Assembly (NCBI GenBank): GCA_003599575.1 | Contig: QZKV01000194.1 | Coordinates: 1-64,000 of the forward strand | DNA length: 64,000 nt | Direction of reading: 5' to 3' | Origin: Desulfobacteraceae bacterium | GTDB lineage: Bacteria > Desulfobacterota > Desulfobacteria > Desulfobacterales > Desulfosarcinaceae | Part shown: positions 1-64,000 of the stretch, in pieces | Layout: each line of letters begins with the position of its first letter | How positions within the stretch are numbered: position 1 is the stretch's first letter | Made by a program: the position numbers and the translations under genes | The notes under the pieces: generated by a model | Told to the model about the DNA's origin: nothing | Databases searched by the model: none | What the model saw: only the letters and a program-made list of their open reading frames with translations

Positions 1-614
1 CTGGCGGCGGCCCCGGCGCCGGACCGGTCTGCGTCACCCAGGCATTGGCCAAGTTTCTGCCGGTACCGCGCGTGGTGCGGCAGGGCGAACGCTTTCTGCT
101 GAGCGACGACTTTCCGCATTCCATCGGCAAGCTGCACGCGTTTTACGGCAATTTCGGAATTCTGGTACGGGCTTACAGCTACATCCGCAGCCTGGGGGCG
201 GATAACCTGGCCCAGGTCAGCCGGCTGGCCGTGCTCGCTGCCAACTACATCAAAGCCGGACTCCGGGGCCATTACCATCTGCCCTACGATCAGCCCTGCA
301 TGCACGAATGCGTCTTTTCCGACAAGCTGCAGGCGCTTCAAAAGGTAACGGCCCTGGATATCGCCAAACGGCTCATCGACTACGGTTTTCACCCGCCCAC
401 GATCTATTTTCCCCTGGTGGTCAGCGGCGCCCTGATGATCGAGCCGACCGAAACCGAAACCAGGGAGACCCTGGACCGTTTCATCGCAGCCATGCAGGCC
501 ATCGCCGGGGAAGCGCAAACCGACCCCGACAAGGTCCGCCAGGCGCCCCGGCATGCCAAACTGCGCCGGCTGGACGAAGTTGCGGCGGCACGCAAACCGT
601 GCCTAAAAGATTGA
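1..614 (+). CDS. gcvPB: Glycine dehydrogenase (decarboxylating) subunit 2, C-terminal part
   Basis: C-terminal part of the P-protein of the glycine cleavage system, which decarboxylates glycine with pyridoxal phosphate and passes the aminomethyl group to lipoylated H-protein. The gene runs in from before the window; the frame is open from base 3. The first visible residues form the glycine-rich GGGPGAGPV stretch that follows the PLP-binding region in split P-proteins, and the GHYHLPYD and HECVFS segments further on are also typical. The stop codon overlaps the lipB start (TGATG), so the two genes are translationally coupled. This fits: lipB and lipA make the lipoyl group on which the cleavage system depends. 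The PLP lysine region may lie upstream and cannot be checked here. Confidence 0.9.
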   Translation, partial: GGGPGAGPVCVTQALAKFLPVPRVVRQGERFLLSDDFPHSIGKLHAFYGNFGILVRAYSYIRSLGADNLAQVSRLAVLAANYIKAGLRGHYHLPYDQPCMHECVFSDKLQALQKVTALDIAKRLIDYGFHPPTIYFPLVVSGALMIEPTETETRETLDRFIAAMQAIAGEAQTDPDKVRQAPRHAKLRRLDEVAAARKPCLKD

Positions 615-1369
615 TGATGGCCAAAGCACCCTATCAGATCGACAGCACACCTTCGCTTTCTGCTCTAAGCTCTACACTTGCAGCCCCGCAGAAGCCGGCT
701 TATCTGCTCGATCTTGCCTTGACCGACTACAACGAAGCGCTGGAGTTGCAGCGTGCGGCCGTCCAGGCCCGCCGTGACGGCCGCCTGGATCGCGACCTGT
801 TGATCCTGCTCGAACACCCGCCTGTGTTTACCCTGGGTCGCCGCGGCGGAAAGGAAAATCTGCTGGTTTCGGAAAATTGGTTGGCCCAGCAGGGCATCCG
901 GATCGTCCCGATCGAGCGCGGAGGCGACATCACCTATCACGGGCCCGGCCAACTGGTGGTCTATCCGATCGTGGACCTGAACCGCACGACCTTCAGGGTG
1001 GTGGGTTTCGTCGAAGCCCTGGAAAAAGCAATGATCCAAACCGCGGCGCATTGGGGGATTACGGCTCGGGACGATACAAACCAGCGCGGCGCCTGGGTGG
1101 AAGGGCGCAAGCTGGGCAGCGTGGGCATAACCGTCCGGCGCGGCGTCAGCTTTCACGGTCTGGCCCTCAATGTCCATACCGACCTGACCCCTTTCGGATG
1201 GATCAACCCTTGCGGTATCCAGGCCTGCCAAATGACCAGCCTGGCCCAGGAAAAAGGGCAAATGGTGGAGATGGGCGCAGTAAGGCGGGAGATGGCGCGG
1301 CAGTTGGGGGATCTGCTTGGGGTTGCATTTCAGGCTATCGACTTGAGGGATTTGAAATTTCAGATTTGA
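614..1369 (+). CDS. lipB: Octanoyl-[acyl carrier protein]:protein octanoyltransferase LipB
   Basis: Moves octanoyl groups from acyl carrier protein to lipoyl-dependent proteins such as GcvH, the first step of lipoate synthesis. The protein has about 251 residues, a usual family length. It shows the RGGDITYHGPGQLVVYPI signature, the lysine in RKLGSVG and the catalytic cysteine in INPCGI. The ATG at 614 overlaps the gcvPB stop; an open frame extends further upstream but only overlaps gcvPB out of frame. A second ATG follows directly at 617 and could also be used. The last residues (DLRDLKFQI) are encoded by the first unit of a tandem repeat, so the C-terminus may have been reshaped by repeat insertion. 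Confidence 0.93.
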   Translation: MMAKAPYQIDSTPSLSALSSTLAAPQKPAYLLDLALTDYNEALELQRAAVQARRDGRLDRDLLILLEHPPVFTLGRRGGKENLLVSENWLAQQGIRIVPIERGGDITYHGPGQLVVYPIVDLNRTTFRVVGFVEALEKAMIQTAAHWGITARDDTNQRGAWVEGRKLGSVGITVRRGVSFHGLALNVHTDLTPFGWINPCGIQACQMTSLAQEKGQMVEMGAVRREMARQLGDLLGVAFQAIDLRDLKFQI

Positions 1370-1424
1370 AATTTGAAATACCCTCCTGGGAAGGATTTGA
1401 AATCTCAAATTTGAAATTTGAAAT
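1348..1424. repeat. Two-copy 45-bp tandem repeat rich in TTTGAAAT
   Basis: Two units start with GGATTTGAAAT at 1348 and 1393, a period of 45 bases. Each unit contains the short motif TTTGAAAT several times on both sides of a small palindromic core (TTTGAAATTT, CAAATTTG). The first unit overlaps the last codons and stop of lipB; the second lies in the gap before lipA. The A/T richness contrasts with the GC-rich genes around it. It resembles low-complexity interspersed filler, but no function can be assigned from this window. Confidence 0.8.
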
Positions 1425-1452
1425 TAAACTAGCCTGTGCGAGGACTTTAGAT

Positions 1453-2331
1453 ATGGGCAAAATTTCTCCCAAACCCCCCTGGCTGCGGGTTCGCTTTCCC
1501 AGCGGACCGCAGTACGAACAAACCCGCAGGCTGCTGCAGCAGGGCCGCTTGCACACGGTCTGCCAGGAGGCCTGCTGCCCCAACATGTTCGAATGTTTCT
1601 CGCAGCATACAGCCACCTTCCTGATTCTGGGCGAGCACTGCACGCGCAACTGCTCGTTCTGTACGGTCAAACACGGCGTCCCGCAGCCGCCCGATCCGGA
1701 CGAACCGCAGCGCGTGGCCGACGCCGCGGCCGATTTGAACCTCACCTATGTCGTCGTGACCTCCGTCACCCGGGATGATCTGCCCGACGGCGGCGCCGGC
1801 CATTTTGGCGCCACCATCCACGCCCTGCGCGAGCGCAACCCCGATGTCCGCGTGGAGGTACTGATTCCCGATTTTAAAGGCGATCCGCATGCCTTGCAGA
1901 AAGTTCTGGAGGTCCGGCCGGATGTTTTGAACCACAACATCGAAACCGTCCCGCGCCTGTATCCCACTGTGCGGCCCCAGGCCGACTACAGGCAATCGCT
2001 TCGGCTGCTTGAAAGCTCCGCCCGGCAAGCGCCGCATGTCCCTACCAAATCCGGCCTGATGCTGGGCCTGGGGGAAGGCGAGCAGGAAATTGAGGCGACC
2101 TTGGCCGATCTGCGCCGCGCGCATTGCCGCCTGCTCACGCTCGGCCAGTACCTGCAACCCGGACCACAGAATCATCCGGTCGTGCGCTATGTGTCCCCCG
2201 AAGAATTCTCGCGCTGGCGGGATGTCGCCCTGGCCATGGAATTCGAAGAAGTGGCCGCGGGCCCGTTTGTGCGCAGCTCCTACCAGGCCGAAAGGAGCTT
2301 TTGCACGGTAACAGCAAAAGCAACCGAATGA
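1453..2331 (+). CDS. lipA: Lipoyl synthase (radical SAM)
   Basis: Inserts two sulfur atoms into octanoyl groups on protein lysines to make lipoyl cofactors. The 292-residue protein has both iron-sulfur cysteine sets: the auxiliary cluster motif CQEACCPNMFEC near residue 35 and the radical SAM motif CTRNCSFC near residue 65. The usual VVTSVTRDDLPDGGA and LNHNIETVPRLYPTVRP segments follow, and the family's C-terminal serine appears in FVRSSY. The ATG at 1453 is chosen because the open frame upstream only overlaps lipB and lacks homology. It follows lipB after the 45-bp repeat region and ends just before a strong hairpin terminator. Confidence 0.95.
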   Translation: MGKISPKPPWLRVRFPSGPQYEQTRRLLQQGRLHTVCQEACCPNMFECFSQHTATFLILGEHCTRNCSFCTVKHGVPQPPDPDEPQRVADAAADLNLTYVVVTSVTRDDLPDGGAGHFGATIHALRERNPDVRVEVLIPDFKGDPHALQKVLEVRPDVLNHNIETVPRLYPTVRPQADYRQSLRLLESSARQAPHVPTKSGLMLGLGEGEQEIEATLADLRRAHCRLLTLGQYLQPGPQNHPVVRYVSPEEFSRWRDVALAMEFEEVAAGPFVRSSYQAERSFCTVTAKATE

Positions 2332-2418
2332 AAAAGATTCCTCCCTCGGTCGAAAGGACCCATCGGCCTCTTGCGGCTTTTTACGCTTCCGTCAAGAATG
2401 ACGGTCCCAACCGGCCCA

Positions 2419-2454
2419 AGAGCACTGCGGCCAACCGGGCTGCAGCTCTTTTTT
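2419..2454 (+). terminator. Rho-independent terminator after lipA
   Basis: AGAGC pairs with GCTCT, continued after a two-base bulge by TGCGGCC pairing with GGCTGCA, followed at once by six T residues. It ends the gcvPB-lipB-lipA unit and faces the 3' end of the convergent thioesterase gene. Confidence 0.8.
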
Positions 2455-2464
2455 AGCCGCAGCC

Positions 2465-2971
2465 TCAAACGGAACCGTAGAACCGTTCGAAATCGGAGAT
2501 CACCTGTTCGCCCATGATTTTCATGCGCCGCATCATTTTGGCGCTGATCAAGGCGAACCGGCCGCGCGACCTGGCGCAGGCGCGGCCGGCCGGATCGTAC
2601 AACACGCCGTTGACCAGCGCTGCGGTGTTTTTAATCCGCTCTTGGATGCGTCCTTCGGTACGCAAAGGAATATTGGGCGCAACCGGCAGGATGAACTCGA
2701 TTTCCATGCAACGGGTCAGGATCAGCCGCTTGAGCAGGTGAATGGCGGTCCAGCTCATGGTTTCATCCAGCAGGGTCGTAATGATACCACCGTGAACCAG
2801 GTTGCCCCAACCCGATAAATGACCCGGCACAACGATGTCGCAAATGACGCTGTTGCCATCGGTGAAAAGTTTCATGTGCAGGCCAAACGGGTTTTTGGAT
2901 CCGCAGGCAAAACAGTGGTCTTCACTGCTGAAGCTCTCCAAGGGCACAAAGCCGTTGTCCTTTTGCATCAT
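2465..2971 (-). CDS. Hotdog-fold thioesterase (PaaI-like)
   Basis: A 168-residue hotdog-fold protein, probably an acyl-CoA thioesterase. The core GWGNLVHGGIITTLLDETMSW corresponds to the PaaI/4HBT active-site helix, with the HGG turn and the acidic residue in LLDE. An N-terminal CFACG-x-KNPFGLHM segment is common in this branch of the family. The substrate is not predictable. It is transcribed away from the cytochrome/rnf operon, and the 293-base gap between them must hold the promoters for both directions. It converges with lipA. Confidence 0.75.
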   Translation of the reverse strand: MMQKDNGFVPLESFSSEDHCFACGSKNPFGLHMKLFTDGNSVICDIVVPGHLSGWGNLVHGGIITTLLDETMSWTAIHLLKRLILTRCMEIEFILPVAPNIPLRTEGRIQERIKNTAALVNGVLYDPAGRACARSRGRFALISAKMMRRMKIMGEQVISDFERFYGSV

Positions 2972-3208
2972 ATCAACCTCTTCCGGGCTGTCTTAGCGCC
3001 CATGCTTTGCTGGACCGTGGTGCGCCGCCCCCCGCATGCGCAATGGGCCGCCCAAGCCCGCCCTGTGATCTCTTTCCGGCCGGCCGCGCTCTTCTTCGCG
3101 CGACCAGCTTGAATAATTGATTTTGCTTTTAATTTCAACCCTTTCATCATATCGCAACAAAAGACTTGAAAGCGCCATATGCTTATGGTAGTCGAGGGGC
3201 TTGGTTTT

Positions 3209-3236
3209 TTGACGATCGGGGTGGAGTTTCTAAATA
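3209..3236 (+). promoter_or_regulatory. Candidate sigma-70 promoter of the cytochrome/rnf operon
   Basis: TTGACG and TAAATA are separated by 16 bases and end 28 bases before the cytochrome start codon. This is a reasonable match in the right place, but not unique evidence. Confidence 0.4.
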
Positions 3237-3264
3237 ATTCTAAGAGAGTAAGGGACTTGCGCAG

Positions 3265-3753
3265 ATGACTTCCAAGAAGCACCGAATGATCATGTACGGC
3301 GTGGCAGCACAACTCCTGATCGTAGCCATCGTGTGTTATGCGGCATTCCCGGTGACACCGCCCGAAGAGCCGCTCCGGCTGATTTATCAGACCAACGCCG
3401 GCAAAGTTCTTTTTGATCACCAAGCCCATGCAACCACCAAAGGGTCTGCCTTGGCCTGTATGGACTGCCATCACGCGCACGGCGGCGAGGAAATCGAACC
3501 GGTTTCCTGCGGCCTGTGTCATCCGCCGCGGCGCGCCGGCAGCCAATTCCCCGAGTTCTGTATGGACTGCCACAGCGATATTTCCGAAATCGAAAATCCG
3601 GAAACCGTGAATCGCGCGGATGCTCTGCATCAGCAGTGCACTCAATGCCATGAAGGCTTCGGCAAAGGTCCTTTGCATAGTAATTTTGTCGGCAATGAAT
3701 TAAAAGAAAGGCCAACTGATTGGGTCAATTGTAATAAATGCCATGTGCTATGA
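3265..3753 (+). CDS. Membrane-anchored pentaheme cytochrome c of the Rnf cluster
   Basis: A 162-residue protein with an uncleaved-looking N-terminal membrane segment (about residues 8-28) and five CxxCH heme-binding motifs: CMDCH, CGLCH, CMDCH, CTQCH and CNKCH. Extra histidines (FDHQAHA, CHHAH) resemble axial ligands of class III cytochromes, so it should sit on the periplasmic face of the membrane. It lies directly upstream of rnfC on the same strand. Multiheme cytochromes joined to rnf operons are known in Methanosarcina and in several sulfate reducers, where they link Rnf to periplasmic or menaquinone electron flow. Heme content is visible; the electron partner is inferred. Start chosen at the ATG after AAGGG at 3250. 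Confidence 0.88.
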   Translation: MTSKKHRMIMYGVAAQLLIVAIVCYAAFPVTPPEEPLRLIYQTNAGKVLFDHQAHATTKGSALACMDCHHAHGGEEIEPVSCGLCHPPRRAGSQFPEFCMDCHSDISEIENPETVNRADALHQQCTQCHEGFGKGPLHSNFVGNELKERPTDWVNCNKCHVL

Positions 3754-3814
3754 GCCTATTCGAATGCTTTTAGGAATCGACGTTTTTCAATTGCAGCCCA
3801 GTAAAGGTTAAATC

Positions 3815-5104
3815 ATGTTATCCAAACCATTTTTCGGCTATGCCAGACCCAAATTCAATTACGAACTGTTAAGCACCGCACTGCCTCAAGCCGTCACCAT
3901 TGCCATTTCCGGCACAGTGACATTGCTGCTTCCCAGGGAGATGGGTCCCAACCCTTCCACTCTGCTCAAGCCCGGCATGCGCGTCCGGACGGGACAGCGC
4001 CTGACCTGGGATGAGAAAACGGCCCCGTCCGTGGTATCCAGCGTTACCGGAACGATAACCGGTCTCCATCCTCATCTGGGCGACTACGGCCGCAAGTACA
4101 CCGGCATCGTCGTTGCGACCGAGGCCCAGGATGAATGGGATGATGGTTTCAGCAAGGCCTGCGCGCAGCTGGACATTCAGGTGCTGAGCGATTTTCTCGC
4201 CGGCGCCCCGGGCGCGCCGCCGCTTGCCAAACTGGTCGGCCCCAAAACGCCCGTCCAAACCATTATTATATATGGCGGCGACACCGATCTTATGGTGGAT
4301 ACCAACCTGTATGTCCTCAAAAGCCAGACGGCCATGGTCGACAAAGGCATTCATGTGCTGAAACAAGTCACCGGCGTGCAAAATATCATCCTGGCCGTGC
4401 CAGGCGAAAGCCTTCAGACCTTCGACGGGCATTTTGGCGCCGAGGTACGGGCCGTGCCCAACATATATCCTTACGGCCAGCCGCTGATGTTGTTTTACCA
4501 GCTCTTCGGCCGCGTTCTGCAGCAGGGGCAGACATTCGAAAATCAAGGCGTCGTTTTCATGCGCGCCGAAGCAGCGGCCGCCATCGGAAAGGCGGTCGCC
4601 GAATCACGTATCCCCATCGAAAAGATGGTGACCGTTCTGGACAAACAGGGCCGCAAAAAACTGGTGTCGGCCCGCATCGGCACACCCATCGGAGCGATTC
4701 TCAAAACCTTGGACATCAACCTGGACGATCGCGACCGCCTTGTCTTCGGCGGTCCCATGACCGGTACGGCGGTATATTCCGAAGAACAGCCCATCCAGTC
4801 GGATACCGATGCCATCATGGCCCAGGATGGAGGGGAAATTGTTCTGACCAGTGACTATCCCTGCATCAACTGCGGCGAATGCGTCCGCATCTGCCCGTCC
4901 CGCGTTTCGGTCAATATGCTGGTCCGCTATCTGGAAGCCGGGCAGTATCAGGACAGCGCCGATCTCTACGACCTCTATTCCTGTGTGGAATGCGGAGTGT
5001 GCAGCATCGTTTGTCCATCGCGCATTCCCATCCTCCAATACATCAAACTGGCCAAATTCGAACTCGCACGTGCCCTTCCGGCGGAGGAAGACAAGAATGA
5101 TTAG
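3815..5104 (+). CDS. rnfC: Rnf complex subunit C
   Basis: Peripheral subunit of the ion-translocating ferredoxin:NAD+ oxidoreductase; in this family RnfC carries FMN, NAD(H) and two [4Fe-4S] clusters on the cytoplasmic side. The 429-residue protein has an N-terminal barrel-sandwich-like region, the SLBB-like segment, and two C-terminal cluster motifs, CINCGECVRICPS and CVECGVCSIVCPS. The glycine-rich Rossmann-like NADH site (GGDTD, IYGGD region) appears less canonical than in Vibrio or Acetobacterium RnfC, so NAD binding is less certain. It overlaps rnfD by 8 bases, showing tight coupling. Confidence 0.92.
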   Translation: MLSKPFFGYARPKFNYELLSTALPQAVTIAISGTVTLLLPREMGPNPSTLLKPGMRVRTGQRLTWDEKTAPSVVSSVTGTITGLHPHLGDYGRKYTGIVVATEAQDEWDDGFSKACAQLDIQVLSDFLAGAPGAPPLAKLVGPKTPVQTIIIYGGDTDLMVDTNLYVLKSQTAMVDKGIHVLKQVTGVQNIILAVPGESLQTFDGHFGAEVRAVPNIYPYGQPLMLFYQLFGRVLQQGQTFENQGVVFMRAEAAAAIGKAVAESRIPIEKMVTVLDKQGRKKLVSARIGTPIGAILKTLDINLDDRDRLVFGGPMTGTAVYSEEQPIQSDTDAIMAQDGGEIVLTSDYPCINCGECVRICPSRVSVNMLVRYLEAGQYQDSADLYDLYSCVECGVCSIVCPSRIPILQYIKLAKFELARALPAEEDKND

Positions 5105-6056
5105 TCAGAAAAAGCTCGTCGTTTCCCATGCGCCCTTCTGGCACATCGGCAGCGCGGTGCCCGCACGCAACTACAACATCATCATCGCCGCGATTCCCGC
5201 CGTCCTCATGGGAATGGTCATTTTCGGCGTTCCCGCACTGGCCGTCCTCAGCATGTCCGTGGCCAGCGCCATCATTTGGGAGCTGCTGGTCGCCAAAGCT
5301 TCCAAACGCCCCAACACGGTCGGCGACGCCAACGCCGCCTTGATCGGACTGCTCTTTGCCATGTTGCTGCCGGCGTCAGTGCCCTGGTGGCTGGTGGTTA
5401 CGGGGACCTTCTTGGCCATCGTGATCGGCAAGCAGATTTTCGGCGGCATCGGCGCCAACCCGTTCAACCCGGCGGTGCTCTCGTACGCCATCCTCTCTCT
5501 GGCCTGGCGGAGCTATTTTGATTTCGATGCCCAGTACGTCCATTTTGAGATCGATTACACTCCCTTTTACCCGCTGCTGGCGGCCAAGGCATTCGGCACG
5601 TCGGCCGTAGAAAACATTCCCCTGCTCGACCTGTTCGTCGGCAAGCAGCTCGGCGGACTGGGATCGACGAGCGGATTGGCGCTGACGCTCGGGGGGATCT
5701 ATCTGATCGCCAGGGGCCTGGTGCGCTGGGAAATCCCGCTTGCGTTTATCGCCGGATTGTTCGTGACGGCGGGCTTGTTTCATCTGGCCGCTCCTGAAAC
5801 CTATGCCGGACCGCTGTTTCACCTGCTCACCGGCTTCTCCCTGATCGGCGCTTTTTTTCTGGCGACGGAAGACAGTTCATCTCCGGTCAACCTGATTCCC
5901 ATGCTGATCTACGGCGCCGTCGGCGGTGTCATGACCATGCTGATCCGCAATATCGGCGCCTATCCGGAAGGGGTCATATACGCCCTTCTGCTGATCAATT
6001 TGATGAATCCGCTGATCGATAAAATCAGACCCAAGGCCATTGGAAAGGTAGCATGA
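5097..6056 (+). CDS. rnfD: Rnf complex subunit D (membrane)
   Basis: Integral membrane subunit of Rnf, a NqrB/RnfD homologue expected to help form the ion path. It has 319 residues with about nine hydrophobic segments, the NAALIGLLFAMLLP motif, GGIGANPFNPAVLSYA, and the late EDSSSPVNLIPMLIYG loop. The usual D-x-x-[ST]-x-A-T-P-L site, whose threonine carries covalent FMN in typical RnfD/NqrB, is not seen; the aligned stretch reads FGTSAVENIPLL. The start at 5097 overlaps the end of rnfC and replaces an upstream open stretch in the same frame that lies inside rnfC. Confidence 0.9.
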   Translation: MISQKKLVVSHAPFWHIGSAVPARNYNIIIAAIPAVLMGMVIFGVPALAVLSMSVASAIIWELLVAKASKRPNTVGDANAALIGLLFAMLLPASVPWWLVVTGTFLAIVIGKQIFGGIGANPFNPAVLSYAILSLAWRSYFDFDAQYVHFEIDYTPFYPLLAAKAFGTSAVENIPLLDLFVGKQLGGLGSTSGLALTLGGIYLIARGLVRWEIPLAFIAGLFVTAGLFHLAAPETYAGPLFHLLTGFSLIGAFFLATEDSSSPVNLIPMLIYGAVGGVMTMLIRNIGAYPEGVIYALLLINLMNPLIDKIRPKAIGKVA

Positions 6057-6057
6057 C

Positions 6058-6645
6058 ATGGAAATGATCAAAATGGTGGTGGTGCTCACCATCTTGAGCG
6101 TTATCTCCGGCGGCGGTTTGAAATGGCTGCAGGAGTTTACCAAACCGATGATCGAAGTTCAGGAACTGGAACTGGTCAAAGGACCGGCCATTCGGGATAT
6201 CTTGAAGGGTGCTTCCAACGATCCGGTTGAATCGCGCTTCAAAATCCAGGACGGCGAAGAAGAGCGCACGGTGTTCGTCGGCGCCTTTGACGGCGAGCCC
6301 AAAGTGGCGGTTCTGGAAGTCAGCGGCACCGGATTCGCCGATAAGTTCGGACTGCTGGTGGCCTTCGATGTCAAGGAGGACAAGCTGGCCGGCATCAGTG
6401 TCACCACCCATAAGGAGACGCCCGGATTGGGCGCAGAGGCCAAAAATCCTGTTTGGGCGGCGCAATTCAAGGGCAAACCCATCACCAAAGAATGCAAGGT
6501 GACCAACGACGGCGGCGACATCAATGCCCTGAGCGGGGCGACCATCACCTCGCGCGCCGTATGCAGCGCAACAAATCAAGCCATCGCCAAATACCAGGAG
6601 TTCAAACCGCAACTGATCGAAAAGATGAAAAGCGCCGTAAAGTAA
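6058..6645 (+). CDS. rnfG: Rnf complex subunit G (periplasmic FMN-binding)
   Basis: 195 residues with one N-terminal membrane anchor and an FMN-binding domain on the outer face of the membrane. The flavinylation motif is intact: SGATITSRAV near residue 160, where the T of SGAT is the expected site of phosphoester-linked FMN. ETPGLGAEA is also typical of RnfG/NqrC. It starts one base after the rnfD stop. An ApbE flavin transferase is needed to load this site, but none is encoded in the window. Confidence 0.92.
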   Translation: MEMIKMVVVLTILSVISGGGLKWLQEFTKPMIEVQELELVKGPAIRDILKGASNDPVESRFKIQDGEEERTVFVGAFDGEPKVAVLEVSGTGFADKFGLLVAFDVKEDKLAGISVTTHKETPGLGAEAKNPVWAAQFKGKPITKECKVTNDGGDINALSGATITSRAVCSATNQAIAKYQEFKPQLIEKMKSAVK

Positions 6646-6674
6646 TCGCTGTCAAGTAATAGGAGTTGAACGTC

Positions 6675-7298
6675 ATGGCGAAATCTCTGGCACAGGAGTT
6701 CACTAAGGGGCTCTGGAAGGAAATCCCGCCGTTTCGGCTGGTGCTCGGGCTCTGTCCTGTTTTGGGTGTCACCACCTCCATGAAAAACGGCATCGGCATG
6801 GGTCTGGCCACCGCTTTCGTGCTGGTATGTTCGAACATTCTGATTTCCCTGCTGCGCAATGTCGTCCCGTCCAAGGTCCGCATCGCCTGCTTCATCATTA
6901 TCATCGCCACTTTCGTCATTGTGGTGGAGATGATGATGCAAGCCTATGCTTACGGCCTTTTCCTCGATTTGGGGGTTTTCATCCCCCTGATCGTGGTCAA
7001 TTGCATTCTTCTGGGCCGGGCCGAAGCGTTTGCCTCCAAAAACAGCATCATTCCCTCCACAGCGGATGGTTTGGGTATCGGGCTTGGTTTTACCCTCTCG
7101 CTGGCCGCACTGGGTGCTGTTCGCGAACTGCTGGGAACAGGCGCACTCAAGGGCGATGTTTTCGGGTTTCTGCCCTGGGATGTTCCGAATATCTTCGGCG
7201 CCTCTTTCGAGCCTTTTGCGTTTGCGGTCCAAGCCCCCGGTGCATTCATCTGCCTGGGTCTGATGCTGTTCCTCTTGAACCTGGTCCCGAGCAAGTAG
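6675..7298 (+). CDS. rnfE: Rnf complex subunit E (membrane)
   Basis: Six-helix membrane subunit paired with RnfA. The 207-residue protein has the two half-sites LGLCPVLGVTT and VVNCILLGRAEAF, whose cysteines, together with those of RnfA, hold the intramembrane [2Fe-2S] cluster in studied Rnf/Nqr complexes. The ATG at 6675 is preferred over an in-frame TTG at 6666 because AGGAG at 6661-6665 gives correct spacing. Confidence 0.92.
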   Translation: MAKSLAQEFTKGLWKEIPPFRLVLGLCPVLGVTTSMKNGIGMGLATAFVLVCSNILISLLRNVVPSKVRIACFIIIIATFVIVVEMMMQAYAYGLFLDLGVFIPLIVVNCILLGRAEAFASKNSIIPSTADGLGIGLGFTLSLAALGAVRELLGTGALKGDVFGFLPWDVPNIFGASFEPFAFAVQAPGAFICLGLMLFLLNLVPSK

Positions 7299-7313
7299 CC
7301 ACAGGAGATCACC

Positions 7314-7883
7314 ATGTATTTCGAGATCATTGTTGCCGGCATTTTCGTAAACAACATCCTATTGGCTCAGTTTTTGGGAAACTGTCCGTTCCTGGGCACG
7401 TCCAAAAAAATGGAAACGGCTATCGGTATGGCCATGGCGGTCGTTTTCGTTCTGGTCATGGCCGGCGTGATTACCTGGCTGATCTATTACTGGCTGCTGA
7501 CGCCTTTCAAGCTGACCTTCCTGCGCACGATCGCCTTCATCCTGGTGATCGCGTCGCTGGTGCAGTTTGTCGAAATGTTTCTCAAGAAAAGCATTCCGGC
7601 CCTCTACGCCGGCCTGGGTATTTTTCTGCCGTTGATCACAACCAACTGCGCGGTCTTCGGCGCGTGCGTGCTCAATATCGACAAAGAGTTGGAATTTATG
7701 CCCGCATTGGTGACTTCTTTTGCGTACGCCGCTGGTTTCGGCCTGGCGTTGATTCTTTTTGCCGGCGTGCGCGAACGCATTTTGCTGGCCCGTGTACCCA
7801 GACCTTTGCGGGATACCTCCATAGCCCTGATTACGGCCGGAATCATCTCTTTGAGCTTTTATGCGTTTCGGGGCATGGTATAA
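7314..7883 (+). CDS. rnfA: Rnf complex subunit A (membrane)
   Basis: 189-residue six-helix membrane protein, partner of RnfE. It shows FVNNILLAQFLGNCPFLGTSKK and, in the second half, PLITTNCAVFGACVL; the two NC cysteines are the expected ligands of the shared [2Fe-2S] cluster. It begins 15 bases after rnfE behind an AGGAG site. It is followed by an unusual 172-base gap before rnfB. Confidence 0.92.
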   Translation: MYFEIIVAGIFVNNILLAQFLGNCPFLGTSKKMETAIGMAMAVVFVLVMAGVITWLIYYWLLTPFKLTFLRTIAFILVIASLVQFVEMFLKKSIPALYAGLGIFLPLITTNCAVFGACVLNIDKELEFMPALVTSFAYAAGFGLALILFAGVRERILLARVPRPLRDTSIALITAGIISLSFYAFRGMV

Positions 7884-7893
7884 AAATAGAACT

Positions 7894-7988
7894 CCGCCCC
7901 GGGCGGATTGGGCAACCGATTTCTGCACAACCGTTCGGAGCTTCCTGTTCTGAACGGCTTGTTGTTTATAAAGGCGGCGGCATGCCGC
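7894..7988 (+). other. Three inverted repeats in the rnfA-rnfB gap
   Basis: The 172-base gap contains CCGCCC-C-GGGCGG at 7894-7906, CCGTTC pairing with GAACGG at 7931-7957 (extended by ACAA/TTGT with small mismatches), and the 12-base palindrome GCGGCATGCCGC at 7977-7988. The second hairpin is followed by a T-containing stretch but not a clean T run. The other gaps in the operon are shorter than about 60 bases, so this could be an attenuator, RNA-processing site or internal control point. No function is shown. Confidence 0.5.
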
Positions 7989-8055
7989 GGATTACCTGCG
8001 CCGGCGACCGTCCCGATTCGCGTAAAGAACCCCGAGAGGTTCTGAGGAGGATTTT

Positions 8056-10134
8056 GTGTTTGAAGCTGTTCTGGTCATGTTAGGCATCGGAGCGACCTGC
8101 GGCATTGTGCTCAGCGTCGCCTCCAAAGTCTTTTATGTATGGGAAGACCCGCGCATCGCCCGGGTGGAATACTACACCGCCGGCGCCAATTGCGGCGGTT
8201 GTGGATTCGCGGGCTGCTCGGCGGCGGCCGGCGCCGTTGTGGCCGGAAAAGCCGCACCCAGCGTCTGCATTGTGGCAGGTCCGGAAGCGGCCGCGCATAT
8301 CGCAGGGATCATGGGGGTGGCTGCCGGAACAGCGGAGCCGCTGCGTTCTCTGAATGCCTGTTCCGGCGGAAACCGTGCCGCCGACAAATACTACTACGAC
8401 GGCGCCCAAACCTGCGCGGCATTGGCCACGCTGCATGGCGGACGGCGGGTCTGCGCCATCGGCTGCCTGGGCATGGGTGACTGTATCCGTTCGTGTAAGT
8501 TCGACGCCGTCCATATGGGCCCCGAAGGATACCCGGTGGTCGATGAGGCCAAATGCGTCGGTTGCGGCGCCTGTGAAAAGGCTTGCCCCAAGAACATCCT
8601 CACGGTCCGCACGATGAGCCAGCGCCTGCTGCATTTCAACGCAATGGACGATGCCCTGGCACCCTGCCAGCAGACTTGCCCGGCCGAAATCAACATCCCG
8701 CAGTATATTGAATGCATCCGCAAGGGCGACTATGCCGGCGCCGTCAACACCATCCGGGAACGCAATCCCCTGCTGCTCACCTGCGGCCGGGTTTGTCCGC
8801 ACCCTTGTGAAAGCTACTGCCGCCGCGGCGTCGAGGACGAAGCCGTGTCGATCAACCAGCTCAAGCGCTTCGTGGCCGATTGGGAGATGAACTCCGGCCA
8901 ACGCCTGCCCATTGCCTGTGCACCCGCCAGCGGCAAGAAGGTGGCCGTCATCGGCGGCGGTCCGGCCGGAGTCAGTTGCGCCTATTTCCTGCGGCGGCTG
9001 GGCCATACGGTGAATATCTTCGAAGCCATGCCCAAACTGGGCGGCATCACCCGCTACGGCATCCCCGAGTACCGCTTGCCCGACAAGGTCCTGGACTGGG
9101 AGATCCAGGGTATTTTGGACCTGGGCATCGAAGCCTACACCAACCAGACCCTGGGACGCGATTTCACCATTCAATCGCTGCGTGAAGAGGGCTATGACGC
9201 CGTCTTTCTCGGTATCGGGGCCTGGAAGGATTATGCTATCGGCGTGCCGGGCGAAGATCTGCAAGGATGCTGGAAGGGGATCGAATTTCTATCCAAAGTG
9301 GCCGCTTCGCCTGACAAAAAAATCCCCATCGGCAAACGCTGCGCCGTGGTCGGCGGCGGCAACTCGGCCATCGACTGCGTGCGCACCCTGATCCGCCTGG
9401 GCGCCGAGGAGGTCTACATCGTTTACCGCCGCACGCGCAAGGAGATGCCGGCCAATGAAGTCGAAATCGTGGCCGCCGAGCATGAAGGGGTCAGGTTCCA
9501 ATTCCTGGCGGCCCCCAAGCGGGTCGTCGGCGACGACCAAGGCCGTGTGGCCGGGCTGGAATACCTGCGCATGGAACTGGGCGAACCCGATGCCAGCGGC
9601 CGGCGCCGTCCGGTGCCCGTGGAAGGATCGGAAACAATCCTGCCCGCGGACATGGTCATCTCCGCCATCGGCCAGCAACCCGAAACCGCTTTCCTTGAAA
9701 AAGAGACCTCGGAAAAGCCGGCCATCACGCGGTGGAACACTTTTGATAACGATCCGGAACTGCTGCAGACCAGCCTGCCCTATCTCTTTACGGCCGGCGA
9801 TTCGGCCACGGGCCCCTCGCTGGTCGTGGATGCCATCGGCGGCGGGCGGCGCGCGGCGCGTTCCATTCACCAGTTTCTGACCGGCGAAAAAGTCGAGGGC
9901 TCCCCCAAATCGCTGCGCAAAAAACATATCGCCGAATCGCTGTTCAAGACCGTCCCGGGGGTGGAGAAAAAGAAACGCACCCCCATGCCGGAATTGCCGG
10001 TCCGGGAGCGCATCCACAGCATGGTCGAGGTCGACCTGGTGATCAGTGAAAAAGATGCCGCGGATGAATCACGTCGCTGCCTGAATTGCTGCCGCATCTG
10101 CTATAATCCGGATCAGCACGTTCAAGCGGCTTGA
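8056..10134 (+). CDS. rnfB: RnfB fused to GltD/NfnB-like FAD-NAD(P) oxidoreductase
   Basis: The first ~190 of 692 residues are RnfB: a membrane anchor, the NCGGCGFAGC cluster motif, then ferredoxin sites CAIGCLGMGDCIRSC and CVGCGACEKACP. Without a stop the protein continues into a GltD-type module: cysteine-rich CQQTCPAEINIPQYI and CGRVCPHPCESYC, a first dinucleotide fold VAVIGGGPAGVS for FAD near residue 300, a second fold CAVVGGGNSAID near residue 435 for NAD(P), and the FAD-closing TAGDSATGPSLVVDAI segment. It ends in CLNCCRIC. The whole gene is one open frame, so this is a true fusion. It would give Rnf its own cytoplasmic pyridine-nucleotide site next to the ferredoxin entry point. It starts with GTG behind GAGGAGG. 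Confidence 0.9.
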   Translation: MFEAVLVMLGIGATCGIVLSVASKVFYVWEDPRIARVEYYTAGANCGGCGFAGCSAAAGAVVAGKAAPSVCIVAGPEAAAHIAGIMGVAAGTAEPLRSLNACSGGNRAADKYYYDGAQTCAALATLHGGRRVCAIGCLGMGDCIRSCKFDAVHMGPEGYPVVDEAKCVGCGACEKACPKNILTVRTMSQRLLHFNAMDDALAPCQQTCPAEINIPQYIECIRKGDYAGAVNTIRERNPLLLTCGRVCPHPCESYCRRGVEDEAVSINQLKRFVADWEMNSGQRLPIACAPASGKKVAVIGGGPAGVSCAYFLRRLGHTVNIFEAMPKLGGITRYGIPEYRLPDKVLDWEIQGILDLGIEAYTNQTLGRDFTIQSLREEGYDAVFLGIGAWKDYAIGVPGEDLQGCWKGIEFLSKVAASPDKKIPIGKRCAVVGGGNSAIDCVRTLIRLGAEEVYIVYRRTRKEMPANEVEIVAAEHEGVRFQFLAAPKRVVGDDQGRVAGLEYLRMELGEPDASGRRRPVPVEGSETILPADMVISAIGQQPETAFLEKETSEKPAITRWNTFDNDPELLQTSLPYLFTAGDSATGPSLVVDAIGGGRRAARSIHQFLTGEKVEGSPKSLRKKHIAESLFKTVPGVEKKKRTPMPELPVRERIHSMVEVDLVISEKDAADESRRCLNCCRICYNPDQHVQAA

Positions 10135-10658
10135 CCGTAGCGCCGAATTTATGCAAATTCCCATATCCGCGGCCCGCCTTATCCAGGACGGCGGACATGG
10201 CGACTATCGGTTCAACCCGTGCGCGCGCAAACCGCGGCCTGTTCCCAATACGCTGCTTTATTTTCTTCCCCAAGGCGCGCAAAGCCGCTTTTGTTCGGCA
10301 ATGCCGAACCAATAGGCTGGACGGCGATCTCAACTGCCTGTGATTAAAATTAAAAATTAAATTGGCCCCGTTTGCACGTTGACAGGCGCATTGCAGTCTG
10401 CCATATTCATTCTGCTTCATAATTTTATGTATCTATAATGGCTGATCGATGTCCATCTACTGAAGGTCAGTAACGGACTTCGAACGGCCATATTCCTTTC
10501 GCCGGACGGCGGATGGGAATCGTCCCCAACCCCCATCAAGAGGCATCTTACGGCGCGATCAGGTTGCTTACCGTACATATATGTTTCCGAAAGGAGGTGT
10601 CTTCTTTTTCAGCCATCCAAAAACAACCGATTCACCTTATACCCACAAGGAGGATGAT
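10135..10658. other. Intergenic region upstream of the TRAP operon
   Basis: 524 bases without a convincing gene. Visible items are a short perfect hairpin (GTTCGGC-AAT-GCCGAAC at 10293-10309, no T run), an A/T-rich stretch around 10341-10365, a TATAAT at 10434-10439, a promoter-like pair at 10379-10407 and the palindrome ACATATATGT near 10574. It probably carries the promoter and leader of dctP. Confidence 0.5.
10379..10407 (+). promoter_or_regulatory. Candidate promoter for dctPQM
   Basis: A perfect TTGACA is followed 17 bases later by CATATT. A separate TATAAT at 10434 lacks a good -35 partner at standard spacing. Both are more than 200 bases before dctP, implying a long leader if either is used. 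Confidence 0.35.
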
Positions 10659-11726
10659 ATGAGAGGCAAATCATTTATTATCGGTACACTGGTTCTTTTG
10701 CTGGTCTGCGTCGGGGCGCTGAATATCGGCGCCGGCAAAGCAGATGCCGCGGAAAAAGCGATCAAATGGAAGATGCAAACGCACTGGCCCGCTTCCAGCC
10801 CTTCCTTTGCAGCCAGTGCCCAGGTCCTCGTCAAAACGCTTAAGGAGAACACCAACGGCCGTTTGGAAATCGAGTTGTTCCCGGCGGATGCGCTTGTCCC
10901 GTCCAAAGAGCTTTTCAACGCGGTCAAACGCGGCATGATGGAAATCGTGATCACATCCTCCGCCTATCCCCGCGACCAGGTGCCCCTCATGGATGTCTGC
11001 TCCGGGCTGCCCATGAATTTCGACAGCCCCTGGGAAGCCGCCTACTTCCATAAGGAGATGGGTTTTGACAAAATGGTCTCCGATGCCTTTGCCCAACACG
11101 GGCTTTACTACTGGCCCGATAAAGTCTACCCCACCGAGCTGTCCCTCAAGAAGCCGGTTCGCAAGTTCGAAGATTTCAAAGGTCTGAAGTTGCGTTCGTC
11201 AGGCATCTTACAGGTTTACCTCACATCCCTCGGCGCTGCCGCCATGATGCTGCCGGGCAGTGAAATTTACGCCGCGCTGACTTCCGGCGTGGTCGACGGC
11301 GCCCATTGGGGGGCCGTGCAAGGCAGCAACAGCATGGGCTTTTACGAAGTCAGCAAATTTCACCTGCGCCCCGCCCTCAACGTCGCCGCCACCGACATTG
11401 TGTTGATCAACATGAAGGCCATGGGAGCTCTGCCGGCCGATATTCAGCAAATTGTGAGGAAAACGCTGGAGGAGCACTTCTGGGAGCGCACCAAAGAGTA
11501 CGAGATCCTGGAAGCAAATGCCATGACCAAAGTACAGAAAGAAAAAGGGGTCGAACTCATTCAGTTGGGCCAGGAAGATGTAAAGAAGATGGAGGCTGCG
11601 GCAATGGCCTTATGGGATGATGTGGCCAAGAGGCATCCGGACAATGCCAAAGCGGTCCAAATGCTGAAGGATTTCCATGCCTCGGATAAATCCAGTGAAG
11701 TCAAAAAGCTCAAGGATTCCCATTAA
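10659..11726 (+). CDS. dctP: TRAP transporter substrate-binding protein (DctP family)
   Basis: Periplasmic solute receptor of a tripartite ATP-independent transporter. The 355-residue protein has a Sec signal peptide (MRGKSF..., hydrophobic core, cleavage near ADAAEK) and DctP features including the MQTHWP opening strand, LFPADALVPSKELF, the LKLRSSG arginine region that in DctP proteins contacts the carboxylate of the ligand, and LTSGVVDGAHWG. The start at 10659 follows AAGGAGGATGAT; an upstream open stretch lacks signal-peptide character. With dctQ and dctM it forms a complete uptake system, likely for an organic acid. The nearby GlcD gene hints at a 2-hydroxy or keto acid, which is inference. 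Confidence 0.9.
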   Translation: MRGKSFIIGTLVLLLVCVGALNIGAGKADAAEKAIKWKMQTHWPASSPSFAASAQVLVKTLKENTNGRLEIELFPADALVPSKELFNAVKRGMMEIVITSSAYPRDQVPLMDVCSGLPMNFDSPWEAAYFHKEMGFDKMVSDAFAQHGLYYWPDKVYPTELSLKKPVRKFEDFKGLKLRSSGILQVYLTSLGAAAMMLPGSEIYAALTSGVVDGAHWGAVQGSNSMGFYEVSKFHLRPALNVAATDIVLINMKAMGALPADIQQIVRKTLEEHFWERTKEYEILEANAMTKVQKEKGVELIQLGQEDVKKMEAAAMALWDDVAKRHPDNAKAVQMLKDFHASDKSSEVKKLKDSH

Positions 11727-11836
11727 TTGATGGAACTCTGAGCGCTGATGTTCCCGGCGCAGGTATGCGCTGTTCAAACGGGGCATCCGGTCGTCTCGCA
11801 ACGAACGGGTGCCCCCTGTTCACATGGAGGCAAGGG

Positions 11837-12379
11837 GTGCAAATTCTAAATGCGGTACTGCGCTTTATCGACAACTTGAACGACTGGGTCGGCCGGGTGC
11901 TCTCACTGAGCATTCTGCTCATGTTCGTGCTGGTGCTGATGGAGGTGATCCGCCGTTATTTCTTCAACTCGCCGACGGTCTGGGGCAATGAACTGACCCA
12001 GTTGATTTTCGGCGCTTACGTGATTCTTTCCGGCGGCTACATCCTCCGATACGGCGGTCATGTCAATGTGGATATCTTTTATGCGCGCCTTTCCCCCAAG
12101 CCCAAGGCGCTGCTGGACATCATCACCTTTATTTTGTTTTTTCTTTTCTGCGGAATGCTTCTGATTTACGGCGGCCAACTGGCCTGGGAATCCCTGATCA
12201 CATGGGAACATACCCAATCGGCCTGGAACCCTCCGGCCTATCCGTTCAAACTGATGATTCCCCTGGGTGCCTTTTTGCTCCTGCTTCAAGGAATCGCCAA
12301 GCTGATACGCGATATTCTGATTTTGACCACCGGTACAAGCATTGCGACTGGACAGACTGCGGAAAAGGAAATCCTATGA
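11837..12379 (+). CDS. dctQ: TRAP transporter small membrane subunit (DctQ family)
   Basis: About 180 residues with four hydrophobic segments, the normal plan of the small TRAP membrane subunit that bridges receptor and DctM. The family-typical RRYFFNSPTVWGNELTQLIF lies after the first helix. GTG at 11837 is chosen because GGAGG at 11826-11830 is correctly spaced and the first helix then starts near residue 15. The stop overlaps the dctM start (ATGA). Confidence 0.85.
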   Translation: MQILNAVLRFIDNLNDWVGRVLSLSILLMFVLVLMEVIRRYFFNSPTVWGNELTQLIFGAYVILSGGYILRYGGHVNVDIFYARLSPKPKALLDIITFILFFLFCGMLLIYGGQLAWESLITWEHTQSAWNPPAYPFKLMIPLGAFLLLLQGIAKLIRDILILTTGTSIATGQTAEKEIL

Positions 12380-13689
12380 GTATCGAGCTTCTGACACTTT
12401 TATTCTTCCTGTCATTGTTCCTTTTTCTCTTCCTGGGCTTGCCGCTTTCGTTTGTCCTCGGGGGAGTATCCATTATTTTCCTTTACATGACCTGGGGAAC
12501 GGCGGGTTTTTATATGGTTGCGGCGCAAACCTGGGGCGCCATGGAAAAGTTCACCCTGGTCGCCATCCCCCTGTTCATTTTCATGGCCATGATCCTGGAA
12601 AGATCCGGCACGGCCAATGACCTCTATGACATGATGTATTTGTGGTTCGGGCGGGTGCGCGGCGGGCTGGTGATCGGCACGCTGGTGATCTGTACCATTT
12701 TCTCTGCCATGTGCGGCATCAGCGGCGCCGCCGTGGTCAGCATGGGCGCCATTGCCCTGCCCTCGATGCTGGAACGCGGCTATGACAAAAACCTGGCTGT
12801 GGGCTGCATCAATTCGGGCGGCGGCTGGGGCATCCTCATCCCGCCCAGCGTCATCATGATCCTTTATTCCCTGATCACGGGCGAATCGGTGGGCAGAATG
12901 TTTGCCGGAGGCGTGCTGCCGGGACTTTTGCTGCTCGGCGTGGTCTCCTCCTATGTCCTCATACGCTGTATTTTGCAGCCGCATCTGGGGCCCGCCCTGC
13001 CGCCCGAACAGCGTGGCGACTGGCCCAGGAAGTTCAAGGCCCTCAAGGCGATCATCCTGCCGGTCGGCATCGTATTCGGCGTTCTGGGCTCGATTATTTA
13101 CGGGGTGACCACGCCGACAGAGGCAGCCGCCGTAGGGTTGCTGGGATCGTTGATTTCGGCGGCGGTCTACAAGAAACTGACCTGGGCCCTGGTCTGGGAG
13201 GCCAGCGTGCGCACCTTTCGTTTGACCGGCATGATCATGTGGATTCTTTTCGGTGCATACGCTTTCACGGCGGCCTATCATAGTATGGGCGGTACGCAAC
13301 TGATCGAACATGTGATGCAGTACGTACCCGGCGGTCGCTGGGGCACCATCGTTTTCATCCAATTGCTGCTGCTTTTGTTGGGCATGGTGCTCGATCCGGC
13401 CGGCATCATGATGATCACCATCCCGGTGTTCCTGCCGATCATCAAGGCCCATGGCTTCGATCCACTGTGGTTCGGCATCCTTTTCATCATGAACATGAAC
13501 ATCGGCTACATGACACCGCCGTTCGGATTCAACCTCTTCTACTTGAAGGCGATCGTGCCGCCTTCCATCACTATGGGCGACATCTACCGTTCGGTGATTC
13601 CTTTTACGATCATGGAAAGCATCGGCATGCTGCTGGTCATGTTCTTCCCGGCAATTGCCACGTGGTTGCCGAACAAGTTCTTCGGATAA
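12376..13689 (+). CDS. dctM: TRAP transporter large membrane subunit (DctM family)
   Basis: 437 residues and about twelve hydrophobic segments; the transport channel, expected to couple uptake to Na+ or H+. It contains the DctM stretches AIPLFIFMAMILERSG, SGAAVVSMGAIALPSM, GGGWGILIPPSVIMI, GVTTPTEAAAVG and the late IGYMTPPFGFNLFYLKA. It is translationally coupled to dctQ and followed by a strong terminator. Confidence 0.93.
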   Translation: MSIELLTLLFFLSLFLFLFLGLPLSFVLGGVSIIFLYMTWGTAGFYMVAAQTWGAMEKFTLVAIPLFIFMAMILERSGTANDLYDMMYLWFGRVRGGLVIGTLVICTIFSAMCGISGAAVVSMGAIALPSMLERGYDKNLAVGCINSGGGWGILIPPSVIMILYSLITGESVGRMFAGGVLPGLLLLGVVSSYVLIRCILQPHLGPALPPEQRGDWPRKFKALKAIILPVGIVFGVLGSIIYGVTTPTEAAAVGLLGSLISAAVYKKLTWALVWEASVRTFRLTGMIMWILFGAYAFTAAYHSMGGTQLIEHVMQYVPGGRWGTIVFIQLLLLLLGMVLDPAGIMMITIPVFLPIIKAHGFDPLWFGILFIMNMNIGYMTPPFGFNLFYLKAIVPPSITMGDIYRSVIPFTIMESIGMLLVMFFPAIATWLPNKFFG

Positions 13690-13790
13690 GACCGATGACC
13701 CGTTGAGGACCTTTTATCAATGGAAAGCGAACGGTCCTTTCAGCGTATATTGAGTGCACGAACCGCAACATCGCAATCGCTTATAATAAG

Positions 13791-13832
13791 AAGGCCGCGT
13801 TGCCCCAGGGCAAACGCGGCCTTTCCATTTTT
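13791..13832 (+). terminator. Terminator after dctM
   Basis: A near-perfect hairpin, AAGGCCGCGTT-GCCC pairing with GGGC-AAACGCGGCCTT, followed by TTTCCATTTTT. It lies between two convergent units and may also slow transcripts arriving from glcD. Confidence 0.85.
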
Positions 13833-13929
13833 GCAGCATCCATGAGTCGCGTTGCGCTTCTCAACACGACCTACAAAATCATGAAGACCCAATACCTTTA
13901 CTTCATCATTGCCCTTATTCCCTCAGCCT

Positions 13930-15327
13930 TCATCTTTGACTTGGAAACATCTTGCCTGGATTGAGTATCCCGTTTGGATCAAAGAGCTGCTTGATTTTGC
14001 GCATCCATTCCAGGGAGGCACCGTGCTCGGCCGGCATGAACTTCATTTTACCAATGCCCACCCCGTGTTCGCCGGTGGCGGTGCCGCCCAGGTGCAACGC
14101 CTTGGCGACCACCCGCTCATTCAACCCTTCGATGGCGTGCCAAGCCTGAACATCATCCCCCTGCGCCCCCACCACCATATGTATGTTGCCGTCTCCCGCA
14201 TGCCCGAAGGTGTAGGCTGTTACGGAGGCCGCCTTCTGGGCCTCCTGCCGGGCAAAGGCAATCATTTCGGGATAGGTGGAAATGGGCACGGCCACATCGA
14301 TGACCACCCGTTTTTGACCCGTGTGGGCTTGCGCGATCATTTCACCCAGGGCATGACGCGCTTCGACGAACCGGTCGCGCTCGGCGCGATCCAGACCCGG
14401 CCGGAACTCCGCACACGCTTCATTGCGGCAGATCTCCTCCACGATGCGCAAATCGTCCGCCAGACGTTGCCGCGTAGGACCATGCAGCTCGATGAAGAGG
14501 CTCGGCGAACAGATCAGGCCGAAATTTCTGGCCCGGTTGATCAACTCGACACATTCAGGGGCCAGAAGTTCCAGGGCCGCTGGATCGATTCCCGATCGGA
14601 TCGTGTCCAAAACGGCGCGGCTGGCGGCCTCGACGCTCGGGAAGGTGGCCACGGCCCAGGCGAATTCCTCGGGAATGCCGGCCAAACGCAAGGTCGCTTC
14701 GGTCACAACTCCCAACATACCCTCCGAGCCGACAAACAGGTGGAGCAAATCGAGCCCGGAAGAGCTTTTTGAGGCACGATTGCCGATATCGATGATTTCA
14801 CCGCCGGCCAGCACCACTGTCAGCCGCTGCACATAATCCTTGGTCGACCCGTAACGCACCGTGCGCGTACCGCTGGCGTTGTTGGCGATCATGCCGCCGA
14901 TGGTCGCACCGGCGCCCGGATCGGGAGGGAAAAAGAGCCCGGTATGCCGCAGCTCGTGGTTCATCTCCTTATAGATGACTCCCGGTTGCACATCGATCTG
15001 GAAGTCGCTTTCACGGATGTTCACAATGCGGTTCATCCGGGCAAAGCTTAAAACGATGCCGCCGCACAGGGGTATCGGGTTGCCCTCGAGACTGCTGCCG
15101 GCCCCCCATGCGGTGACCGGCAGGCGCTTTTCGTCGGCGTACTTCAAAATGGCGGCGATTTCTTCCTTGGTTTCAGGCCATATGACCACTTCCGGCCGGA
15201 CGGCCGGATGACGCGACTGGTCGCGGGAGTGGGTATTGAGGATGGATTCGCCGGTGGAACAGCGCTCCGGCGCCACCAGGGAAGCAAGGTAGCGATGGTC
15301 CTGTTGGTTGAGATGGTTCAATGGCAT
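13930..15327 (-). CDS. FAD-linked 2-hydroxyacid oxidase/dehydrogenase (GlcD family)
   Basis: Flavoprotein of the glycolate oxidase/D-lactate dehydrogenase group, about 465 residues. The FAD-binding domain shows TAWGAGSSLEGN, PGAGATIGGMIANNASGTRTVRYG and GSEGMLGVVTEATL; the C-terminal domain has the metal/substrate motif FGHAGDGNIHM and TGEHGVGIGKMKFM. It oxidises a 2-hydroxy acid such as D-lactate or glycolate; the exact substrate is open. There is no GlcE/GlcF or LldE partner next to it, so its electron acceptor (an ETF or a distant iron-sulfur subunit) is unknown. The ATG at 15327 has AGGAG six bases upstream; the frame extends 45 residues further without homology. Likely co-transcribed with the iclR gene. 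Confidence 0.88.
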   Translation of the reverse strand: MPLNHLNQQDHRYLASLVAPERCSTGESILNTHSRDQSRHPAVRPEVVIWPETKEEIAAILKYADEKRLPVTAWGAGSSLEGNPIPLCGGIVLSFARMNRIVNIRESDFQIDVQPGVIYKEMNHELRHTGLFFPPDPGAGATIGGMIANNASGTRTVRYGSTKDYVQRLTVVLAGGEIIDIGNRASKSSSGLDLLHLFVGSEGMLGVVTEATLRLAGIPEEFAWAVATFPSVEAASRAVLDTIRSGIDPAALELLAPECVELINRARNFGLICSPSLFIELHGPTRQRLADDLRIVEEICRNEACAEFRPGLDRAERDRFVEARHALGEMIAQAHTGQKRVVIDVAVPISTYPEMIAFARQEAQKAASVTAYTFGHAGDGNIHMVVGAQGDDVQAWHAIEGLNERVVAKALHLGGTATGEHGVGIGKMKFMPAEHGASLEWMRKIKQLFDPNGILNPGKMFPSQR

Positions 15328-15436
15328 GGCGGCTCCTATATTCTGATAAAGTGTCCATTGATCTCTTCCGGGCTGCGCCGATTTGTCCTCTTGCCCGGTC
15401 CCGGCGGCCGGAATTTTCTGCGTCGCATTAAACCGG

Positions 15437-16219
15437 TCACAGCATGGCGACACTCTCGCCAAAGGCCGGATAATGCCCCATGTATCTTGAAATTTCAGCC
15501 GCCGTTTTCAGCAACTCTTCCGCATGGCTCTCCAGCTTTTCGCCCAGAACCCGTGCCACTCCTCCGGATAGGCTGATCGCCCCGGCCACGCAGGCGCCGC
15601 GTTGGAAAACCGGCGCACCCAGGCAGGCCATCCCCTGAACGGCCTCCTCGCGATCGATGGCATACCCGCGACGGCGGGTGGCCTCAAGATCGGCGAAAAG
15701 TGTTTCTTTCCGGGTGACCGTCGCGGGCGTAAAAGGGAACAGTTCGGTTCGTTCAAGGTAAGCTCGCAGCTGATTTTCGTCCAGAAACGCCAAGACGGCC
15801 TTTCCCATGGCCGAACAGTAGGCATGCACACGCGGCCCGAATTGATGGGGCAGCACGGCGCGCGGCCGTGGGTGGGCATCGGAGGTAATGACCATGGAAT
15901 CCCCGTCCCAGATCGAGATGCGGACCACCAGCTGCGTGGCCTTGGCCAATTGGTTGATCGGACCGGCGGCTTTCTGGTTGATCTCCATGGTGCCGGCCAG
16001 GATGATCCCCAACTCGTATAGCTTGAGCCCCAGACGATACCTGCGCGACGGCTGGTCTTGCTGGAGGAAGCCCTGTTGCATGAGGGTCCGAATCAATCCA
16101 TGCACGGTTCCCTTGGACAATTTCAGCGCCTGGCTGATCTCGGTCACCCCAAGTGCGGGACAACGGTTCGAAAACAACATCAGAATCTGAAGCGCACGAT
16201 CAACGGACTGGATGGACAT
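15437..16219 (-). CDS. IclR family transcriptional regulator
   Basis: 260 residues with an N-terminal winged helix (SVDRALQILMLFSN, VTEISQALKLSKGTVHGLIRTL) and a C-terminal IclR effector domain (AYCSAMGKAVLAFL, RGYAIDREEAVQGMACLGAPVF). Proteins of this type usually control catabolism of small organic acids and often repress their own operon. It lies between the MBL-fold gene and glcD on the same strand and probably controls them and perhaps the convergent TRAP genes. A palindrome immediately upstream is a likely autoregulatory site. ATG at 16219 is preferred over a TTG eleven codons upstream. Confidence 0.88.
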   Translation of the reverse strand: MSIQSVDRALQILMLFSNRCPALGVTEISQALKLSKGTVHGLIRTLMQQGFLQQDQPSRRYRLGLKLYELGIILAGTMEINQKAAGPINQLAKATQLVVRISIWDGDSMVITSDAHPRPRAVLPHQFGPRVHAYCSAMGKAVLAFLDENQLRAYLERTELFPFTPATVTRKETLFADLEATRRRGYAIDREEAVQGMACLGAPVFQRGACVAGAISLSGGVARVLGEKLESHAEELLKTAAEISRYMGHYPAFGESVAML

Positions 16220-16253
16220 GCTGGGCTCTCTTGCTTTCGTTAAATGGTTCAAT

Positions 16254-16279
16254 GATCAAATCGTTCATTCGTTTTGATC
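16254..16279. promoter_or_regulatory. Candidate IclR operator
   Basis: A perfect seven-base inverted repeat GATCAAA...TTTGATC with arms about two helical turns apart, in the 78-base gap just upstream of the iclR start. A related GTTCA/TGATTCA pattern repeats beside it. Position and symmetry suit an IclR dimer or tetramer site. Confidence 0.45.
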
Positions 16280-16297
16280 GGTCTCGTTAAAAATGAT

Positions 16298-17206
16298 TCA
16301 TCGATGCTTGCCTTCCATCGCTTTGGCGATATAGCGCACCATCTGTCCGGCCACCATGCTCCGGACCTCCTCGGATAAAAAGGAGTCGGCCGAACGCTTC
16401 ATGAAAATCCCGGTGATCTCTTGCGTGCATTTTTCCACGTCACGTGTTCTTCGATAGGTCTCTTCCAGCAACCGCCGTGTCCGATCGGCCGCTTCCATGG
16501 CCTTGGGTATGAATTCACGTGCATCTTCTCCCATAAAGGCCCCGTAATGCTCCAGCAAAAGTACTTGCAAATCATAGCCGGCCAGCTTGGCCAGACTTTG
16601 CTGATACTGGTCATAATTGGAGTTGGGGGTCGGCTGATATGAGCCGCTTTGGCGCAAACCCACCGCATCGGATGCAAAGAGCGCCTTTTGAGCGGCCATG
16701 TAGATTGAAATAGAGCAGGAGGAGTGCCCCGGCGTCTCAATCACTTCGAGATCCAGACCGCCGCACGGCAGCACATCGCCGTCGGCCAATATCTTCTCGA
16801 CCCGTATGCCGTCAAACTGCATGTCCAACTCCAGCGCGGCTGGTCCGAGTCCCATCCGTTCAAACATGTGACGATTCGCCTGCGCGATGCTGTCCAGGAT
16901 CTGCGGCTTTGCCAGCAGTTCCTTGGCCCGGTCGGAAGCGGCGACCACAGCCCAAGGCCAGCGCTTCTTGAGGAAAGGCACCGCACCGCAATGATCGAAA
17001 TGGGAATGCAGGATACAGATATGGCGGATCCGCCGCTCATCCAGCCCGTAGGCTTCAATCTGGCGCAGCAGGTCGGGAATGATGTAGGACATGCCGCCGC
17101 CCAACAATACGCTTTCGCCCTTGTCTTCGACCCAGTAGACGCAAGACTCTTTGCGTCCCAGCAGCGTGATGCGGTCCGTCACTGGACCGGGTTGGGAAAT
17201 GTTCAT
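16298..17206 (-). CDS. MBL-fold metallohydrolase
   Basis: About 302 residues with the metallo-beta-lactamase metal motif HSHFDHCG, the second-metal histidine in ETPGHSSCSIS and the aspartate in ALFASDAVG. It is likely a hydrolase or thioesterase-like enzyme with two zinc or iron ions. The C-terminal ~80 residues are helical and charged, an extension seen in several MBL subgroups. The substrate is unknown; position upstream of iclR and glcD suggests a role in the same organic-acid pathway. The ATG at 17206 is preferred over a TTG at 17239. Confidence 0.8.
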   Translation of the reverse strand: MNISQPGPVTDRITLLGRKESCVYWVEDKGESVLLGGGMSYIIPDLLRQIEAYGLDERRIRHICILHSHFDHCGAVPFLKKRWPWAVVAASDRAKELLAKPQILDSIAQANRHMFERMGLGPAALELDMQFDGIRVEKILADGDVLPCGGLDLEVIETPGHSSCSISIYMAAQKALFASDAVGLRQSGSYQPTPNSNYDQYQQSLAKLAGYDLQVLLLEHYGAFMGEDAREFIPKAMEAADRTRRLLEETYRRTRDVEKCTQEITGIFMKRSADSFLSEEVRSMVAGQMVRYIAKAMEGKHR

Positions 17207-17490
17207 CGATCTTGGTACCTTTCCGAATGGGATGCCCAAGTATGCCAGGAGTTCAGTGGTATCGCAACAGGTTTGCCATCATCGAACAAGCGCGTTTGCC
17301 TGCAAGCCTAACACAGGCGATTTCGGCTTGTCAAAAGCAATACAGGCCCAGCCCCGGCAGTCGGCTCTCGCTGCACGGGAATCAGCTGAGTACACACAGG
17401 CGTAAATGGGGTGACCATATCTCGCCCAGAGGATACAGATAACGAATAGGGAAAAGATTGACGGGTTAAGCACTTTTTCGCTGGCTCCAA

Positions 17491-17508
17491 AGCTCCGGCT
17501 TGGGAACC
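17491..17508 (+). repeat. AGCTCCGGCTTGGGAACC element, copy 1
   Basis: Reads AGCTCCGGCTTGGGAACC and matches the element at 17659 at 16 of 18 bases. This core resembles a palindromic interspersed element (GTTCCCAAGC...GCTTGGGAAC) met in many bacterial genomes. Here only the right half is well kept. Confidence 0.6.
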
Positions 17509-17658
17509 GTTTCGGGAAGCTCCGCCTCCCTTCCCACAGGTTGCCGGTGAACAGCTGGGAGCAACCGCATTTTCATCAGGCCGAAAAGTTATGTGGAACT
17601 TCTGTGTGCGTCTTTTGGCGGCACCATAACGGATGGTGGCTTTCTATCCCGCATGGGA

Positions 17659-17676
17659 AGCTGGAGCTTGGGAACC
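17659..17676 (+). repeat. AGCTGGAGCTTGGGAACC element, copy 2
   Basis: Reads AGCTGGAGCTTGGGAACC, the same orientation as copy 1 and 168 bases downstream. The inner AGCTGGAGCT is nearly self-complementary, so it can fold. Probably a degenerate interspersed repeat. Confidence 0.6.
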
Positions 17677-17700
17677 AGCGGGAAAGTCACGGGCAGCAGC

Positions 17701-17738
17701 TCCCCCCTTTGAAAAAGGGGGGCCGGGGGGGATTTGGG
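17701..17738. repeat. C-run/G-run palindromic repeat
   Basis: CCCCCCTTTGAAAAAGGGGGG followed by CCGGGGGGGATTT. The two runs pair into a hairpin with a small A-rich loop. Such (T)CCCCCTTTGAAAAAGGGGG(A) units are common as interspersed repeats in several phyla. No T run follows, so it is not a standard terminator. Confidence 0.65.
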
Positions 17739-17913
17739 GATGATTCAGGCAGCGGGAAATCGCCGGGAAACCCACCTCTGGTTGACAAGCATGGGCAACT
17801 CTTTTAAGTTGGGCCGTCTGCAGTATCGCTTCCCGAATGGCAGCGATGCGCGCTGCCCTGCCACCTAAACCGGGCCCCACCCGGAGGCCCCACATCTTAT
17901 CAGGAGACTTCAT

Positions 17914-18213
17914 ATGATCTCAGTCATTGCCAAACTGTCGATTCAAGAAGGCAAAGCGGAACAAACGATTGAAATGTTCAAGGAGATGCTCAAGAAAGTC
18001 GCCACCGAAGAAGGCACCTTGCTGTACAGCCTCAACCGCAAACCCTCCGACCCGAACACCATCGTGGTCATCGAGCGTTATAAAGACAAGCCCGCCCTGG
18101 CTGCGCATTCATCCACGGCCCATTTCAAGGAATTCTCCGCCAAGCTGGGAGCGGTTCTGGCGGCCAAACCCGATATCGCGATCCTGGATGAATTGGAGGC
18201 GGTAGAAAAGTAA
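17914..18213 (+). CDS. Antibiotic biosynthesis monooxygenase (ABM) domain protein
   Basis: A 99-residue ferredoxin-like fold protein of the ABM/YgiN family: ISVIAKLSIQEGKAEQTIEMF at the start, EEGTLLYSLNRKPSDPN in the middle, and the AHSSTAHFKEF segment that marks YgiN-like quinol monooxygenases. Such dimers act on quinols or as small accessory enzymes; many have no known reaction. ATG follows CAGGAGACTT. It precedes the acyl-CoA dehydrogenase by 221 bases on the same strand, so co-transcription is possible but unproven. Confidence 0.82.
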   Translation: MISVIAKLSIQEGKAEQTIEMFKEMLKKVATEEGTLLYSLNRKPSDPNTIVVIERYKDKPALAAHSSTAHFKEFSAKLGAVLAAKPDIAILDELEAVEK

Positions 18214-18434
18214 GGCTATCGCTCGTTGCTGCTTGTAAAGAGTCCTTGAAGCCGTCAACCGTTCAGGCAACGGCCCGGCAGCTCTTGGAAAAACCGGGCC
18301 GCGGACTGTGCCGGAAGCCGGTCGATTCAAAGATCTTCTGGATGCCGGACCAAAGCACGCCGGGTTACGGGTCCGGCGTTCACGGCTGGAGGAATTTTTA
18401 CGAGACCATCAACTTTTGTATAGAGGAGAAAAAC

Positions 18435-19592
18435 ATGCACACCTTGCTCTCCCAGGAAGACCTGGCCTTCAAAGCGCTATGCGAGGCCTACGTGAACAGG
18501 GAGTTGGCCCCCCTGGCCAGAAAACTGGGCGAAATCGATGATGTTCCGGAGGCGCTGCGCGCTTCTTTAAGCCACTCCGGCGTTTACGCCCCTCTTTTTC
18601 CCAAAGAATATGGCGGCCAGGGGATCAGCGCGGTAAGAATCTGCCTGGCCCGCGAGGCCATTGCCGGTGTGTATGCGCCGGCCGACACAACGCTGGCCAT
18701 GCAGGGACTGGGCGGCTACCCGATCGTTTTGGCCGGCAACGCGGCGCAGAAGCAAAAGTACCTGCCCGCGCTGGCCGAAGGCGAACGGCTGACCACCTTT
18801 TGCCTGACCGAACCCGAAGCGGGCTCGGATGTCGCCGCCATGCAGACCACGGCCCGGGCAGACGGTGACGATTTCGTAATCAACGGGCGCAAGCGCTTTA
18901 TCTCCAATGGCTATTCGGCCGATATGGGGATTCTTTTTGCGCGCACACCAACCGACGCCAACCCCAAAGCCATTTCAGCCTTTATTGTGGAAAAGGAGAT
19001 GCCCGGATGGAATGTGCATCGGCGCATTGAACTCATGGCCAGCCATGACATCGTGGAATTCGAGATCAAGGACCTGCGCGTTCCCAAACAGAATTTACTC
19101 GGAACGGTGGGCGGCGGGTTCAAGCTGGCCATGCAGACATTGGATCTGATGCGCATGTCGGTGGGCGCCGCGGCATTGGGCATGGCCCAAACCGCTCTGC
19201 AGCACAGCCTTCAATTCGCCCGCGGCCGCGTCCAGTTCGGGCGACCGATCGTGGAATTCCAATCCACCGCGTTCAAACTGGCCGACATGGCCGTCGACAT
19301 TGAAGCGGCCAGAAGTCTGGTTTACCTGGCGGCGATCAAGAAGGACAAGGGCGATCCCTCGGCTTCCCTGCACTCGTCCATAGCCAAGTTATACGCTACC
19401 GAAGCGGCTTTCCGCTGCATCGATCAAGCGGTGCAGATCCACGGCGGCGTCGGCGTGGTCAAAGGTTCTACCGTCGAGCGGCTCTACCGCGAAATCCGCC
19501 CCTTGCGGGTGTATGAGGGGACCACGGAGATCCAGAAATTGGTTATCTCCTCCCATCTGATCAAACAGGCCGGAAGGGAAGCGGGCAAGTGA
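18435..19592 (+). CDS. Acyl-CoA dehydrogenase
   Basis: 385-residue FAD enzyme that introduces a 2,3 double bond into acyl-CoA and passes electrons to ETF. It has the signatures FCLTEPEAGSDVAAM and QIHGGVGVVKGSTVERLYRE, and the catalytic glutamate is in YEGTTEIQ near the C-terminus, the short/medium-chain position. RVQFGRPIVEFQ is the usual FAD/dimer contact. ATG at 18435 follows GAGGAG; an in-frame upstream extension lacks homology. Its particular acyl substrate cannot be told. No ETF genes are in the window. Confidence 0.92.
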   Translation: MHTLLSQEDLAFKALCEAYVNRELAPLARKLGEIDDVPEALRASLSHSGVYAPLFPKEYGGQGISAVRICLAREAIAGVYAPADTTLAMQGLGGYPIVLAGNAAQKQKYLPALAEGERLTTFCLTEPEAGSDVAAMQTTARADGDDFVINGRKRFISNGYSADMGILFARTPTDANPKAISAFIVEKEMPGWNVHRRIELMASHDIVEFEIKDLRVPKQNLLGTVGGGFKLAMQTLDLMRMSVGAAALGMAQTALQHSLQFARGRVQFGRPIVEFQSTAFKLADMAVDIEAARSLVYLAAIKKDKGDPSASLHSSIAKLYATEAAFRCIDQAVQIHGGVGVVKGSTVERLYREIRPLRVYEGTTEIQKLVISSHLIKQAGREAGK

Positions 19593-19683
19593 GGGCAAGC
19601 CCCAATCCCGCACACAACCGCGGGATGGGGAGCGGCAAGATGAGAGACCGGTCTCGTATTTCAGGATCTTTGCGGCCGCATGC

Positions 19684-20103
19684 CTATTTGAATTTCAGCT
19701 TGAGCTTCTCCTTGCCGTGTTTGGATTTCAATTTTACTTCCAAATCGATGCTGCTGTCGCGAATACCGACGGATAGCGGCAGTTTGCCTTTATCTTCGAT
19801 ATGCGTGATGTCGCGTACAGCCGCGATGACGGCCTGTGCAATTTTGTCGCTTGGCGGCGGCAGTTCGGCGGTGTGATATTCCGCCCTCACGCGCACCCCG
19901 CCCTCCTCATCCCGGAAGATGGCTATCTTTTCCGCATGGCTGTTGATACCGTGCAAGATCGCCAGGGACAGCCACTTGACCGCCGATTCCTGCAAATCCT
20001 CGCTCTCTCCGGCCATTTTGGCCATCTCCGCGAGGGGATCGGTTGTGGCGTAACAATCGCACATCTCCTGAACGCGTAGATGCAAACTTCGCATTTCCCT
20101 CAT
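19684..20103 (-). CDS. Hypothetical protein
   Basis: 139 residues, no family recognised. It has a good start (GAGGAGGT upstream of ATG), a helical N-terminal half rich in Met, Glu and Ala, and a lysine-rich tail (KLKSKHGKEKLKLKFK). No signal peptide or membrane segment is visible. A single cysteine pair (CDC) lies near residue 15. Base composition and codon use resemble the neighbours, supporting a real gene. Confidence 0.55.
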   Translation of the reverse strand: MREMRSLHLRVQEMCDCYATTDPLAEMAKMAGESEDLQESAVKWLSLAILHGINSHAEKIAIFRDEEGGVRVRAEYHTAELPPPSDKIAQAVIAAVRDITHIEDKGKLPLSVGIRDSSIDLEVKLKSKHGKEKLKLKFK

Positions 20104-20206
20104 GCAACCTCCTCAAATTTCTGCGGTTCATCTCCTATTCTTCTTACGCCCGAGATTTTCCGCTTCGAGCGGAAGAAGAAGTAAAAAACCCGGCTGCGAC
20201 ACGGGC

Positions 20207-20650
20207 TCAGGTCCCCGGCGGTTTCATGTCTTCCGGCGACACATCTTCCACGTGTTGGGCAAAGGTCCACTGGTGGCCTTCAAGATCCCGGGTGGCATAA
20301 ATCCGATCACCCCAGAACATGGTCTCCGGTGCCGTGGTGATGCGGGCGCCCGCTTCCCTGGCGTGTTCATAATGACGCCCGACGTCGTCCACATATACGT
20401 AAAGCCCTTGATTTACGCCGGGCAAATCTCTGGGGCTCAGACCGCCGTGCTCCCGGCTGACCGGCCCCATCATGATGATACCATCGGCGAAACTCATCTC
20501 CGCATGCATTATCCCGCCGTTTGGATCAGGCATGCTGAAGCGGGGTTTAAAGCCGTATACTTTTTCCAGCCACTCGAGGGCGGCGGCCACATCCTGATAG
20601 TGCAGATAGGGCGTGATCCTGGGCATATCTTTGGGTGGGTTGTCGACCAT
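20207..20650 (-). CDS. VOC superfamily (glyoxalase/bleomycin-resistance-like) protein
   Basis: 147 residues of the PhnB/VOC type: ITPYLHYQDVAAALEWLEKVYGF opening the first beta-alpha-beta-beta-beta module, a second module YVYVDDVGRHYEHAREAGA, and ending RDLEGHQWTFAQHVEDV. The histidine and glutamate metal ligands seen in glyoxalase I are only partly present, so the reaction is open. A stand-alone gene, preceded by a 259-base gap. Confidence 0.8.
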   Translation of the reverse strand: MVDNPPKDMPRITPYLHYQDVAAALEWLEKVYGFKPRFSMPDPNGGIMHAEMSFADGIIMMGPVSREHGGLSPRDLPGVNQGLYVYVDDVGRHYEHAREAGARITTAPETMFWGDRIYATRDLEGHQWTFAQHVEDVSPEDMKPPGT

Positions 20651-20909
20651 TTGGATACCTCCATCTATCCACCTGAGCAGGCAGGTTGTTTCCTGCGTGC
20701 TGGTAAGTTGATAATCGATAAGCTAACCGCAAGCGCGTCCTTTTCAAGCCGAGCGCCTTCCCGCACCCAAAATCATGCCCGCGCTTGCAACCAATGCCGG
20801 CCGCCGGCCGGGCCATCGTGGGCTTCATTTTGCTTGCATTTTGAAAGATTATTTTTATCTTAGCGCTTTGCGGCCCGGGCTGGGGTCGGTCGCCACGGAT
20901 GGATGAAGA

Positions 20910-21164
20910 ATGAAATCGTGCAGACACACCAATCTTGTCCTGCTGCCGGAAACCTCGCTAAGATTGCGTTGCCGGCATTGTCATCTGACGCTCAAGGCCG
21001 AGGAGCTTGAGGGCGGTTATTGCCCTGAATGCTTTGAAACCGAACGCGTCAAGCGCGTTGATTTTGAAAAACTCGAAAGTTCGGCCGCCACCCGCTATCA
21101 GTGCGAAGCCTGCGGCGCCATCATCGAATATTCGGTCCATTCCGCGGACGGAAACCTAAAGTAG
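20910..21164 (+). CDS. Small double zinc-ribbon protein
   Basis: 84 residues with four CxxC pairs: CRHC, CPEC and CEAC plus an N-terminal CRH, arranged as two probable zinc ribbons. No named family is recognised. Proteins of this size and pattern often bind nucleic acid or act as metal-bound adaptors. The ribosome-binding site is weak (GGATGAAGA), and start choice is uncertain. Confidence 0.6.
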   Translation: MKSCRHTNLVLLPETSLRLRCRHCHLTLKAEELEGGYCPECFETERVKRVDFEKLESSAATRYQCEACGAIIEYSVHSADGNLK

Positions 21165-21407
21165 CCACAAAGACTTTGCAGTTCGGGATTTCTTATCAAG
21201 CGCAAGCCTCGTGACGCCCGCTGCATGCGCGTCGCACAACGGCAACCGGTTGCCTTTGCCCCCTGTGAAAGCATACGCCCCTTCCCCCAAATGCCCCCAT
21301 AAAATCATTGGGCTGGATTTCACCAATATTTTTGACACCCAAAATCCTTTGTGCGATATTTGTCGCGGTCTTGTTAACTTCTCACAGCTTGTCGTAAGGA
21401 GATGGAC

Positions 21408-22352
21408 GTGAAAAAATTTCTTGCATGCACATTGGTTTTGGTTGGGGTGCTTTTTTCTGTTCATGCGACTGTTTCGGCTGAGGATTGGCCGAAGAACAAG
21501 GGCAATCTCAGGTATACCATCACGGTGACAAAATTCGATAACCAGGCCGGCTGGTCGGGCCGCTGGGACATCGGCGACGGCTTTGGCGAGATCATGACCA
21601 ATGCGCTCAATGAATCCGGCTGGTTCATAGTTTTGGGCGAAAAAGACATGCGCCAGGCGGCCATGGAAGAACAGGATTTTGCCGCCAGCGGTCGCGTGGC
21701 GGGCGGAAAAAAGGCTCCCAAAATGGGCCGCATGACGGCGGCCCAGCTGCTGGTGAAAGGCGCCATCACCCATGTCCAGGACAGTACTACCGGCGGCGGC
21801 GGTGGACTTCACTTCAAGGGGATCAAGATCGGCGGGTCTTCGGATGCGGCCGAGATCAATATGACCATGTACCTGGTGAACTCAGAAACCGGTCAGGTCG
21901 GCGCCTCCACCAAGGTGATCGGAAGATCCGGCCGCAAGGCCCTGGGCCTGGGTTACTACGGTGATAAACTCAAAGGGCTCACCGGAGACATGGAAGGATT
22001 TCGAAATGACAATGTCGGCAAAGCCTGTGAGGATGCCGTAGGTCAGGCTGTCAAGTATCTGATCGAGCAGGTCCAGGGCATGCCCTGGGAAGGCACGGTC
22101 ATTCTGGCCAAAGCCGGAAAAATAGCAATCAATCGCGGATCACGCGAAGGGGTGCAGGTCGGCAACAAATTTGATGTAGGCCATGCGGAGCAGGTGGTCG
22201 ATGAAGATACCGGCGAAGTGCTGGATGAGGAGATGACCCAAATCGGCACCATTCAGGTCACCGAGGTCAAGGAAAAAATGGCCTACTGCAAGGTTGTGAC
22301 CGGCAACAGCGCCCAAATTGAAAAGGGCATGACCGTTCATCCGGCCAAATGA
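21408..22352 (+). CDS. CsgG/HfaB family secreted protein
   Basis: A 314-residue protein with an N-terminal Sec signal (MKKFLACTLVLVGVLFSVHATVSA) and a CsgG-type domain: early VTKFDNQAG, LNESGWFIVLGEKDM, AAQLLVKGAITHV, then INMTMYLVNSETGQVGASTKV. CsgG proteins form outer-membrane secretion pores for curli, but many relatives only act as envelope proteins; no csgA, B, E or F is nearby and no lipobox cysteine is seen, so a curli pore is unlikely. The final ~90 residues (KIAINRGSREGVQVGNKFDVG) look like a small beta domain. GTG at 21408 is preferred over ATG at 21402 because AAGGAG lies six bases upstream of the GTG. Confidence 0.8.
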   Translation: MKKFLACTLVLVGVLFSVHATVSAEDWPKNKGNLRYTITVTKFDNQAGWSGRWDIGDGFGEIMTNALNESGWFIVLGEKDMRQAAMEEQDFAASGRVAGGKKAPKMGRMTAAQLLVKGAITHVQDSTTGGGGGLHFKGIKIGGSSDAAEINMTMYLVNSETGQVGASTKVIGRSGRKALGLGYYGDKLKGLTGDMEGFRNDNVGKACEDAVGQAVKYLIEQVQGMPWEGTVILAKAGKIAINRGSREGVQVGNKFDVGHAEQVVDEDTGEVLDEEMTQIGTIQVTEVKEKMAYCKVVTGNSAQIEKGMTVHPAK

Positions 22353-22369
22353 ACGTGCAAAAACTACCG

Positions 22370-22424
22370 AGACCTGTCTCCTGGATATGATGCATTTTTA
22401 CTAGGACGGCAGGTCTTTCTTTTT
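22370..22424 (+). terminator. Probable terminator after the CsgG gene
   Basis: AGACCTG pairs with CAGGTCT and an inner TCCT pairs with AGGA, leaving a loop of about 20 bases. TTCTTTTT follows. Placed 17 bases after the stop codon. Confidence 0.6.
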
Positions 22425-22451
22425 ACACGCTTGGGCCTGCTTGGTTCCAAT

Positions 22452-22477
22452 CGTGCACGTTCCCGGGAACGTGCACG
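22452..22477. repeat. 26-bp perfect palindrome
   Basis: CGTGCACGTTCCC followed directly by its exact reverse complement, in the short gap between two convergent genes. It can extrude as a cruciform or fold as RNA with no loop. No T run follows. Possible roles are a protein-binding site, a REP-like element, or a relic of a mobile repeat. Confidence 0.75.
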
Positions 22478-22546
22478 GATCCTGCCTTGGAAATTCTGGA
22501 TTTCGATAACTTCCTCCGGACAATCAGGCCCTCCTGTTTTCAACCG

Positions 22547-24430
22547 CTAGCGTCCCAACCGCCCTTCCCAATACCCTTTTATCTCACCTCCAATGCCACG
22601 GGTCGCAGAGGAGATTCCCTCTTTCAACTTCTGATCCATGTTCATGGCCGTAAACTTGATCGTATCCGATGATCCTGAATGAATCGATTCCCCCGTCTCC
22701 ATGTCCATTGCCTGAAGCGTGAAAGCCGCATGGATCAGCTCGTCTGTACGGCCCATGTATTGGATCGGCATGGACCCGGTCTTGATGATTTCCGCAAGCA
22801 CCAAAACCTGCGCCTGCCCGGGAGGAGCTATCTCCTTGATTTCATACCATGAGATGGGCATATCGCCCATCTGCATCTTTTCCCGCAAAACCGGTATCTC
22901 GGCAAAGGTGAGTATCTTCAATCCGCTGCTGCGCAGATGGGTGTATAAATAGGAGCGCGTCAGGGCGAGCATCGATTCTTCTCCGCTGGCGATCACCAGC
23001 ACGACGGGATTTTTGGGCAACATGGGGAGGCGGTTCGGTTGGATCATTTGGGTCTTGACCGCCGGAGCTTTCTCCCTCCCTGAGCCCGCAGGGGGCGGCG
23101 TCGCGACAGCAACCAATGGGGATGCGCCCGCCGGTGCGTCCCTATCCCGGCCAGACGCGCCGGCTGCCACCGCCTCCTTGGCGGCCTTGCCGGCAGATAC
23201 GCTGGCCGGCGGCGGCTGGGAAGCAGAAGCGGCCGAGGGCACCTCCTGAGGCGGGCTCGGCGGCGCGCCCGATTCAGGAGAAGAATCCGGGGCGGCGCTT
23301 CCTTCTTGCGGCGCTGCCATCTTCACCTGGGCCGAGTTCGAATCGGCCGAGGAGGCCGAATCTCCGGCCGCGCCTTTTTCAAGCGCAGATTTTTCGACCG
23401 CAGGTGCGGAATTGTTCCCAAACCAATCCCTTCCTTCAACCAGCCAGACGAGAAGGACTACGGCCAGCGCCATTCCCAGAACCCCTCCCAGAATGCCGAC
23501 GATGTTGCGGCGCGGCTTTGCAACCGCCCTCCTTACAGCCGCATCATCGAACGGGTCCTCCACTGCGGGCGAACCCTCAATTTGCCCACTGAGCAGATGG
23601 ATGCAGCGATCGACATCTTCCAAGAGCGCCTTGGGGGACTGATACCTGTTGCCGGCTTCTTTGGCCATCATTTTGGCGATCAAATCGCAGATCGGTTTGG
23701 GAACCGCGGGATTGACCTGCTCAATCGGGGTCACCGGTTCGGTGGAGATTTTGACCACGACGGCCAGTGGGGATTCGCCGCTCACGGGCGGACGGCCCGA
23801 AACCATCCTGTAGAGCACCGCCCCCAATGAGTAGATGTCGCTGCGCACATCGAGGGCAAGCCCTTTGGCCTGCTCAGGGGAGGCATACTCGGGAGTTCCC
23901 AAAAACAAGCCGGTCTGGGTCAGTTTTTCGGAGGATTCCTGGATGCACGCCACACCGAAATCGGTGACAAATGCCCTTCCCATCGGATCGATCATGATAT
24001 TGGAGGGCTTGATGTCGCGGTGCACCACCCCCTTGGCCCCCGCCTCGGACAGGGCATCGGCCACCTGGCGCACGATCCGGAGGGCCTCGTCGAACGCCAG
24101 CAGGGGTTTGTCCTGCATGATCTCGCGCAGGTCTTTGCCCTGGACATATTCCATGGCAAAATAGTGCAGGCCTTGGTCCTGCCCGTAGGAAAGAATGTTT
24201 ACGATATTGGGATGCTTCAGGGATGCAATGACCTGGGCTTCACGTTTGAAGCGCTGCAGAAACTCATTGCTGGTGGAAAGCCTGGATGCCAGCACCTTCA
24301 GGGCAATCTTGCGGTTCAGGGAAAGTTCGTGGGCCTTGAAAACCACGCCCATGCCGCCGCGGCCCAAGACCCTTTCAATCTTGAATCCTCCCAGGATATC
24401 GCCGGCCTGCAAATCGTTTTCGCTGATCAT
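22547..24430 (-). CDS. Transmembrane Ser/Thr protein kinase (PknB-like) with extracytoplasmic CsgG-like domain
   Basis: About 627 residues. The N-terminal kinase has the glycine loop GRGGMGVVF, the lysine in IALKVL, catalytic HRDIKPSN and metal-binding DFG. An Ala/Pro/Ser-rich linker follows a single membrane segment (VGILGGVLGMALAVVLLVW, around residue 330). The last ~160 residues are globular; the LRSSGLKILTFAEI, QAQVLVLAEI and LQAMDMETGESI pieces follow the order of CsgG/LPP20-type folds (inference by eye). This would be an envelope-facing sensor for an inner kinase. ATG at 24430 is chosen because GGGGAG lies eight bases upstream; an ATG at 24436 is too close. The neighbour across the 3' ends is itself a CsgG-family protein. 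Confidence 0.88.
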   Translation of the reverse strand: MISENDLQAGDILGGFKIERVLGRGGMGVVFKAHELSLNRKIALKVLASRLSTSNEFLQRFKREAQVIASLKHPNIVNILSYGQDQGLHYFAMEYVQGKDLREIMQDKPLLAFDEALRIVRQVADALSEAGAKGVVHRDIKPSNIMIDPMGRAFVTDFGVACIQESSEKLTQTGLFLGTPEYASPEQAKGLALDVRSDIYSLGAVLYRMVSGRPPVSGESPLAVVVKISTEPVTPIEQVNPAVPKPICDLIAKMMAKEAGNRYQSPKALLEDVDRCIHLLSGQIEGSPAVEDPFDDAAVRRAVAKPRRNIVGILGGVLGMALAVVLLVWLVEGRDWFGNNSAPAVEKSALEKGAAGDSASSADSNSAQVKMAAPQEGSAAPDSSPESGAPPSPPQEVPSAASASQPPPASVSAGKAAKEAVAAGASGRDRDAPAGASPLVAVATPPPAGSGREKAPAVKTQMIQPNRLPMLPKNPVVLVIASGEESMLALTRSYLYTHLRSSGLKILTFAEIPVLREKMQMGDMPISWYEIKEIAPPGQAQVLVLAEIIKTGSMPIQYMGRTDELIHAAFTLQAMDMETGESIHSGSSDTIKFTAMNMDQKLKEGISSATRGIGGEIKGYWEGRLGR

Positions 24431-24757
24431 AAACATTGCTCCCCTGTTCAGTCCTGCCTGCCTAAACCCGCATGCCCCGCCCAGCCGGTGCATTTGGGGA
24501 TCTTTTTGCGTTCAGTATAGATTCTCGCCGATTCGGACTCAAGAGGTAACCTCTGAGGAGTAAGCGAAAAGCGAAATAGCATAGAAGTGCAACGTATACC
24601 TCAACTCCAAACCCCCGGGTACGGACCAGGCGAGAGGTGACCCATCACACCAAGCCCCTCTCAGAAAGCGCAAACCTATAAATGCTCTTTTCGCCCAAAG
24701 GCCTGAATCAAACGATCACCCGAGTTTGACCTGCATTGACAGCAAGGGAGGTCTATC

Positions 24758-25318
24758 ATGGTTGAGGTGTTGTTTTCTATTCTCCAGCATTTATTCATTT
24801 TATCACTCATTATCGGCACTCCCCATTTCGCTGGGGCTGCGGGATCGGATTGTGATCCATGGGCGGCCAAAGCGGTATCCGTGCAGGGAACCGTGGAATC
24901 CAGATCGGACGGGGGGTTGTGTCAGCCGGTCAACCTGGATGACACTTTCTGCCCGGGGGATGAAATCCGGGTGCTGGACAACAGCCGTGCCAGCCTGTCG
25001 CTGATCAACGAGTCCGTCCTGCGGCTCAACAAAAAGCCAGCGGCCAGAGTGCCATCGCCCAACAGGGCAAGGCGCCGGTGCTGACCACGGTGGTGCGGCC
25101 GCGGGATGCGGTTCAGTGGGCGCTATACTCCCCGGTGGCGTATATGCCTCCTGAGAAAGCCGTGGCAGAAGATCTCGACGATCCGGCTTTCCCGGCCAAC
25201 CGGTTCGGCCAGGTTGCTGGCGGTGGGGCGCATCGATGAAGCGGAGGCGGATCTCCGAAAGGCCCTGGCGATCGCTCCGGGTTTTGCGGGTGCGCTATAT
25301 CCATCTAAAATCCTTTAA
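24758..25318 (+). pseudogene. Decayed FecR-domain/TPR protein
   Basis: Three pieces of one protein type in shifting frames. Frame 2 from 24758 gives a start behind AAGGGAGG, a signal-like helix and a FecR-type segment (AKAVSVQGTVESR, DTFCPGDEIRVLDNSRASLSL, ESVLRLNKK). From about 25040 the match moves to frame 1 (QQGKAPVLTTVVRPRDAVQWALYSP), and from about 25200 back to frame 2 with a TPR unit (GRIDEAEADLRKALAIAPGFAGAL). The parts between are missing, so deletions and frameshifts have removed most of a large exported FecR/tetratricopeptide protein. Only ~560 bases remain of a gene type that is normally several kilobases long. Confidence 0.65.
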
Positions 25319-25528
25319 GTGGCGATCTTGTAAAGGACATGGCACAAGAGCATGAAGGACACGAAGATTGGAATGCCTCAAGCTTCTTTTGCCTTCATGC
25401 GCTTCATGGTGAGATAGACCCTGAGGAAACAAATCTTCATTGGCTGGCCTTTCCGGATAACCTGGAAGCAGAAAAACTCTTAGGGCTTTTTGTTTATCCA
25501 GTCGGGCCGGCGTTGCAGCATGCTTCGA
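25319..25528. other. Short gap with degenerate CATGAAGGACACGAAG-like repeats
   Basis: 210 bases between the FecR pseudogene and the dehydratase. It contains GCATGAAGGACACGAAG and, further on, the partly complementary CTTCATGCGCTTCATGG, a pattern frequent in intergenic remnants. One open frame crosses it but has no start signal and no family. Confidence 0.35.
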
Positions 25529-27007
25529 TCAAGCCATGGCGCCGCCTTTCTTTTTCTTTCCTCGGTGTGAGATTCCCGCCAGAGCCTTGGCCAGCTTGAT
25601 TTTTTCATCCAGCCGGCCTTCCCGGAAGATCATGATGCGCTGGGCCTGCGGGGAGCCGGCGCCGTGCATCGACTCCACCATGGCGGTTCCGCCCGTCATG
25701 GCCTCGATCAGGCGGCCGATCTTGATGCGGTCCCTGACCGGAATGCCTGCGATTCCGCTGAAGTACTTCCGCACGATATGGCCCACCTCGGCGCTGTCCA
25801 GATCGTGCTCACTGGGCAAAGTGGCGATGAATCCGCCGGCGATGTCAACGGCCAGCCGGGCCACCTCGAAATGGAAGCGGGTCACGTTGTGCTTGCATAC
25901 ATTGGCCAGCATGGTGTCCACCAGGTAGGCTCCGGAGGGGGTCGGGCTGCCTTCCGCCGAACAGGCAATGGAGGAGCTGTACAGGGTTTCACTCAGATGG
26001 ATCATCTCCGTTACCTTGTCGCGGATGTGCGATCCCTTGGCCGCGCCCTGGATCTGGGCCAGATAGCTCACGGCACCGGTAAGCACGTCCATCAAGCCGG
26101 TCTTGCAGGCCCCGTAATTGGCGCGGTGATGGGCGGCAAAACGGTAGACCAACGCGCCGGTCAAATCGGTTTCACCGTTCAGGAAAATCCGTTCGTTGGG
26201 CACGAACACGTCTTCGAAAGCAATGACCGCCTCGCCGCCGACCGCGCCGAAGCGCGGTTTGCCCGCATCGATGCGCTCCAACTGGTCGCGGCGGTCGTCG
26301 CCGGCCTGGCGGCCGAAGATCAACGTGATACCCGGGGCATCGATGGGGATGGCGCACACAATGGCATAGTCCCTGGCATGCTCGTCCAGGGCCGTGGTGG
26401 GCATGACCAGGATCTCGTGCGAATTGACCGCCCCGGTCATATGCAGCTTGGCCCCCCGGATCACCACGCCGTCCGGCCGGCGCTCGACCACGCGGACATA
26501 TTGATCCGGATCGCTTTGCTCGACCGGTCCCTTGGAGCGATCCCCCTTAGGGTCGGTCATGGCGCCCACCACCATCTTGTTTTCGTCCTGCATCCCGATC
26601 AACCAGGTCTTGAACCGCTCAAGATAGTCGGTCCCGTATTTCCGATCGACTTCATAAGCCACCGAGTAGACGGCATTGATGCCGTCGAAACCGACGCAGC
26701 GCTGAAAGCAGGTGCCGGTCTTCTGGCCCAGCACACGCAGCAGCTTGATTTTCTTGATCAGGTCTTCAACACTCTGATGCACGTGCGTAAAGCGGCTGAT
26801 CGTACGCCCGGTCAGGTGCGATGTCGCCGTGGCCAGCTCTTTGTACTGCGGCTTTGCGGCCAGGGCATAGGTCATGGCGGCGGCCCGCACATGCGGCGCC
26901 GTGGCCGGGTGGCGGGTCACATCCATGATCGGCTTACCCTTGTAGTAAATCCGGGGATGCAATTGCCGCAAGCTGTCGATGTAGGCCGCACCGTTTTTTA
27001 GCTTCAT
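25529..27007 (-). CDS. 4-hydroxybutyryl-CoA dehydratase family protein
   Basis: 492 residues of the 4-hydroxyphenylacetate hydroxylase/4-hydroxybutyryl-CoA dehydratase superfamily. The four iron-sulfur ligands known from the clostridial dehydratase (C99, C103, H292, C299) line up here as C100, C104, H294 and C301 (TCFQRC and HRANYGAC), which the flavin monooxygenases lack. This supports a [4Fe-4S]/FAD enzyme that converts 4-hydroxybutyryl-CoA to crotonyl-CoA, or a close relative acting on another 4-hydroxyacyl-CoA. The start overlaps the stop of the upstream acyl-CoA ligase (ATGA), so the two genes form an operon: ligation of the acid, then dehydration. Confidence 0.85.
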   Translation of the reverse strand: MKLKNGAAYIDSLRQLHPRIYYKGKPIMDVTRHPATAPHVRAAAMTYALAAKPQYKELATATSHLTGRTISRFTHVHQSVEDLIKKIKLLRVLGQKTGTCFQRCVGFDGINAVYSVAYEVDRKYGTDYLERFKTWLIGMQDENKMVVGAMTDPKGDRSKGPVEQSDPDQYVRVVERRPDGVVIRGAKLHMTGAVNSHEILVMPTTALDEHARDYAIVCAIPIDAPGITLIFGRQAGDDRRDQLERIDAGKPRFGAVGGEAVIAFEDVFVPNERIFLNGETDLTGALVYRFAAHHRANYGACKTGLMDVLTGAVSYLAQIQGAAKGSHIRDKVTEMIHLSETLYSSSIACSAEGSPTPSGAYLVDTMLANVCKHNVTRFHFEVARLAVDIAGGFIATLPSEHDLDSAEVGHIVRKYFSGIAGIPVRDRIKIGRLIEAMTGGTAMVESMHGAGSPQAQRIMIFREGRLDEKIKLAKALAGISHRGKKKKGGAMA

Positions 27008-28614
27008 ATAACCTCCTTCTTCAACTCATGCTTCAACACCTTGCCGGTCGGGTTGCGCGGGAATTGCTTCATGAAATCCACCACTTCAGGAATTTTGTAT
27101 TTGGCAACTTTATCCTGCAGGTAGCTGCGGACCTCTTCGGCGGTCATGCTGCCCGGTTCCTTCAGCACGATGCAGGCGCGCACGCGCTCCCCCAGGGCGG
27201 GGTCGGGCGTTCCGACCACGGCCACTTCGGCGATTTTGGGATGCTTTTCCAGGGGGATTTCGATTTCACGCGGATAGATGTTTTCACCGCCCCGATTGAT
27301 CATCTCCTTGATTCGCCCGGAGATATAGACATAGCCTTTCTCGTCCATGTAGCCCATATCGCCGGTATGCAGCCAGCCCTCCTTGAGGGTCTCGGCGGTG
27401 GCCTCGGGCTTGTTCAAATAGCCCAGCATGACGGCCTCGCCCTTCACGCAGATCTCGCCCTTTTCACCATAGGGCAGGACATTGTTGTCCATGTCCATGA
27501 TTTCCACTTCCAGACCGGGAAAGGCCATGCCGATGGAGCTCCAGTTCTCGGGCAAACCCGTGCCGGTGGTCGATACGCCGGTGGCTTCGGTCAAGCCGTA
27601 CCCGTCGATCACCTGGACGCCGAATTTTTCCTTGAAAGCCTGCACCAGCCGGACGGGCATGGGCGCCGCGCCGGAATGAGCCAGGCGCAGCTTCAGCTTG
27701 GCATAGTCGATGGTCTGGGGATCGGCCGCATTGTAGATGTAGTCATACATGGCCGGCACGCCCTGCACGATGGTGACCGCGTACTGGATGATGGCCGGCC
27801 AGAAATCGGTGGGCGAGAAGGTCCGCCGGATGCACAGGGTCAACCCCTGGTAAATCGTGGGATAGGTCCACACGCACAGCGGATTGGTGTGGAACATGGG
27901 CAGGATGATCATCATCACGTCGCCCGGGCGGTTGATGCCCAGCATGGCGCGCCCTTTGCAAATGCTCAGCTGGTTGCGGTTGGAAAGCAGAATCCCTTTG
28001 GGCATGCCGGTAGTGCCCGAGGAGTACAGCAAAAGAAAAGGATCATCCAACGCCTGCGGCACCACGCATTCGTCGCTGGGATGTTCCGCCAGGATGGACT
28101 GCAGTGTCGTTTGTGCGATACGGGCGTCGTGTTCGATGCCGGTGACCACTTCCACCACGACCGGCTGGTGGCTTGAGAGCGCCAGCCCGGCCGCGAAATC
28201 GTGCATGTATTCGCTGCCCACGAAAACCACTTTGGGCTTGGCGTCTTCGAGCACGTAAGCAATCTCCGGCCCCTTGAGCATGTAGTTGATGGCGCCCGCC
28301 ACTGCCCCCAGCTTCTGGGTGCCGAACAACGTGTAGTAAATTTCGGGTGCGTTCAGGATCATGACCGAAACCATATCGCCTTTGCGCACGTCCTGGGACT
28401 TGAGAAAATTGGCCACGCGGTTGGCGCGCGCATTGCACTGCGCATAGGTGACCACTTCATCGTAGTACAGCACCAGCGGCGTATCCGGTATCTCCGCGGC
28501 ACGCTTCACCAGCATATCCGCCATGCTTTGGAATTCCAGTTGCTTGCCTTGGAGCGTTTCCAGTTCTTCGAGGGGGATCAGGGATCGTACGTACCGTTTG
28601 CTTTTATCGACCAT
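27004..28614 (-). CDS. Acyl-CoA synthetase (AMP-forming)
   Basis: 536 residues of the ANL superfamily. Motifs: P-loop-like LLLYSSGTTGMPKGI, A5 DGYGLTEATG, A7 EGWLHTGDMGYMDEKGY, A8 RIKEMINRGGENIYPREIE and the catalytic lysine in NPTGKVLKHE. It forms acyl-AMP then acyl-CoA from a carboxylic acid. Coupling to the dehydratase gene suggests the acid is 4-hydroxybutyrate or a similar 4-hydroxy acid; no succinic semialdehyde reductase is nearby to confirm. First gene of its operon, with a weak ribosome-binding site. Confidence 0.9.
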   Translation of the reverse strand: MVDKSKRYVRSLIPLEELETLQGKQLEFQSMADMLVKRAAEIPDTPLVLYYDEVVTYAQCNARANRVANFLKSQDVRKGDMVSVMILNAPEIYYTLFGTQKLGAVAGAINYMLKGPEIAYVLEDAKPKVVFVGSEYMHDFAAGLALSSHQPVVVEVVTGIEHDARIAQTTLQSILAEHPSDECVVPQALDDPFLLLYSSGTTGMPKGILLSNRNQLSICKGRAMLGINRPGDVMMIILPMFHTNPLCVWTYPTIYQGLTLCIRRTFSPTDFWPAIIQYAVTIVQGVPAMYDYIYNAADPQTIDYAKLKLRLAHSGAAPMPVRLVQAFKEKFGVQVIDGYGLTEATGVSTTGTGLPENWSSIGMAFPGLEVEIMDMDNNVLPYGEKGEICVKGEAVMLGYLNKPEATAETLKEGWLHTGDMGYMDEKGYVYISGRIKEMINRGGENIYPREIEIPLEKHPKIAEVAVVGTPDPALGERVRACIVLKEPGSMTAEEVRSYLQDKVAKYKIPEVVDFMKQFPRNPTGKVLKHELKKEVI

Positions 28615-28937
28615 TAAGCTTTCTTTCTGTCACGAAGGTTGCCATTCCGCCTGCCGGTCTGCCTGCCGCCTGGACCGCCGACCATTGAATGGAGGGAATA
28701 TACCGGCGGAAGAGGCACTTGGCAAGGAATAAGGGGGAAGCCGGGGATGAGGCAATTTGGCCGTTTATTGCAGCCCATCCCCGATAAGCATCCTGCCACA
28801 GGCCGGGGTCCATGAGCTCTAGAAATCAAACTCTTCAATCTGACGGACCTTTTATGCAATTGTTGTAGCCAAGACAATTTTCCGGCCTAGATTATTGATT
28901 GAGTGTAGGTTGAATGATGGAACCAACGGAGGCGGCC
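28615..28937. other. Intergenic region with long stem-loop
   Basis: 323 bases between divergent genes. At 28742-28783 CGGGGATG pairs with CATCCCCG and an inner GGCAAT arm pairs with ATTGC, giving an extended hairpin without a T run, which looks like a REP-type or structural RNA element. The rest should contain the promoters of the ligase operon (left) and the small protein gene (right); no clear boxes are seen. Confidence 0.5.
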
Positions 28938-29153
28938 ATGAACGATGACAGGCAACGAATCTACGATCTTGTATTCGAGATCGTGGGCGAAGGCGGTTGC
29001 GCCGGGAGCTGCACCGAATCCGAGCTTTTTCAGGAAGATGGTGAATGGAAGATTTTTCTGTGCGGCTTTATGGAGCCCTGGAGCCTGGGAAAAACCATCG
29101 CGGAAGTGGAAAACAGGCTCAGGGAGTACGCAGGGCAGGGATTTGGGCTTTAA
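28938..29153 (+). CDS. Small conserved-looking hypothetical protein
   Basis: 71 residues, acidic, with a CAGSC cysteine pair and a later cysteine (FLCGF). No family recognised. ATG at 28938 has CGGAGG five bases upstream, better than the ATG at 28914. It is followed by a strong hairpin terminator, which supports a real transcription unit. Confidence 0.5.
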   Translation: MNDDRQRIYDLVFEIVGEGGCAGSCTESELFQEDGEWKIFLCGFMEPWSLGKTIAEVENRLREYAGQGFGL

Positions 29154-29238
29154 ATCGAACGATTCAGATCCTCGAGGACACCGGGTGTGTAATTTCCAAA
29201 GACAAGCGTCTTCGACAAGGATGCTTATAAAAAGTAAA

Positions 29239-29268
29239 GGGCTCAGCAAAAAATGCTGAGCCCTTCTT
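29239..29268. terminator. Bidirectional terminator
   Basis: A perfect 10-base stem, GGGCTCAGCA/TGCTGAGCCC, with a five-A loop; TTCTTTAT follows on the + strand and TTTACTTTTT on the - strand. It serves the small gene on the left and the tRNA-Val/tRNA-Asp unit coming from the right. Confidence 0.85.
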
Positions 29269-29274
29269 TATATG

Positions 29275-29352
29275 TGGCGGGAGCGACGAGACTCGAACTC
29301 GCGACCCCCGGCGTGACAGGCCGGCGTTCTAACCGAACTGAACTACACCCCC
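29275..29352 (-). tRNA. tRNA-Asp (GTC)
   Basis: Folds as a cloverleaf on the minus strand: acceptor GGGGGTG with CGCTCCC, discriminator G, encoded CCA. Anticodon loop CTGTCAC gives anticodon GTC. T-loop TTCGAGT is standard. Confidence 0.93.
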
Positions 29353-29443
29353 GCAAATTGGGTCGATTCTTTGAATCGTTTATTCGTCATCGATGTTCAA
29401 GCCGTCCCGAATTCCGAATCAACGATTTATCATCTATTAACGC

Positions 29444-29519
29444 TGGTAGGCGGAACAGGGCTTGAACCTGTGACCCCCGGCTTGTAAGGCCGGTGCTCTC
29501 CCAACTGAGCTACCCGCCC
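29444..29519 (-). tRNA. tRNA-Val (TAC)
   Basis: Minus strand cloverleaf: acceptor GGGCGGG with TCCGCCT, encoded ACCA end. Anticodon loop CTTACAA gives TAC. It lies 91 bases upstream of tRNA-Asp in transcription order, so both are likely one transcript. Confidence 0.93.
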
Positions 29520-29559
29520 CCAAATCATGGAACCTGCTGGGGTCCCAAATAGAACGCTT

Positions 29560-29588
29560 TAGCTAACAGCTCCCTTTTCCGATGTCAA
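29560..29588 (-). promoter_or_regulatory. Candidate promoter of the tRNA-Val/tRNA-Asp unit
   Basis: On the minus strand a perfect TTGACA lies 17 bases before TAGCTA, about 40 bases upstream of tRNA-Val. The -10 box is poor. Confidence 0.35.
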
Positions 29589-29664
29589 GCGGAATTTGAG
29601 CAGGAACCGGTTGCATGCCGCCCGCCGGAGCCGACGCTTATGATGCGCCGGGTTCGGGATCGGC

Positions 29665-32106
29665 CTAATTGATCGGAGCATGCTCATCCGGCTTGGTGCG
29701 CCGCGATGAACTGATATCAAACGGCACATCATGCTTGCCAAACAAGCTTTCACCCTCGCCAAGCACAAGGGCATGCGGCAGCACCTCGTCCATATGATCC
29801 ACCAGGACGATCTCCAATTGTTTGGATATGATGGCCGGAATATCCTTCAGGTCTTTTTCGTTCTCCTTGGGGATGACCACCTTTTTGATACCGCCCCGAT
29901 GGGCCGCCAGAATCTTCTCTTTGAGCCCGCCGATCGGCAGGACACGGCCGCGCAGGGTGATTTCACCGGTCATGGCCACTTCCCGCCGCACCGGACGCCG
30001 GGTCAGGGCCGATACCACCGAGGTGCACATGGCGATACCGGCCGATGGGCCGTCCTTGGGGATGGCGCCTTCGGGAATATGGATGTGCAGATCCAGCTTG
30101 CGGTAGAACTTATCGTCGATGCCGAGCAGTTCAGCCCGTGAACGCACGAAACTGACCGCGGCATGGGCCGATTCTTTCATCACATCGCCGAGTTTGCCGG
30201 TCACCATCACCTGGCCGCGGCCGGGCATGCACAAGGTTTCCACGAACAACAGTTCGCCGCCGACCTGGGTCCAGGCCATGCCGGTGGACATCCCGATTTG
30301 GTCCTGTTCTTCGATCTCCAGGCTCTTGAAACGCGGCGGCCCCAGATACTGGATGATGACCGCCTCGTTGACGCGCACGGCCTTATCGGTTTTCTCCTTC
30401 GCCACCTGGCGGGCCACCTTGCGGCACACGGCGGCGATTTCCCGCTCCAGGTTGCGGACGCCGGCCTCGCGGGTATACCGGTTGATCAGCAGATTGAGCG
30501 CCTTGTCGGAGATGGCGATCTGCTCCGGCTGCAAGCCGTTGAGCTTGATCTGCTTCGGGATCAGGAAGGTCTTGGCGATGTTGAACTTCTCATGTTCGGT
30601 ATAGCCCGGCAGCCGGATGATTTCCATACGATCCTGCAGGGGCAGGGGGATATCGGGCAGCGTGTTGGCCGTGGTGATGAACATGATTTCGGACAGATCG
30701 TAATCCAAATCCATGTAGTGGTCGTTGAAGGCAAAATTCTGTTCCGGGTCCAGCACCTCCAGCAGGGCCGCGCTGGGATCGCCGCGGAAATCCATGCTCA
30801 TCTTGTCTACTTCGTCCAGGCAGAAAACCGGATTGTTGGTGCCGGCCTTTTTGAGAGACTGGATGATCTTGCCGGGCATGGCGCCGATGTAGGTGCGCCG
30901 GTGGCCACGGATTTCAGCCTCGTCGCGCACACCACCCAGCGAAAGCCGCACGAAGCGCCGGCCGGTGGCACGCGCCACCGACTTCGCCAGCGACGTTTTG
31001 CCCACCCCCGGAGGCCCCACCAGGCACAAAATGGGACCACGGATCTTTTTAACCAGCGCCTGCACGGCCAGGTATTCGACGATGCGCTCCTTGGGCTTTT
31101 CCAGCCCGTAATGGTCTTCATCCAGAATCCGCTCGGCCTCGGCGATATCGATGTGCACCCGGCTGCGCTCAAACCACGGCAGGCTGATGATCCATTCGAT
31201 GTAGTTGCGCACCACCGTGGCTTCAGCCGACATGGGGGTCATCAGCTTGAGCTTCTTGAACTCCTGACGCACCTTTTCGGCCGCCTCCTTGGGCAGGCGT
31301 TTGCGCTTGATGCGTTTTTCGAGGTCCTGCAGTTCATCGGCGCCTTCGTCTTCGTTGCCCATCTCCTTGCGGATGGCACGCATCTGCTCGTTGAGATAAT
31401 AATTTTTCTGGGTCTTCTCCATCTGTTCTTTGACCCGGTTTTTGATGCGCTGGTCCATACGGAAGACTTCCAATTCCATATTGATCAGTTCGATCAGTAA
31501 ATTGAGCCGCCGCTCGATGGGCTCCGCTTCCAGCAGGCGCTGCTTGTCCTGTATTTTAAACGAGAAATGCGAGGCCACCACGTCGGCCAACTTGGTATAA
31601 TCGGTGAAAGATCCGATTTTGGCAACCAGGTCTTTGGAAATGTTCTTGTTGAGCTTGGCGTATGCTTCGAATCGTTCTTTGACCGATCGCGCCAGCGCCT
31701 CGGCTTCGGCATCGGAAACAATCGAATCAAAAATGGGGTCGAGCTCCACCTGGAAATAATCATCCGTTTGAATGAACTTGCGCACGCGGGCGCGCACCTG
31801 CCCCTCCACCAGTGCCTTCACCGTGCCGTCGGGAAGACGCAGCAGCTGCAGGACCGTGCCGATCACCCCGATGAGGCTGATATCCTTTTCCGTGGGGTTG
31901 TCCACATTGGCGTTGCGTTGAGTAGCGAGAAATATGTGTTTATCCGCAGTGTTCATGGCGCTGGACAGCGCCGACACAGATTTGGGACGCCCCACGAACA
32001 GGGGCGCCACCATCTGGGGAAAGACGACGATGTCGCGCACGGGCAGCAGGGGCAGCACCTTGCCTCCATTATCTTCGTTTTTAAATAACCGCGATATATT
32101 AACCAT
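29665..32106 (-). CDS. lon: ATP-dependent Lon protease
   Basis: 813 residues, standard for bacterial LonA. N-terminal LON substrate-binding domain ([20 protein letters not shown]), AAA+ core with Walker [11 protein letters not shown] and Walker [10 protein letters not shown], and a C-terminal serine protease domain with the catalytic Ser in [10 protein letters not shown] and a downstream lysine ([14 protein letters not shown]). It degrades damaged and regulatory proteins in the cytoplasm. It stands downstream of clpX-clpP-tig on the same strand, the common tig-clpP-clpX-lon order. Confidence 0.97.
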
Positions 32107-32348
32107 TGTACATTCCTAACTCTGAGAAATTATCCATCGTTGATGGATTTGCGCACGGCCGGACGGCATCTTTGTTCTGTCGTTTAGGCCTGCGCGGTTT
32201 GGTCGGCTTCGAGGATCGCCTTCAGAATGAAACGTGAGCGGCGCGGCGGGTTTCGGCGGTTCACCTCCTGCGCAAGGAAAAGCCGATTTCCGATCTGTAA
32301 GGAGGTGGGTTCTGTCGGCAGACCGGGGCAGGGCCCAAGACCTGCCGA

Positions 32349-33590
32349 TTACGCCTGCTTCTTGGTCTGCTCGAACAGCAGAATAGGGTCCTCATGGTGA
32401 AGCACCACATCCTCACCGATGACGCATTCCTTGACATTTTCGATCGAAGGAAGTTCGTACATGATCTCCAGCATGCAGGTTTCCAGAATAGCCCGCAGTC
32501 CCCGCGCGCCGGATTTCCGTTTGATGGCCTGATCCGCAATGGCCGCCAGCGCACTGTCGGTCAGGCGCAGATTTACCCCTTCCACCTCGAACAATTTTTG
32601 GTACTGTTTGACAAGAGCGTTTCTGGGCTCGGTCAGGATCCGCACCAGCGTTTTGGCGCTCAGCTCATCCAGTGTGGCAATCACCGGCAGCCGGCCGATG
32701 AATTCCGGGATCATGCCGTACTTGATCAAATCCTCAGGCTGGACTTCCTTGAGGATGTTGCCGGCAGCCTCTTTTTCCTTGATGATCTTGGCGCCGAACC
32801 CCATGGTCTTGGAGCCCAGGCGGCGTTTGACAATCTGATCCAGTCCACTGAAGGTTCCCCCGCAAATGAACAGGATATTGGAGGTGTCCACTTTGACGAA
32901 ATCCTGCTGGGGATGTTTGCGCCCGCCTTTGGGCGGTACGCTGGCGGTGGTGCCTTCGATGATCTTCAGCAGCGCCTGTTGCACCCCTTCCCCGGAAACA
33001 TCGCGGGTGATCGAGGGGTTGTCGGATTTGCTGGCGATTTTATCGATCTCGTCGATATACACGATGCCGCGCTTGGCCTTTTCCACATCATAGTCGGCAT
33101 TTTGAAGCAGGGACAAAATGATGTTTTCCACATCCTCGCCCACATAGCCGGCTTCGGTCAAACTGGTGGCGTCGGCGATCGTGAAAGGCACGTTGAGAAA
33201 ACGCGCCAGCGTCTGGGCCAGCAGCGTCTTGCCGCTGCCGGTGGGGCCGATCAGCAGAATATTGCTTTTCTGGATCTCCACATCGCTCGTGCTCAAAACC
33301 GAGTCGAGCCGTTTGTAATGGTTGTACACCGCCACGGCAAGGATCTTCTTGGCAGTCTCCTGCTCGATGACGTATTCATCCAGCTTGTGTTTGATCTCCT
33401 TGGGGATCATCAAGTTGGACAGCTCGCCGGCTTCCTTCTCCGTTTCCTCTTCGATGATTTCGCTGCACAGTTGAATGCATTCATCACAGATATAGACGGC
33501 CGGACCGGCGATCAGCTTTTTGACCTCTTTCTGATTTTTTCCGCAGAATGAACAAAAGAGGTTCTCATTGGGATCGTCTTTTTTTGCCAT
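32349..33590 (-). CDS. clpX: ATP-dependent Clp protease ATPase subunit ClpX
   Basis: 413 residues. N-terminal zinc-binding domain (CSFCGKNQ ... CDECIQLC), Walker [13 protein letters not shown], Walker [10 protein letters not shown] and the IGF-loop region LGSKTMGFG. It unfolds substrates and feeds them to ClpP. It starts four bases after clpP ends, showing co-transcription. Confidence 0.97.
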
Positions 33591-33594
33591 GTGG

Positions 33595-34215
33595 TTATTT
33601 CTCCGACTTATCGATTTGATCCAGGTCGTCGCGGTTACGGATCACATGATCCACGATGCCGTATTCCTTGGCTTCCAGGCCGGATAGGAACTTGTCCCGA
33701 TCGGTATCTCTTTGGATCTGGGTGAGTGTCTTTCCAGTGTGTTCCTTGAGAATATTGTTCAGCGACTCCTTCATACGCAAGATCTCTTTGGCCTGGATTT
33801 CGATATCCGAGGCCTGGCCTTGGAATCCACCCATGGGCTGATGAATCATGATACGCGAATTGGGCAGCGAATAGCGTTTTTTACGCGTGCCGGCGGCCAG
33901 CAACAAGGCCCCCATGCTGGCGGCCTGGCCGATGCAAACGGTGGCGATCTCCGGCTTGATGTATTGCATGGTGTCGTAGACAGCCAATCCTGCCGTCACC
34001 GATCCACCGGGTGAATTGATATAAAAATTGATGTCCTTGTCCGGGTCTTCGGATTCCAAAAACAGCAACTGGGCGATCAGTAAATTGGCGACCTCGTCAT
34101 TTATGGCCGTACCAAGAAAGATGATGCGGTCTTTGAGCAGACGCGAATAGATATCATAAGCCCGCTCGCCTCGGCTGGTTTGGTCAATGACCATTGGAAT
34201 AACTGGCACTTGCAA
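33595..34215 (-). CDS. clpP: ATP-dependent Clp protease proteolytic subunit ClpP
   Basis: 206 residues with catalytic serine in [11 protein letters not shown], histidine in [11 protein letters not shown] and aspartate in DTDRDKF. The barrel-shaped protease partner of ClpX. Starts downstream of tig, 90 bases apart. Confidence 0.97.
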
Positions 34216-34305
34216 CTCCTTTTACTTAAGGTTTCCGCTTCACGTCCGGGCGTGGAGCAAAATTTCATTTAATTATATCTCTTATATCCAAGAGATCAAG
34301 AGGAC

Positions 34306-35652
34306 TTATCGGCCGGCTTCCTGCTCAGTGGGGGAGTTCTCCTCTTTTTTGTCGGGCGGCGCCACTTCCTTAATGGTGCCGTTTCCCAAAATAATTTTCA
34401 ATGCCTTCTTTTCAAGCAGCGTGTGCTTGAAAAAGGCCAGCCGGTCCTGATCCTGCCGGTAAAAAGCCTTAATGGCCTCCAACGGCTGCCGGTATTCGGT
34501 GGCCATCTCCTGCATGCCTTGCTCCAGCTCCTCATCGGTCAGGGAGAGGTTCTCCTGGTCGATCAGTTTGGAAAGAATCAGATGCCGGCGCACCTGTTTT
34601 TCAGCAACCGGCCGGTATTTTTCGGCCAGTATATCGCGGGATAAGCCCAGTTCCTCAAAGGACCTGTTGCTTTGGGAAAAGGATCGCTCGGCATCCTTGA
34701 GAATATGTTCCAGTTCCGATTCGACCATGCTATCGGGCACCTCGAAGTCGGTTTTCGACAGCAGTTGCGAAAAAACCTGCTCATTGAGTTCCTGCTCGAC
34801 CCGCTTGTCATAGCCGTTTTGCAGATTTTCCCGAATCTTGCCTTTCAGAACCTCCAGCGATTCAAATTGATCTCCCAGTGATTTGGCGAAGGTATCATCC
34901 AGTTCGGGCAGAATTTCGCCACGGATCTCATTCAGTCGAACCTTGAACAGGATGTTCAGGCCGGCCAGATCTTTGCTGAAATAATCCTCCGGGAAAGTCA
35001 CCTCGATCTCTTTTTCCTCGCCCACCTTCATTCCCACCAGGCCCTCGTCCAGGTCTTTGACCACGCGTCCCTCTCCGATCTTGGCCACGAAATTTTCCGT
35101 TTTCTGGGTCGCCTGGTGAGGTTTGCCATCCTTGAATCCCTCATAATCGATCACCGCCACATCGCCCATCTGGATGGGACGGTCCGCCTCGACTTTTTCG
35201 TGCCGGGCCATGTTGCGCTGCAACATCTGCAACTGCAGATCGATTTCTTCATCACTGACCGTGTAATTGCTTTTGGTCAGCTCCAATCCTTTAAAGGGTA
35301 TATCGGCGATTTCAGGGCGTACCTCAACCGTTGCGTCAAATGCGTAATCTTTTTTCTCATCCAGTTCCGGCGGATCAACCTTGGGCGCACCCACAATTTT
35401 CAGATCCTTTTCCTGTATGGCCTCGATGAAAGCGTTTTGGATCAGCTTGGAGGTCACATCGGCGCGCACATCCTTGTGAAACATCCTCTCCAAAACCGAG
35501 CGCGGCGCTTTGCCCGGACGGAAACCTTTTACCTTGGCGGATTTTTTAAGCTCACCGTAGGCGTCATCGACCTGGCGGACCACATCTTCGCGGGGCACTT
35601 CAATGTGCAACACCTTTTTAACACCGCTCACACTTTCCATGGATACTTTCAT
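34306..35652 (-). CDS. tig: Trigger factor
   Basis: 448-residue ribosome-bound chaperone and peptidyl-prolyl isomerase. N-terminal ribosome-binding signature GFRPGKAPRSVLERMF, middle FKBP-type PPIase domain (GDVAVIDYEGFKDG), and a helical C-terminal arm ending in an acidic tail. First clear gene of the tig-clpP-clpX-lon unit. Confidence 0.96.
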   Translation of the reverse strand: MKVSMESVSGVKKVLHIEVPREDVVRQVDDAYGELKKSAKVKGFRPGKAPRSVLERMFHKDVRADVTSKLIQNAFIEAIQEKDLKIVGAPKVDPPELDEKKDYAFDATVEVRPEIADIPFKGLELTKSNYTVSDEEIDLQLQMLQRNMARHEKVEADRPIQMGDVAVIDYEGFKDGKPHQATQKTENFVAKIGEGRVVKDLDEGLVGMKVGEEKEIEVTFPEDYFSKDLAGLNILFKVRLNEIRGEILPELDDTFAKSLGDQFESLEVLKGKIRENLQNGYDKRVEQELNEQVFSQLLSKTDFEVPDSMVESELEHILKDAERSFSQSNRSFEELGLSRDILAEKYRPVAEKQVRRHLILSKLIDQENLSLTDEELEQGMQEMATEYRQPLEAIKAFYRQDQDRLAFFKHTLLEKKALKIILGNGTIKEVAPPDKKEENSPTEQEAGR

Positions 35653-35668
35653 AAGCTGATTACCTTTC

Positions 35669-35980
35669 TTAATCCATTATGAAGTGCCCCGGCCGAGCCA
35701 CCTCAAAGGCACCTGTTTTATTCATCCTGGCTTTCAAGCCCTTCCGGCGCAACGCCGAAAGGAAATTGAGCATCGTCTCCCCGGCCCCCGTTCCGAACGT
35801 TCCGCACGCCTTGGCCATGGCGCATGCGCGGCCCATCATATTGTTGCGGCATCCGCCCGCTACCTGGATCGCTTTGCTGGACAGGATGCCGTGAAAAACG
35901 AAGAGTTGCGGCGCGCCGGCCGCCCGGACCAGGGGCGCGAAAACCCAGCAGAGAAGCACAATCATCGCAAGCGGACGCAT
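35669..35980 (-). CDS. Possible small exported protein
   Basis: 103 residues with a signal-like N-terminus (MRPLAMIVLLCWVFAPLVRAAG). The middle has three cysteines in CRNNMMGRACAMAKAC. It lies 16 bases before tig on the same strand, right after tRNA-Leu. There is no convincing ribosome-binding site and no recognised family, so it may be spurious. Confidence 0.3.
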   Translation of the reverse strand: MRPLAMIVLLCWVFAPLVRAAGAPQLFVFHGILSSKAIQVAGGCRNNMMGRACAMAKACGTFGTGAGETMLNFLSALRRKGLKARMNKTGAFEVARPGHFIMD

Positions 35981-35996
35981 GGATGGATGGTCAAAT

Positions 35997-36083
35997 TGGT
36001 GCGAGAGGGGAGATTTGAACTCCCACTCTGTCGCCAGAGCTGGATCCTAAGTCCAGTGCGTCTACCACTTCCGCCACTCTCGC
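35997..36083 (-). tRNA. tRNA-Leu (TAG)
   Basis: Minus strand, 87 bases with the long variable arm expected of leucine tRNAs. Acceptor GCGAGAG with CTCTCGC, encoded ACCA. Anticodon loop CTTAGGA gives TAG. Confidence 0.93.
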
Positions 36084-36179
36084 AAAAGCTATGGTCCGGA
36101 CCCGATTTAGGTGCTTGACTTTCAATCATTTTCAACTAAACTGAGCTTTCAAAAAGGATTCAGTTAATATTAAACAACC

Positions 36180-36956
36180 ATGGGTGTCAAGCGAAATTCA
36201 GCCGTCCAACGGCCCTGTAAAGCCCTGATCGGTAAAGCCTTTATCGGCGTTCTGATCGCGGGATTGCTGTTCGGGCCGGTGCCCGGGTCGATCGCGGACC
36301 CGCGCGACCCATTTGCCGTGCAGCGTGGAAAAGTAGCCCTGGATGCGGGACACGGCGGCAAGAACTTGGGCGGCCGCGGCCCACGCGGCGCCCTCGAGAA
36401 AGATATCTGCCTGTCCCTGGTCCGGCGCGTGACCACGGAGATGGAACCCGATTATCAGATCGTGCTAACCCGCAGTGATGATTACAACGTGGCCCTGCAC
36501 GAACGCACCGCCCTGGCCAACAACCAGAAGGCCGAACTGTTCATCAGTATTCATACGGCCGCCGGGTTTCTGCAGGCCACCACCGGCATCACCATCTACT
36601 CGTTTCACCCGGTGGAAAAGGAAACGGGCGGCGCAGTGCCGCCATCGGCATCTGATGCAGGCATCTTTTGGAACCGGGCCCAGATGCCCCACGCACCCGC
36701 CAGCAGGGCTCTGGCCGAAACTCTCCGGCAAACCCTTTCCGCACTCCCCGGAGTGCCCGAGGTAAGGGTGTTGCAGGCACCCCTGGCGGTTCTTAAGGGC
36801 GCACAAATGCCCGCCGTCCTGATCGAACTGGGTTATTTGACCAATCCCGGCACCGAAGAAGGCCTCAACGCCGAAGAGCGCCAGACCGTCTATGCGCGCG
36901 CCATCGCCCAGGGCATCGACAACTACTTGGCCGCTGTGCGCCTCGATCCGGAATAA
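36180..36956 (+). CDS. N-acetylmuramoyl-L-alanine amidase (AmiC-type)
   Basis: 258 residues. After an N-terminal hydrophobic signal (about residues 18-40) it has an amidase_3 domain with zinc ligands His in LDAGHGGKN, Glu in GALEKD and His in FISIHTA, and the catalytic Glu in LIELGYLTN. It cleaves peptide stems from peptidoglycan in the periplasm, typically at cell separation. No AMIN or LysM domain is seen, so it is a minimal version. Stand-alone, divergent from tRNA-Leu. Confidence 0.92.
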   Translation: MGVKRNSAVQRPCKALIGKAFIGVLIAGLLFGPVPGSIADPRDPFAVQRGKVALDAGHGGKNLGGRGPRGALEKDICLSLVRRVTTEMEPDYQIVLTRSDDYNVALHERTALANNQKAELFISIHTAAGFLQATTGITIYSFHPVEKETGGAVPPSASDAGIFWNRAQMPHAPASRALAETLRQTLSALPGVPEVRVLQAPLAVLKGAQMPAVLIELGYLTNPGTEEGLNAEERQTVYARAIAQGIDNYLAAVRLDPE

Positions 36957-37105
36957 AAGTGACGTAAAAAAATGTTAATGGGGGATCATGGATTGTCAAA
37001 TGGGGCCTCCATACAGCAGGATCGGCCTGGCCTTTTGCCCGTAATCCTACACGGCCGGCAGAGGGGTTACATTGCGAGTCGTCAGCTACATCAGGTATTT
37101 GCTGT

Positions 37106-37133
37106 TTGACATCTTTCCGCGGCCTTTGATATT
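37106..37133 (+). promoter_or_regulatory. Promoter of tRNA-Pro
   Basis: Perfect TTGACA, 16-base spacer, GATATT, ending 14 bases before the tRNA start. Spacing and position are as expected for a stable-RNA promoter. Confidence 0.6.
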
Positions 37134-37147
37134 CAGCGGCTTTAAAT

Positions 37148-37224
<77 letters not shown>

Positions 37225-37231
37225 GTAAAAA

Positions 37232-37262
37232 AGGCTTACGGATGTTTCGTAAGCCTATTTTT
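37232..37262 (+). terminator. Terminator after tRNA-Pro
   Basis: AGGCTTACG pairs perfectly with CGTAAGCCT over a seven-base loop, then ATTTTTA. Confidence 0.85.
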
Positions 37263-37850
37263 AGGGTGTTTCTTGCCTGGGGGCCATCTTGGTATTGTTA
37301 GATAATAAACTAGGATGATCTCCTCTTTCCTGGCGGGTGGCTTCGGCAAACCCGTTGCCGTGTCCGTCCGAAGACAGGAAATGACAGCCCGAATAAGTCA
37401 CCGAAGAGACTCAGAACCGAGCTTTAGTAAATCGCTTCTTTATCACAAGGACGTTGAAAGAAAATTTGCTGCAAAGACCGATAGATGCCAAGAGGTGCCC
37501 GGCTTTCACGGGAAGGCGAAGTAAAAAGCAGGACACCGCAAAAATCGTAAATAGCCACCATGATCTCGCACCAAGGGAATTTGTGTGAGAAACCTATCCT
37601 TGCGCACCGCCGTTCGCCCTTGAATCCATTCGCCCCCAGACCTCACTTTTTCGCAACCCAGCCCTAATTTTCGCAAGATCGCCTTAGACGGGTTGACATA
37701 TCCCTGTTAGTGTACCCAGAAGCTTCCCTTTCACGGAAGCATCAGAGCGAAATACCACTCATCACAATTATAAAATACCACTCATCACATTATAAGGCCG
37801 GGGAAATCGCAGCGGAGTTAACTTTCAAGTTTTTCGGGAGGTGCAATCAT
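37263..37850. other. Upstream control region of the methyl-transfer island
   Basis: 588 bases with no convincing gene; a 69-residue open frame at 37315 has no ribosome-binding site or family. It includes a lone TTGACA at 37693 without a good -10, a GCTTCC/GGAAGC inverted repeat near 37730-37748 and the tandem direct repeat at 37751-37795. The drop in GC and the repeats suggest regulatory DNA. Confidence 0.5.
37751..37795 (+). promoter_or_regulatory. Tandem 23-bp direct repeat, candidate AraC-type operator
   Basis: AATACCACTCATCACAATTA(TAA) is followed immediately by the same unit lacking one A. The period of about two helical turns, head-to-tail order and position 55 bases before the first gene of the island fit binding of an AraC-family activator to direct half-sites. 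The island encodes one such regulator at 45846. Confidence 0.55.
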
Positions 37851-38534
37851 ATGGATACACTAACGAAAATTGCTCAACTCGTGGAAAAGGGACAAATCCA
37901 GGAGTCTAAGGCCACAACTCAAAAGGCCTTGGATGTCGAAAAAATTCCCGCCATGGAAATTCTCAACAAGGGTCTCATTGTCGGACTGGATGCCGTCGGC
38001 AAGGCTTTCAGTTGTCAAAAGGCTTTTGTGCCCGAACTCATGACGGCGGGCATGGCCATGAAGGAGTCATTGGAGGTCTTGCGTGCGACCTTCGAATCCT
38101 CTGACGCTCCCCCCATGGGCACCGTCGTCATCGGCACCGTCGAGGGCGACGTCCACGATGTGGGCAAGAACATCGTGGCCATGATGCTGCAAGGGGCAGG
38201 ATTCAAGGTCCACGACTTGGGAATCGACATCCCTGTGGCAAAATTCGTGGAGGCGGTAAAAAAATACCAACCGGACATCCTGGCGCTTTCGGCGCTGTAC
38301 ACTCCTACCCGACTGGCCATGGCCGAAACACTCGAGGCCATGGTGGTCAATGGGCTGCGCAACAAAGTCAAGGTGATCATCGGCGGGGCGCCGATCGACC
38401 AGAACTTTTGCAACCTGATCAAGGCGGACGGCTATGCGCCCGATGCGCCCCAAGGGGTTCAAATGTGCAAAAAATGGCTTCGCAGCGCCAGTTCCGAATC
38501 CCACCCACACGGGCTGAAGGAGGAATCAGCATGA
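37851..38534 (+). CDS. Corrinoid (B12-binding) methyl-carrier protein 1
   Basis: 227-residue methyltransferase cognate corrinoid protein (MtbC/MtvC type). N-terminal helical cap domain (about residues 1-85) and a B12-binding Rossmann domain with the base-off motif GDVHDVGKNI; H102 should coordinate cobalt. The later LSALYTPT and VKVIIGGAPI segments fit the GG-type nucleotide-loop contact. It shuttles a methyl group between a substrate methyltransferase and a tetrahydrofolate methyltransferase, both encoded directly downstream. ATG follows GGGAGGTG, and the stop overlaps the next start (ATGA). Confidence 0.92.
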   Translation: MDTLTKIAQLVEKGQIQESKATTQKALDVEKIPAMEILNKGLIVGLDAVGKAFSCQKAFVPELMTAGMAMKESLEVLRATFESSDAPPMGTVVIGTVEGDVHDVGKNIVAMMLQGAGFKVHDLGIDIPVAKFVEAVKKYQPDILALSALYTPTRLAMAETLEAMVVNGLRNKVKVIIGGAPIDQNFCNLIKADGYAPDAPQGVQMCKKWLRSASSESHPHGLKEESA

Positions 38535-39691
38535 AAAACGATAAAGTCTATGAGGATAGACGGCAGAAGATCAATGAGTTGCGGGCCAAAAGCGAAAAAC
38601 TGACCCCGCGGGAGCGCTGCGTCAAAGCCATCAACCACGAGGATTCCGACCGGGTGCCCATCGACAATTGGATGGTCCCGGAGATCAAGAAGCGCTGCAT
38701 GACCTACTGGGGTTTGGATAGCGAAGCCGAGTTGTTGGATTTTCTGGGTGTGGACGTCCGTGACAACTACGGGCCTGCCTACGTGGGGCTGGAGTTTAAG
38801 ACCCACCCCGACGGCACGGTGGAGGATTTGTGGGGGGTCCGGCGCAGGAAAGTGGTCTACGGCAAGGACACCGACCATCAGGGCACCTTCACGGAAGTGG
38901 CCCATTCGCCGTTGGAACACATGAAGACGGTGGAGGAAATCAACGCCTATGACCGCTGGCCGTCTCCGGATTGGTGGGACTATTCCAAAGTCAAGGAGGA
39001 AGGCGCGGCCTTGCACCCCAAATACTTTGTGCTCAACAAAGGCGACCGCCTGGACCGCACCGCCCAGCTCAAGCCCATGATGTACCTGCGGGGAATTCAG
39101 CAGACCTTCGTTGATCTGGCCCTAAACCCCAAAATCGTTGAGTGTATCCGTGACCATGTCGTGAACTACTTTGTCAATTACAACCCCAAGGTCTTTGAAG
39201 CCAGCGGCGGGGAATTCGACATGTTCATGATGGGTGACGACATGGGCGGACAGGGCGGGCCCCTGATCGGCCTGGACATGTGGCGGCGCTATTTCAGGGA
39301 CGGGTTCCGCACATATTGCGACATCGCCCACAAGTTCGGCCTGAAGGTGATGTACCACACCTGCGGCGACGTCTACGCCCTTATTCCGGATTTCATCGAA
39401 AATGGTCTGGACTGTCTGCAATCGCTCCAGCCCCAGGCCACCAACATGGACATCAAACGCTTAAAGCAAGAGTTCGGCAAGGATCTCAGCTTTCAGGGGG
39501 CCATGGACATCCAGCAGGTCCTGCCCCTCGGCACACCCGAAGACGTCCGCAAAATGGTGAAGTACGCCATGGACAACGCCAAGAAGGACGGCGGCTACAT
39601 TATCTGCACATCGCACAACATCCAGGTGGACACGGCCATCGAGAACGTGGCGGCCTTGTTCGAGGCCTACCACGAATACGGCGTCTATTAG
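38531..39691 (+). CDS. UroD-family corrinoid methyltransferase (candidate substrate methyltransferase)
   Basis: 386 residues of the uroporphyrinogen decarboxylase/MtaA/MtvB superfamily. Zinc ligands expected of methyltransferase members appear as H276 and C278 (YHTCGDV) with C359 (IICTSHN), unlike true UroD, which lacks them. In acetogen O-demethylases (vanillate and syringate systems) this family provides the enzyme that takes the methyl from the substrate to the corrinoid protein. Overlap with the corrinoid gene supports that pairing. The methyl donor (aryl methyl ether, another methoxy compound, or other) is not shown. Confidence 0.88.
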   Translation: MKNDKVYEDRRQKINELRAKSEKLTPRERCVKAINHEDSDRVPIDNWMVPEIKKRCMTYWGLDSEAELLDFLGVDVRDNYGPAYVGLEFKTHPDGTVEDLWGVRRRKVVYGKDTDHQGTFTEVAHSPLEHMKTVEEINAYDRWPSPDWWDYSKVKEEGAALHPKYFVLNKGDRLDRTAQLKPMMYLRGIQQTFVDLALNPKIVECIRDHVVNYFVNYNPKVFEASGGEFDMFMMGDDMGGQGGPLIGLDMWRRYFRDGFRTYCDIAHKFGLKVMYHTCGDVYALIPDFIENGLDCLQSLQPQATNMDIKRLKQEFGKDLSFQGAMDIQQVLPLGTPEDVRKMVKYAMDNAKKDGGYIICTSHNIQVDTAIENVAALFEAYHEYGVY

Positions 39692-39769
39692 AGCAAAGTC
39701 GGGCGCCGGCTGGAATGCCCGGAGGCAGGGTCTGATCGTTCATTTGCTGAAAGGGAGGGCCATTACCCC

Positions 39770-40576
39770 ATGGAAATCATCGGCGAAAAAATCAACACCA
39801 CACGCAAGGCTGTAGAGGCGGCGGTCCGGCAGCGTGACGCCGCCTTCATCCAGGATCTGGCCCGGCGGCAGGCTGAGGCGGGAGCCGCCTACCTGGACAT
39901 CAACTCAGGCTTGCCTCTGGACCCCAGGGAGGAAGCCGCCGACTTCGAGTGGCTCGTGCCCCTGATCCAGTCAGTGGCGGATGTGCCGCTTTGCTTGGAT
40001 ACCGCGCATCCGCAGGTGATCGAAGCGGGTTTGCGTCTGCACAAGGGGCGGGCCATGATCAACTCGGTGAACGGCGATCCGGCCGTGCTGGAATCCATTC
40101 TGCCCTTGGCCGGACGTTACCAATGCAAGGTCATCGCCCTCACCACCAGCCGTGAGAAAAAAATCCCGGCCAACAGCGCCGAACGGTTGGAAATCGCCAA
40201 GGCCATCGCCCACCGCGCCGGAGAGTATGGGGTGCCCCTGGAAGACATCTATTTCGACCCCTTGGTGCTTTCCTTGGCCACCGACCAGAGAAACGCCTTG
40301 GTATTCCTGGAGACCTTAAAGGCCATCAAACTCGCGCTGCCCGGCGCTAAAACGGTCTCCGGGTTGAGCAATATTTCCTTTGGGCTTCCCAAACGCAAGC
40401 TGCTGAATCAGGCCTTTTTGGTATTGGCCGGAAACGCGGGCATGGACGCGGCCATTGCCGACCCCACTGACAAAGCGCTTATGGCCATGGTAACGGCCAC
40501 CGAAGCACTGGCCAACAAGGATGAGTACTGCGCACGGTATTTACAAGCCTTCCGGGAAGGTCGGCTGGACCTTTAA
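39770..40576 (+). CDS. Methyltetrahydrofolate:corrinoid methyltransferase (pterin-binding)
   Basis: 268 residues with the dihydropteroate-synthase-like barrel. Seen: IIGEKINTTRKAV at the start, the AAYLDINSGL strand with pterin-site Asp/Asn, PLCLDTAHPQVIEAGL, MINSVNG, YFDPLVLSLATD and TVSGLSNISFGLPKRKLLN, which is highly characteristic of MeTr/MtvA/MtgA proteins. It transfers the methyl from the corrinoid protein to tetrahydrofolate (reversible). Position third in the operon matches a complete two-step demethylase. Confidence 0.92.
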   Translation: MEIIGEKINTTRKAVEAAVRQRDAAFIQDLARRQAEAGAAYLDINSGLPLDPREEAADFEWLVPLIQSVADVPLCLDTAHPQVIEAGLRLHKGRAMINSVNGDPAVLESILPLAGRYQCKVIALTTSREKKIPANSAERLEIAKAIAHRAGEYGVPLEDIYFDPLVLSLATDQRNALVFLETLKAIKLALPGAKTVSGLSNISFGLPKRKLLNQAFLVLAGNAGMDAAIADPTDKALMAMVTATEALANKDEYCARYLQAFREGRLDL

Positions 40577-40669
40577 AAGCGCCCGGCCGCCGATGGGCTG
40601 GGGTTGTCGGATCTGGATATTGGAAAGCGCGGCCCGGAAAAACAGAAACTTTAGAAAGGGGGGTGTTGT

Positions 40670-41149
40670 ATGAGAAAAATCTTTTTCATGCTCTCGGCGG
40701 TTTTGATCCTGGTCGGGGCGGACGCTGGTTTATCGGCGGAAAGCGCCAAACCAGGCGACTTGAAAGAAGTGAATCTGGTGCCGGCCAAGGGTGTGGAGAG
40801 TCAGGCCCAAGGCAAGTTGGCGATCAACACGGCCAACGGAACCGATCTCGCCATCCAGATCAGCGGGCTGGACCCCAAAGGCGTCTATACCGCATTCTTT
40901 GTCAATAACAAAAGTTTGATGTTCGAGGGTATCGGCCCGGCACCGCATGTTCTCACTGTCAGCGAAACGGGGGAAGTCAATTTCAGGACGACCATGAAGA
41001 AGAACATCTACAAGCGCTTCGTCGAAGTGGGCATCTATCTCAACCCGGGCGGCAAGCCCATCGGCAATCCCGTAGGCGTGAAAGCGGCCCTGGGATCCCT
41101 GGTCGCGCCGGAAAAACCCAAGCCCATTTTGATGGGCAAACTCAGGTAA
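40670..41149 (+). CDS. Exported hypothetical protein in the methyl-transfer operon
   Basis: 159 residues with a clear Sec signal peptide (MRKIFFMLSAVLILVGADAGLSAES) and a beta-rich remainder (LAINTANGTDLAIQISGLDP, VYTAFFVNNKSL) that resembles small immunoglobulin-like or CHRD-like folds. No family is recognised. It is co-directional, with strong ribosome-binding site (AAAGGGGGG), between the methyltransferase and the permease genes. It could help capture or handle the substrate in the periplasm; this is inference only. Confidence 0.7.
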   Translation: MRKIFFMLSAVLILVGADAGLSAESAKPGDLKEVNLVPAKGVESQAQGKLAINTANGTDLAIQISGLDPKGVYTAFFVNNKSLMFEGIGPAPHVLTVSETGEVNFRTTMKKNIYKRFVEVGIYLNPGGKPIGNPVGVKAALGSLVAPEKPKPILMGKLR

Positions 41150-41213
41150 AAACCCGACTGAATTGGCAGGGGGTCTCTATTGAAATCTTAACAGCCCGCA
41201 CGCAGGAGGAACA

Positions 41214-42575
41214 ATGACCACAAGGACGGTTTATGATACGAGCACTATGACCAAGACGGACATCCTTTCCGCTTGGCGCAGCTGGCAGTTCAGGACCTTC
41301 GTCACCATCTGGATTACCTATGGTACCTTTTACCTGTGCCGCGCCAACATGTCCTTCGCCTTGCCCGGCATTTCGGAAGAGTTCGGCCTTTCCAAAACCA
41401 TGCTGGGCCTTTTGGGCACAACCCTCTTCATCATGTATTCCCTGGGCCAGTTCGTCAACGGCCAGCTAGGGGACAAATACGGGGCCCGCAAGCTTGTCTT
41501 CGTGGGCATGATCGCCTCGGCCCTGCTCAACATCGTCTTCAGTTTCTCCACCGCCTTCGCCTTCATGCTGGTGGTGTGGGGCTTGAACGGCTACTTCCAG
41601 TCCATGGGCTGGGCGCCCCAGGTCAAGACCATGGCCAACTGGTTCACCGTGTCCCAGCGGGGCAGATGGATGGGGCTCATGGGCTCCTGCTACCAGATCG
41701 GCAACGCCTACTCGTGGCTGCTGGCCTCCTATCTGGCGGCCAACTACGGCTGGCGCAGCCTGTTCTGGGTGCCGGCCTGCTTGTTTCTCATCTCCGCGAT
41801 CCATTTTGTCACCCGCCTGCGCAACGCCCCGGAAGAAGTGGGGCTGCCGACCATCGAGCAATTGCGCAAGGTCGCCAACGATGAAGTCGCTGTGGTGAAA
41901 TCGACGCTCGACCCCACCTCCGCCCCGGTGTGCCAGGTGACTGAGGACAAGCATATGGGCTTTGCTTACACCTGCCAGGTGTGCCTGACCAACCCGCGCA
42001 TCTGGGGGGTGTCCCTGGCCTTCTTCTGCCTGGACATCATCCGCTACGGCTTCTTCTATTGGGCACCGGTCTTCCTGATCGAGGTCCAGGGGGCCTCTAT
42101 CAGCAGCGCCGGCCTGACGGTCGCCGTTCTGCCCCTGGCCGGATCGGCGGGCGCCATCGTGTGCGGCTGGGCCACCGGAAAATTCTTCGACAACCGCCGC
42201 GCCCCTGTCGTCTGCCTCTGTCTTTTCGGCCTGGCCGTTTTCTCCTATCTGTTCTACTATGCGCCGCCGGGAGCGTGGGTTTGGAGTCTGGTCTGCCTGG
42301 CCGTGATAGGCTTCTGCACTTACGGGTCCCATGTCCTTATGGTGGGGCATGCGGCCCAGGATTTCGCCGGCCGCAAGGCCGCGGCTTCGGCTGCAGGCTT
42401 CATCGACGGCTTCGGTTACATTGGCGCGGCTATGACCGGCATTTTCACCGGTTGGCTGGTGGACCATTACGGCTGGACGGCCGGTTTCTGGTACTGGATC
42501 ATCGCCGCCCTGGTGGCCGCATTCATCATGTTGGCCCTGTGGCGGGTGCCTGTCGTGGAAGAATCCGAGTGTTAA
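41214..42575 (+). CDS. MFS permease, OPA-like
   Basis: 453 residues with about twelve membrane segments. The pattern YGTFYLCRANMSFALPGI, the ANGYFQSMGWAP-like loop and KTMANWFTVSQRGRWMG resemble the organophosphate:phosphate antiporter group (GlpT/UhpT, and related organic-anion permeases). Its place inside the island, behind AGGAGG, suggests import of the methylated substrate or export of the demethylated product. Confidence 0.88.
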   Translation: MTTRTVYDTSTMTKTDILSAWRSWQFRTFVTIWITYGTFYLCRANMSFALPGISEEFGLSKTMLGLLGTTLFIMYSLGQFVNGQLGDKYGARKLVFVGMIASALLNIVFSFSTAFAFMLVVWGLNGYFQSMGWAPQVKTMANWFTVSQRGRWMGLMGSCYQIGNAYSWLLASYLAANYGWRSLFWVPACLFLISAIHFVTRLRNAPEEVGLPTIEQLRKVANDEVAVVKSTLDPTSAPVCQVTEDKHMGFAYTCQVCLTNPRIWGVSLAFFCLDIIRYGFFYWAPVFLIEVQGASISSAGLTVAVLPLAGSAGAIVCGWATGKFFDNRRAPVVCLCLFGLAVFSYLFYYAPPGAWVWSLVCLAVIGFCTYGSHVLMVGHAAQDFAGRKAAASAAGFIDGFGYIGAAMTGIFTGWLVDHYGWTAGFWYWIIAALVAAFIMLALWRVPVVEESEC

Positions 42576-42609
42576 GGCCTGTCTAACCCATGATCGACCC
42601 TATCCAAAT

Positions 42610-42658
42610 AGGGACTCCTTATTCCAGCCTTTCCACAGGCAGGCCATAGGGAGTCCCT
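42610..42658 (+). other. Stem-loop between permease and activator genes
   Basis: AGGGACTCC pairs perfectly with GGAGTCCCT over a 31-base loop in which GCCT and AGGC can also pair. No T run. It might stabilise or separate the two parts of the transcript. Confidence 0.5.
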
Positions 42659-42697
42659 TGATCAGTCCTGCATCCGATGAGCGGTAAAGAGGCGCGG

Positions 42698-44548
42698 ATG
42701 AAAATTAAGGTTTCATTTTTGCCCGGCGGGCGGGAAGCGCAGGTGGACGAAGGGGTGTGTCTCCTGGAAGCCGCCCGTCTTGCCGGTGTGGGTCTGGAGG
42801 GCGACTGCGGGGGGCTGGGAAGCTGCGCTAAATGCCGGGTGATAGCCCACGAGGGCCTCGCGCCGCCCACCGTTTTGGAACAGGAGCGGCTCGATAATCA
42901 GGACATCGCCCAGGGGATGCGCTTGGCCTGTCAGGCCCAGGTAAAAGGTCCGGCCCAAGTGACGCTATTGCCGTCGAGTACGGCCAGGCACCATATTCTG
43001 GAAGAGGGTGTCTCCCGCGCCGTGCGGCTCCAGCCCGCCCTGACCAAGCACTTCCTGCCTTTGGACGTGGGCGACTGGAAAAGAAGTGGACCATTGGCCG
43101 CTATGATCCGGGAACGGCTGGGGCGGGAAGGCGTGCGCAGGGCCGATTTTAGTGTTCGCGCTTTGCAGAGCCTGGGCGCCATCGATCCGGCCGGCCAAGA
43201 GGGCCTCACCGCCCTCCTTTTCCAAAACCAGGTCTTGGGGTTTGAGCCCGGCGATACCTCCGGCCAGCTTTGGGGACTGGCCGTGGACATCGGCACCACT
43301 ACGGTGGTGGGCTATCTGCTGGACCTGACCCACGGCCGGATCGCCGCTGTGGCGTCAGCCCTGAACGAGCAACAGATCCACGGCGCCGATGTCATCACCC
43401 GCATCGATTACGCTCTGCACCACCCCCAAGGACTCGATCGCCTGCGGGAATTGGTGCTGTCCACCATCAACGGCATCATCGAGCGTATCTGCCAACAGCA
43501 GGGCCTGCCCGATCAGGCCATCTATAGTTTGATGGTCGTGGGCAACACCACCATCAACCAACTTTTCTGGGGCATCCCCCCCCGGCTGTTGATCCGGCCG
43601 CCCTACAATCCGATTGCCATGGAGGGCCTGAGCGCATCGGCCAAAGAGATGGGCCTGCGGATCAATCCCCTGGGCATGGTGTTTTCTCTGCCGCTGGTCT
43701 CCGGTTTCATCGGCTCGGATACCGTCGGGGTCGTGCTGGCCACCGGCCTGCACAAGAGCCGCAAACCCAGAATCGCCTTGGATATAGGCACCAACGGCGA
43801 AATTGTTCTGACCGACGGGCACCGCATGGCGGCCTGCTCCTGCGCCGCAGGACCGGCATTTGAGGGCGCTCACATCCAATGCGGCATGCGGGGCTGCAGT
43901 GGGGCCATAGACCGGGTCGATTTCAAGCACGGCCGCATCGCCTGCCACGTCATTGACGAGGTCCCCCACCAGGGCATCTGCGGCTCAGGCCTCGTGGACG
44001 CTGTATCCGGACTCCTGGCTTCCGGCCTCATCACCGCTGACGGCCGGCTGCTGACCCGGCAGGAAGCCGCCGGCTCGCCCTTTGCCGACCGCCTGAGCGA
44101 GGAACCCTTAACCCAGTTCCGCCTTACCGAGAAAATGCTCCCGCCGGCCAGCCGCCAGGTGGTGATCACACAAAAGGACATCCGGGAGTTGCAGCTGGCC
44201 AAAGGCGCCATGCTGGCGGGCGTGAGCATATTGCTTGACATTTTGGACCTGGGACCTGAAGATATCCACGAGGTCTTGCTGGCGGGGGCTTTCGGCAACT
44301 ATGTGCGCCCCCGGAGCGCCTTGGGCATCGGTCTGCTGCCGACCTTTCCCCGGGCGAGAATCCGCCAGGTGGGTAACGCAGCCGGCAGCGGCGCGCGCAT
44401 GGCCCTGCTCTCCCAAGCAGCCATTAAAGAGGCGATACGTATTGCCGAGCGCATCGGGCACATCGATCTGGCTCGGTATCCTGACTTCCAACACCATTTT
44501 TTGAAAGGCTTGGCCTTCCCTCATGAGCTGGCACGACCTGATCCCTAA
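42698..44548 (+). CDS. Reductive activator of corrinoid proteins (RACE; ferredoxin + ASKHA ATPase)
   Basis: 616 residues. N-terminal plant-type [2Fe-2S] domain with cysteines at 37, 43, 46 and 78 (DCGGLGSCAKC, LAC), a linker, then an actin-like ATPase (DUF4445/RACE) with phosphate loops AVDIGTTTVVGYLLDL and ALDIGTNGEIVL and the adenosine segment AGAFGNYVRP. It uses ATP and low-potential electrons to reduce inactive Co(II) corrinoid protein to Co(I). ATG at 42698 has GAGG nearby; an upstream ATG at 42677 has none. The next gene overlaps its end by 26 bases. Confidence 0.93.
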   Translation: MKIKVSFLPGGREAQVDEGVCLLEAARLAGVGLEGDCGGLGSCAKCRVIAHEGLAPPTVLEQERLDNQDIAQGMRLACQAQVKGPAQVTLLPSSTARHHILEEGVSRAVRLQPALTKHFLPLDVGDWKRSGPLAAMIRERLGREGVRRADFSVRALQSLGAIDPAGQEGLTALLFQNQVLGFEPGDTSGQLWGLAVDIGTTTVVGYLLDLTHGRIAAVASALNEQQIHGADVITRIDYALHHPQGLDRLRELVLSTINGIIERICQQQGLPDQAIYSLMVVGNTTINQLFWGIPPRLLIRPPYNPIAMEGLSASAKEMGLRINPLGMVFSLPLVSGFIGSDTVGVVLATGLHKSRKPRIALDIGTNGEIVLTDGHRMAACSCAAGPAFEGAHIQCGMRGCSGAIDRVDFKHGRIACHVIDEVPHQGICGSGLVDAVSGLLASGLITADGRLLTRQEAAGSPFADRLSEEPLTQFRLTEKMLPPASRQVVITQKDIRELQLAKGAMLAGVSILLDILDLGPEDIHEVLLAGAFGNYVRPRSALGIGLLPTFPRARIRQVGNAAGSGARMALLSQAAIKEAIRIAERIGHIDLARYPDFQHHFLKGLAFPHELARPDP

Positions 44549-44990
44549 AACCTCTATCTCCCAGGAAACCATGGAGGCCTTGGCCCCCGTCTTCGCGGCC
44601 CAGAAACTTTTCAACCAGGGGCACTATCCCGAGGCCGAGGCCGGTTTTTGCAAGGCCCTGGACCATTTCCCCCCCAAAAGCGCCGGTCGCGTATTGATTT
44701 ACAACAAACTGGGCATTCTCTACGAGAAAATCGGCGAGTCCCGGCAGGCTCTGGACAGCTATGAGAAAAGCGTACAAGAAGGGGCGCTGACCCCCTTCAC
44801 TTACCAGCGCATGTGTCAGCTGCACTTGGAAGCCAATCGCTTCCCCAAAGCTTTGGGCTGTGCCCAGCAGGGCATAAAGGTACTGAAAAAAGCCCGCACC
44901 AACCTCCCTCAGGAGATTTACTTCTGGTTCGTCTTTCAGAAGCTGAAGCGTAAAATCAACCACCGTCTGCGTTCTCCCAAGCGGGTCTGA
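44523..44990 (+). CDS. TPR-repeat protein
   Basis: 155 residues with two or three tetratricopeptide-like units (AAQKLFNQGHYPEAEAGFCKAL, YNKLGILYEKIGESRQALDSY, YQRMCQLHLEANRFPKAL). Basic C-terminus. Overlap with the activator gene implies coupled translation. TPR proteins mediate protein contacts, so it may dock activator, corrinoid protein or methyltransferases; no direct evidence. Confidence 0.75.
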   Translation: MSWHDLIPKTSISQETMEALAPVFAAQKLFNQGHYPEAEAGFCKALDHFPPKSAGRVLIYNKLGILYEKIGESRQALDSYEKSVQEGALTPFTYQRMCQLHLEANRFPKALGCAQQGIKVLKKARTNLPQEIYFWFVFQKLKRKINHRLRSPKRV

Positions 44991-45172
44991 ACGCTGGCAG
45001 GCTGTGGATAAACTGCGCCTCGGACTGAGGGGCAAAACACGGTGAGGCGACAGCGCACCGGCCTAAATATTCAAACCAGCTGAAGGAAAGCGGCGCCACG
45101 GCTATCGCCGGATTTCAGCCGTGGGCGACCATGGTCCACGGGTGGAGAAATGTCGATCTCTTGGGAATAACA

Positions 45173-45853
45173 ATGAATTTGATTCGACAACTCGAATGTG
45201 CCATCGTCAAGGGAAACACGAAAAAAGTCGCTGCCATAACCCAGGAGTGTTTGCAGGAAGGCATTCCACCCGCTGCCATCATCGAAAAGGCAATCCTGAA
45301 AGGCCTAGCGGTTGTCGGACAGAAGTGGAAGACCTATGAGTATTTCATCCCCAATGTGCTCGTTTCCGCCATGGCAACCAAGCTTTCTTTGGGCACGCTG
45401 CAATCGGCGCTCAAGGCGTCACCGCCGCCCACTATCGGAAGGGCTGTGGCAGGCACTGTTCGAGGGGACGTTCACGATATCGGCAAAAACATCCTGCTGA
45501 TGTTTATGGAATCTTCGGGATTCGAGGTCATCGACCTGGGCATCGATGTCCCGCCCGAGCATTTCGTCAAGATGGTCAAAAGCGCCGAGCCGGACCTCCT
45601 CCTGCTCTCCTGCCTTTACACGGTGACCATGCACGCCATGGAAGATACGATCATCTCCCTGCGCAAAGCCGGTCTGAAGGGAAAAGTCAAAACAATTGTC
45701 GGAGGCGCCCCCATCACCCAGGAGTTCGCGGACCAAATCGGGGCCGATGGATTCGGGGTGGATGCCGTCGACGGGGTGAAAAAAGCAAAGGAGCTGATTG
45801 AAAAATCGAAACCCCTGAAACATTTCTCCTCTGCTGGAAAAAGAAATGCCTAA
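45173..45853 (+). CDS. Corrinoid (B12-binding) methyl-carrier protein 2
   Basis: 226 residues, same two-domain plan as the first corrinoid protein but clearly diverged: N-terminal cap MNLIRQLECAIVKGNTKKVAA, base-off motif GDVHDIGKNI with cobalt ligand H101, and LLLSCLYTVTMHAM in the second half. No methyltransferase of its own follows. It may serve the same UroD-type enzyme with another donor, act in regulation, or partner an enzyme encoded elsewhere. ATG at 45173 is preferred over 45131 because the family N-terminus begins there; its ribosome-binding site is weak. The end overlaps the regulator gene by 8 bases. Confidence 0.88.
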   Translation: MNLIRQLECAIVKGNTKKVAAITQECLQEGIPPAAIIEKAILKGLAVVGQKWKTYEYFIPNVLVSAMATKLSLGTLQSALKASPPPTIGRAVAGTVRGDVHDIGKNILLMFMESSGFEVIDLGIDVPPEHFVKMVKSAEPDLLLLSCLYTVTMHAMEDTIISLRKAGLKGKVKTIVGGAPITQEFADQIGADGFGVDAVDGVKKAKELIEKSKPLKHFSSAGKRNA

Positions 45854-47165
45854 AAGCTTGGTATCCAATTTACGGGAAGAAAAGCTTTTGCTTCGAATGC
45901 TGGGTTCCTTCCGGGAAGCCATGAAACTGGAGGTGTATCTCTTTCCGATGACGAACAGGGAAGGGGTTCGCTCCTTCAAGGAGATGGGCCACCCCTATTG
46001 TCGGGCCATCCGCAGCTGCCCGCGGGGCGAATACAATTGCCTGCGGGACATCAACCGGGCCATCAACTTGTCGGAAAAAACCGGAGAGCCGTACATTTTC
46101 CAATGCCATGCCGACATGATCGAATTCACCGCGGCCTTCAAGGCCAGGGACGGAAATGCGGCGGCCTTTGTTTGCGGGCCGATGCTGCTGCGTCCCCTCA
46201 ATACGCAAGTACGGCAGGGGATCGTGGATGGGACCAAGAACCTCGATCCGGAGCAATCGCGTGCCCTGGCAAGTTATATAGATAGTATTCCGATCTACTC
46301 GGAACGAAGAGTCCAGGCGGCGGCGGACCTGCTCTTTCTGATCGCCACCTATTTTTCCAAAATTGATCTGCTGACCCTGCACCAGCAGCATGAAATCTCT
46401 TTCCAGCAATCACTGCTCGCCGAAGGGCTGGTTTTGCGCAAGATTTCGGAACTGGATGAAGAAGAACCATCGCCCCAGCCGCCTTCCCCGAAAAGGGACA
46501 TATTCAAGGAAAACGAACTGATCGATCTGATCAAAATCGGCGACCGGAAAAGGGCCAAAGCGCTGGTAGACGAAATACTGGGGACCGCCCTATTCCGAAG
46601 CCATGAGCACATCGGGATTCTCAAAGCCAGGGCCTTGGAGATTATCTTCGTCATCGCAAGGGCGGCAGTGGAAGCGGGGGCCAACCTGGAGGAGATTCTG
46701 GGGTTCAAATATCAATACGTGCAAAACCTTTCCAAGGACGACTCTCAGCAAACCCTCTACCATTTCTTGATGAAAGCCTTCGATCAGCTTTTCGAATGCA
46801 TTTATCAGAACCGGAACATCCAGCATACGGCAATCTTCGCCAAAGCAAAGGAATTTATCTGGAAAAATCATAATCAGGAAATCTCTTTGAAGAAACTGGC
46901 GGAGGCCGTTGGGATCAACCCCTATTATCTAAGCCATCTGTTTCGTGAGGAAATGGGCACATCCTTTGTCGAATATCTCACCTCGGTGCGCGTATCCATT
47001 GCCAAAAACCTGCTTAAACAGACAACCATGAGCACCATGGAGATCTGCCTGGCGGTTGGATATATGGACCCAAGTCATTTCGCCAAGGTTTTCAAGAAAC
47101 AAGAGAAAGTCTCCCCATCTGGATACCGGAAAAAACTTGCCGAGGCTGAGATAACCGGGTCATGA
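45846..47165 (+). CDS. PocR-domain AraC family transcriptional regulator
   Basis: 439 residues. N-terminal PocR ligand-binding domain (about residues 15-175) with its cysteine pattern CRAIRSCPRGEYNCLRD and FQCHADMIEF. A linker follows, then a C-terminal AraC double helix-turn-helix (LKKLAEAVGINPYYLSHLFREEMG, and MEICLAVGYMDPSHFAKVFKK). PocR domains are linked with sensing small alcohol or related ligands. Its coupling to the second corrinoid gene makes it the likely activator of the island, and the direct repeat at 37751 the likely site. Confidence 0.9.
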   Translation: MPKSLVSNLREEKLLLRMLGSFREAMKLEVYLFPMTNREGVRSFKEMGHPYCRAIRSCPRGEYNCLRDINRAINLSEKTGEPYIFQCHADMIEFTAAFKARDGNAAAFVCGPMLLRPLNTQVRQGIVDGTKNLDPEQSRALASYIDSIPIYSERRVQAAADLLFLIATYFSKIDLLTLHQQHEISFQQSLLAEGLVLRKISELDEEEPSPQPPSPKRDIFKENELIDLIKIGDRKRAKALVDEILGTALFRSHEHIGILKARALEIIFVIARAAVEAGANLEEILGFKYQYVQNLSKDDSQQTLYHFLMKAFDQLFECIYQNRNIQHTAIFAKAKEFIWKNHNQEISLKKLAEAVGINPYYLSHLFREEMGTSFVEYLTSVRVSIAKNLLKQTTMSTMEICLAVGYMDPSHFAKVFKKQEKVSPSGYRKKLAEAEITGS

Positions 47166-47322
47166 GCATTCCTTCAACTCTACGGCCGGTAAAGCCCCAC
47201 GGGCAACTTCCCCCCTGGAAACGATCCCCCGGTGCCATCGTCGGGTTGGGGGCCAAGCAGCAGGACCACTCCCAACAAGTCGGCTTTCACAATGATGCAG
47301 GCGGCTGGAAAGTTTATCCACC

Positions 47323-47976
47323 TCAAACACGGGCCTTTTCTTCAACGTAGGGCGCTTTGCGGTCATCGCAGAGCCGCCGCGGGCAGATTTGGCAGTTCAC
47401 AAAGGTCGCTTCCGTCGGAAAATACAGACCGGCGACCGATCGTCTGGGCAGCATCAGCAGGTTGTCCGTCAACCGGACACCTATGGAGGCTTCCACACCG
47501 GGCAACAGCGCAAACAGGTCCCTCTGGCCTTCGATCGGCCAGTCCTCCAGCGACCCGGGAGTCATGGAAGATATTTTCTCCAAGGCAAACCGGGCGCACA
47601 GGTGGCTTTCGAAAGCGCGGCGGGTTTCCCTCATGGCGTGATTCGCGATTTCCCCCAAAATATACTTGTCAAGCAGATCGGTCGTTTCCTCCATGAGCGC
47701 ATCCACGGCAGCGCCAGCGGTCATCACAAAGGGGAAGACACGCCCCACTGCGTTTAAATGATCGCGCAACACTCGGCTGCGCAGATGCACGCCTTCAATT
47801 GTAACGCCTGTCTCCCCCTTATCCTCTACGAAGCACGCCCGGTAGGCTCCTTGGGCGGCAATCACCCCCCCGGCAAGTTTCACAAGCCGATTAACGTGTT
47901 GCCGATCGAAGACTCGCAGCCGTTTGGCAACGTGTGCGAGGTTGAGCTTGAGGGTATCGATTCCGAAAAGGTGCAT
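47323..47976 (-). CDS. MetH-activation-domain-like protein
   Basis: 217 residues resembling the S-adenosylmethionine-binding reactivation domain of cobalamin-dependent methionine synthase: TTDLLDKYILGEIANHAMRE, then SMTPGSLEDWPIEGQRDLF (the SPGYGDWP-like core), IGVRLTDNLLMLPRRSVAGLYFPT. It ends in a cysteine motif CQICPRRLC, not part of the MetH domain and possibly a metal site. Stand-alone proteins of this kind occur beside corrinoid methyltransferases. It is convergent with the regulator gene, so it may be controlled separately. A reactivation or assembly role for one of the corrinoid proteins is inferred. Confidence 0.8.
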   Translation of the reverse strand: MHLFGIDTLKLNLAHVAKRLRVFDRQHVNRLVKLAGGVIAAQGAYRACFVEDKGETGVTIEGVHLRSRVLRDHLNAVGRVFPFVMTAGAAVDALMEETTDLLDKYILGEIANHAMRETRRAFESHLCARFALEKISSMTPGSLEDWPIEGQRDLFALLPGVEASIGVRLTDNLLMLPRRSVAGLYFPTEATFVNCQICPRRLCDDRKAPYVEEKARV

Positions 47977-48318
47977 GCCTCACTCCAGTGGTTCAGGTGG
48001 CTGATTGAAATAATTTCCCTATAAGAACGGCCCTCACCCATGTCGGCGTTCCAGTTGGTGAACATTTGGACCGAATGGATGTGCTTACACCTTTTACCAA
48101 ACACCTTGAATTGTCAATTTGAAGGGGAGTTTTCTTGGAACTATGAAAATGGTGTTCAAATTGAAACGGCTTTGCCTGCCGCTTACACAACCGGGCTTCA
48201 TTGGCATCATCACCCTGATGTGTTGAGGCGCGCTTTATTTGCTTGCGAAAAAGCGGCCGGGCCAATAAAAGTGAGCGCTTGAGCGGTGCCGGTCATTCGA
48301 GACAAGGGAGGGTTCTTT
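47977..48318. other. Divergent intergenic region with inverted repeat
   Basis: 342 bases between divergent genes. A perfect nine-base inverted repeat CAATTTGAA (48115-48123)/TTCAAATTG (48155-48163) with an inner GTTTTC/GAAAAT lies near the middle and could be an operator or hairpin. No other clear signal; promoters for both flanking genes should be here. Confidence 0.45.
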
Positions 48319-49782
48319 ATGCGTCTGTCGCCGGAAGACATGCAAAAATTCTTCAACCCTCAAAGCATTGCTTTCATAGGCGTTTCACGCTCAGGCGGGC
48401 GCTTTGGAGGCATGAGCTTCTTCAGCAAATACATCGAGGCCGGTTATGCCGGCCGGCTGTACCCGATCAATCCCAAAGCGGACCGGATTCTGGGCATCAA
48501 GGCCTGGCCGGATCTTGCCGGCCTGCCCGAAAAGCCCGACCTCGCCATGATCGCCGTGGCGGCGGCCCAGGTGCCTGAGGTGATTGTCGCCTGCGCCCGT
48601 AAAGGCATTCACCACTTTCACCTGCTCACGGCAGGCTTCGACGAACTGGGCAATGCGGCCGGAGAGGCCTTGAAGCAGCGCCTGGTTTCGGTTTGCCGGG
48701 CGCACAACGTGCTGTTGATCGGACCGAACTGCATGGGCCCCTACCGGCCGGCCGCGCGACTGACCGCCTGGGGCGCCATCCCGGGGCGACCGGGGCCTCT
48801 GGGCATCATCTCACAGTCCGGCGGCATGACCCAGCGCTTGACCGAATATGCCGCCTCATTGGGCCTGGGCGTGGAAAAGGCGGTCAGCGTGGGCAACGGC
48901 AGCGTGCTGGATGCTTTGGATTTCCTGGAAGCATTCGGACAGGACCCGGCGATCAAAGTGATCGGCATGTACCTGGAGAGCGTCGCCGACGGGCGACGGC
49001 TGCTCGACCTGTCGCGCCGCATCGGTCAGGATAAGCCCATCATTCTGATCAAGGGCGGCGAAACGGAGGTGGGCGCGCGCACGGCCGCTTCCCATACGGG
49101 CGCAATGGCGGGCAGCCGCGCCATCTGGGAAGCCATGATCCGGCAGGCCAACATGATTCACGTGCGCACCATGGACGAATGGCTGGATGCCCTGATGACC
49201 TTCGCGCGCGTTGCACAGCCGGCCTCCGATGGAGTGTTCATCATCGGCGGGGGTGGCGGCAGCAGCGTGATCTACGGCGATACCTGCGTCCGCGAAGGGC
49301 TGCAGGTGCCCGCATTGAGCCCGCAGAGCATGGACGAGTTGCTGCGGATCACCCCCGCGGCCGGCTCGATTGCCGGCAATCCCCTGGACCACTGGCAGGT
49401 ATTCAGCGATACGGCCTATCTGGCCCGATTGGTCGATATGGCCGAGCAGGACCCGGCTGTCTCCATCATCCTGGTCGATCGCCTGATCGCCCGCAACGCG
49501 TTTCACATGCAGGACACGCCCGATCCCACGCCCGAGACGATCGCACTTCTGAAACAACGCAAGGGCGTAAAGCCCATTGTGTTCGTGGTCGACTCGGAAG
49601 GCGGCGACCCTGAATTGGCTGCCCAGGGGGCGGCCATGCGGGCGGCTTTCAGCGAAGCGGGCTACGCGGTTTTCCCCGGGATTGCGCGAGCGGCGGCCGC
49701 ACTGCGGCGGCTGGGCCGTTATTATGGCAAGCGTTCCCGCATGCCCGCCTCCCAACCCGGAATACATCCAGAGCGACTTTAG
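48319..49782 (+). CDS. CoA-binding protein, acetyl-CoA synthetase (ADP-forming) alpha-subunit-like
   Basis: 487 residues. CoA-binding Rossmann domain (IAFIGVSRSGGRFGG, LYPINPKADRILG), followed by succinyl-CoA-ligase-like domains with GIISQSGGMTQ, VSVGNGSVLDALDFLE and the phospho-histidine loop ASHTGAMAGS. No ATP-grasp (beta) domain is fused and none is next door, so activity would need a partner elsewhere. It likely makes or splits an acyl-CoA with ADP/ATP. ATG follows GGGAGG. Confidence 0.82.
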   Translation: MRLSPEDMQKFFNPQSIAFIGVSRSGGRFGGMSFFSKYIEAGYAGRLYPINPKADRILGIKAWPDLAGLPEKPDLAMIAVAAAQVPEVIVACARKGIHHFHLLTAGFDELGNAAGEALKQRLVSVCRAHNVLLIGPNCMGPYRPAARLTAWGAIPGRPGPLGIISQSGGMTQRLTEYAASLGLGVEKAVSVGNGSVLDALDFLEAFGQDPAIKVIGMYLESVADGRRLLDLSRRIGQDKPIILIKGGETEVGARTAASHTGAMAGSRAIWEAMIRQANMIHVRTMDEWLDALMTFARVAQPASDGVFIIGGGGGSSVIYGDTCVREGLQVPALSPQSMDELLRITPAAGSIAGNPLDHWQVFSDTAYLARLVDMAEQDPAVSIILVDRLIARNAFHMQDTPDPTPETIALLKQRKGVKPIVFVVDSEGGDPELAAQGAAMRAAFSEAGYAVFPGIARAAAALRRLGRYYGKRSRMPASQPGIHPERL

Positions 49783-50031
49783 GCCGGCCGCATCGGCCGA
49801 TCCACATCGCCATCACCTTATCCGCGCTTGATGCAGTTCATGCCGCTGTTTTTCCACTTCATCGCCATCCGTTTGAATAGACCCGACGATGCAAAGTAGA
49901 TGACGTGGCAAGATCACGCGACAAGAGGCGAATCTCAACCACAGCGCTTTTTCAGTTCGATATGGGCAGCCTCCGCTCAGAATGAGCAGCGTCGATCGTT
50001 CGGTTATAAACAGCCGCAAAAGGAGGACCCA

Positions 50032-51687
50032 ATGGCACAGAGGAAAATATCCAGGCGCAACTTCATTGCCGCGGCGGGCTTGAGCGCCGCGGCGTTGTCC
50101 TTGAACTGCTCGAAATTTTCCGCATCAGCTCCCAATAAAAGGCCTAAAGAGAAGCACCCTGTGGTGGTGATCGGCGCGGGCTTGGGTGGATTGACCTGTG
50201 CCGCCTACCTGGCCAAACAGGGTTTCCCGGTGACCGTGGTGGAGCAGCATTCCATACCGGGCGGGTATGCCACCGCATTTGACCGGGCCGGCGGAAAATT
50301 CACCTTTGAAGTGAGCCTTCACGGCACGGCCATCCATAACAATATCCCGGCGCAAATCCTGGACGAAATCGGTGTTTTGAAACACTTGGAAATGGTCCGC
50401 TTGCCCGAAGTCTACCGGATCAAAACCCCGTCCGATGAGCTGGTGGTGCCGCAGGGCGACCCCGAGGCCTTCATACGTGAACTGTCGCGGCGCTATCCGG
50501 AGGATGGGGAAGGCATCCGGCGTCTTATCGACGAGATCCTGGCTATCCATGGTGAGATCGAAAATTGGAGTCGAAAGAGTCTATCCGCCCAGAAGTGGAC
50601 CAAAATCTTCTTCCCTGTCATCTATCCCAAGTTGTGGAAGGTGCGCGCCCAAACCTTGGCCGATCTGTTGGCCGAGCATATCCGATCGCCGCAGGTGCGC
50701 CAATTGCTCTCATGCATGTGGGGCTATTACGGCCTTCCGCCGAGCAAGCTGTCCGGTTTTTATTACGCCGTGGCCACCGGTGAATATTTGAAAAATGGTT
50801 CCTACTACATTAAAGAACGCTCCCAATACCTTAGCGACCTATTGGCCGAAAAGATCGCAAGCAGCGGCGGAGGCCTGCTATACGACACCAGCGCTGAAAG
50901 AGTTGTATTGGAAGGTGGGGCTGTGGCGGGTGTCGCCGTATCCGGCGGCCGCGTGCTGCCGGCCCGCCTGGTAGTCTGCAATGCCAGTGTTCCGGCCCTT
51001 TTCCGCGATATGCTGCCGCGCGCAAGCGTTCCAGACGGCTACCTCGCCAAGCTGAACAGCTACCGCCCCAGCATTTCGATGTTCATTGTATGGCTGGGAC
51101 TGAATCAATCTCTGAGAGGAAGGATTCCCGGATTCAGCACCACCGTCCAGCCGCACCGCTCCGCGGAAGAGAGCTACGAACTGGCCCTCAAGGGGCATAT
51201 TGAAAATGGGGCCTATGCGGTCTGCATTTATGACAATCTGTTCGAAGGCTATTCGGCGCCGGGAAAATCCACGCTGACGATCAGCTCGCTCTGCGGCTAC
51301 ACTCCCTGGCAGCAATTCGAAGCCGGTTACCGGTCGGGGCAAAAGGAAGACTACCAGGCGGAAAAGAAACGCTGGGCCGACATTCTCATCCGCCGGGCCG
51401 AAAAAGAGTTGATCCCGGGCCTCGCATCCATGATAGAAGTCCACGAGGCGGCTACGCCTTTGACCCTTTGGCGTTACACCGGCAGCACCCAAGGGGCCGT
51501 CTACGGATTCGAACAATCCATGGACAACGCCTTCATGAACCGAATCAGCAACAAGACGCCCATCAAGGGACTTTATCTGGCCGGCGCCTGGGGAAATCCG
51601 GGCGGGGGATTTTCCGGGGTCCTGCGCAGCGGACGGATGACATTCGAGCAGATCATGCAGGACTGGGGGACTTTTGACCATGTTTGA
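50032..51687 (+). CDS. Tat-exported FAD/NAD(P) oxidoreductase, carotenoid isomerase/phytoene desaturase-like
   Basis: 551 residues. N-terminus RKISRRNFIAAAGLSAAAL is a twin-arginine export signal followed by a cysteine (LNCSKF) that could be lipidated. Then an FAD-binding domain VVVIGAGLGGLTCAAYLAKQG, the family's ISRRYP-like middle, and a C-terminal GLYLAGAWGNPGGGFSGVLRSGR flavin motif as in CrtISO/retinol saturase proteins. Export of such an enzyme is unusual because its cofactor is loaded inside the cell; Tat export fits folded flavoproteins. The substrate is unknown. It overlaps the sensor kinase gene by eight bases. Confidence 0.85.
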   Translation: MAQRKISRRNFIAAAGLSAAALSLNCSKFSASAPNKRPKEKHPVVVIGAGLGGLTCAAYLAKQGFPVTVVEQHSIPGGYATAFDRAGGKFTFEVSLHGTAIHNNIPAQILDEIGVLKHLEMVRLPEVYRIKTPSDELVVPQGDPEAFIRELSRRYPEDGEGIRRLIDEILAIHGEIENWSRKSLSAQKWTKIFFPVIYPKLWKVRAQTLADLLAEHIRSPQVRQLLSCMWGYYGLPPSKLSGFYYAVATGEYLKNGSYYIKERSQYLSDLLAEKIASSGGGLLYDTSAERVVLEGGAVAGVAVSGGRVLPARLVVCNASVPALFRDMLPRASVPDGYLAKLNSYRPSISMFIVWLGLNQSLRGRIPGFSTTVQPHRSAEESYELALKGHIENGAYAVCIYDNLFEGYSAPGKSTLTISSLCGYTPWQQFEAGYRSGQKEDYQAEKKRWADILIRRAEKELIPGLASMIEVHEAATPLTLWRYTGSTQGAVYGFEQSMDNAFMNRISNKTPIKGLYLAGAWGNPGGGFSGVLRSGRMTFEQIMQDWGTFDHV

Positions 51688-52777
51688 TTTCCCGGACCAT
51701 CCACAAAAGGCTTCCCCGGGCAAGATCGTCCAAATCTTGCTGGTTACGGCCGGGTTTAACACCGCCATCGCCGCCATGTTGGTTTTTGTGGGCTTTGGGA
51801 AACCCTTTTGGCAGACGTTACTTTTTTCCCAGAGCATCGGATTGACCATCTGCACCTGCGTCGTTATCGCCCTGCACATCATCAAGACAAGCGCCGTTTG
51901 GGTCCGCGCGGCTGTGCTCGGCTTTGTCATTTTGGCTGGAGCGATTCTGGGAACAGGCATCGGCACAGTGTTGCTCAGGCTGTCCGGCGACGCTTTTAGT
52001 GCCACGCGCGGCTTTCTGGTTCAGATCGTCGTCATCAGCGTGATTTTCGGCATAACGATCACTTACTTTTTCTTCGCAAGGGAGCAGCTGGCCGCCTCCG
52101 GCCAGCTGATCCAGGAGGAGCGGATCAAACGGCTGTCCGGTGAAAAACAGGTGCTGGAAAGCGATCTCAAACGGCTGCAGGCCCAGATCGAACCCCATTT
52201 TCTCTTCAATACGCTTTCCAATGTCGTGGGCCTGATGGATGCCGATTCAGCCAAAGCCAAATCGATGCTGCTGGACTTGATCCACTATTTGCGCACCACG
52301 CTCGGCCGGACGCGGGATTCGACCGGTACGCTCGGTGAGGAAGCCGAACTGATCAAGGCCTATCTGAATATCTTCAAAATACGCATGGGTGACCGGCTCG
52401 GGTTTACGATCGATATCGCCGATGCCCTGCGGGAGCATCCGTTGGCGCCCATGCTGCTGCAACCGATTGTGGAAAACGCGGTCCTGCACGGCATCGAACC
52501 CAAGATTGAAGGCGGCGAGATCCTGGTCCGTGCCGCGGTGCACGCCCGCCGCCTGGTGATCGACATTTCGGATAGCGGCGTCGGCTTTGCACAAAACGCC
52601 CAGGCCGGCGTCGGACTGGCGAACGTGCAGGAACGGCTGGCCGGGCTTTTCGGCGGGGACGGGCGCCTGCTGGTTAAAGAAAACCAGCCCTCCGGCGTAA
52701 CAGTGACGATCGAAGTGCCCTTGGAAGAGTTCGATTCAAAGGAGAAGCATAATGAAGAGAGAAATGAATCCGCATGA
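51680..52777 (+). CDS. LytS/YehU-type sensor histidine kinase
   Basis: 365 residues: four membrane segments in the first ~135 residues, a short coiled region, then a His_kinase domain with H173 in LQAQIEPHFLFNTLS and a HATPase_c domain (PIVENAVLHGIEP, IDISDSGVGF, GVGLANVQERL). It lacks any extra sensing domain, so the signal is probably read in the membrane. The partner is the LytTR regulator two genes downstream. The start overlaps the flavoprotein gene. Confidence 0.9.
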   Translation: MFDFPDHPQKASPGKIVQILLVTAGFNTAIAAMLVFVGFGKPFWQTLLFSQSIGLTICTCVVIALHIIKTSAVWVRAAVLGFVILAGAILGTGIGTVLLRLSGDAFSATRGFLVQIVVISVIFGITITYFFFAREQLAASGQLIQEERIKRLSGEKQVLESDLKRLQAQIEPHFLFNTLSNVVGLMDADSAKAKSMLLDLIHYLRTTLGRTRDSTGTLGEEAELIKAYLNIFKIRMGDRLGFTIDIADALREHPLAPMLLQPIVENAVLHGIEPKIEGGEILVRAAVHARRLVIDISDSGVGFAQNAQAGVGLANVQERLAGLFGGDGRLLVKENQPSGVTVTIEVPLEEFDSKEKHNEERNESA

Positions 52778-53057
52778 TGAAGAAAAAGATCCCATGTATC
52801 GCGCGGCGGAAAGGAGAGCCGCGGCAAAACTCGGCTTTTTGATTCATCTGTCCGTCTATATCCTTGTGAACTTCTTGTTGATCGTGATCAACCAGACGAC
52901 CTCGCCCCAATACTACTGGTTCAAATGGCCGCTGCTGGGCTGGGGCATCGGGGTGATCATGCATGCGGTGGGCGTTTTTATTTTCACCGGCGGAGCAGGC
53001 ATCAGGCAATGGCTGATTCAAAGAGAGCTTGATAAGATGAAGGCGCCGAAGGAATAA
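52752..53057 (+). CDS. 2TM domain membrane protein
   Basis: 101 residues with two hydrophobic helices (FLIHLSVYILVNFLLIVI and WPLLGWGIGVIMHAVGVFIF), a 2TM domain often found beside LytS/LytTR systems or fused to them. Overlaps the kinase gene by 26 bases, with AGGAG inside the kinase end. Probably a regulator or sensor partner of the kinase. Confidence 0.85.
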   Translation: MKREMNPHDEEKDPMYRAAERRAAAKLGFLIHLSVYILVNFLLIVINQTTSPQYYWFKWPLLGWGIGVIMHAVGVFIFTGGAGIRQWLIQRELDKMKAPKE

Positions 53058-53061
53058 GCCC

Positions 53062-53835
53062 ATGATCCCTGGAGCTGTTAAAGCCATCATCGCGGATGAC
53101 GAAGCGCCCCTGAGGGCCTATCTGAAGACATTGCTGGCCGATGTGTGGCCGGAGCTGGAAATCTGCGCCGAAGCGGGCAACGGCATCGAGGCTGTCCGGC
53201 TCATTTCAGCCCACCGGCCGCAGGTCGCCTTTTTGGACATCCGTATGCCCGGGCTTTCCGGTTTGCAGGCGGCCGAAGAGATTGCGCACGGCTGTCGCGT
53301 CGTGTTTGTAACTGCCTACGATGCCTATGCGGTCGCCGCGTTTGAAAAGCAGGCTGCGGATTACCTGCTCAAACCGGTAACCCGCGAGCGGCTGGCGCGC
53401 ACGGCGGCCCGCTTGAAAAGCCAGATGACCGACGCCTCGGCGCCGCCGCCGCAAACCTTGCAAGTACTTCAGGAGCTGATCGCCGCGATAGCGGCGCCGC
53501 AGGCGCCTGCTTTCTTGCAATGGCTGCGCGTGCAGCATGGCGACGGCATTCAATTGATCCCGGTGCAAGATGTCATTTACTTTCAAGCCAGCGATAAGTA
53601 TACGCTGGTCAAAACCCGGGATCGTGAAGCATTAATTCGCAAAAGCATTCGCGAGCTCTCGACGGAGCTCGATCCCCAGCGCTTCCGGCAAATTCATCGC
53701 GGCACCATCGTGAACCTGTCTTGTATCGCCAAAGTGAGCCATTCCCTCACCGGCCGGGGCGTGATCCGCCTGAAAGACCGGTCCGAAACCCTGACGGTCA
53801 GCCGCAGTAATTTTCATTTGTTCAAGCAGATGTGA
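53062..53835 (+). CDS. LytTR family response regulator
   Basis: 257 residues. Receiver domain with acidic DDE pocket (residues 12-14), phospho-acceptor D59 in VAFLDIRMPG and LLKPVT lysine; LytTR DNA-binding domain at the C-terminus (VQDVIYFQASDKYTLVKT, FRQIHRGTIVNLSCIA). It begins five bases after the 2TM gene. Its 3' end overlaps that of the cfa-like gene by 14 bases, on opposite strands. Confidence 0.92.
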   Translation: MIPGAVKAIIADDEAPLRAYLKTLLADVWPELEICAEAGNGIEAVRLISAHRPQVAFLDIRMPGLSGLQAAEEIAHGCRVVFVTAYDAYAVAAFEKQAADYLLKPVTRERLARTAARLKSQMTDASAPPPQTLQVLQELIAAIAAPQAPAFLQWLRVQHGDGIQLIPVQDVIYFQASDKYTLVKTRDREALIRKSIRELSTELDPQRFRQIHRGTIVNLSCIAKVSHSLTGRGVIRLKDRSETLTVSRSNFHLFKQM

Positions 53836-55027
53836 GGTCCGCGCAGGTCTCCCCTGCGCATCCCAAGGCGACAGATTCTTCTGCGGACTGTTCGAATTTG
53901 ACGCCGGGGGCGGACCGGCATTCGGGCTGCGGCGTGGCGGTGCCGAGTTTGGTCATGACGATCTGCCATACCTGGTTGGAGCGGGCCCGGAAGGCCCCCG
54001 CACAGGACAACAGATAATAATCCCACATGCGTTTAAATACTTCGTCATATTTTGTCTTCAGCCGGTACCAGGCCAGCTGGAAGTTAGCGTGCCAGGCCAT
54101 CAGGGTTTTGTCATAATGGTGAGCGAGATTGTGGCAGTCTTCGACTACGAAAAGGCCTTCGACCGCCCTGTTGATCTGAACGAGACTGGGCAGCATGCTG
54201 TTGGGGAAGATATACTTTGTCACCCAGGGGTCACAACTTGTCCGGGACCGGTTGCCGCCGATAGTATGCAGCAGGAAGATTCCGTTATTTTCCAAACAGC
54301 GATGGGCGATTTTCATAAAGGTGCGGTAGTTTTTGACCCCGACATGCTCAAACATGCCCACCGATACGACTTTATCGAACCGGCCGCGGATGGAACGGTA
54401 ATCGCAATCTTCCACGCTCACGGGCAGACCGCGACAAAGTTCCCGGGCATAACCCAGCTGTTCCCTTGAAATGTTCACGGCGGTGACCGAACAGCCGATC
54501 CGCTCGGCCGCATATTTGGCAAAACCTCCCCAGCCGCAGCCGATATCGAGAACCCGGTCCTCCGGGGAAAGGTTCAACTTTCGGCACAGCAGGGCCATCT
54601 TGTTCATTTGTGCCTCGCCCAGATCGTCGGTGTCCTGGAAATACCCGCAACTGTACTGATGGTAAGGATCCAGAAAGGAGAAGAACAGATCGTTGCCGAG
54701 GTCATAATGCCGTTCGGCGGGTTTCCGGGATCCCCTGCGGGTCTGCAGATTGAACAAAAGCCCGGGCAAAAAGCGGATCAGGTAGCGCAGATCGCCGCGC
54801 ACTTTGTCTTCGATCCCGCTGGCCAACAAACGGTACACCATGGCATCCAGCTGCCGGCAATCCCACCAGCCCTTCATGTAGGATTCACCCAGTCCGAGAT
54901 TTTTGTACCGCAACACACTCCGGTAAAAACGGTCGTCATGCACCTGGATATCCCAAGGCGCAGACCCATTGACGGTAATGCCGGCTGAAGAAAGCAGTTG
55001 CACGACGATTGGTTCGGCTCTGTTCAT
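53822..55027 (-). CDS. cfa: Cyclopropane-fatty-acyl-phospholipid synthase
   Basis: 401 residues of the SAM-dependent CFA/mycolic acid synthase family. Motifs: AERHYDLGNDLFFSFLD, YSCGYF, VLDIGCGWGGFAKYAAE (SAM site), and FKRMWDYYLLSCAGAFRARSNQVWQ near the end. It adds a methylene bridge to unsaturated phospholipid chains. The C-terminus runs past the usual end by about 30 residues (PQPECRSAPGVKFEQSAEES...), overlapping the LytTR gene. Confidence 0.93.
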   Translation of the reverse strand: MNRAEPIVVQLLSSAGITVNGSAPWDIQVHDDRFYRSVLRYKNLGLGESYMKGWWDCRQLDAMVYRLLASGIEDKVRGDLRYLIRFLPGLLFNLQTRRGSRKPAERHYDLGNDLFFSFLDPYHQYSCGYFQDTDDLGEAQMNKMALLCRKLNLSPEDRVLDIGCGWGGFAKYAAERIGCSVTAVNISREQLGYARELCRGLPVSVEDCDYRSIRGRFDKVVSVGMFEHVGVKNYRTFMKIAHRCLENNGIFLLHTIGGNRSRTSCDPWVTKYIFPNSMLPSLVQINRAVEGLFVVEDCHNLAHHYDKTLMAWHANFQLAWYRLKTKYDEVFKRMWDYYLLSCAGAFRARSNQVWQIVMTKLGTATPQPECRSAPGVKFEQSAEESVALGCAGETCADLTSA

Positions 55028-55418
55028 GACACCCCCTTGTCGGCCGCGCGATCAGATGGCCATTTGTAATGTTTCTCCGAAGCGCTGATCCAAGCCGACC
55101 GATCGGCAGCAATGAAACTGCAAGAAGTGTCGAAGCGGAAACCCTTGCCGGGATTTTGATCAATGGAAAGGTATCCGCATGAACGGATGAAATGGGACCT
55201 GCCGAGGTCCACGGCGGCATCCAATCCTGTATGATCCGAATTTTACGCATACCGCCGGGTAAATGCAAGATTGGGTCGAGCAAAAATGGTCCTGGGCAAA
55301 TTGAAGTTCACGCTCGCCATCGGCAGGCAGACGACGGTGGCTTGGCTGGGCGGCGGCCACGGCCATCCAGGCGCCACCCGCATGTATGGCTGGCACCTAG
55401 TTGGCGGCATCCGGGGGG
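55028..55418. other. Intergenic region
   Basis: 391 bases between the cfa and phoU genes. Several short open frames on both strands lack ribosome-binding sites and families. No clear promoter box, repeat or terminator is visible. Confidence 0.5.
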
Positions 55419-56081
55419 CTAGTCTTCATGTTTGGCATGGCGCACGATTTCACCTTCGATCAGATAAATCACCTCCTCGGCGATATTGGTGCTGTGATCG
55501 GCGACCCTTTCCAGATGCCGTGAGATGAGCAGCAGGTTGATCAAGTACGCGACCCGGTCGGGATGGACCTTGATGGCCTCTTTGATGCGGTCGTACGCAA
55601 GCGTCTGGATCACATCGACCTCGTCATCCATGGTTATTACCTTAAATGCCTGAGCCACATCCTGGTTGACCATCGCATCCAGGCTCATCTTGAGCATGGT
55701 TTGGACTTTTTCAGCCATGGGCGCGTAATTGAAGACGAATTTCATCGGCGGCCGTTTGGCCATGATGACCACCCGTTCGGCGATGTTCACGGACTCGTCA
55801 CCGATGCGTTCCAGATCGTTGTTGATCTTGATGGTCGCGATCAGAAAGCGCAGATCAACCGCCACAGGTTGATGCAGCGCCAGAACCTTGAGGCATTCCT
55901 CTTCGATCTCAACCTCCATGGCGTCGATTTCCCAGTCCGCATCGATGATGGTCTGGGCGATACCCGCATCGCGCGTTTCGACCGCCTGAACGGCCATGCG
56001 CGCCCGTTCTTCGACCATGGCGCCCAGCGATAATATCTTCTTGTTTATTTTTTCCAGTTCCCTGCGCAAATGCTTGGACAT
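55419..56081 (-). CDS. phoU: Phosphate transport system regulator PhoU
   Basis: 220 residues, two PhoU three-helix bundles. E/DxxxD metal motifs in each (INNDLERIGDESVNIAE and LISRHLERVADHSTNIAEE). It restrains PhoR signalling and the Pst transporter when phosphate is ample. Last gene of the pst operon, 57 bases after pstB. Confidence 0.95.
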   Translation of the reverse strand: MSKHLRRELEKINKKILSLGAMVEERARMAVQAVETRDAGIAQTIIDADWEIDAMEVEIEEECLKVLALHQPVAVDLRFLIATIKINNDLERIGDESVNIAERVVIMAKRPPMKFVFNYAPMAEKVQTMLKMSLDAMVNQDVAQAFKVITMDDEVDVIQTLAYDRIKEAIKVHPDRVAYLINLLLISRHLERVADHSTNIAEEVIYLIEGEIVRHAKHED

Positions 56082-56138
56082 ATTGCCTCCAGGACCGATT
56101 GCCTTGATTTTTCTGATAAGACCGGCGGTAAAGAACGT

Positions 56139-57005
56139 CTATCCGAACCGCCCGGTGATATAGTCTTGCGTGAGCTTGTGCCGCGGAGCGGTAAACACCT
56201 GCTCGGTATGGCCCACTTCAATCAGATCTCCGAGGTGAAAGTAGGCTGTGCGCTGGGAGACACGGGCCGCCTGCTGCATGGAGTGGGTTACGATCACGAT
56301 GGAATACTGCCGCCGCAAATCGTCGATCAATTCCTCGATCTTACCGGTGGCGATGGGGTCTAGGGCGCTGCAGGGTTCATCCATGAGAATCACCTCGGGG
56401 CCCACGGCAATGGTGCGCGCGATGCACAAGCGTTGCTGCTGACCGCCCGAAAGGCTGGTCCCCGGGTGACTGAGCTGATCCTTGACCTCTTCCCAAAGGC
56501 CTGCCTTTCGCAAGGAGGTCTCCACGATTTCGTCCAATTCGGAGCGCGTGCGGGCAAGTCCGTGAATTTTAGGTCCATAGGCCACGTTGTCGTAAATCGA
56601 TTTGGGAAAAGGATTGGGCTTCTGGAAAACCATGCCCACCTGGGCACGCAAAGGAACCACATCCACGTTGCGGGCATAGATGTCCTGGCCGTCCAGAAGA
56701 ATTTTTCCGCTGACCCGGCACCCTTCGATCGTGTCGTTCATGCGATTGAAGCAACGGATGAACGTGGACTTGCCGCATCCGGAGGGACCGATCATGGCGA
56801 TGACCTGATTGCGTCCGATATCCAGCGACACATCGCGAACGGCATGCGTCTGAGAATAATACACATTGACGCCGCGGCAGGTCATGCGCGGATTGCCCAC
56901 AAAGGGCTGTCCGACCGTGGATTCCTTCCGGCCGGCGCCGGACGCGTCCGATGCGGTGGATCTATCTTCTCTTGCGGTGGCGACCTCCCCGGCGGGCTTC
57001 ACCAT
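56139..57005 (-). CDS. pstB: Phosphate ABC transporter ATP-binding protein PstB
   Basis: About 288 residues. Walker [21 protein letters not shown]-loop [20 protein letters not shown], signature [16 protein letters not shown], Walker B VILMDEP and the H-switch. A ~45-residue Ser/Ala-rich N-terminal tail is longer than usual. The AAGGAGGAG directly before ATG 57005 leaves little spacer, so GTG at 57002 or an ATG at 57026 are alternatives. Confidence 0.93.
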
Positions 57006-57136
57006 CTCCTCCTTTTGTAGCTGCATGCGATACTTCAATCTTATCCAACCTTTCGCAAACGTATGCTGTCGATGTTATTGCCCCGGAATTGCTCTTTGCG
57101 CATGCGGGATGCTCTGCATCCCCCGCCGAAACATGC

Positions 57137-58204
57137 CTATTTCAGTTGATCGAGGGTAAGCGTCTTAAGCTCTTTGGCATTCTGGTGAAACTGCCTGCGT
57201 TCGGCATCCGGCAGGGGGATCAGGCCCTTGTCGCTCAAATATCCATCCATTCCCCAGGCTTTTTCGGAACTGAATTCATCCAGATATTCACGCATTCCGG
57301 GAATTCTGCCCACATGGACTTTCTTGACGTAAAAGAAAAGCGGCCGCGAAACCGGATAGCTTCCGTCGGCAATGGCCTCGAAAGTGGGTTCGACCCCCTC
57401 GACGCGCGCACCCTGGATCTTATCCGTGTTTTGATCCAAAAAACTGTACCCGAAAATTCCTATGGCATTGGGATTGGCCTCCAGTTTCTGCACGATCAGG
57501 TTATCGTTTTCGCCGGCTTCGATGTAAGCACCATCTTCGCGGATCGTTTGAGAGATGGCCGTGAACTGCCTGGAATCGGTTTTCTGCATGGCCTTGATCC
57601 AGTCGAAAGACCCGGCCCCCTGTTCCATCACCAGCTCGACAAAGGCGTCGCGGGTGCCGGAGGTGGGCGGCGGCCCCAGGACTTCGATCCTAACGGCCGG
57701 CAGTGCGGGGTTGACCTGGTTCCATGTCTTATACGGATTGGGCACCAGCTTCTGAGAGTTCGCGTCGGGCACCTGTTTGGCCAGCGCCAAAAACAGGTCC
57801 TTGCGCGTAATGCTCAGTTGAGGGGCTCGCCTTGAATTGGCCGCCACAATGCCGTCATAGCCGATTTTGACTTCCACGACATCGCTCACGCCTTTGCTTG
57901 TGCAGGTTTCGAATTCCGAGGCTTTGATCCGGCGGCTGGAGTTGGTGATGTCCGGGTGCCCGACCCCCACCCCGCTGCAGAAAAGCTTAAATCCGCCGCC
58001 CGATCCGGTCGATTCGATCTTGGGTGTTTTAAATGCTGTGGTTTTGCCGAACTGTTCGGCCACCACGGTCGCAAACGGGTAGACCGTGGAAGAGCCTACG
58101 ATGCTGATGTAATCCCGGGTTGCCTGGGCGGCGGACGGCGCCGTGCTTCCCATCCAGAAAAGGACCGCCGCGGCGGCCGGCCAAGCGAGTTTTTTCTTAA
58201 ACAT
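57137..58204 (-). CDS. pstS: Phosphate-binding protein PstS
   Basis: 355 residues with a signal peptide (MFKKKLAWPAAAAVLFWMGS...AAQA) and PstS phosphate motifs IVGSSTVYPFA, IESTGSGGGFKLFCSG and PTSGTRDAFVELV. ATG 58204 has AAAGGAG six bases upstream; an ATG at 58210 is too close. It stands between pstA and pstB rather than first, so most of its supply depends on transcripts from pstC, unless an internal promoter lies in the 54-base gap. Confidence 0.93.
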   Translation of the reverse strand: MFKKKLAWPAAAAVLFWMGSTAPSAAQATRDYISIVGSSTVYPFATVVAEQFGKTTAFKTPKIESTGSGGGFKLFCSGVGVGHPDITNSSRRIKASEFETCTSKGVSDVVEVKIGYDGIVAANSRRAPQLSITRKDLFLALAKQVPDANSQKLVPNPYKTWNQVNPALPAVRIEVLGPPPTSGTRDAFVELVMEQGAGSFDWIKAMQKTDSRQFTAISQTIREDGAYIEAGENDNLIVQKLEANPNAIGIFGYSFLDQNTDKIQGARVEGVEPTFEAIADGSYPVSRPLFFYVKKVHVGRIPGMREYLDEFSSEKAWGMDGYLSDKGLIPLPDAERRQFHQNAKELKTLTLDQLK

Positions 58205-58258
58205 GACCATCTCCTTTGTTTTTTGCGTTAAGGTGAGGGACTCTTTTCTTCAATACAA

Positions 58259-59572
58259 CTACCAGCGGCGCTCGAATTTTTTGCGCAGCACTACGGCCAT
58301 TCCGTTCATGAGGATCAGAAAGGCCAACAGCACCAGCGTGGCCGCTGAAGTGCGCTCAACAAAAGCCCGTTCGGGGCTGTCCGCCCACAAGAAAATCTGC
58401 ACCGGCAAAGCGGTGGCCGGAGCGGTTAAATTGCCGGGAATATCCACGATAAAGGCCACCATGCCGATCATCAGCAGGGGCGCGGTCTCGCCGAGCGCCC
58501 GGGCCATGCCGATGATCGCGCCGGTCAGCATGCCGGGCAGGGCCAGGGGAAGCACATGGTGCAGGATCATTTGCATTTTACTGGCGCCTATGCTCAGCGC
58601 GGCATCGCGGATCGACGGAGGCACCGACTGCAAAGCCGCCCGGCTGGCGATGATGATGACCGGCAAAGTCATCAGGGTCAGCACCAGCCCGCCCACCAGC
58701 GGCGCAGAACGCGGCAGCCCGAAGGCATTCAGGAATACGGCCAGGCCCAGCAGGCCGAAGACAATGGAGGGTACGGCCGCCAGATTGTTGATATTGACTT
58801 CAATCAGGTCGGTCCAGCGATTGCGCGGGGCAAACTCCTCCAGGTACACGGCCGTGGCCAACCCGAGGGGAAAAGAGAGCAGCAGCGTTATCAGCAAGGT
58901 GAAAAAGCTGCCGTAAACCGCCCCCCGAATTCCGGCCAATTCAGGCTCGCGGCTGTCGCCGGCCAGAAAAAAGGCGCGGTTGAATTTCTTTTTAAGATCG
59001 CCCGCGGCCTTGAGCCGGTCGATCCAGGCCAACTGTTCGGGGCTCAAGCGGCCGCTTTGGGGCGCCAGATGGCCTTTCACCAGCATGTCCACATCATCGT
59101 CGGCCGGCACCCATATGGAACGGCGCGCGCCGATCAACGCGCGGTCCTCCAGGACCATGCGTCGCAAATGGAAAGCGGCCCCCGAACTGACCAGCCCGAC
59201 CAGCCGGCGCTTGTCGCTGCGGCCGCTGACATCAGGAAACATGGCGTACAGCGACTCCTTCACCAAACCCGGATAATCGGCGCCCATCTCGCCCTGGCTG
59301 AAAAACTCGGCATCGAAATGGACCTTGAGCCGGATATGGGTCTGCAAAACGGCCGTATAACCGTTCCCCAGAATGCTGATAAACAAAAATGCCAGAAAGG
59401 CCAGACTGATCAGGATCGCCGCAATTCCCATCCGCCGGAAACGGCGTTCGGCCCGATAACGGCGTCGCAAACCGCGCTGGACGATGTCGCTGGGTTTGGA
59501 CGGCGCATATTCCTTGGCCGGCGCGCGATCGTAAACCCTGCCGGTATCTTCGCGGATGACTTCCCTATTCAT
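58259..59572 (-). CDS. pstA: Phosphate ABC transporter permease PstA
   Basis: 437 residues, longer than the ~300 of E. coli PstA because of a ~200-residue N-terminal extension with one membrane helix and a large periplasmic domain; the C-terminal half has the ABC permease core (GIRGAVYGSFFTLLITLLLS, IIASRAALQSVPPSIRDAALSIGAS, MIGMARALGETAPLL). Overlaps pstC by eight bases. Confidence 0.92.
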   Translation of the reverse strand: MNREVIREDTGRVYDRAPAKEYAPSKPSDIVQRGLRRRYRAERRFRRMGIAAILISLAFLAFLFISILGNGYTAVLQTHIRLKVHFDAEFFSQGEMGADYPGLVKESLYAMFPDVSGRSDKRRLVGLVSSGAAFHLRRMVLEDRALIGARRSIWVPADDDVDMLVKGHLAPQSGRLSPEQLAWIDRLKAAGDLKKKFNRAFFLAGDSREPELAGIRGAVYGSFFTLLITLLLSFPLGLATAVYLEEFAPRNRWTDLIEVNINNLAAVPSIVFGLLGLAVFLNAFGLPRSAPLVGGLVLTLMTLPVIIIASRAALQSVPPSIRDAALSIGASKMQMILHHVLPLALPGMLTGAIIGMARALGETAPLLMIGMVAFIVDIPGNLTAPATALPVQIFLWADSPERAFVERTSAATLVLLAFLILMNGMAVVLRKKFERRW

Positions 59573-60956
59573 ACTGCTCCCGATATCTGCGAACCACGTG
59601 CAAAGCGATGATGTTCAAACCCAGCGTGATCACAAAAAGAAGCAATCCCAATGCAAAAGCCGCCAGGGTCTTGGGGCTGTCGAACTCCTGATCCCCCACC
59701 AGAAGCGTGACGATCTGCACGGTCACCGTGGTTACGGTCTTAAAGGGATTCAGGGTCATGTTGGCCGTCAATCCGGCGGCCATTACCACGATCATGGTTT
59801 CCCCGATGGCCCGCGATACGGCCAGCAGCACCCCGCCAACGATGCCGGGCAGAGCCGCAGGCAGCACCACCTTCTTGATGGTCTCGGCCTGAGTGGCCCC
59901 CAGGCCGTAGGACCCATCACGCAGCGCTTGGGGAACGGCGTTGATCATGTCATCGGAAAGAGAGGAGACAAAAGGGATGATCATGATGCCCATGACCAAT
60001 CCGGCGGCCATGGCGCTTTCCGAGGAGACATCCAAACCGATGGCCCGGCCGGCGGAGCGAACGACCGGCGCGACCACCAAGGCGGCAAAAAAGCCGTATA
60101 CGACCGTAGGAATGCCGGCCAGGATCTCCATCAATGGTTTTGCCGCGGAACGGAAGCGTTTGCCGGCATATTCGGACATATAGATGGCGGCCATCAATCC
60201 GATCGGTACGGACACGGCCATGGCGATGGCCGAAATCAGCAAGGTGCCCGCGAAAACAGGCACCGCTCCAAAGGCGCCGCTGGACCCCACCTGATCGGTG
60301 CGGATGGCCATCTGAGGGCTCCAGTGCAGACCGAACAGAAATTCGGTCAGCGGAACCGATTGAAAAAACCGCAAGGCTTCGTAGAGCACGGACAAAACGA
60401 TGCCGATAGTCGTAAAAATGGCAATGGTGGAACATGCCCCCAGGGCCCATAGCACCATCCGTTCCACATAATTGCGCGCCCGCAGTTTCGCATGAATGCG
60501 CCCGCGCACCGCCACCAGTCCGAGCACGCCCACGGACATCACCACAGCAGCCAGCGCGGTGTTGCCGATGTACTGAAGGCGTCGGTAATGCGCAGCCGCG
60601 GCCTGGGTGTGTCCATTGACCTGGCCCGGCGCAATGTTGCCGTCGACCATGTTGCGGATATCATTGATAACAAGGCTCAGGCGCGCCGGGGAGAGCGACT
60701 GCATATCGGCCGGCAAATCGGCGATCACCCATCGGGTGATGATGTGGGTGTCCAAAGACTGCCATACGACATAAATCAGCAAGGCCGGCAGGCCGCACCA
60801 AAGCGCGGTAAGCACGCCATAATAGGGCGGCCGGGAGTGCAGGATCCGAACCGCCTCCGGCCCGCCGGCAACGGCCATTGAACGCCGCAGGCCGGCATAG
60901 TAAGCCAGGGCGGTGAGGATCAGCAGAAGGATTAAAAGGGTTTTGGGCGTTATCAT
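59565..60956 (-). CDS. pstC: Phosphate ABC transporter permease PstC
   Basis: 463 residues, also with an extended N-terminal half (two extra membrane segments and a periplasmic domain) before the permease core PIGLMAAIYMSEYAGKRFR, IPTVVYGFFAALVV, VPQALRDGSYGLGATQAET and AVSRAIGETMIVVMAAG. First gene of the operon. No PHO box is recognised in the upstream 325 bases. Confidence 0.92.
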   Translation of the reverse strand: MITPKTLLILLLILTALAYYAGLRRSMAVAGGPEAVRILHSRPPYYGVLTALWCGLPALLIYVVWQSLDTHIITRWVIADLPADMQSLSPARLSLVINDIRNMVDGNIAPGQVNGHTQAAAAHYRRLQYIGNTALAAVVMSVGVLGLVAVRGRIHAKLRARNYVERMVLWALGACSTIAIFTTIGIVLSVLYEALRFFQSVPLTEFLFGLHWSPQMAIRTDQVGSSGAFGAVPVFAGTLLISAIAMAVSVPIGLMAAIYMSEYAGKRFRSAAKPLMEILAGIPTVVYGFFAALVVAPVVRSAGRAIGLDVSSESAMAAGLVMGIMIIPFVSSLSDDMINAVPQALRDGSYGLGATQAETIKKVVLPAALPGIVGGVLLAVSRAIGETMIVVMAAGLTANMTLNPFKTVTTVTVQIVTLLVGDQEFDSPKTLAAFALGLLLFVITLGLNIIALHVVRRYREQYE

Positions 60957-61281
60957 CGGGCGATTTCCGTGTTCATGTTCAGCCGTTTCTGCAAAGCTGT
61001 CGGCAAACTAACCCGGCGCTGTTTGGAAATTGTTCAGCGAGGGTTAGAATTTGGTTTACCTCGCCGCTTCCGTGATCGATTGGGCGTCAAACACCTCGAC
61101 TGGTAAAATGGCGGGCAAAGCCCGGGCCTTTGGAGCCATTGCAAGCATGGCTGGAACGGAAAAGGCTTGGCAAGCGTGCGCGGGCGAGCTAATTAGCAGT
61201 CCGGCGGGTGCGTTGAACGTCCGGAGACGGCCGGAGCCCCGAGTGTTTTGTCAAACCCTTTGAATTCAAATCGTAGATGCG
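60957..61281. other. Divergent intergenic region upstream of pstC
   Basis: 325 bases with no credible gene. It should carry promoters for pstC and for the flavodoxin-like gene. No consensus PHO box (CTGTCAT repeats) and no clear -35/-10 pair is seen. Confidence 0.5.
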
Positions 61282-61893
61282 ATGGGCTTGAACATTCTGA
61301 TCATTTTAGGTCACCCCGACCGCTTCAGTTTCAATCATGCGCTTGCCCGGGCGGTATGCGCGGTGTTGGTGGAAAACCGCCACCAGGTGGTGTTTCACGA
61401 CCTGTACGCGGAGGGCTTCGATCCGTTCCTTGCGCCGGAAGAAATCCCGCTCGACGGCAGGGTGCCGGCGCCGATCCGGCAACATTGCGACCAGCTGCAG
61501 TCGGCCGACGGCATCGTGATCGTCCACCCCAATTGGTGGGGGCAGCCGCCGGCCATATTAAAAGGCTGGATCGACCGCGTCGTGCGTCCCGGTGTTGCCT
61601 ATCGATTCGAGGAGGGCGACTGCGGCGAGGGAGTGCCCGTCGGTCTGCTCAAAGCCCGCACGGCGCTTGTCTTAAACACATCCAACACTCCTGAAAGACG
61701 GGAATTCACCGAGTTCGGCGATCCGCTGGAGACCATATGGAAACGGTGCATTTTCGGCCTGTGCGGGGTGCCGCATGTTCGGCGCCGCATGTTCAACGTG
61801 ATCTGCACCAGCTCACTGGAACAAAGACAGGAGTGGCTGGCCGAAGCCCGGAAACTGGCGGCCGAACTCTTCCCGGCGCAGATTCAGGCTTAG
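61282..61893 (+). CDS. Flavodoxin-fold NAD(P)H dehydrogenase (quinone)-like protein
   Basis: 203 residues with the MdaB/KefF/NQO fold: ILIILGHPDRFSFNHAL at the N-terminus binds FMN/FAD phosphate; IVIVHPNWWGQPPAILKGWIDRVV is the typical second loop; TALVLNTSNTPERRE follows. It likely reduces quinones or protects against electrophiles. Stand-alone. Confidence 0.85.
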   Translation: MGLNILIILGHPDRFSFNHALARAVCAVLVENRHQVVFHDLYAEGFDPFLAPEEIPLDGRVPAPIRQHCDQLQSADGIVIVHPNWWGQPPAILKGWIDRVVRPGVAYRFEEGDCGEGVPVGLLKARTALVLNTSNTPERREFTEFGDPLETIWKRCIFGLCGVPHVRRRMFNVICTSSLEQRQEWLAEARKLAAELFPAQIQA

Positions 61894-62068
61894 TTGTTGT
61901 CGGTCCGGTTCTTCCGATGGTCTTAAAAAGTCCCTGAACCGTTCACCTTGGCGCAGGCCTGAACCGTTTTTTCAAACTGTTCTTGATTTTCCTTTTTTGC
62001 TCGTTATCGTTTAACCTGCATCGATTCTTTTCCACCCCAACTACTTACCCGTCCCCGAAAGGCACCCC

Positions 62069-62509
62069 ATGCAAAGAAATGAATTTTCATTCTTCCATTC
62101 GCTTCGCGTCCGGTACGCTGAAACAGATGCCCAGGGAGTCGTATTCAATGCACATTATCTGACGTGGTTTGACACCGCCATAACAGAGTATTTGCGCGAT
62201 ACAGGCTACAGTTACAAAGAGCTTTTTACTTCGCGCGATTTGGATTTTCATCTGGTCAAGGCCACGGTGGAATACTTGCGCCCGATCGGATTCGACGATG
62301 TGGTCGAAGTCGGTGTACGTGTCGCACGGATCGGTAATTCGAGCGTTACGTTTGCTTTGGCCGTCTTTATCGCAGGGCAAGCGGAATGCCGCTCCCGTGG
62401 AGAGATCATATGGGTTTGCGCGAAAGTCGGGACCCACAAATCCCATCCTCTGCCGCCTGACGCCACAGCCCTGCTCGGTGCGTTAGACTCAAGAAGGATG
62501 CAGGGGTAG
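62069..62509 (+). CDS. 4HBT-type acyl-CoA thioesterase
   Basis: 146-residue hotdog thioesterase of the YbgC/4-hydroxybenzoyl-CoA type. The active-site segment is RYAETDAQGVVFNAHYLTWFDTA, with the catalytic Asp in ETDAQG. It hydrolyses an acyl-CoA; substrate unknown. ATG has a GAAAGG site. Confidence 0.87.
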   Translation: MQRNEFSFFHSLRVRYAETDAQGVVFNAHYLTWFDTAITEYLRDTGYSYKELFTSRDLDFHLVKATVEYLRPIGFDDVVEVGVRVARIGNSSVTFALAVFIAGQAECRSRGEIIWVCAKVGTHKSHPLPPDATALLGALDSRRMQG

Positions 62510-62789
62510 GGATGATCATGCCTGCAACATGGTTCTCCCGGGGCAGGGCCTTTGGACTTGGGACGGCAGCCACATGTTCTCTTGATGAATTAATATCCTC
62601 AAGCTTCGTTTGTCAGCTGCCGATAGAGTTAACGGTTCCGCTTGGTAGTCATAACGAAGCTGCTGCTTGCCATGACAGGAACCACCACCTGAGCTCTCGG
62701 AAGGGCCGGGAGCCCGGCCGTTGAACACTTCACCGATAAAAAATAGCGGGGTTTTGAAACAACTTCCAGCCATTTCGCAAGGAGAGCAA

Positions 62790-63020
62790 ATGCCCAACAC
62801 CATCGCGCATTATCAACGGCTGAAGCAAATCGAGCTTGAAATCAAAGAAGCCAGGCAACGTCTTCCGGCCCACTCGGTCAAACCGGTGTTGATGCAAGCC
62901 CTTTTTACGCTCGAGGACGAGCGTGACGCCATTTTGAAGCAGCTGCGGGCTTTGCCCCAGGATCCCGTCAATCCGTTGGGCCAGCCAAGGCCGTTCGGCC
63001 TGGCGCCGCCACTGAACTGA
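62790..63020 (+). CDS. Small hypothetical protein
   Basis: 76 residues; helical with a regular heptad-like pattern (YQRLKQIELEIKEARQRLP, LFTLEDERDAILKQLRAL), suggesting a short coiled coil, and a proline-rich tail. No family recognised. ATG at 62790 is behind AAGGAG; an upstream in-frame ATG at 62721 has no such site. Confidence 0.5.
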   Translation: MPNTIAHYQRLKQIELEIKEARQRLPAHSVKPVLMQALFTLEDERDAILKQLRALPQDPVNPLGQPRPFGLAPPLN

Positions 63021-63049
63021 GAAACGGGATTTGCCTGCGCGGACTGACA

Positions 63050-63553
63050 TCACGCGGCATCGTAGAGCGCCCTGCCCCGCGGCCAGGCTTTCATCACCTG
63101 CCGCATGAGAGTCAGCTCCCCCGTATGATACGCATTGTGATCGGCCGCGAGCAGAATCTCCCTGAAGATGGTGTAGGTTTTCGCGTGGGGGATGGGCGCA
63201 AGCAGGTCCGTTTGCAGGTCTGCGGCCATTTTTTCCAATGCGGCACGCTCCGCAAGGAAGCTGCGGATGGTCTTCCGCCATCCGGTTTCGTCCGTTTTCT
63301 GGGCGGGTGAAGGAAAATAGCCTTGCGGCCACTCCGGCGATACATGCCCGGGGTCTTGAATGAAAGCGACAATATCCCAGAGCACCCTGCGCATGTGTTC
63401 GATAATATGCCAGGCCGAATAAGGCATATGCGGCGCCTTATCGTTGATCCGGGCGAGCGGGAAATCTTCAACGACCTCTTCAAAGGTCATGTGCGCATTG
63501 CCGCCGCGAAGCAATGCCATCAGCTCCGCGCGAAGAACTTCTTCCTTTCGCAT
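63050..63553 (-). CDS. DinB family protein
   Basis: 167-residue four-helix bundle of the DinB/YfiT type. Metal ligands are expected from HIIEHMRRVLWDIV (around residue 48) and the late LLAADHNAYHTGEL, where the HxxxH pattern is intact. Members are metal-dependent transferases or unassigned. ATG at 63553 is behind GGAGGAGGAG; a longer frame upstream has none. Confidence 0.82.
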   Translation of the reverse strand: MRKEEVLRAELMALLRGGNAHMTFEEVVEDFPLARINDKAPHMPYSAWHIIEHMRRVLWDIVAFIQDPGHVSPEWPQGYFPSPAQKTDETGWRKTIRSFLAERAALEKMAADLQTDLLAPIPHAKTYTIFREILLAADHNAYHTGELTLMRQVMKAWPRGRALYDAA

Positions 63554-63616
63554 AACAAATCTCCTCCTCCAATTGTTATGGATGTAGTTTTTCTTCCGAG
63601 TGCCCAAAGGCGGGCT

Positions 63617-64000
63617 TCAGGACCTGAGTCCGGCAAGAAAGGCCAGGACGAAATCGATGTGCCGCCGCATTGTGGTGAATGCCTGAACCGGATCACGGTC
63701 CCTGATGGCATAAAAAATGGAGCGGTGTTGCTCCAGGATAAGTTCGATGTTACCCGGCTTTTCGTAAAGCTGAACGAGATTTTCCCGGATGCCGTAAAAG
63801 AGAAGGTCGTAAAAGTTTTTCATGATATGGACCTGGAGCGGGTTTTTCATGGCAAAGGAAATCGCCATATGAAACGATACATCCGCTTCGGTGCCCAGCC
63901 GACCGGAGGCCACCTCTTCATTCATCTCCGTGAAGCTTCTTTCAAGAAATCGGATGTCTTCCTCGGTGGCCCGGCGCGCCGCATAGGCTGCGGCATTGCA
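63617..64000 (-). CDS. GntR family regulator, FCD domain part
   Basis: Only the C-terminal ~127 residues are inside the window; the gene enters from beyond base 64000. They form a FadR-type FCD effector domain: AAAYAARRATEEDI, then DVSFHMAISFAMKNPL, LEQHRSIFYAIRDRDPVQAFTTMRRHI, with the Asp/His metal ligands in place. The winged-helix half and target genes lie outside. Confidence 0.8.
   Translation of the reverse strand, partial: CNAAAYAARRATEEDIRFLERSFTEMNEEVASGRLGTEADVSFHMAISFAMKNPLQVHIMKNFYDLLFYGIRENLVQLYEKPGNIELILEQHRSIFYAIRDRDPVQAFTTMRRHIDFVLAFLAGLRS

What the first reader, a model, noticed from the sequence alone, without database searches (positions are those of the whole stretch)
37851..47976. 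Complete corrinoid methyl-transfer island with unknown substrate
Corrinoid protein, UroD-type methyltransferase with zinc ligands, pterin methyltransferase and RACE activator are the four parts of acetogen O-demethylases. Here they sit with an MFS permease, an exported protein, a TPR protein, a second corrinoid protein, a PocR/AraC regulator and a MetH-activation-like protein. The extra parts and the likely sulfate-reducer background suggest a demethylation system not yet described in detail.
Basis: partly seen in the sequence, partly recalled or inferred. Interest (0 to 1): 0.82.

Follow-up and report, generated by a model that had tools for sequence, protein, structure and literature searches.

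The report
Methyl-harvesting operon with regulatory corrinoid protein
A sulfate-reducing bacterium carries a horizontally acquired gene set that looks built to strip a methyl group from an unidentified compound using a vitamin B12-type carrier protein, and a second carrier protein in the set more likely helps to sense the methyl donor than to process it.

Summary
The parts are real and in the stated order: corrinoid protein C1, UroD-type methyltransferase, methyl-THF methyltransferase (MT2), exported protein, MFS permease, RACE activator, TPR protein, second corrinoid protein C2, PocR/AraC regulator. The core order is complete in five operons (window included) and partly kept in others; C1-UroD adjacency holds in 11 of 12 named loci whose upstream flank is held. 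The operon sits at a variable site and moved between lineages.

Two corrections. (1) The UroD-type enzyme is not of the MtvB O-demethylase lineage: a strongly supported branch separates them. Its likely metal ligands are H277, C279 and H363 (15 of 15 relatives); C360 is not conserved. 'O-demethylase' is an analogy; the substrate is unknown. (2) C2 is probably not spare catalysis: it varies with PocR and not clearly with UroD or C1, and a separate clade of corrinoid proteins adjoins PocR-AraC regulators in Bacillota-type genomes. I read C2-PocR as a sensor module, untested. The MetH-activation-like gene does not travel with the operon.

New variant of a known kind; the regulatory corrinoid protein is the boldest reading the data allow.

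The parts
37751..37789 (+). Perfect 16-bp direct repeat, period 23, 61-100 bp before C1: candidate AraC-type operator
   Evidence: 16 of 16 identical, 100 shuffles reach at most 12; only these two places in the window. Not seen before C1 in the other loci examined, so weak.
37851..38534 (+). C1, corrinoid protein (predicted catalytic methyl carrier)
   Evidence: start with ribosome-binding-like GGGAGG; DxHxxG kept
38531..39691 (+). UroD-type methyltransferase (predicted MT1)
39770..40576 (+). MT2, methyl-THF:corrinoid protein methyltransferase
   Evidence: PRK07535 above cut-off; 2yci 3e-63 and 4o0q 4e-58
40670..41149 (+). Exported protein, SOD-like fold, subclade only
   Evidence: found in 5 of the other loci
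41214..42575 (+). MFS permease, GlpT/OPA-like
   Evidence: GlpT 1pw4 5e-47
42677..44548 (+). RACE/RACo-type reductive activator of corrinoid proteins
   Evidence: 3zyy 5e-99; 2Fe-2S cysteine pattern
44523..44990 (+). TPR protein, subclade only
   Evidence: found in 4 of the other loci
45173..45853 (+). C2, second corrinoid protein (predicted partner of PocR)
   Evidence: DxHxxG kept; trees; co-variation
45846..47165 (+). PocR-domain AraC-family regulator
   Evidence: PF10114 9e-21, PF12833 7e-24
47323..47976 (-). MetH-activation-like protein, not part of the conserved unit
   Evidence: PF02965 weak; 0 of 17 loci

Best explanation
A self-contained, horizontally moved operon for using the methyl group of a small organic anion. 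(1) The GlpT-like permease imports the methylated compound. (2) The UroD-type enzyme, probably with a metal at H277/C279/H363, moves the methyl group to Co(I) of C1. (3) MT2 passes it to tetrahydrofolate. (4) Methyl-THF is oxidised, or enters acetyl-CoA, in the host's C1 pathway. (5) RACE re-reduces C1 when the cobalt is oxidised. (6) C2 and PocR form a separate sensor module that switches the operon on, with the state of C2's corrinoid as the likely signal. Shown here: parts, order, conservation, movement between lineages, lineage of the UroD enzyme, co-variation of the genes. Inferred: every reaction, the metal, the transported compound, the role of C2. Substrate estimate: methoxylated organic acid about 40%, methylthio acid about 30%, other about 30%.
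For: Families. Conserved order. UroD co-varies with C1, MT2, MFS and RACE (Spearman 0.75-0.81; 0-14 of 2000 permutations). Metal-like triad invariant in 15 of 15 and aligned with the MtaA ligand positions. Outlet for methyl-THF: MTHFR in 13 and CdhC/AcsB in 11 of 14 carrier genomes, the window's genome included. C2 co-varies with PocR (0.77, 3 of 2000) but not clearly with UroD (0.30, 204 of 2000) or C1 (0.14, 568 of 2000). Corrinoid gene at the PocR-AraC gene in 19 of 20 fetched regions.
Against: No activity, expression or substrate data. One ortholog, L072 (Poribacteria, 52%), has no other operon gene in 14.9 kb, and only 4 of 27 rows of the sister UroD group have a corrinoid gene within about 1.5 kb. 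RACE is not cognate in L062 and L067, and MT2 is not beside UroD in L067 and L068. C2 and PocR are missing in L063 and L071 although 4.7 and 7 kb downstream are held. PocR also tends to co-vary with MT2 (0.74, 78 of 2000) and RACE (0.79, 73 of 2000) on 5-6 loci.
Confidence: 0.68

Rival explanations
1. In function it is an ordinary aryl-methyl-ether O-demethylase, though of another UroD lineage: it demethylates lignin-type methoxyaromatic acids.
For: Same four parts as Mtv/Mto systems, MFS permeases included; organic-anion-type permease.
Against: Different UroD clade; HxC...H site absent from the Moorella MtvB-type rows, whose enzyme works without zinc according to PMC13222342 (passage). The same passage says some other O-demethylases do contain zinc, so a metal alone decides nothing.
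Confidence: 0.3
2. The donor is an S-methyl compound such as 3-methylthiopropionate; the metal holds the thiolate leaving group, as the related MtaA-type site handles a thiol.
For: Ligand positions shared with MtaA (MtaA chemistry recalled). A corrinoid plus UroD plus MFS set for methylthiopropionate in Methanosarcina (mtpCAP) is recalled, not tested.
Against: Window enzyme separates from the MtaA-like Moorella rows in the tree; third ligand is His, not Cys; no sulfur-metabolism gene in the conserved unit.
Confidence: 0.25
3. C2 is a second catalytic carrier, for another methyltransferase or another condition, and its place beside PocR is only operon order.
For: C2 keeps DxHxxG and is sister to C1. 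The genomes were picked for holding methyl systems, so adjacency is partly expected. In 11 of 20 pairs no second carrier beside a methyltransferase gene was seen in the stretch held.
Against: C2-PocR present together in 7 operons and never one alone where the flank is held; co-variation pattern; PocR-adjacent corrinoid proteins group apart from catalytic ones in Bacillota-type genomes; adjacency holds in three orientations.
Confidence: 0.35
4. The UroD-type protein is not a methyltransferase but another UroD-fold enzyme carried along with a methyl-transfer set.
For: Its model matches decarboxylases and MtaA about equally; sequence kinship to MtaA is weak (7e-6); most sister-group loci show no corrinoid gene nearby.
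Against: C1-UroD adjacency in 11 of 12 named loci with the upstream flank held; co-variation with C1, MT2 and RACE; no other MT1 candidate in the operon.
Confidence: 0.08

Closest known systems
Moorella thermoacetica MtvABC vanillate O-demethylase (PMC13391211, section 2.6 read; loci L132, L134)
   Same: UroD-type MT1, corrinoid protein and pterin methyltransferase; product methyl-THF
   Different: MT1 in another UroD clade and without HxC; no C2-PocR pair, permease or RACE detected beside it
Moorella methanol cluster MtaABC with adjacent corrinoid gene and PocR-AraC gene (L131)
   Same: Catalytic carrier plus a second corrinoid protein next to a PocR-AraC gene
   Different: MT1 is MtaB, not UroD-type; pair is convergent. 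The Moorella PocR-AraC frame carries an internal TAG in this genome
Archaeal Mto systems (PMC8630106, PMC8359953; passages)
   Same: MT1, carrier, MT2, activator and MFS permeases in one cluster
   Different: MtoB is MtvB-related according to the paper; transfer to H4MPT; sequences not compared here
Cdm chloromethane system (PMC13222342; sections 8 and 9 and passages)
   Same: UroD-fold MT1, corrinoid protein, MT2
   Different: CdmB is closest to MtoB and has no zinc according to the paper; sequence not compared here
Type 1 mlp gene clusters (PMC10418091; abstract, first part of Results and passages)
   Same: UroD-type proteins with a corrinoid protein and RACE
   Different: Several Mlps per cluster and no H4folate methyltransferase there; here one UroD and an MT2
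mec dichloromethane cassette (PMC9768040; passages)
   Same: Corrinoid methyltransferase parts with a PocR-domain regulator
   Different: PocR domain sits in a histidine kinase; several MT1s

Membership tests
MtvB/OdmB-type O-demethylase system | MT1, corrinoid protein, MT2 and activator present | tested here: met
MtvB/OdmB-type O-demethylase system | MT1 falls in the MtvB clade | tested here: not met
   Opposite sides of a 99* branch, 105-row short-search tree.
MtvB/OdmB-type O-demethylase system | Cleaves aryl methyl ethers | not testable with these tools
   Needs an enzyme assay
MtaA/MtbA/CmuA methyltransferases | H-x-C...C zinc ligands | tested here: not met
   H277 and C279 fit; the Cys position aligns with invariant H363
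MtaA/MtbA/CmuA methyltransferases | Scores over the curated cut-off of TIGR01463 (mtaA_cmuA) | tested here: not met
   45.1 bits against 235.4
RACE/RACo activators | RACo middle and C-terminal domains plus N-terminal 2Fe-2S domain | tested here: met
   All three over cut-off; cysteine pattern
Methyl-THF:corrinoid protein methyltransferases | PF00809 and PRK07535 over cut-off | tested here: met
Type 1 mlp gene cluster | At least Mlp2 and Mlp3 (two or more UroD-type genes) | tested here: not met
   One UroD gene in the operon
Methanol MtaABC | MtaB as MT1 | tested here: not met
   No MtaB family among the ten proteins
PocR-AraC regulators paired with a corrinoid protein (pairing proposed here) | Corrinoid gene directly beside the regulator gene | tested here: met
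   8-bp overlap of the listed ORFs in the window
PocR-AraC regulators paired with a corrinoid protein (pairing proposed here) | Corrinoid protein acts in sensing | not testable with these tools
   Needs genetics or binding tests

The most novel reading that the evidence does not exclude
PocR-AraC regulators of anaerobic methyl use work with a dedicated, non-catalytic corrinoid protein whose methylation or redox state is the signal. Such regulatory corrinoid proteins arose at least twice from catalytic carriers: once inside this Desulfobacterota operon (C2) and once in Bacillota.
Probability: 0.42. Interest if true: 0.7.

Novelty: new variant of a known kind. Interest (0 to 1): 0.52.

Why it matters
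It defines a UroD-type methyltransferase clade with its own operon, mainly in Deltaproteobacteria-type sediment MAGs, so that the methyl donor can be sought with a named set of proteins. If C2 is a sensor, it would explain why many anaerobic methyl clusters hold a spare corrinoid protein beside a PocR-AraC gene, and would open the question of how these bacteria detect methyl donors to direct test.

Tried and rejected
O-demethylase by similarity of C1 to PDB 1y80: rejected as evidence. 1y80 is a carrier of the Moorella methanol cluster (MtaB was recognised by eye).

C360 as third zinc ligand: rejected. It is Cys in 9, Ser in 4 and Gly in 2 of 15 rows. I could not measure distances in the model.

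C2 as a redundant carrier: disfavoured, not excluded. The tests rest on 5-9 loci per gene pair, and some pairs across the two modules are high (MT2-PocR 0.74, RACE-PocR 0.79, RACE-C2 0.65).

Mis-binned contig: disfavoured by the trigger factor. GC shift as a mark of transfer: none (0.53-0.63 in the operon, 0.51-0.63 elsewhere). Empty site: seen in one (G001, L098) of five same-genus regions fetched; the other four show the trigger-factor side only or no PhoU match.

Conserved operator: the direct repeat is in the window only; of 11 other loci none repeats it, L070 has 13 of 16 at another period (shuffle maximum 13), and the L063 value came from masked bases.

Named references: only Moorella could be reached. 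OdmB, VdmB, MtoB, CdmB, MtpA, MtsA and CmuA were not obtained. Plasmids gave 3 records, one covering most of the query at 31%. PDB by sequence with UroD alone: 0. CdmB is not among the fold rows listed, which shows nothing. The paper prints mtvB2 as Mothe_c12020; I found no UroD match near that position, so only mtvB1 was placed.

Literature: the ten searches listed no paper that, from title, start of abstract or the passages I read, describes this operon or a PocR-corrinoid protein pair. One search lists 2 papers with both terms; I read passages of one and only the start of the abstract of the other. Subscription journals are mostly not held.

No control with AraC regulators lacking PocR, or with genomes not chosen for methyl systems, was run.

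Rows dropped; 105 of 109 UroD-like ORFs (length limits, L022); the partial locus L073 is not in the tree. ORFs over 330 aa; nine loci; L064 (contig of the same length as L060's), L068, L069, L071, L072, L073 left out, also RACE of L062 and L067, MT2 of L067, and C1 hits standing in for C2 in L063 and L070; 30 of the 67 places, as the tool chose; labels given by adjacency; L193 left out.
Full report
What is there. The window is the first 64 kb of an 86.8-kb contig of a 6.45-Mb draft genome in 197 contigs. From 37851 to 47165 nine genes run on the + strand: C1 (37851-38534), UroD (38531-39691, its start overlapping C1's stop), MT2, an exported protein, an MFS permease, RACE, a TPR protein, C2 (45173-45853) and PocR/AraC (45846-47165, overlapping C2). 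A tenth gene, MetH-activation-like, follows on the other strand. A terminator-like stem of 11 pairs lies at 37232-37256 (the scan found 16 such sites, 13.6 expected, so only the long stem is notable).

A conserved unit. A scan of named genomes with a two-sequence UroD profile gave 16 loci. Thirteen have 52-94% identity: eleven titled as Deltaproteobacteria or their orders, one Bacillota, one Poribacteria; three others have 30-33%. The core C1-UroD-MT2-MFS-RACE-C2-PocR is complete in the window, L074, L064, L065 and L066. L062 lacks the cognate RACE in place, L067 lacks MT2 and RACE in place, and L063 and L070 stop after the TPR gene (L070 is held for only 1.5 kb beyond it). L071 (Bacillota) has C1-UroD-MT2-RACE with the permease upstream, and L072 (Poribacteria) has UroD alone; L068, L069 and L073 are contig pieces. 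C1 is beside UroD in 11 of the 12 named loci with the upstream flank held. The exported and TPR proteins occur only in loci of the subclade nearest the window. In an even draw of 395 genomes of the phylum, one clear ortholog appears besides the window's own (72%).

Movement between lineages. Identity to UBA5852 (L074) is 94% for UroD and MFS, 90% for C1 and MT2, 84% PocR, 81% TPR, 79% RACE, 78% C2, 74% exported protein, while the two genomes' trigger factors share 53%; six same-genus genomes share 69-74% trigger-factor identity with the window. Of 10 same-genus genomes eight have no UroD match and two only weak ones (1e-5, 1e-4). In one same-genus genome (G001) the flanking amidase and PhoU genes are 5.5 kb apart, against 18.5 kb here. 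The stretch here also holds a CoA-ligase-like protein, a FAD oxidoreductase, a histidine kinase, a LytTR regulator and a CMAS-type methyltransferase. The route of entry is not shown.

The UroD enzyme. The AlphaFold model is good (pLDDT 90.6) and matches UroD decarboxylases (Z 27.2, rmsd 3.0, 306 aligned) and MtaA (Z 26.7, rmsd 3.2, 306 aligned) equally. H277, C279 and H363 are invariant in 15 relatives. The profile alignment puts the residues of MtaA that I recall as zinc ligands (His237, Cys239, Cys316; offset 9 in the construct) on H277, C279 and H363. A metal is therefore plausible, in an H-x-C...H setting; it is not shown.

Not the MtvB lineage. For a named reference I searched 398 genomes of the phylum of the Bacillota carrier with the chain of PDB 1y80; one, G475, matches 100% and is taken as Moorella thermoacetica. 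PMC13391211 (section 2.6 read) gives mtaABC as Mothe_c11840-11860 and mtvB1 as Mothe_c03190. Scaled from the methanol cluster at 1.14 Mb, 03190 falls near 0.307 Mb, where the UroD gene L128 lies with MT2 and a corrinoid gene in the same 16 kb. L126 is its close relative in a second MT2-UroD-corrinoid cluster. In the 105-row tree the window clade (13 rows, 100*) is separated from these, and from the MtaA-like Moorella rows, by a 99* branch (short search, no outgroup, some long branches). One Moorella UroD row of unknown role, L122, lies on the window's side. The window clade's near relatives are uncharacterised; only 4 of 27 rows of its sister group have a corrinoid gene within the short loci held.

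Transport and host. The permease aligns with GlpT (5e-47); the arginines I recall as R45 and R269 are kept, and Q and Y stand at the positions I recall as K80 and H165. In nine orthologs YLCR and GQF are kept in 9; my pattern for the second arginine fitted 5 of 9 and was too narrow for the rest, of which L060 shows the arginine by eye. I infer an organic anion that is not a phosphate ester. Of 14 carrier genomes 13 hold an MTHFR, 11 a CdhC/AcsB and 8 a dsrB over cut-off, the window's genome all three.

C2 and PocR as a sensor module. Over 5-9 loci, UroD identities co-vary with C1, MT2, MFS and RACE (0.75, 0.75, 0.80, 0.81; 0, 14, 2 and 8 of 2000 permutations reach this). C2 co-varies with PocR (0.77; 3 of 2000) but not clearly with UroD (0.30; 204) or C1 (0.14; 568); PocR with UroD is 0.37 (150), with MT2 0.74 (78) and with RACE 0.79 (73) on few loci. 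C2 sequences form one clade (100/100) beside the C1 clade (98/85 for both together), so C2 probably came from the operon's own carrier. In 20 genomes (16 of the Bacillota set, picked for a 1y80-like protein, and four from this work) 30 of 67 PocR places were fetched. Twenty have a PocR-AraC protein like the window's, one of them in L074's own operon. Eighteen of the 20 have a corrinoid gene in the roughly 3.5-kb locus, against one of the other 10. Of 20 wider regions, 18 of them around these places and two around further places, 19 have a corrinoid gene next to the PocR gene, 18 within 80 bp by listed ORF ends and one at 663 bp. With Moorella's pair added, 9 of 20 also have another corrinoid gene beside a methyltransferase gene. 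The 20 PocR-adjacent corrinoid proteins of that set group apart from the catalytic ones (92/81, not starred); the starred branches force two changes of state, two origins if catalytic is ancestral. Orientation varies: 11 PocR then corrinoid gene, 9 convergent, 7 corrinoid gene then PocR (this operon); all 27 keep DxHxxG. The weak points are the selected genomes, the label by adjacency, the missing control, and an in-frame TAG in Moorella's own PocR-AraC gene.

Literature. Ten searches of the held library showed no description of this operon or of such a pair in what I saw; that is not proof of novelty. A PocR domain occurs in the histidine kinase of the mec cassette, where the authors suggest that it senses dichloromethane (PMC9768040, passages).

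Verdict.

Noticed in passing
L061 (G000:C62) 180-6369: A second corrinoid island in the same genome: UroD-type protein, corrinoid protein, RACE and a further UroD-like protein.
   Followed up: partly
G000:C196:1844-4025 and G000:C68:25175-27351: Two dsrB genes over the cut-off, each beside a dsrA-like match, in one draft genome with 6.93% contamination: a real second copy or a mixed bin.
   Followed up: no
whole genome G000: Only three B12-binding_2 (cap) domains, at C1, C2 and the C62 corrinoid protein: no canonical MetH cap domain was found, so methionine synthesis may use another enzyme.
   Followed up: no
window 40670-41149: Exported protein with a predicted Cu,Zn-SOD-like sandwich but one histidine, kept in part of the orthologous operons. 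Role unknown.
   Followed up: partly
L141 (G461:C31) 5390-12978: In the UBA5852 genome a protein 53% identical to the window's MetH-activation-like protein lies beside two UroD and two corrinoid genes.
   Followed up: no
G451: 35 UroD-family matches in one carrier genome, an unusual expansion.
   Followed up: no
G475:C1:1138296-1138781 (near L131): The PocR-AraC frame beside the Moorella methanol cluster carries an internal TAG: interrupted gene or sequencing error.
   Followed up: no
window 37751-37789: Perfect 16-bp direct repeat, period 23, before C1; candidate operator, not seen in the orthologs examined.
   Followed up: partly
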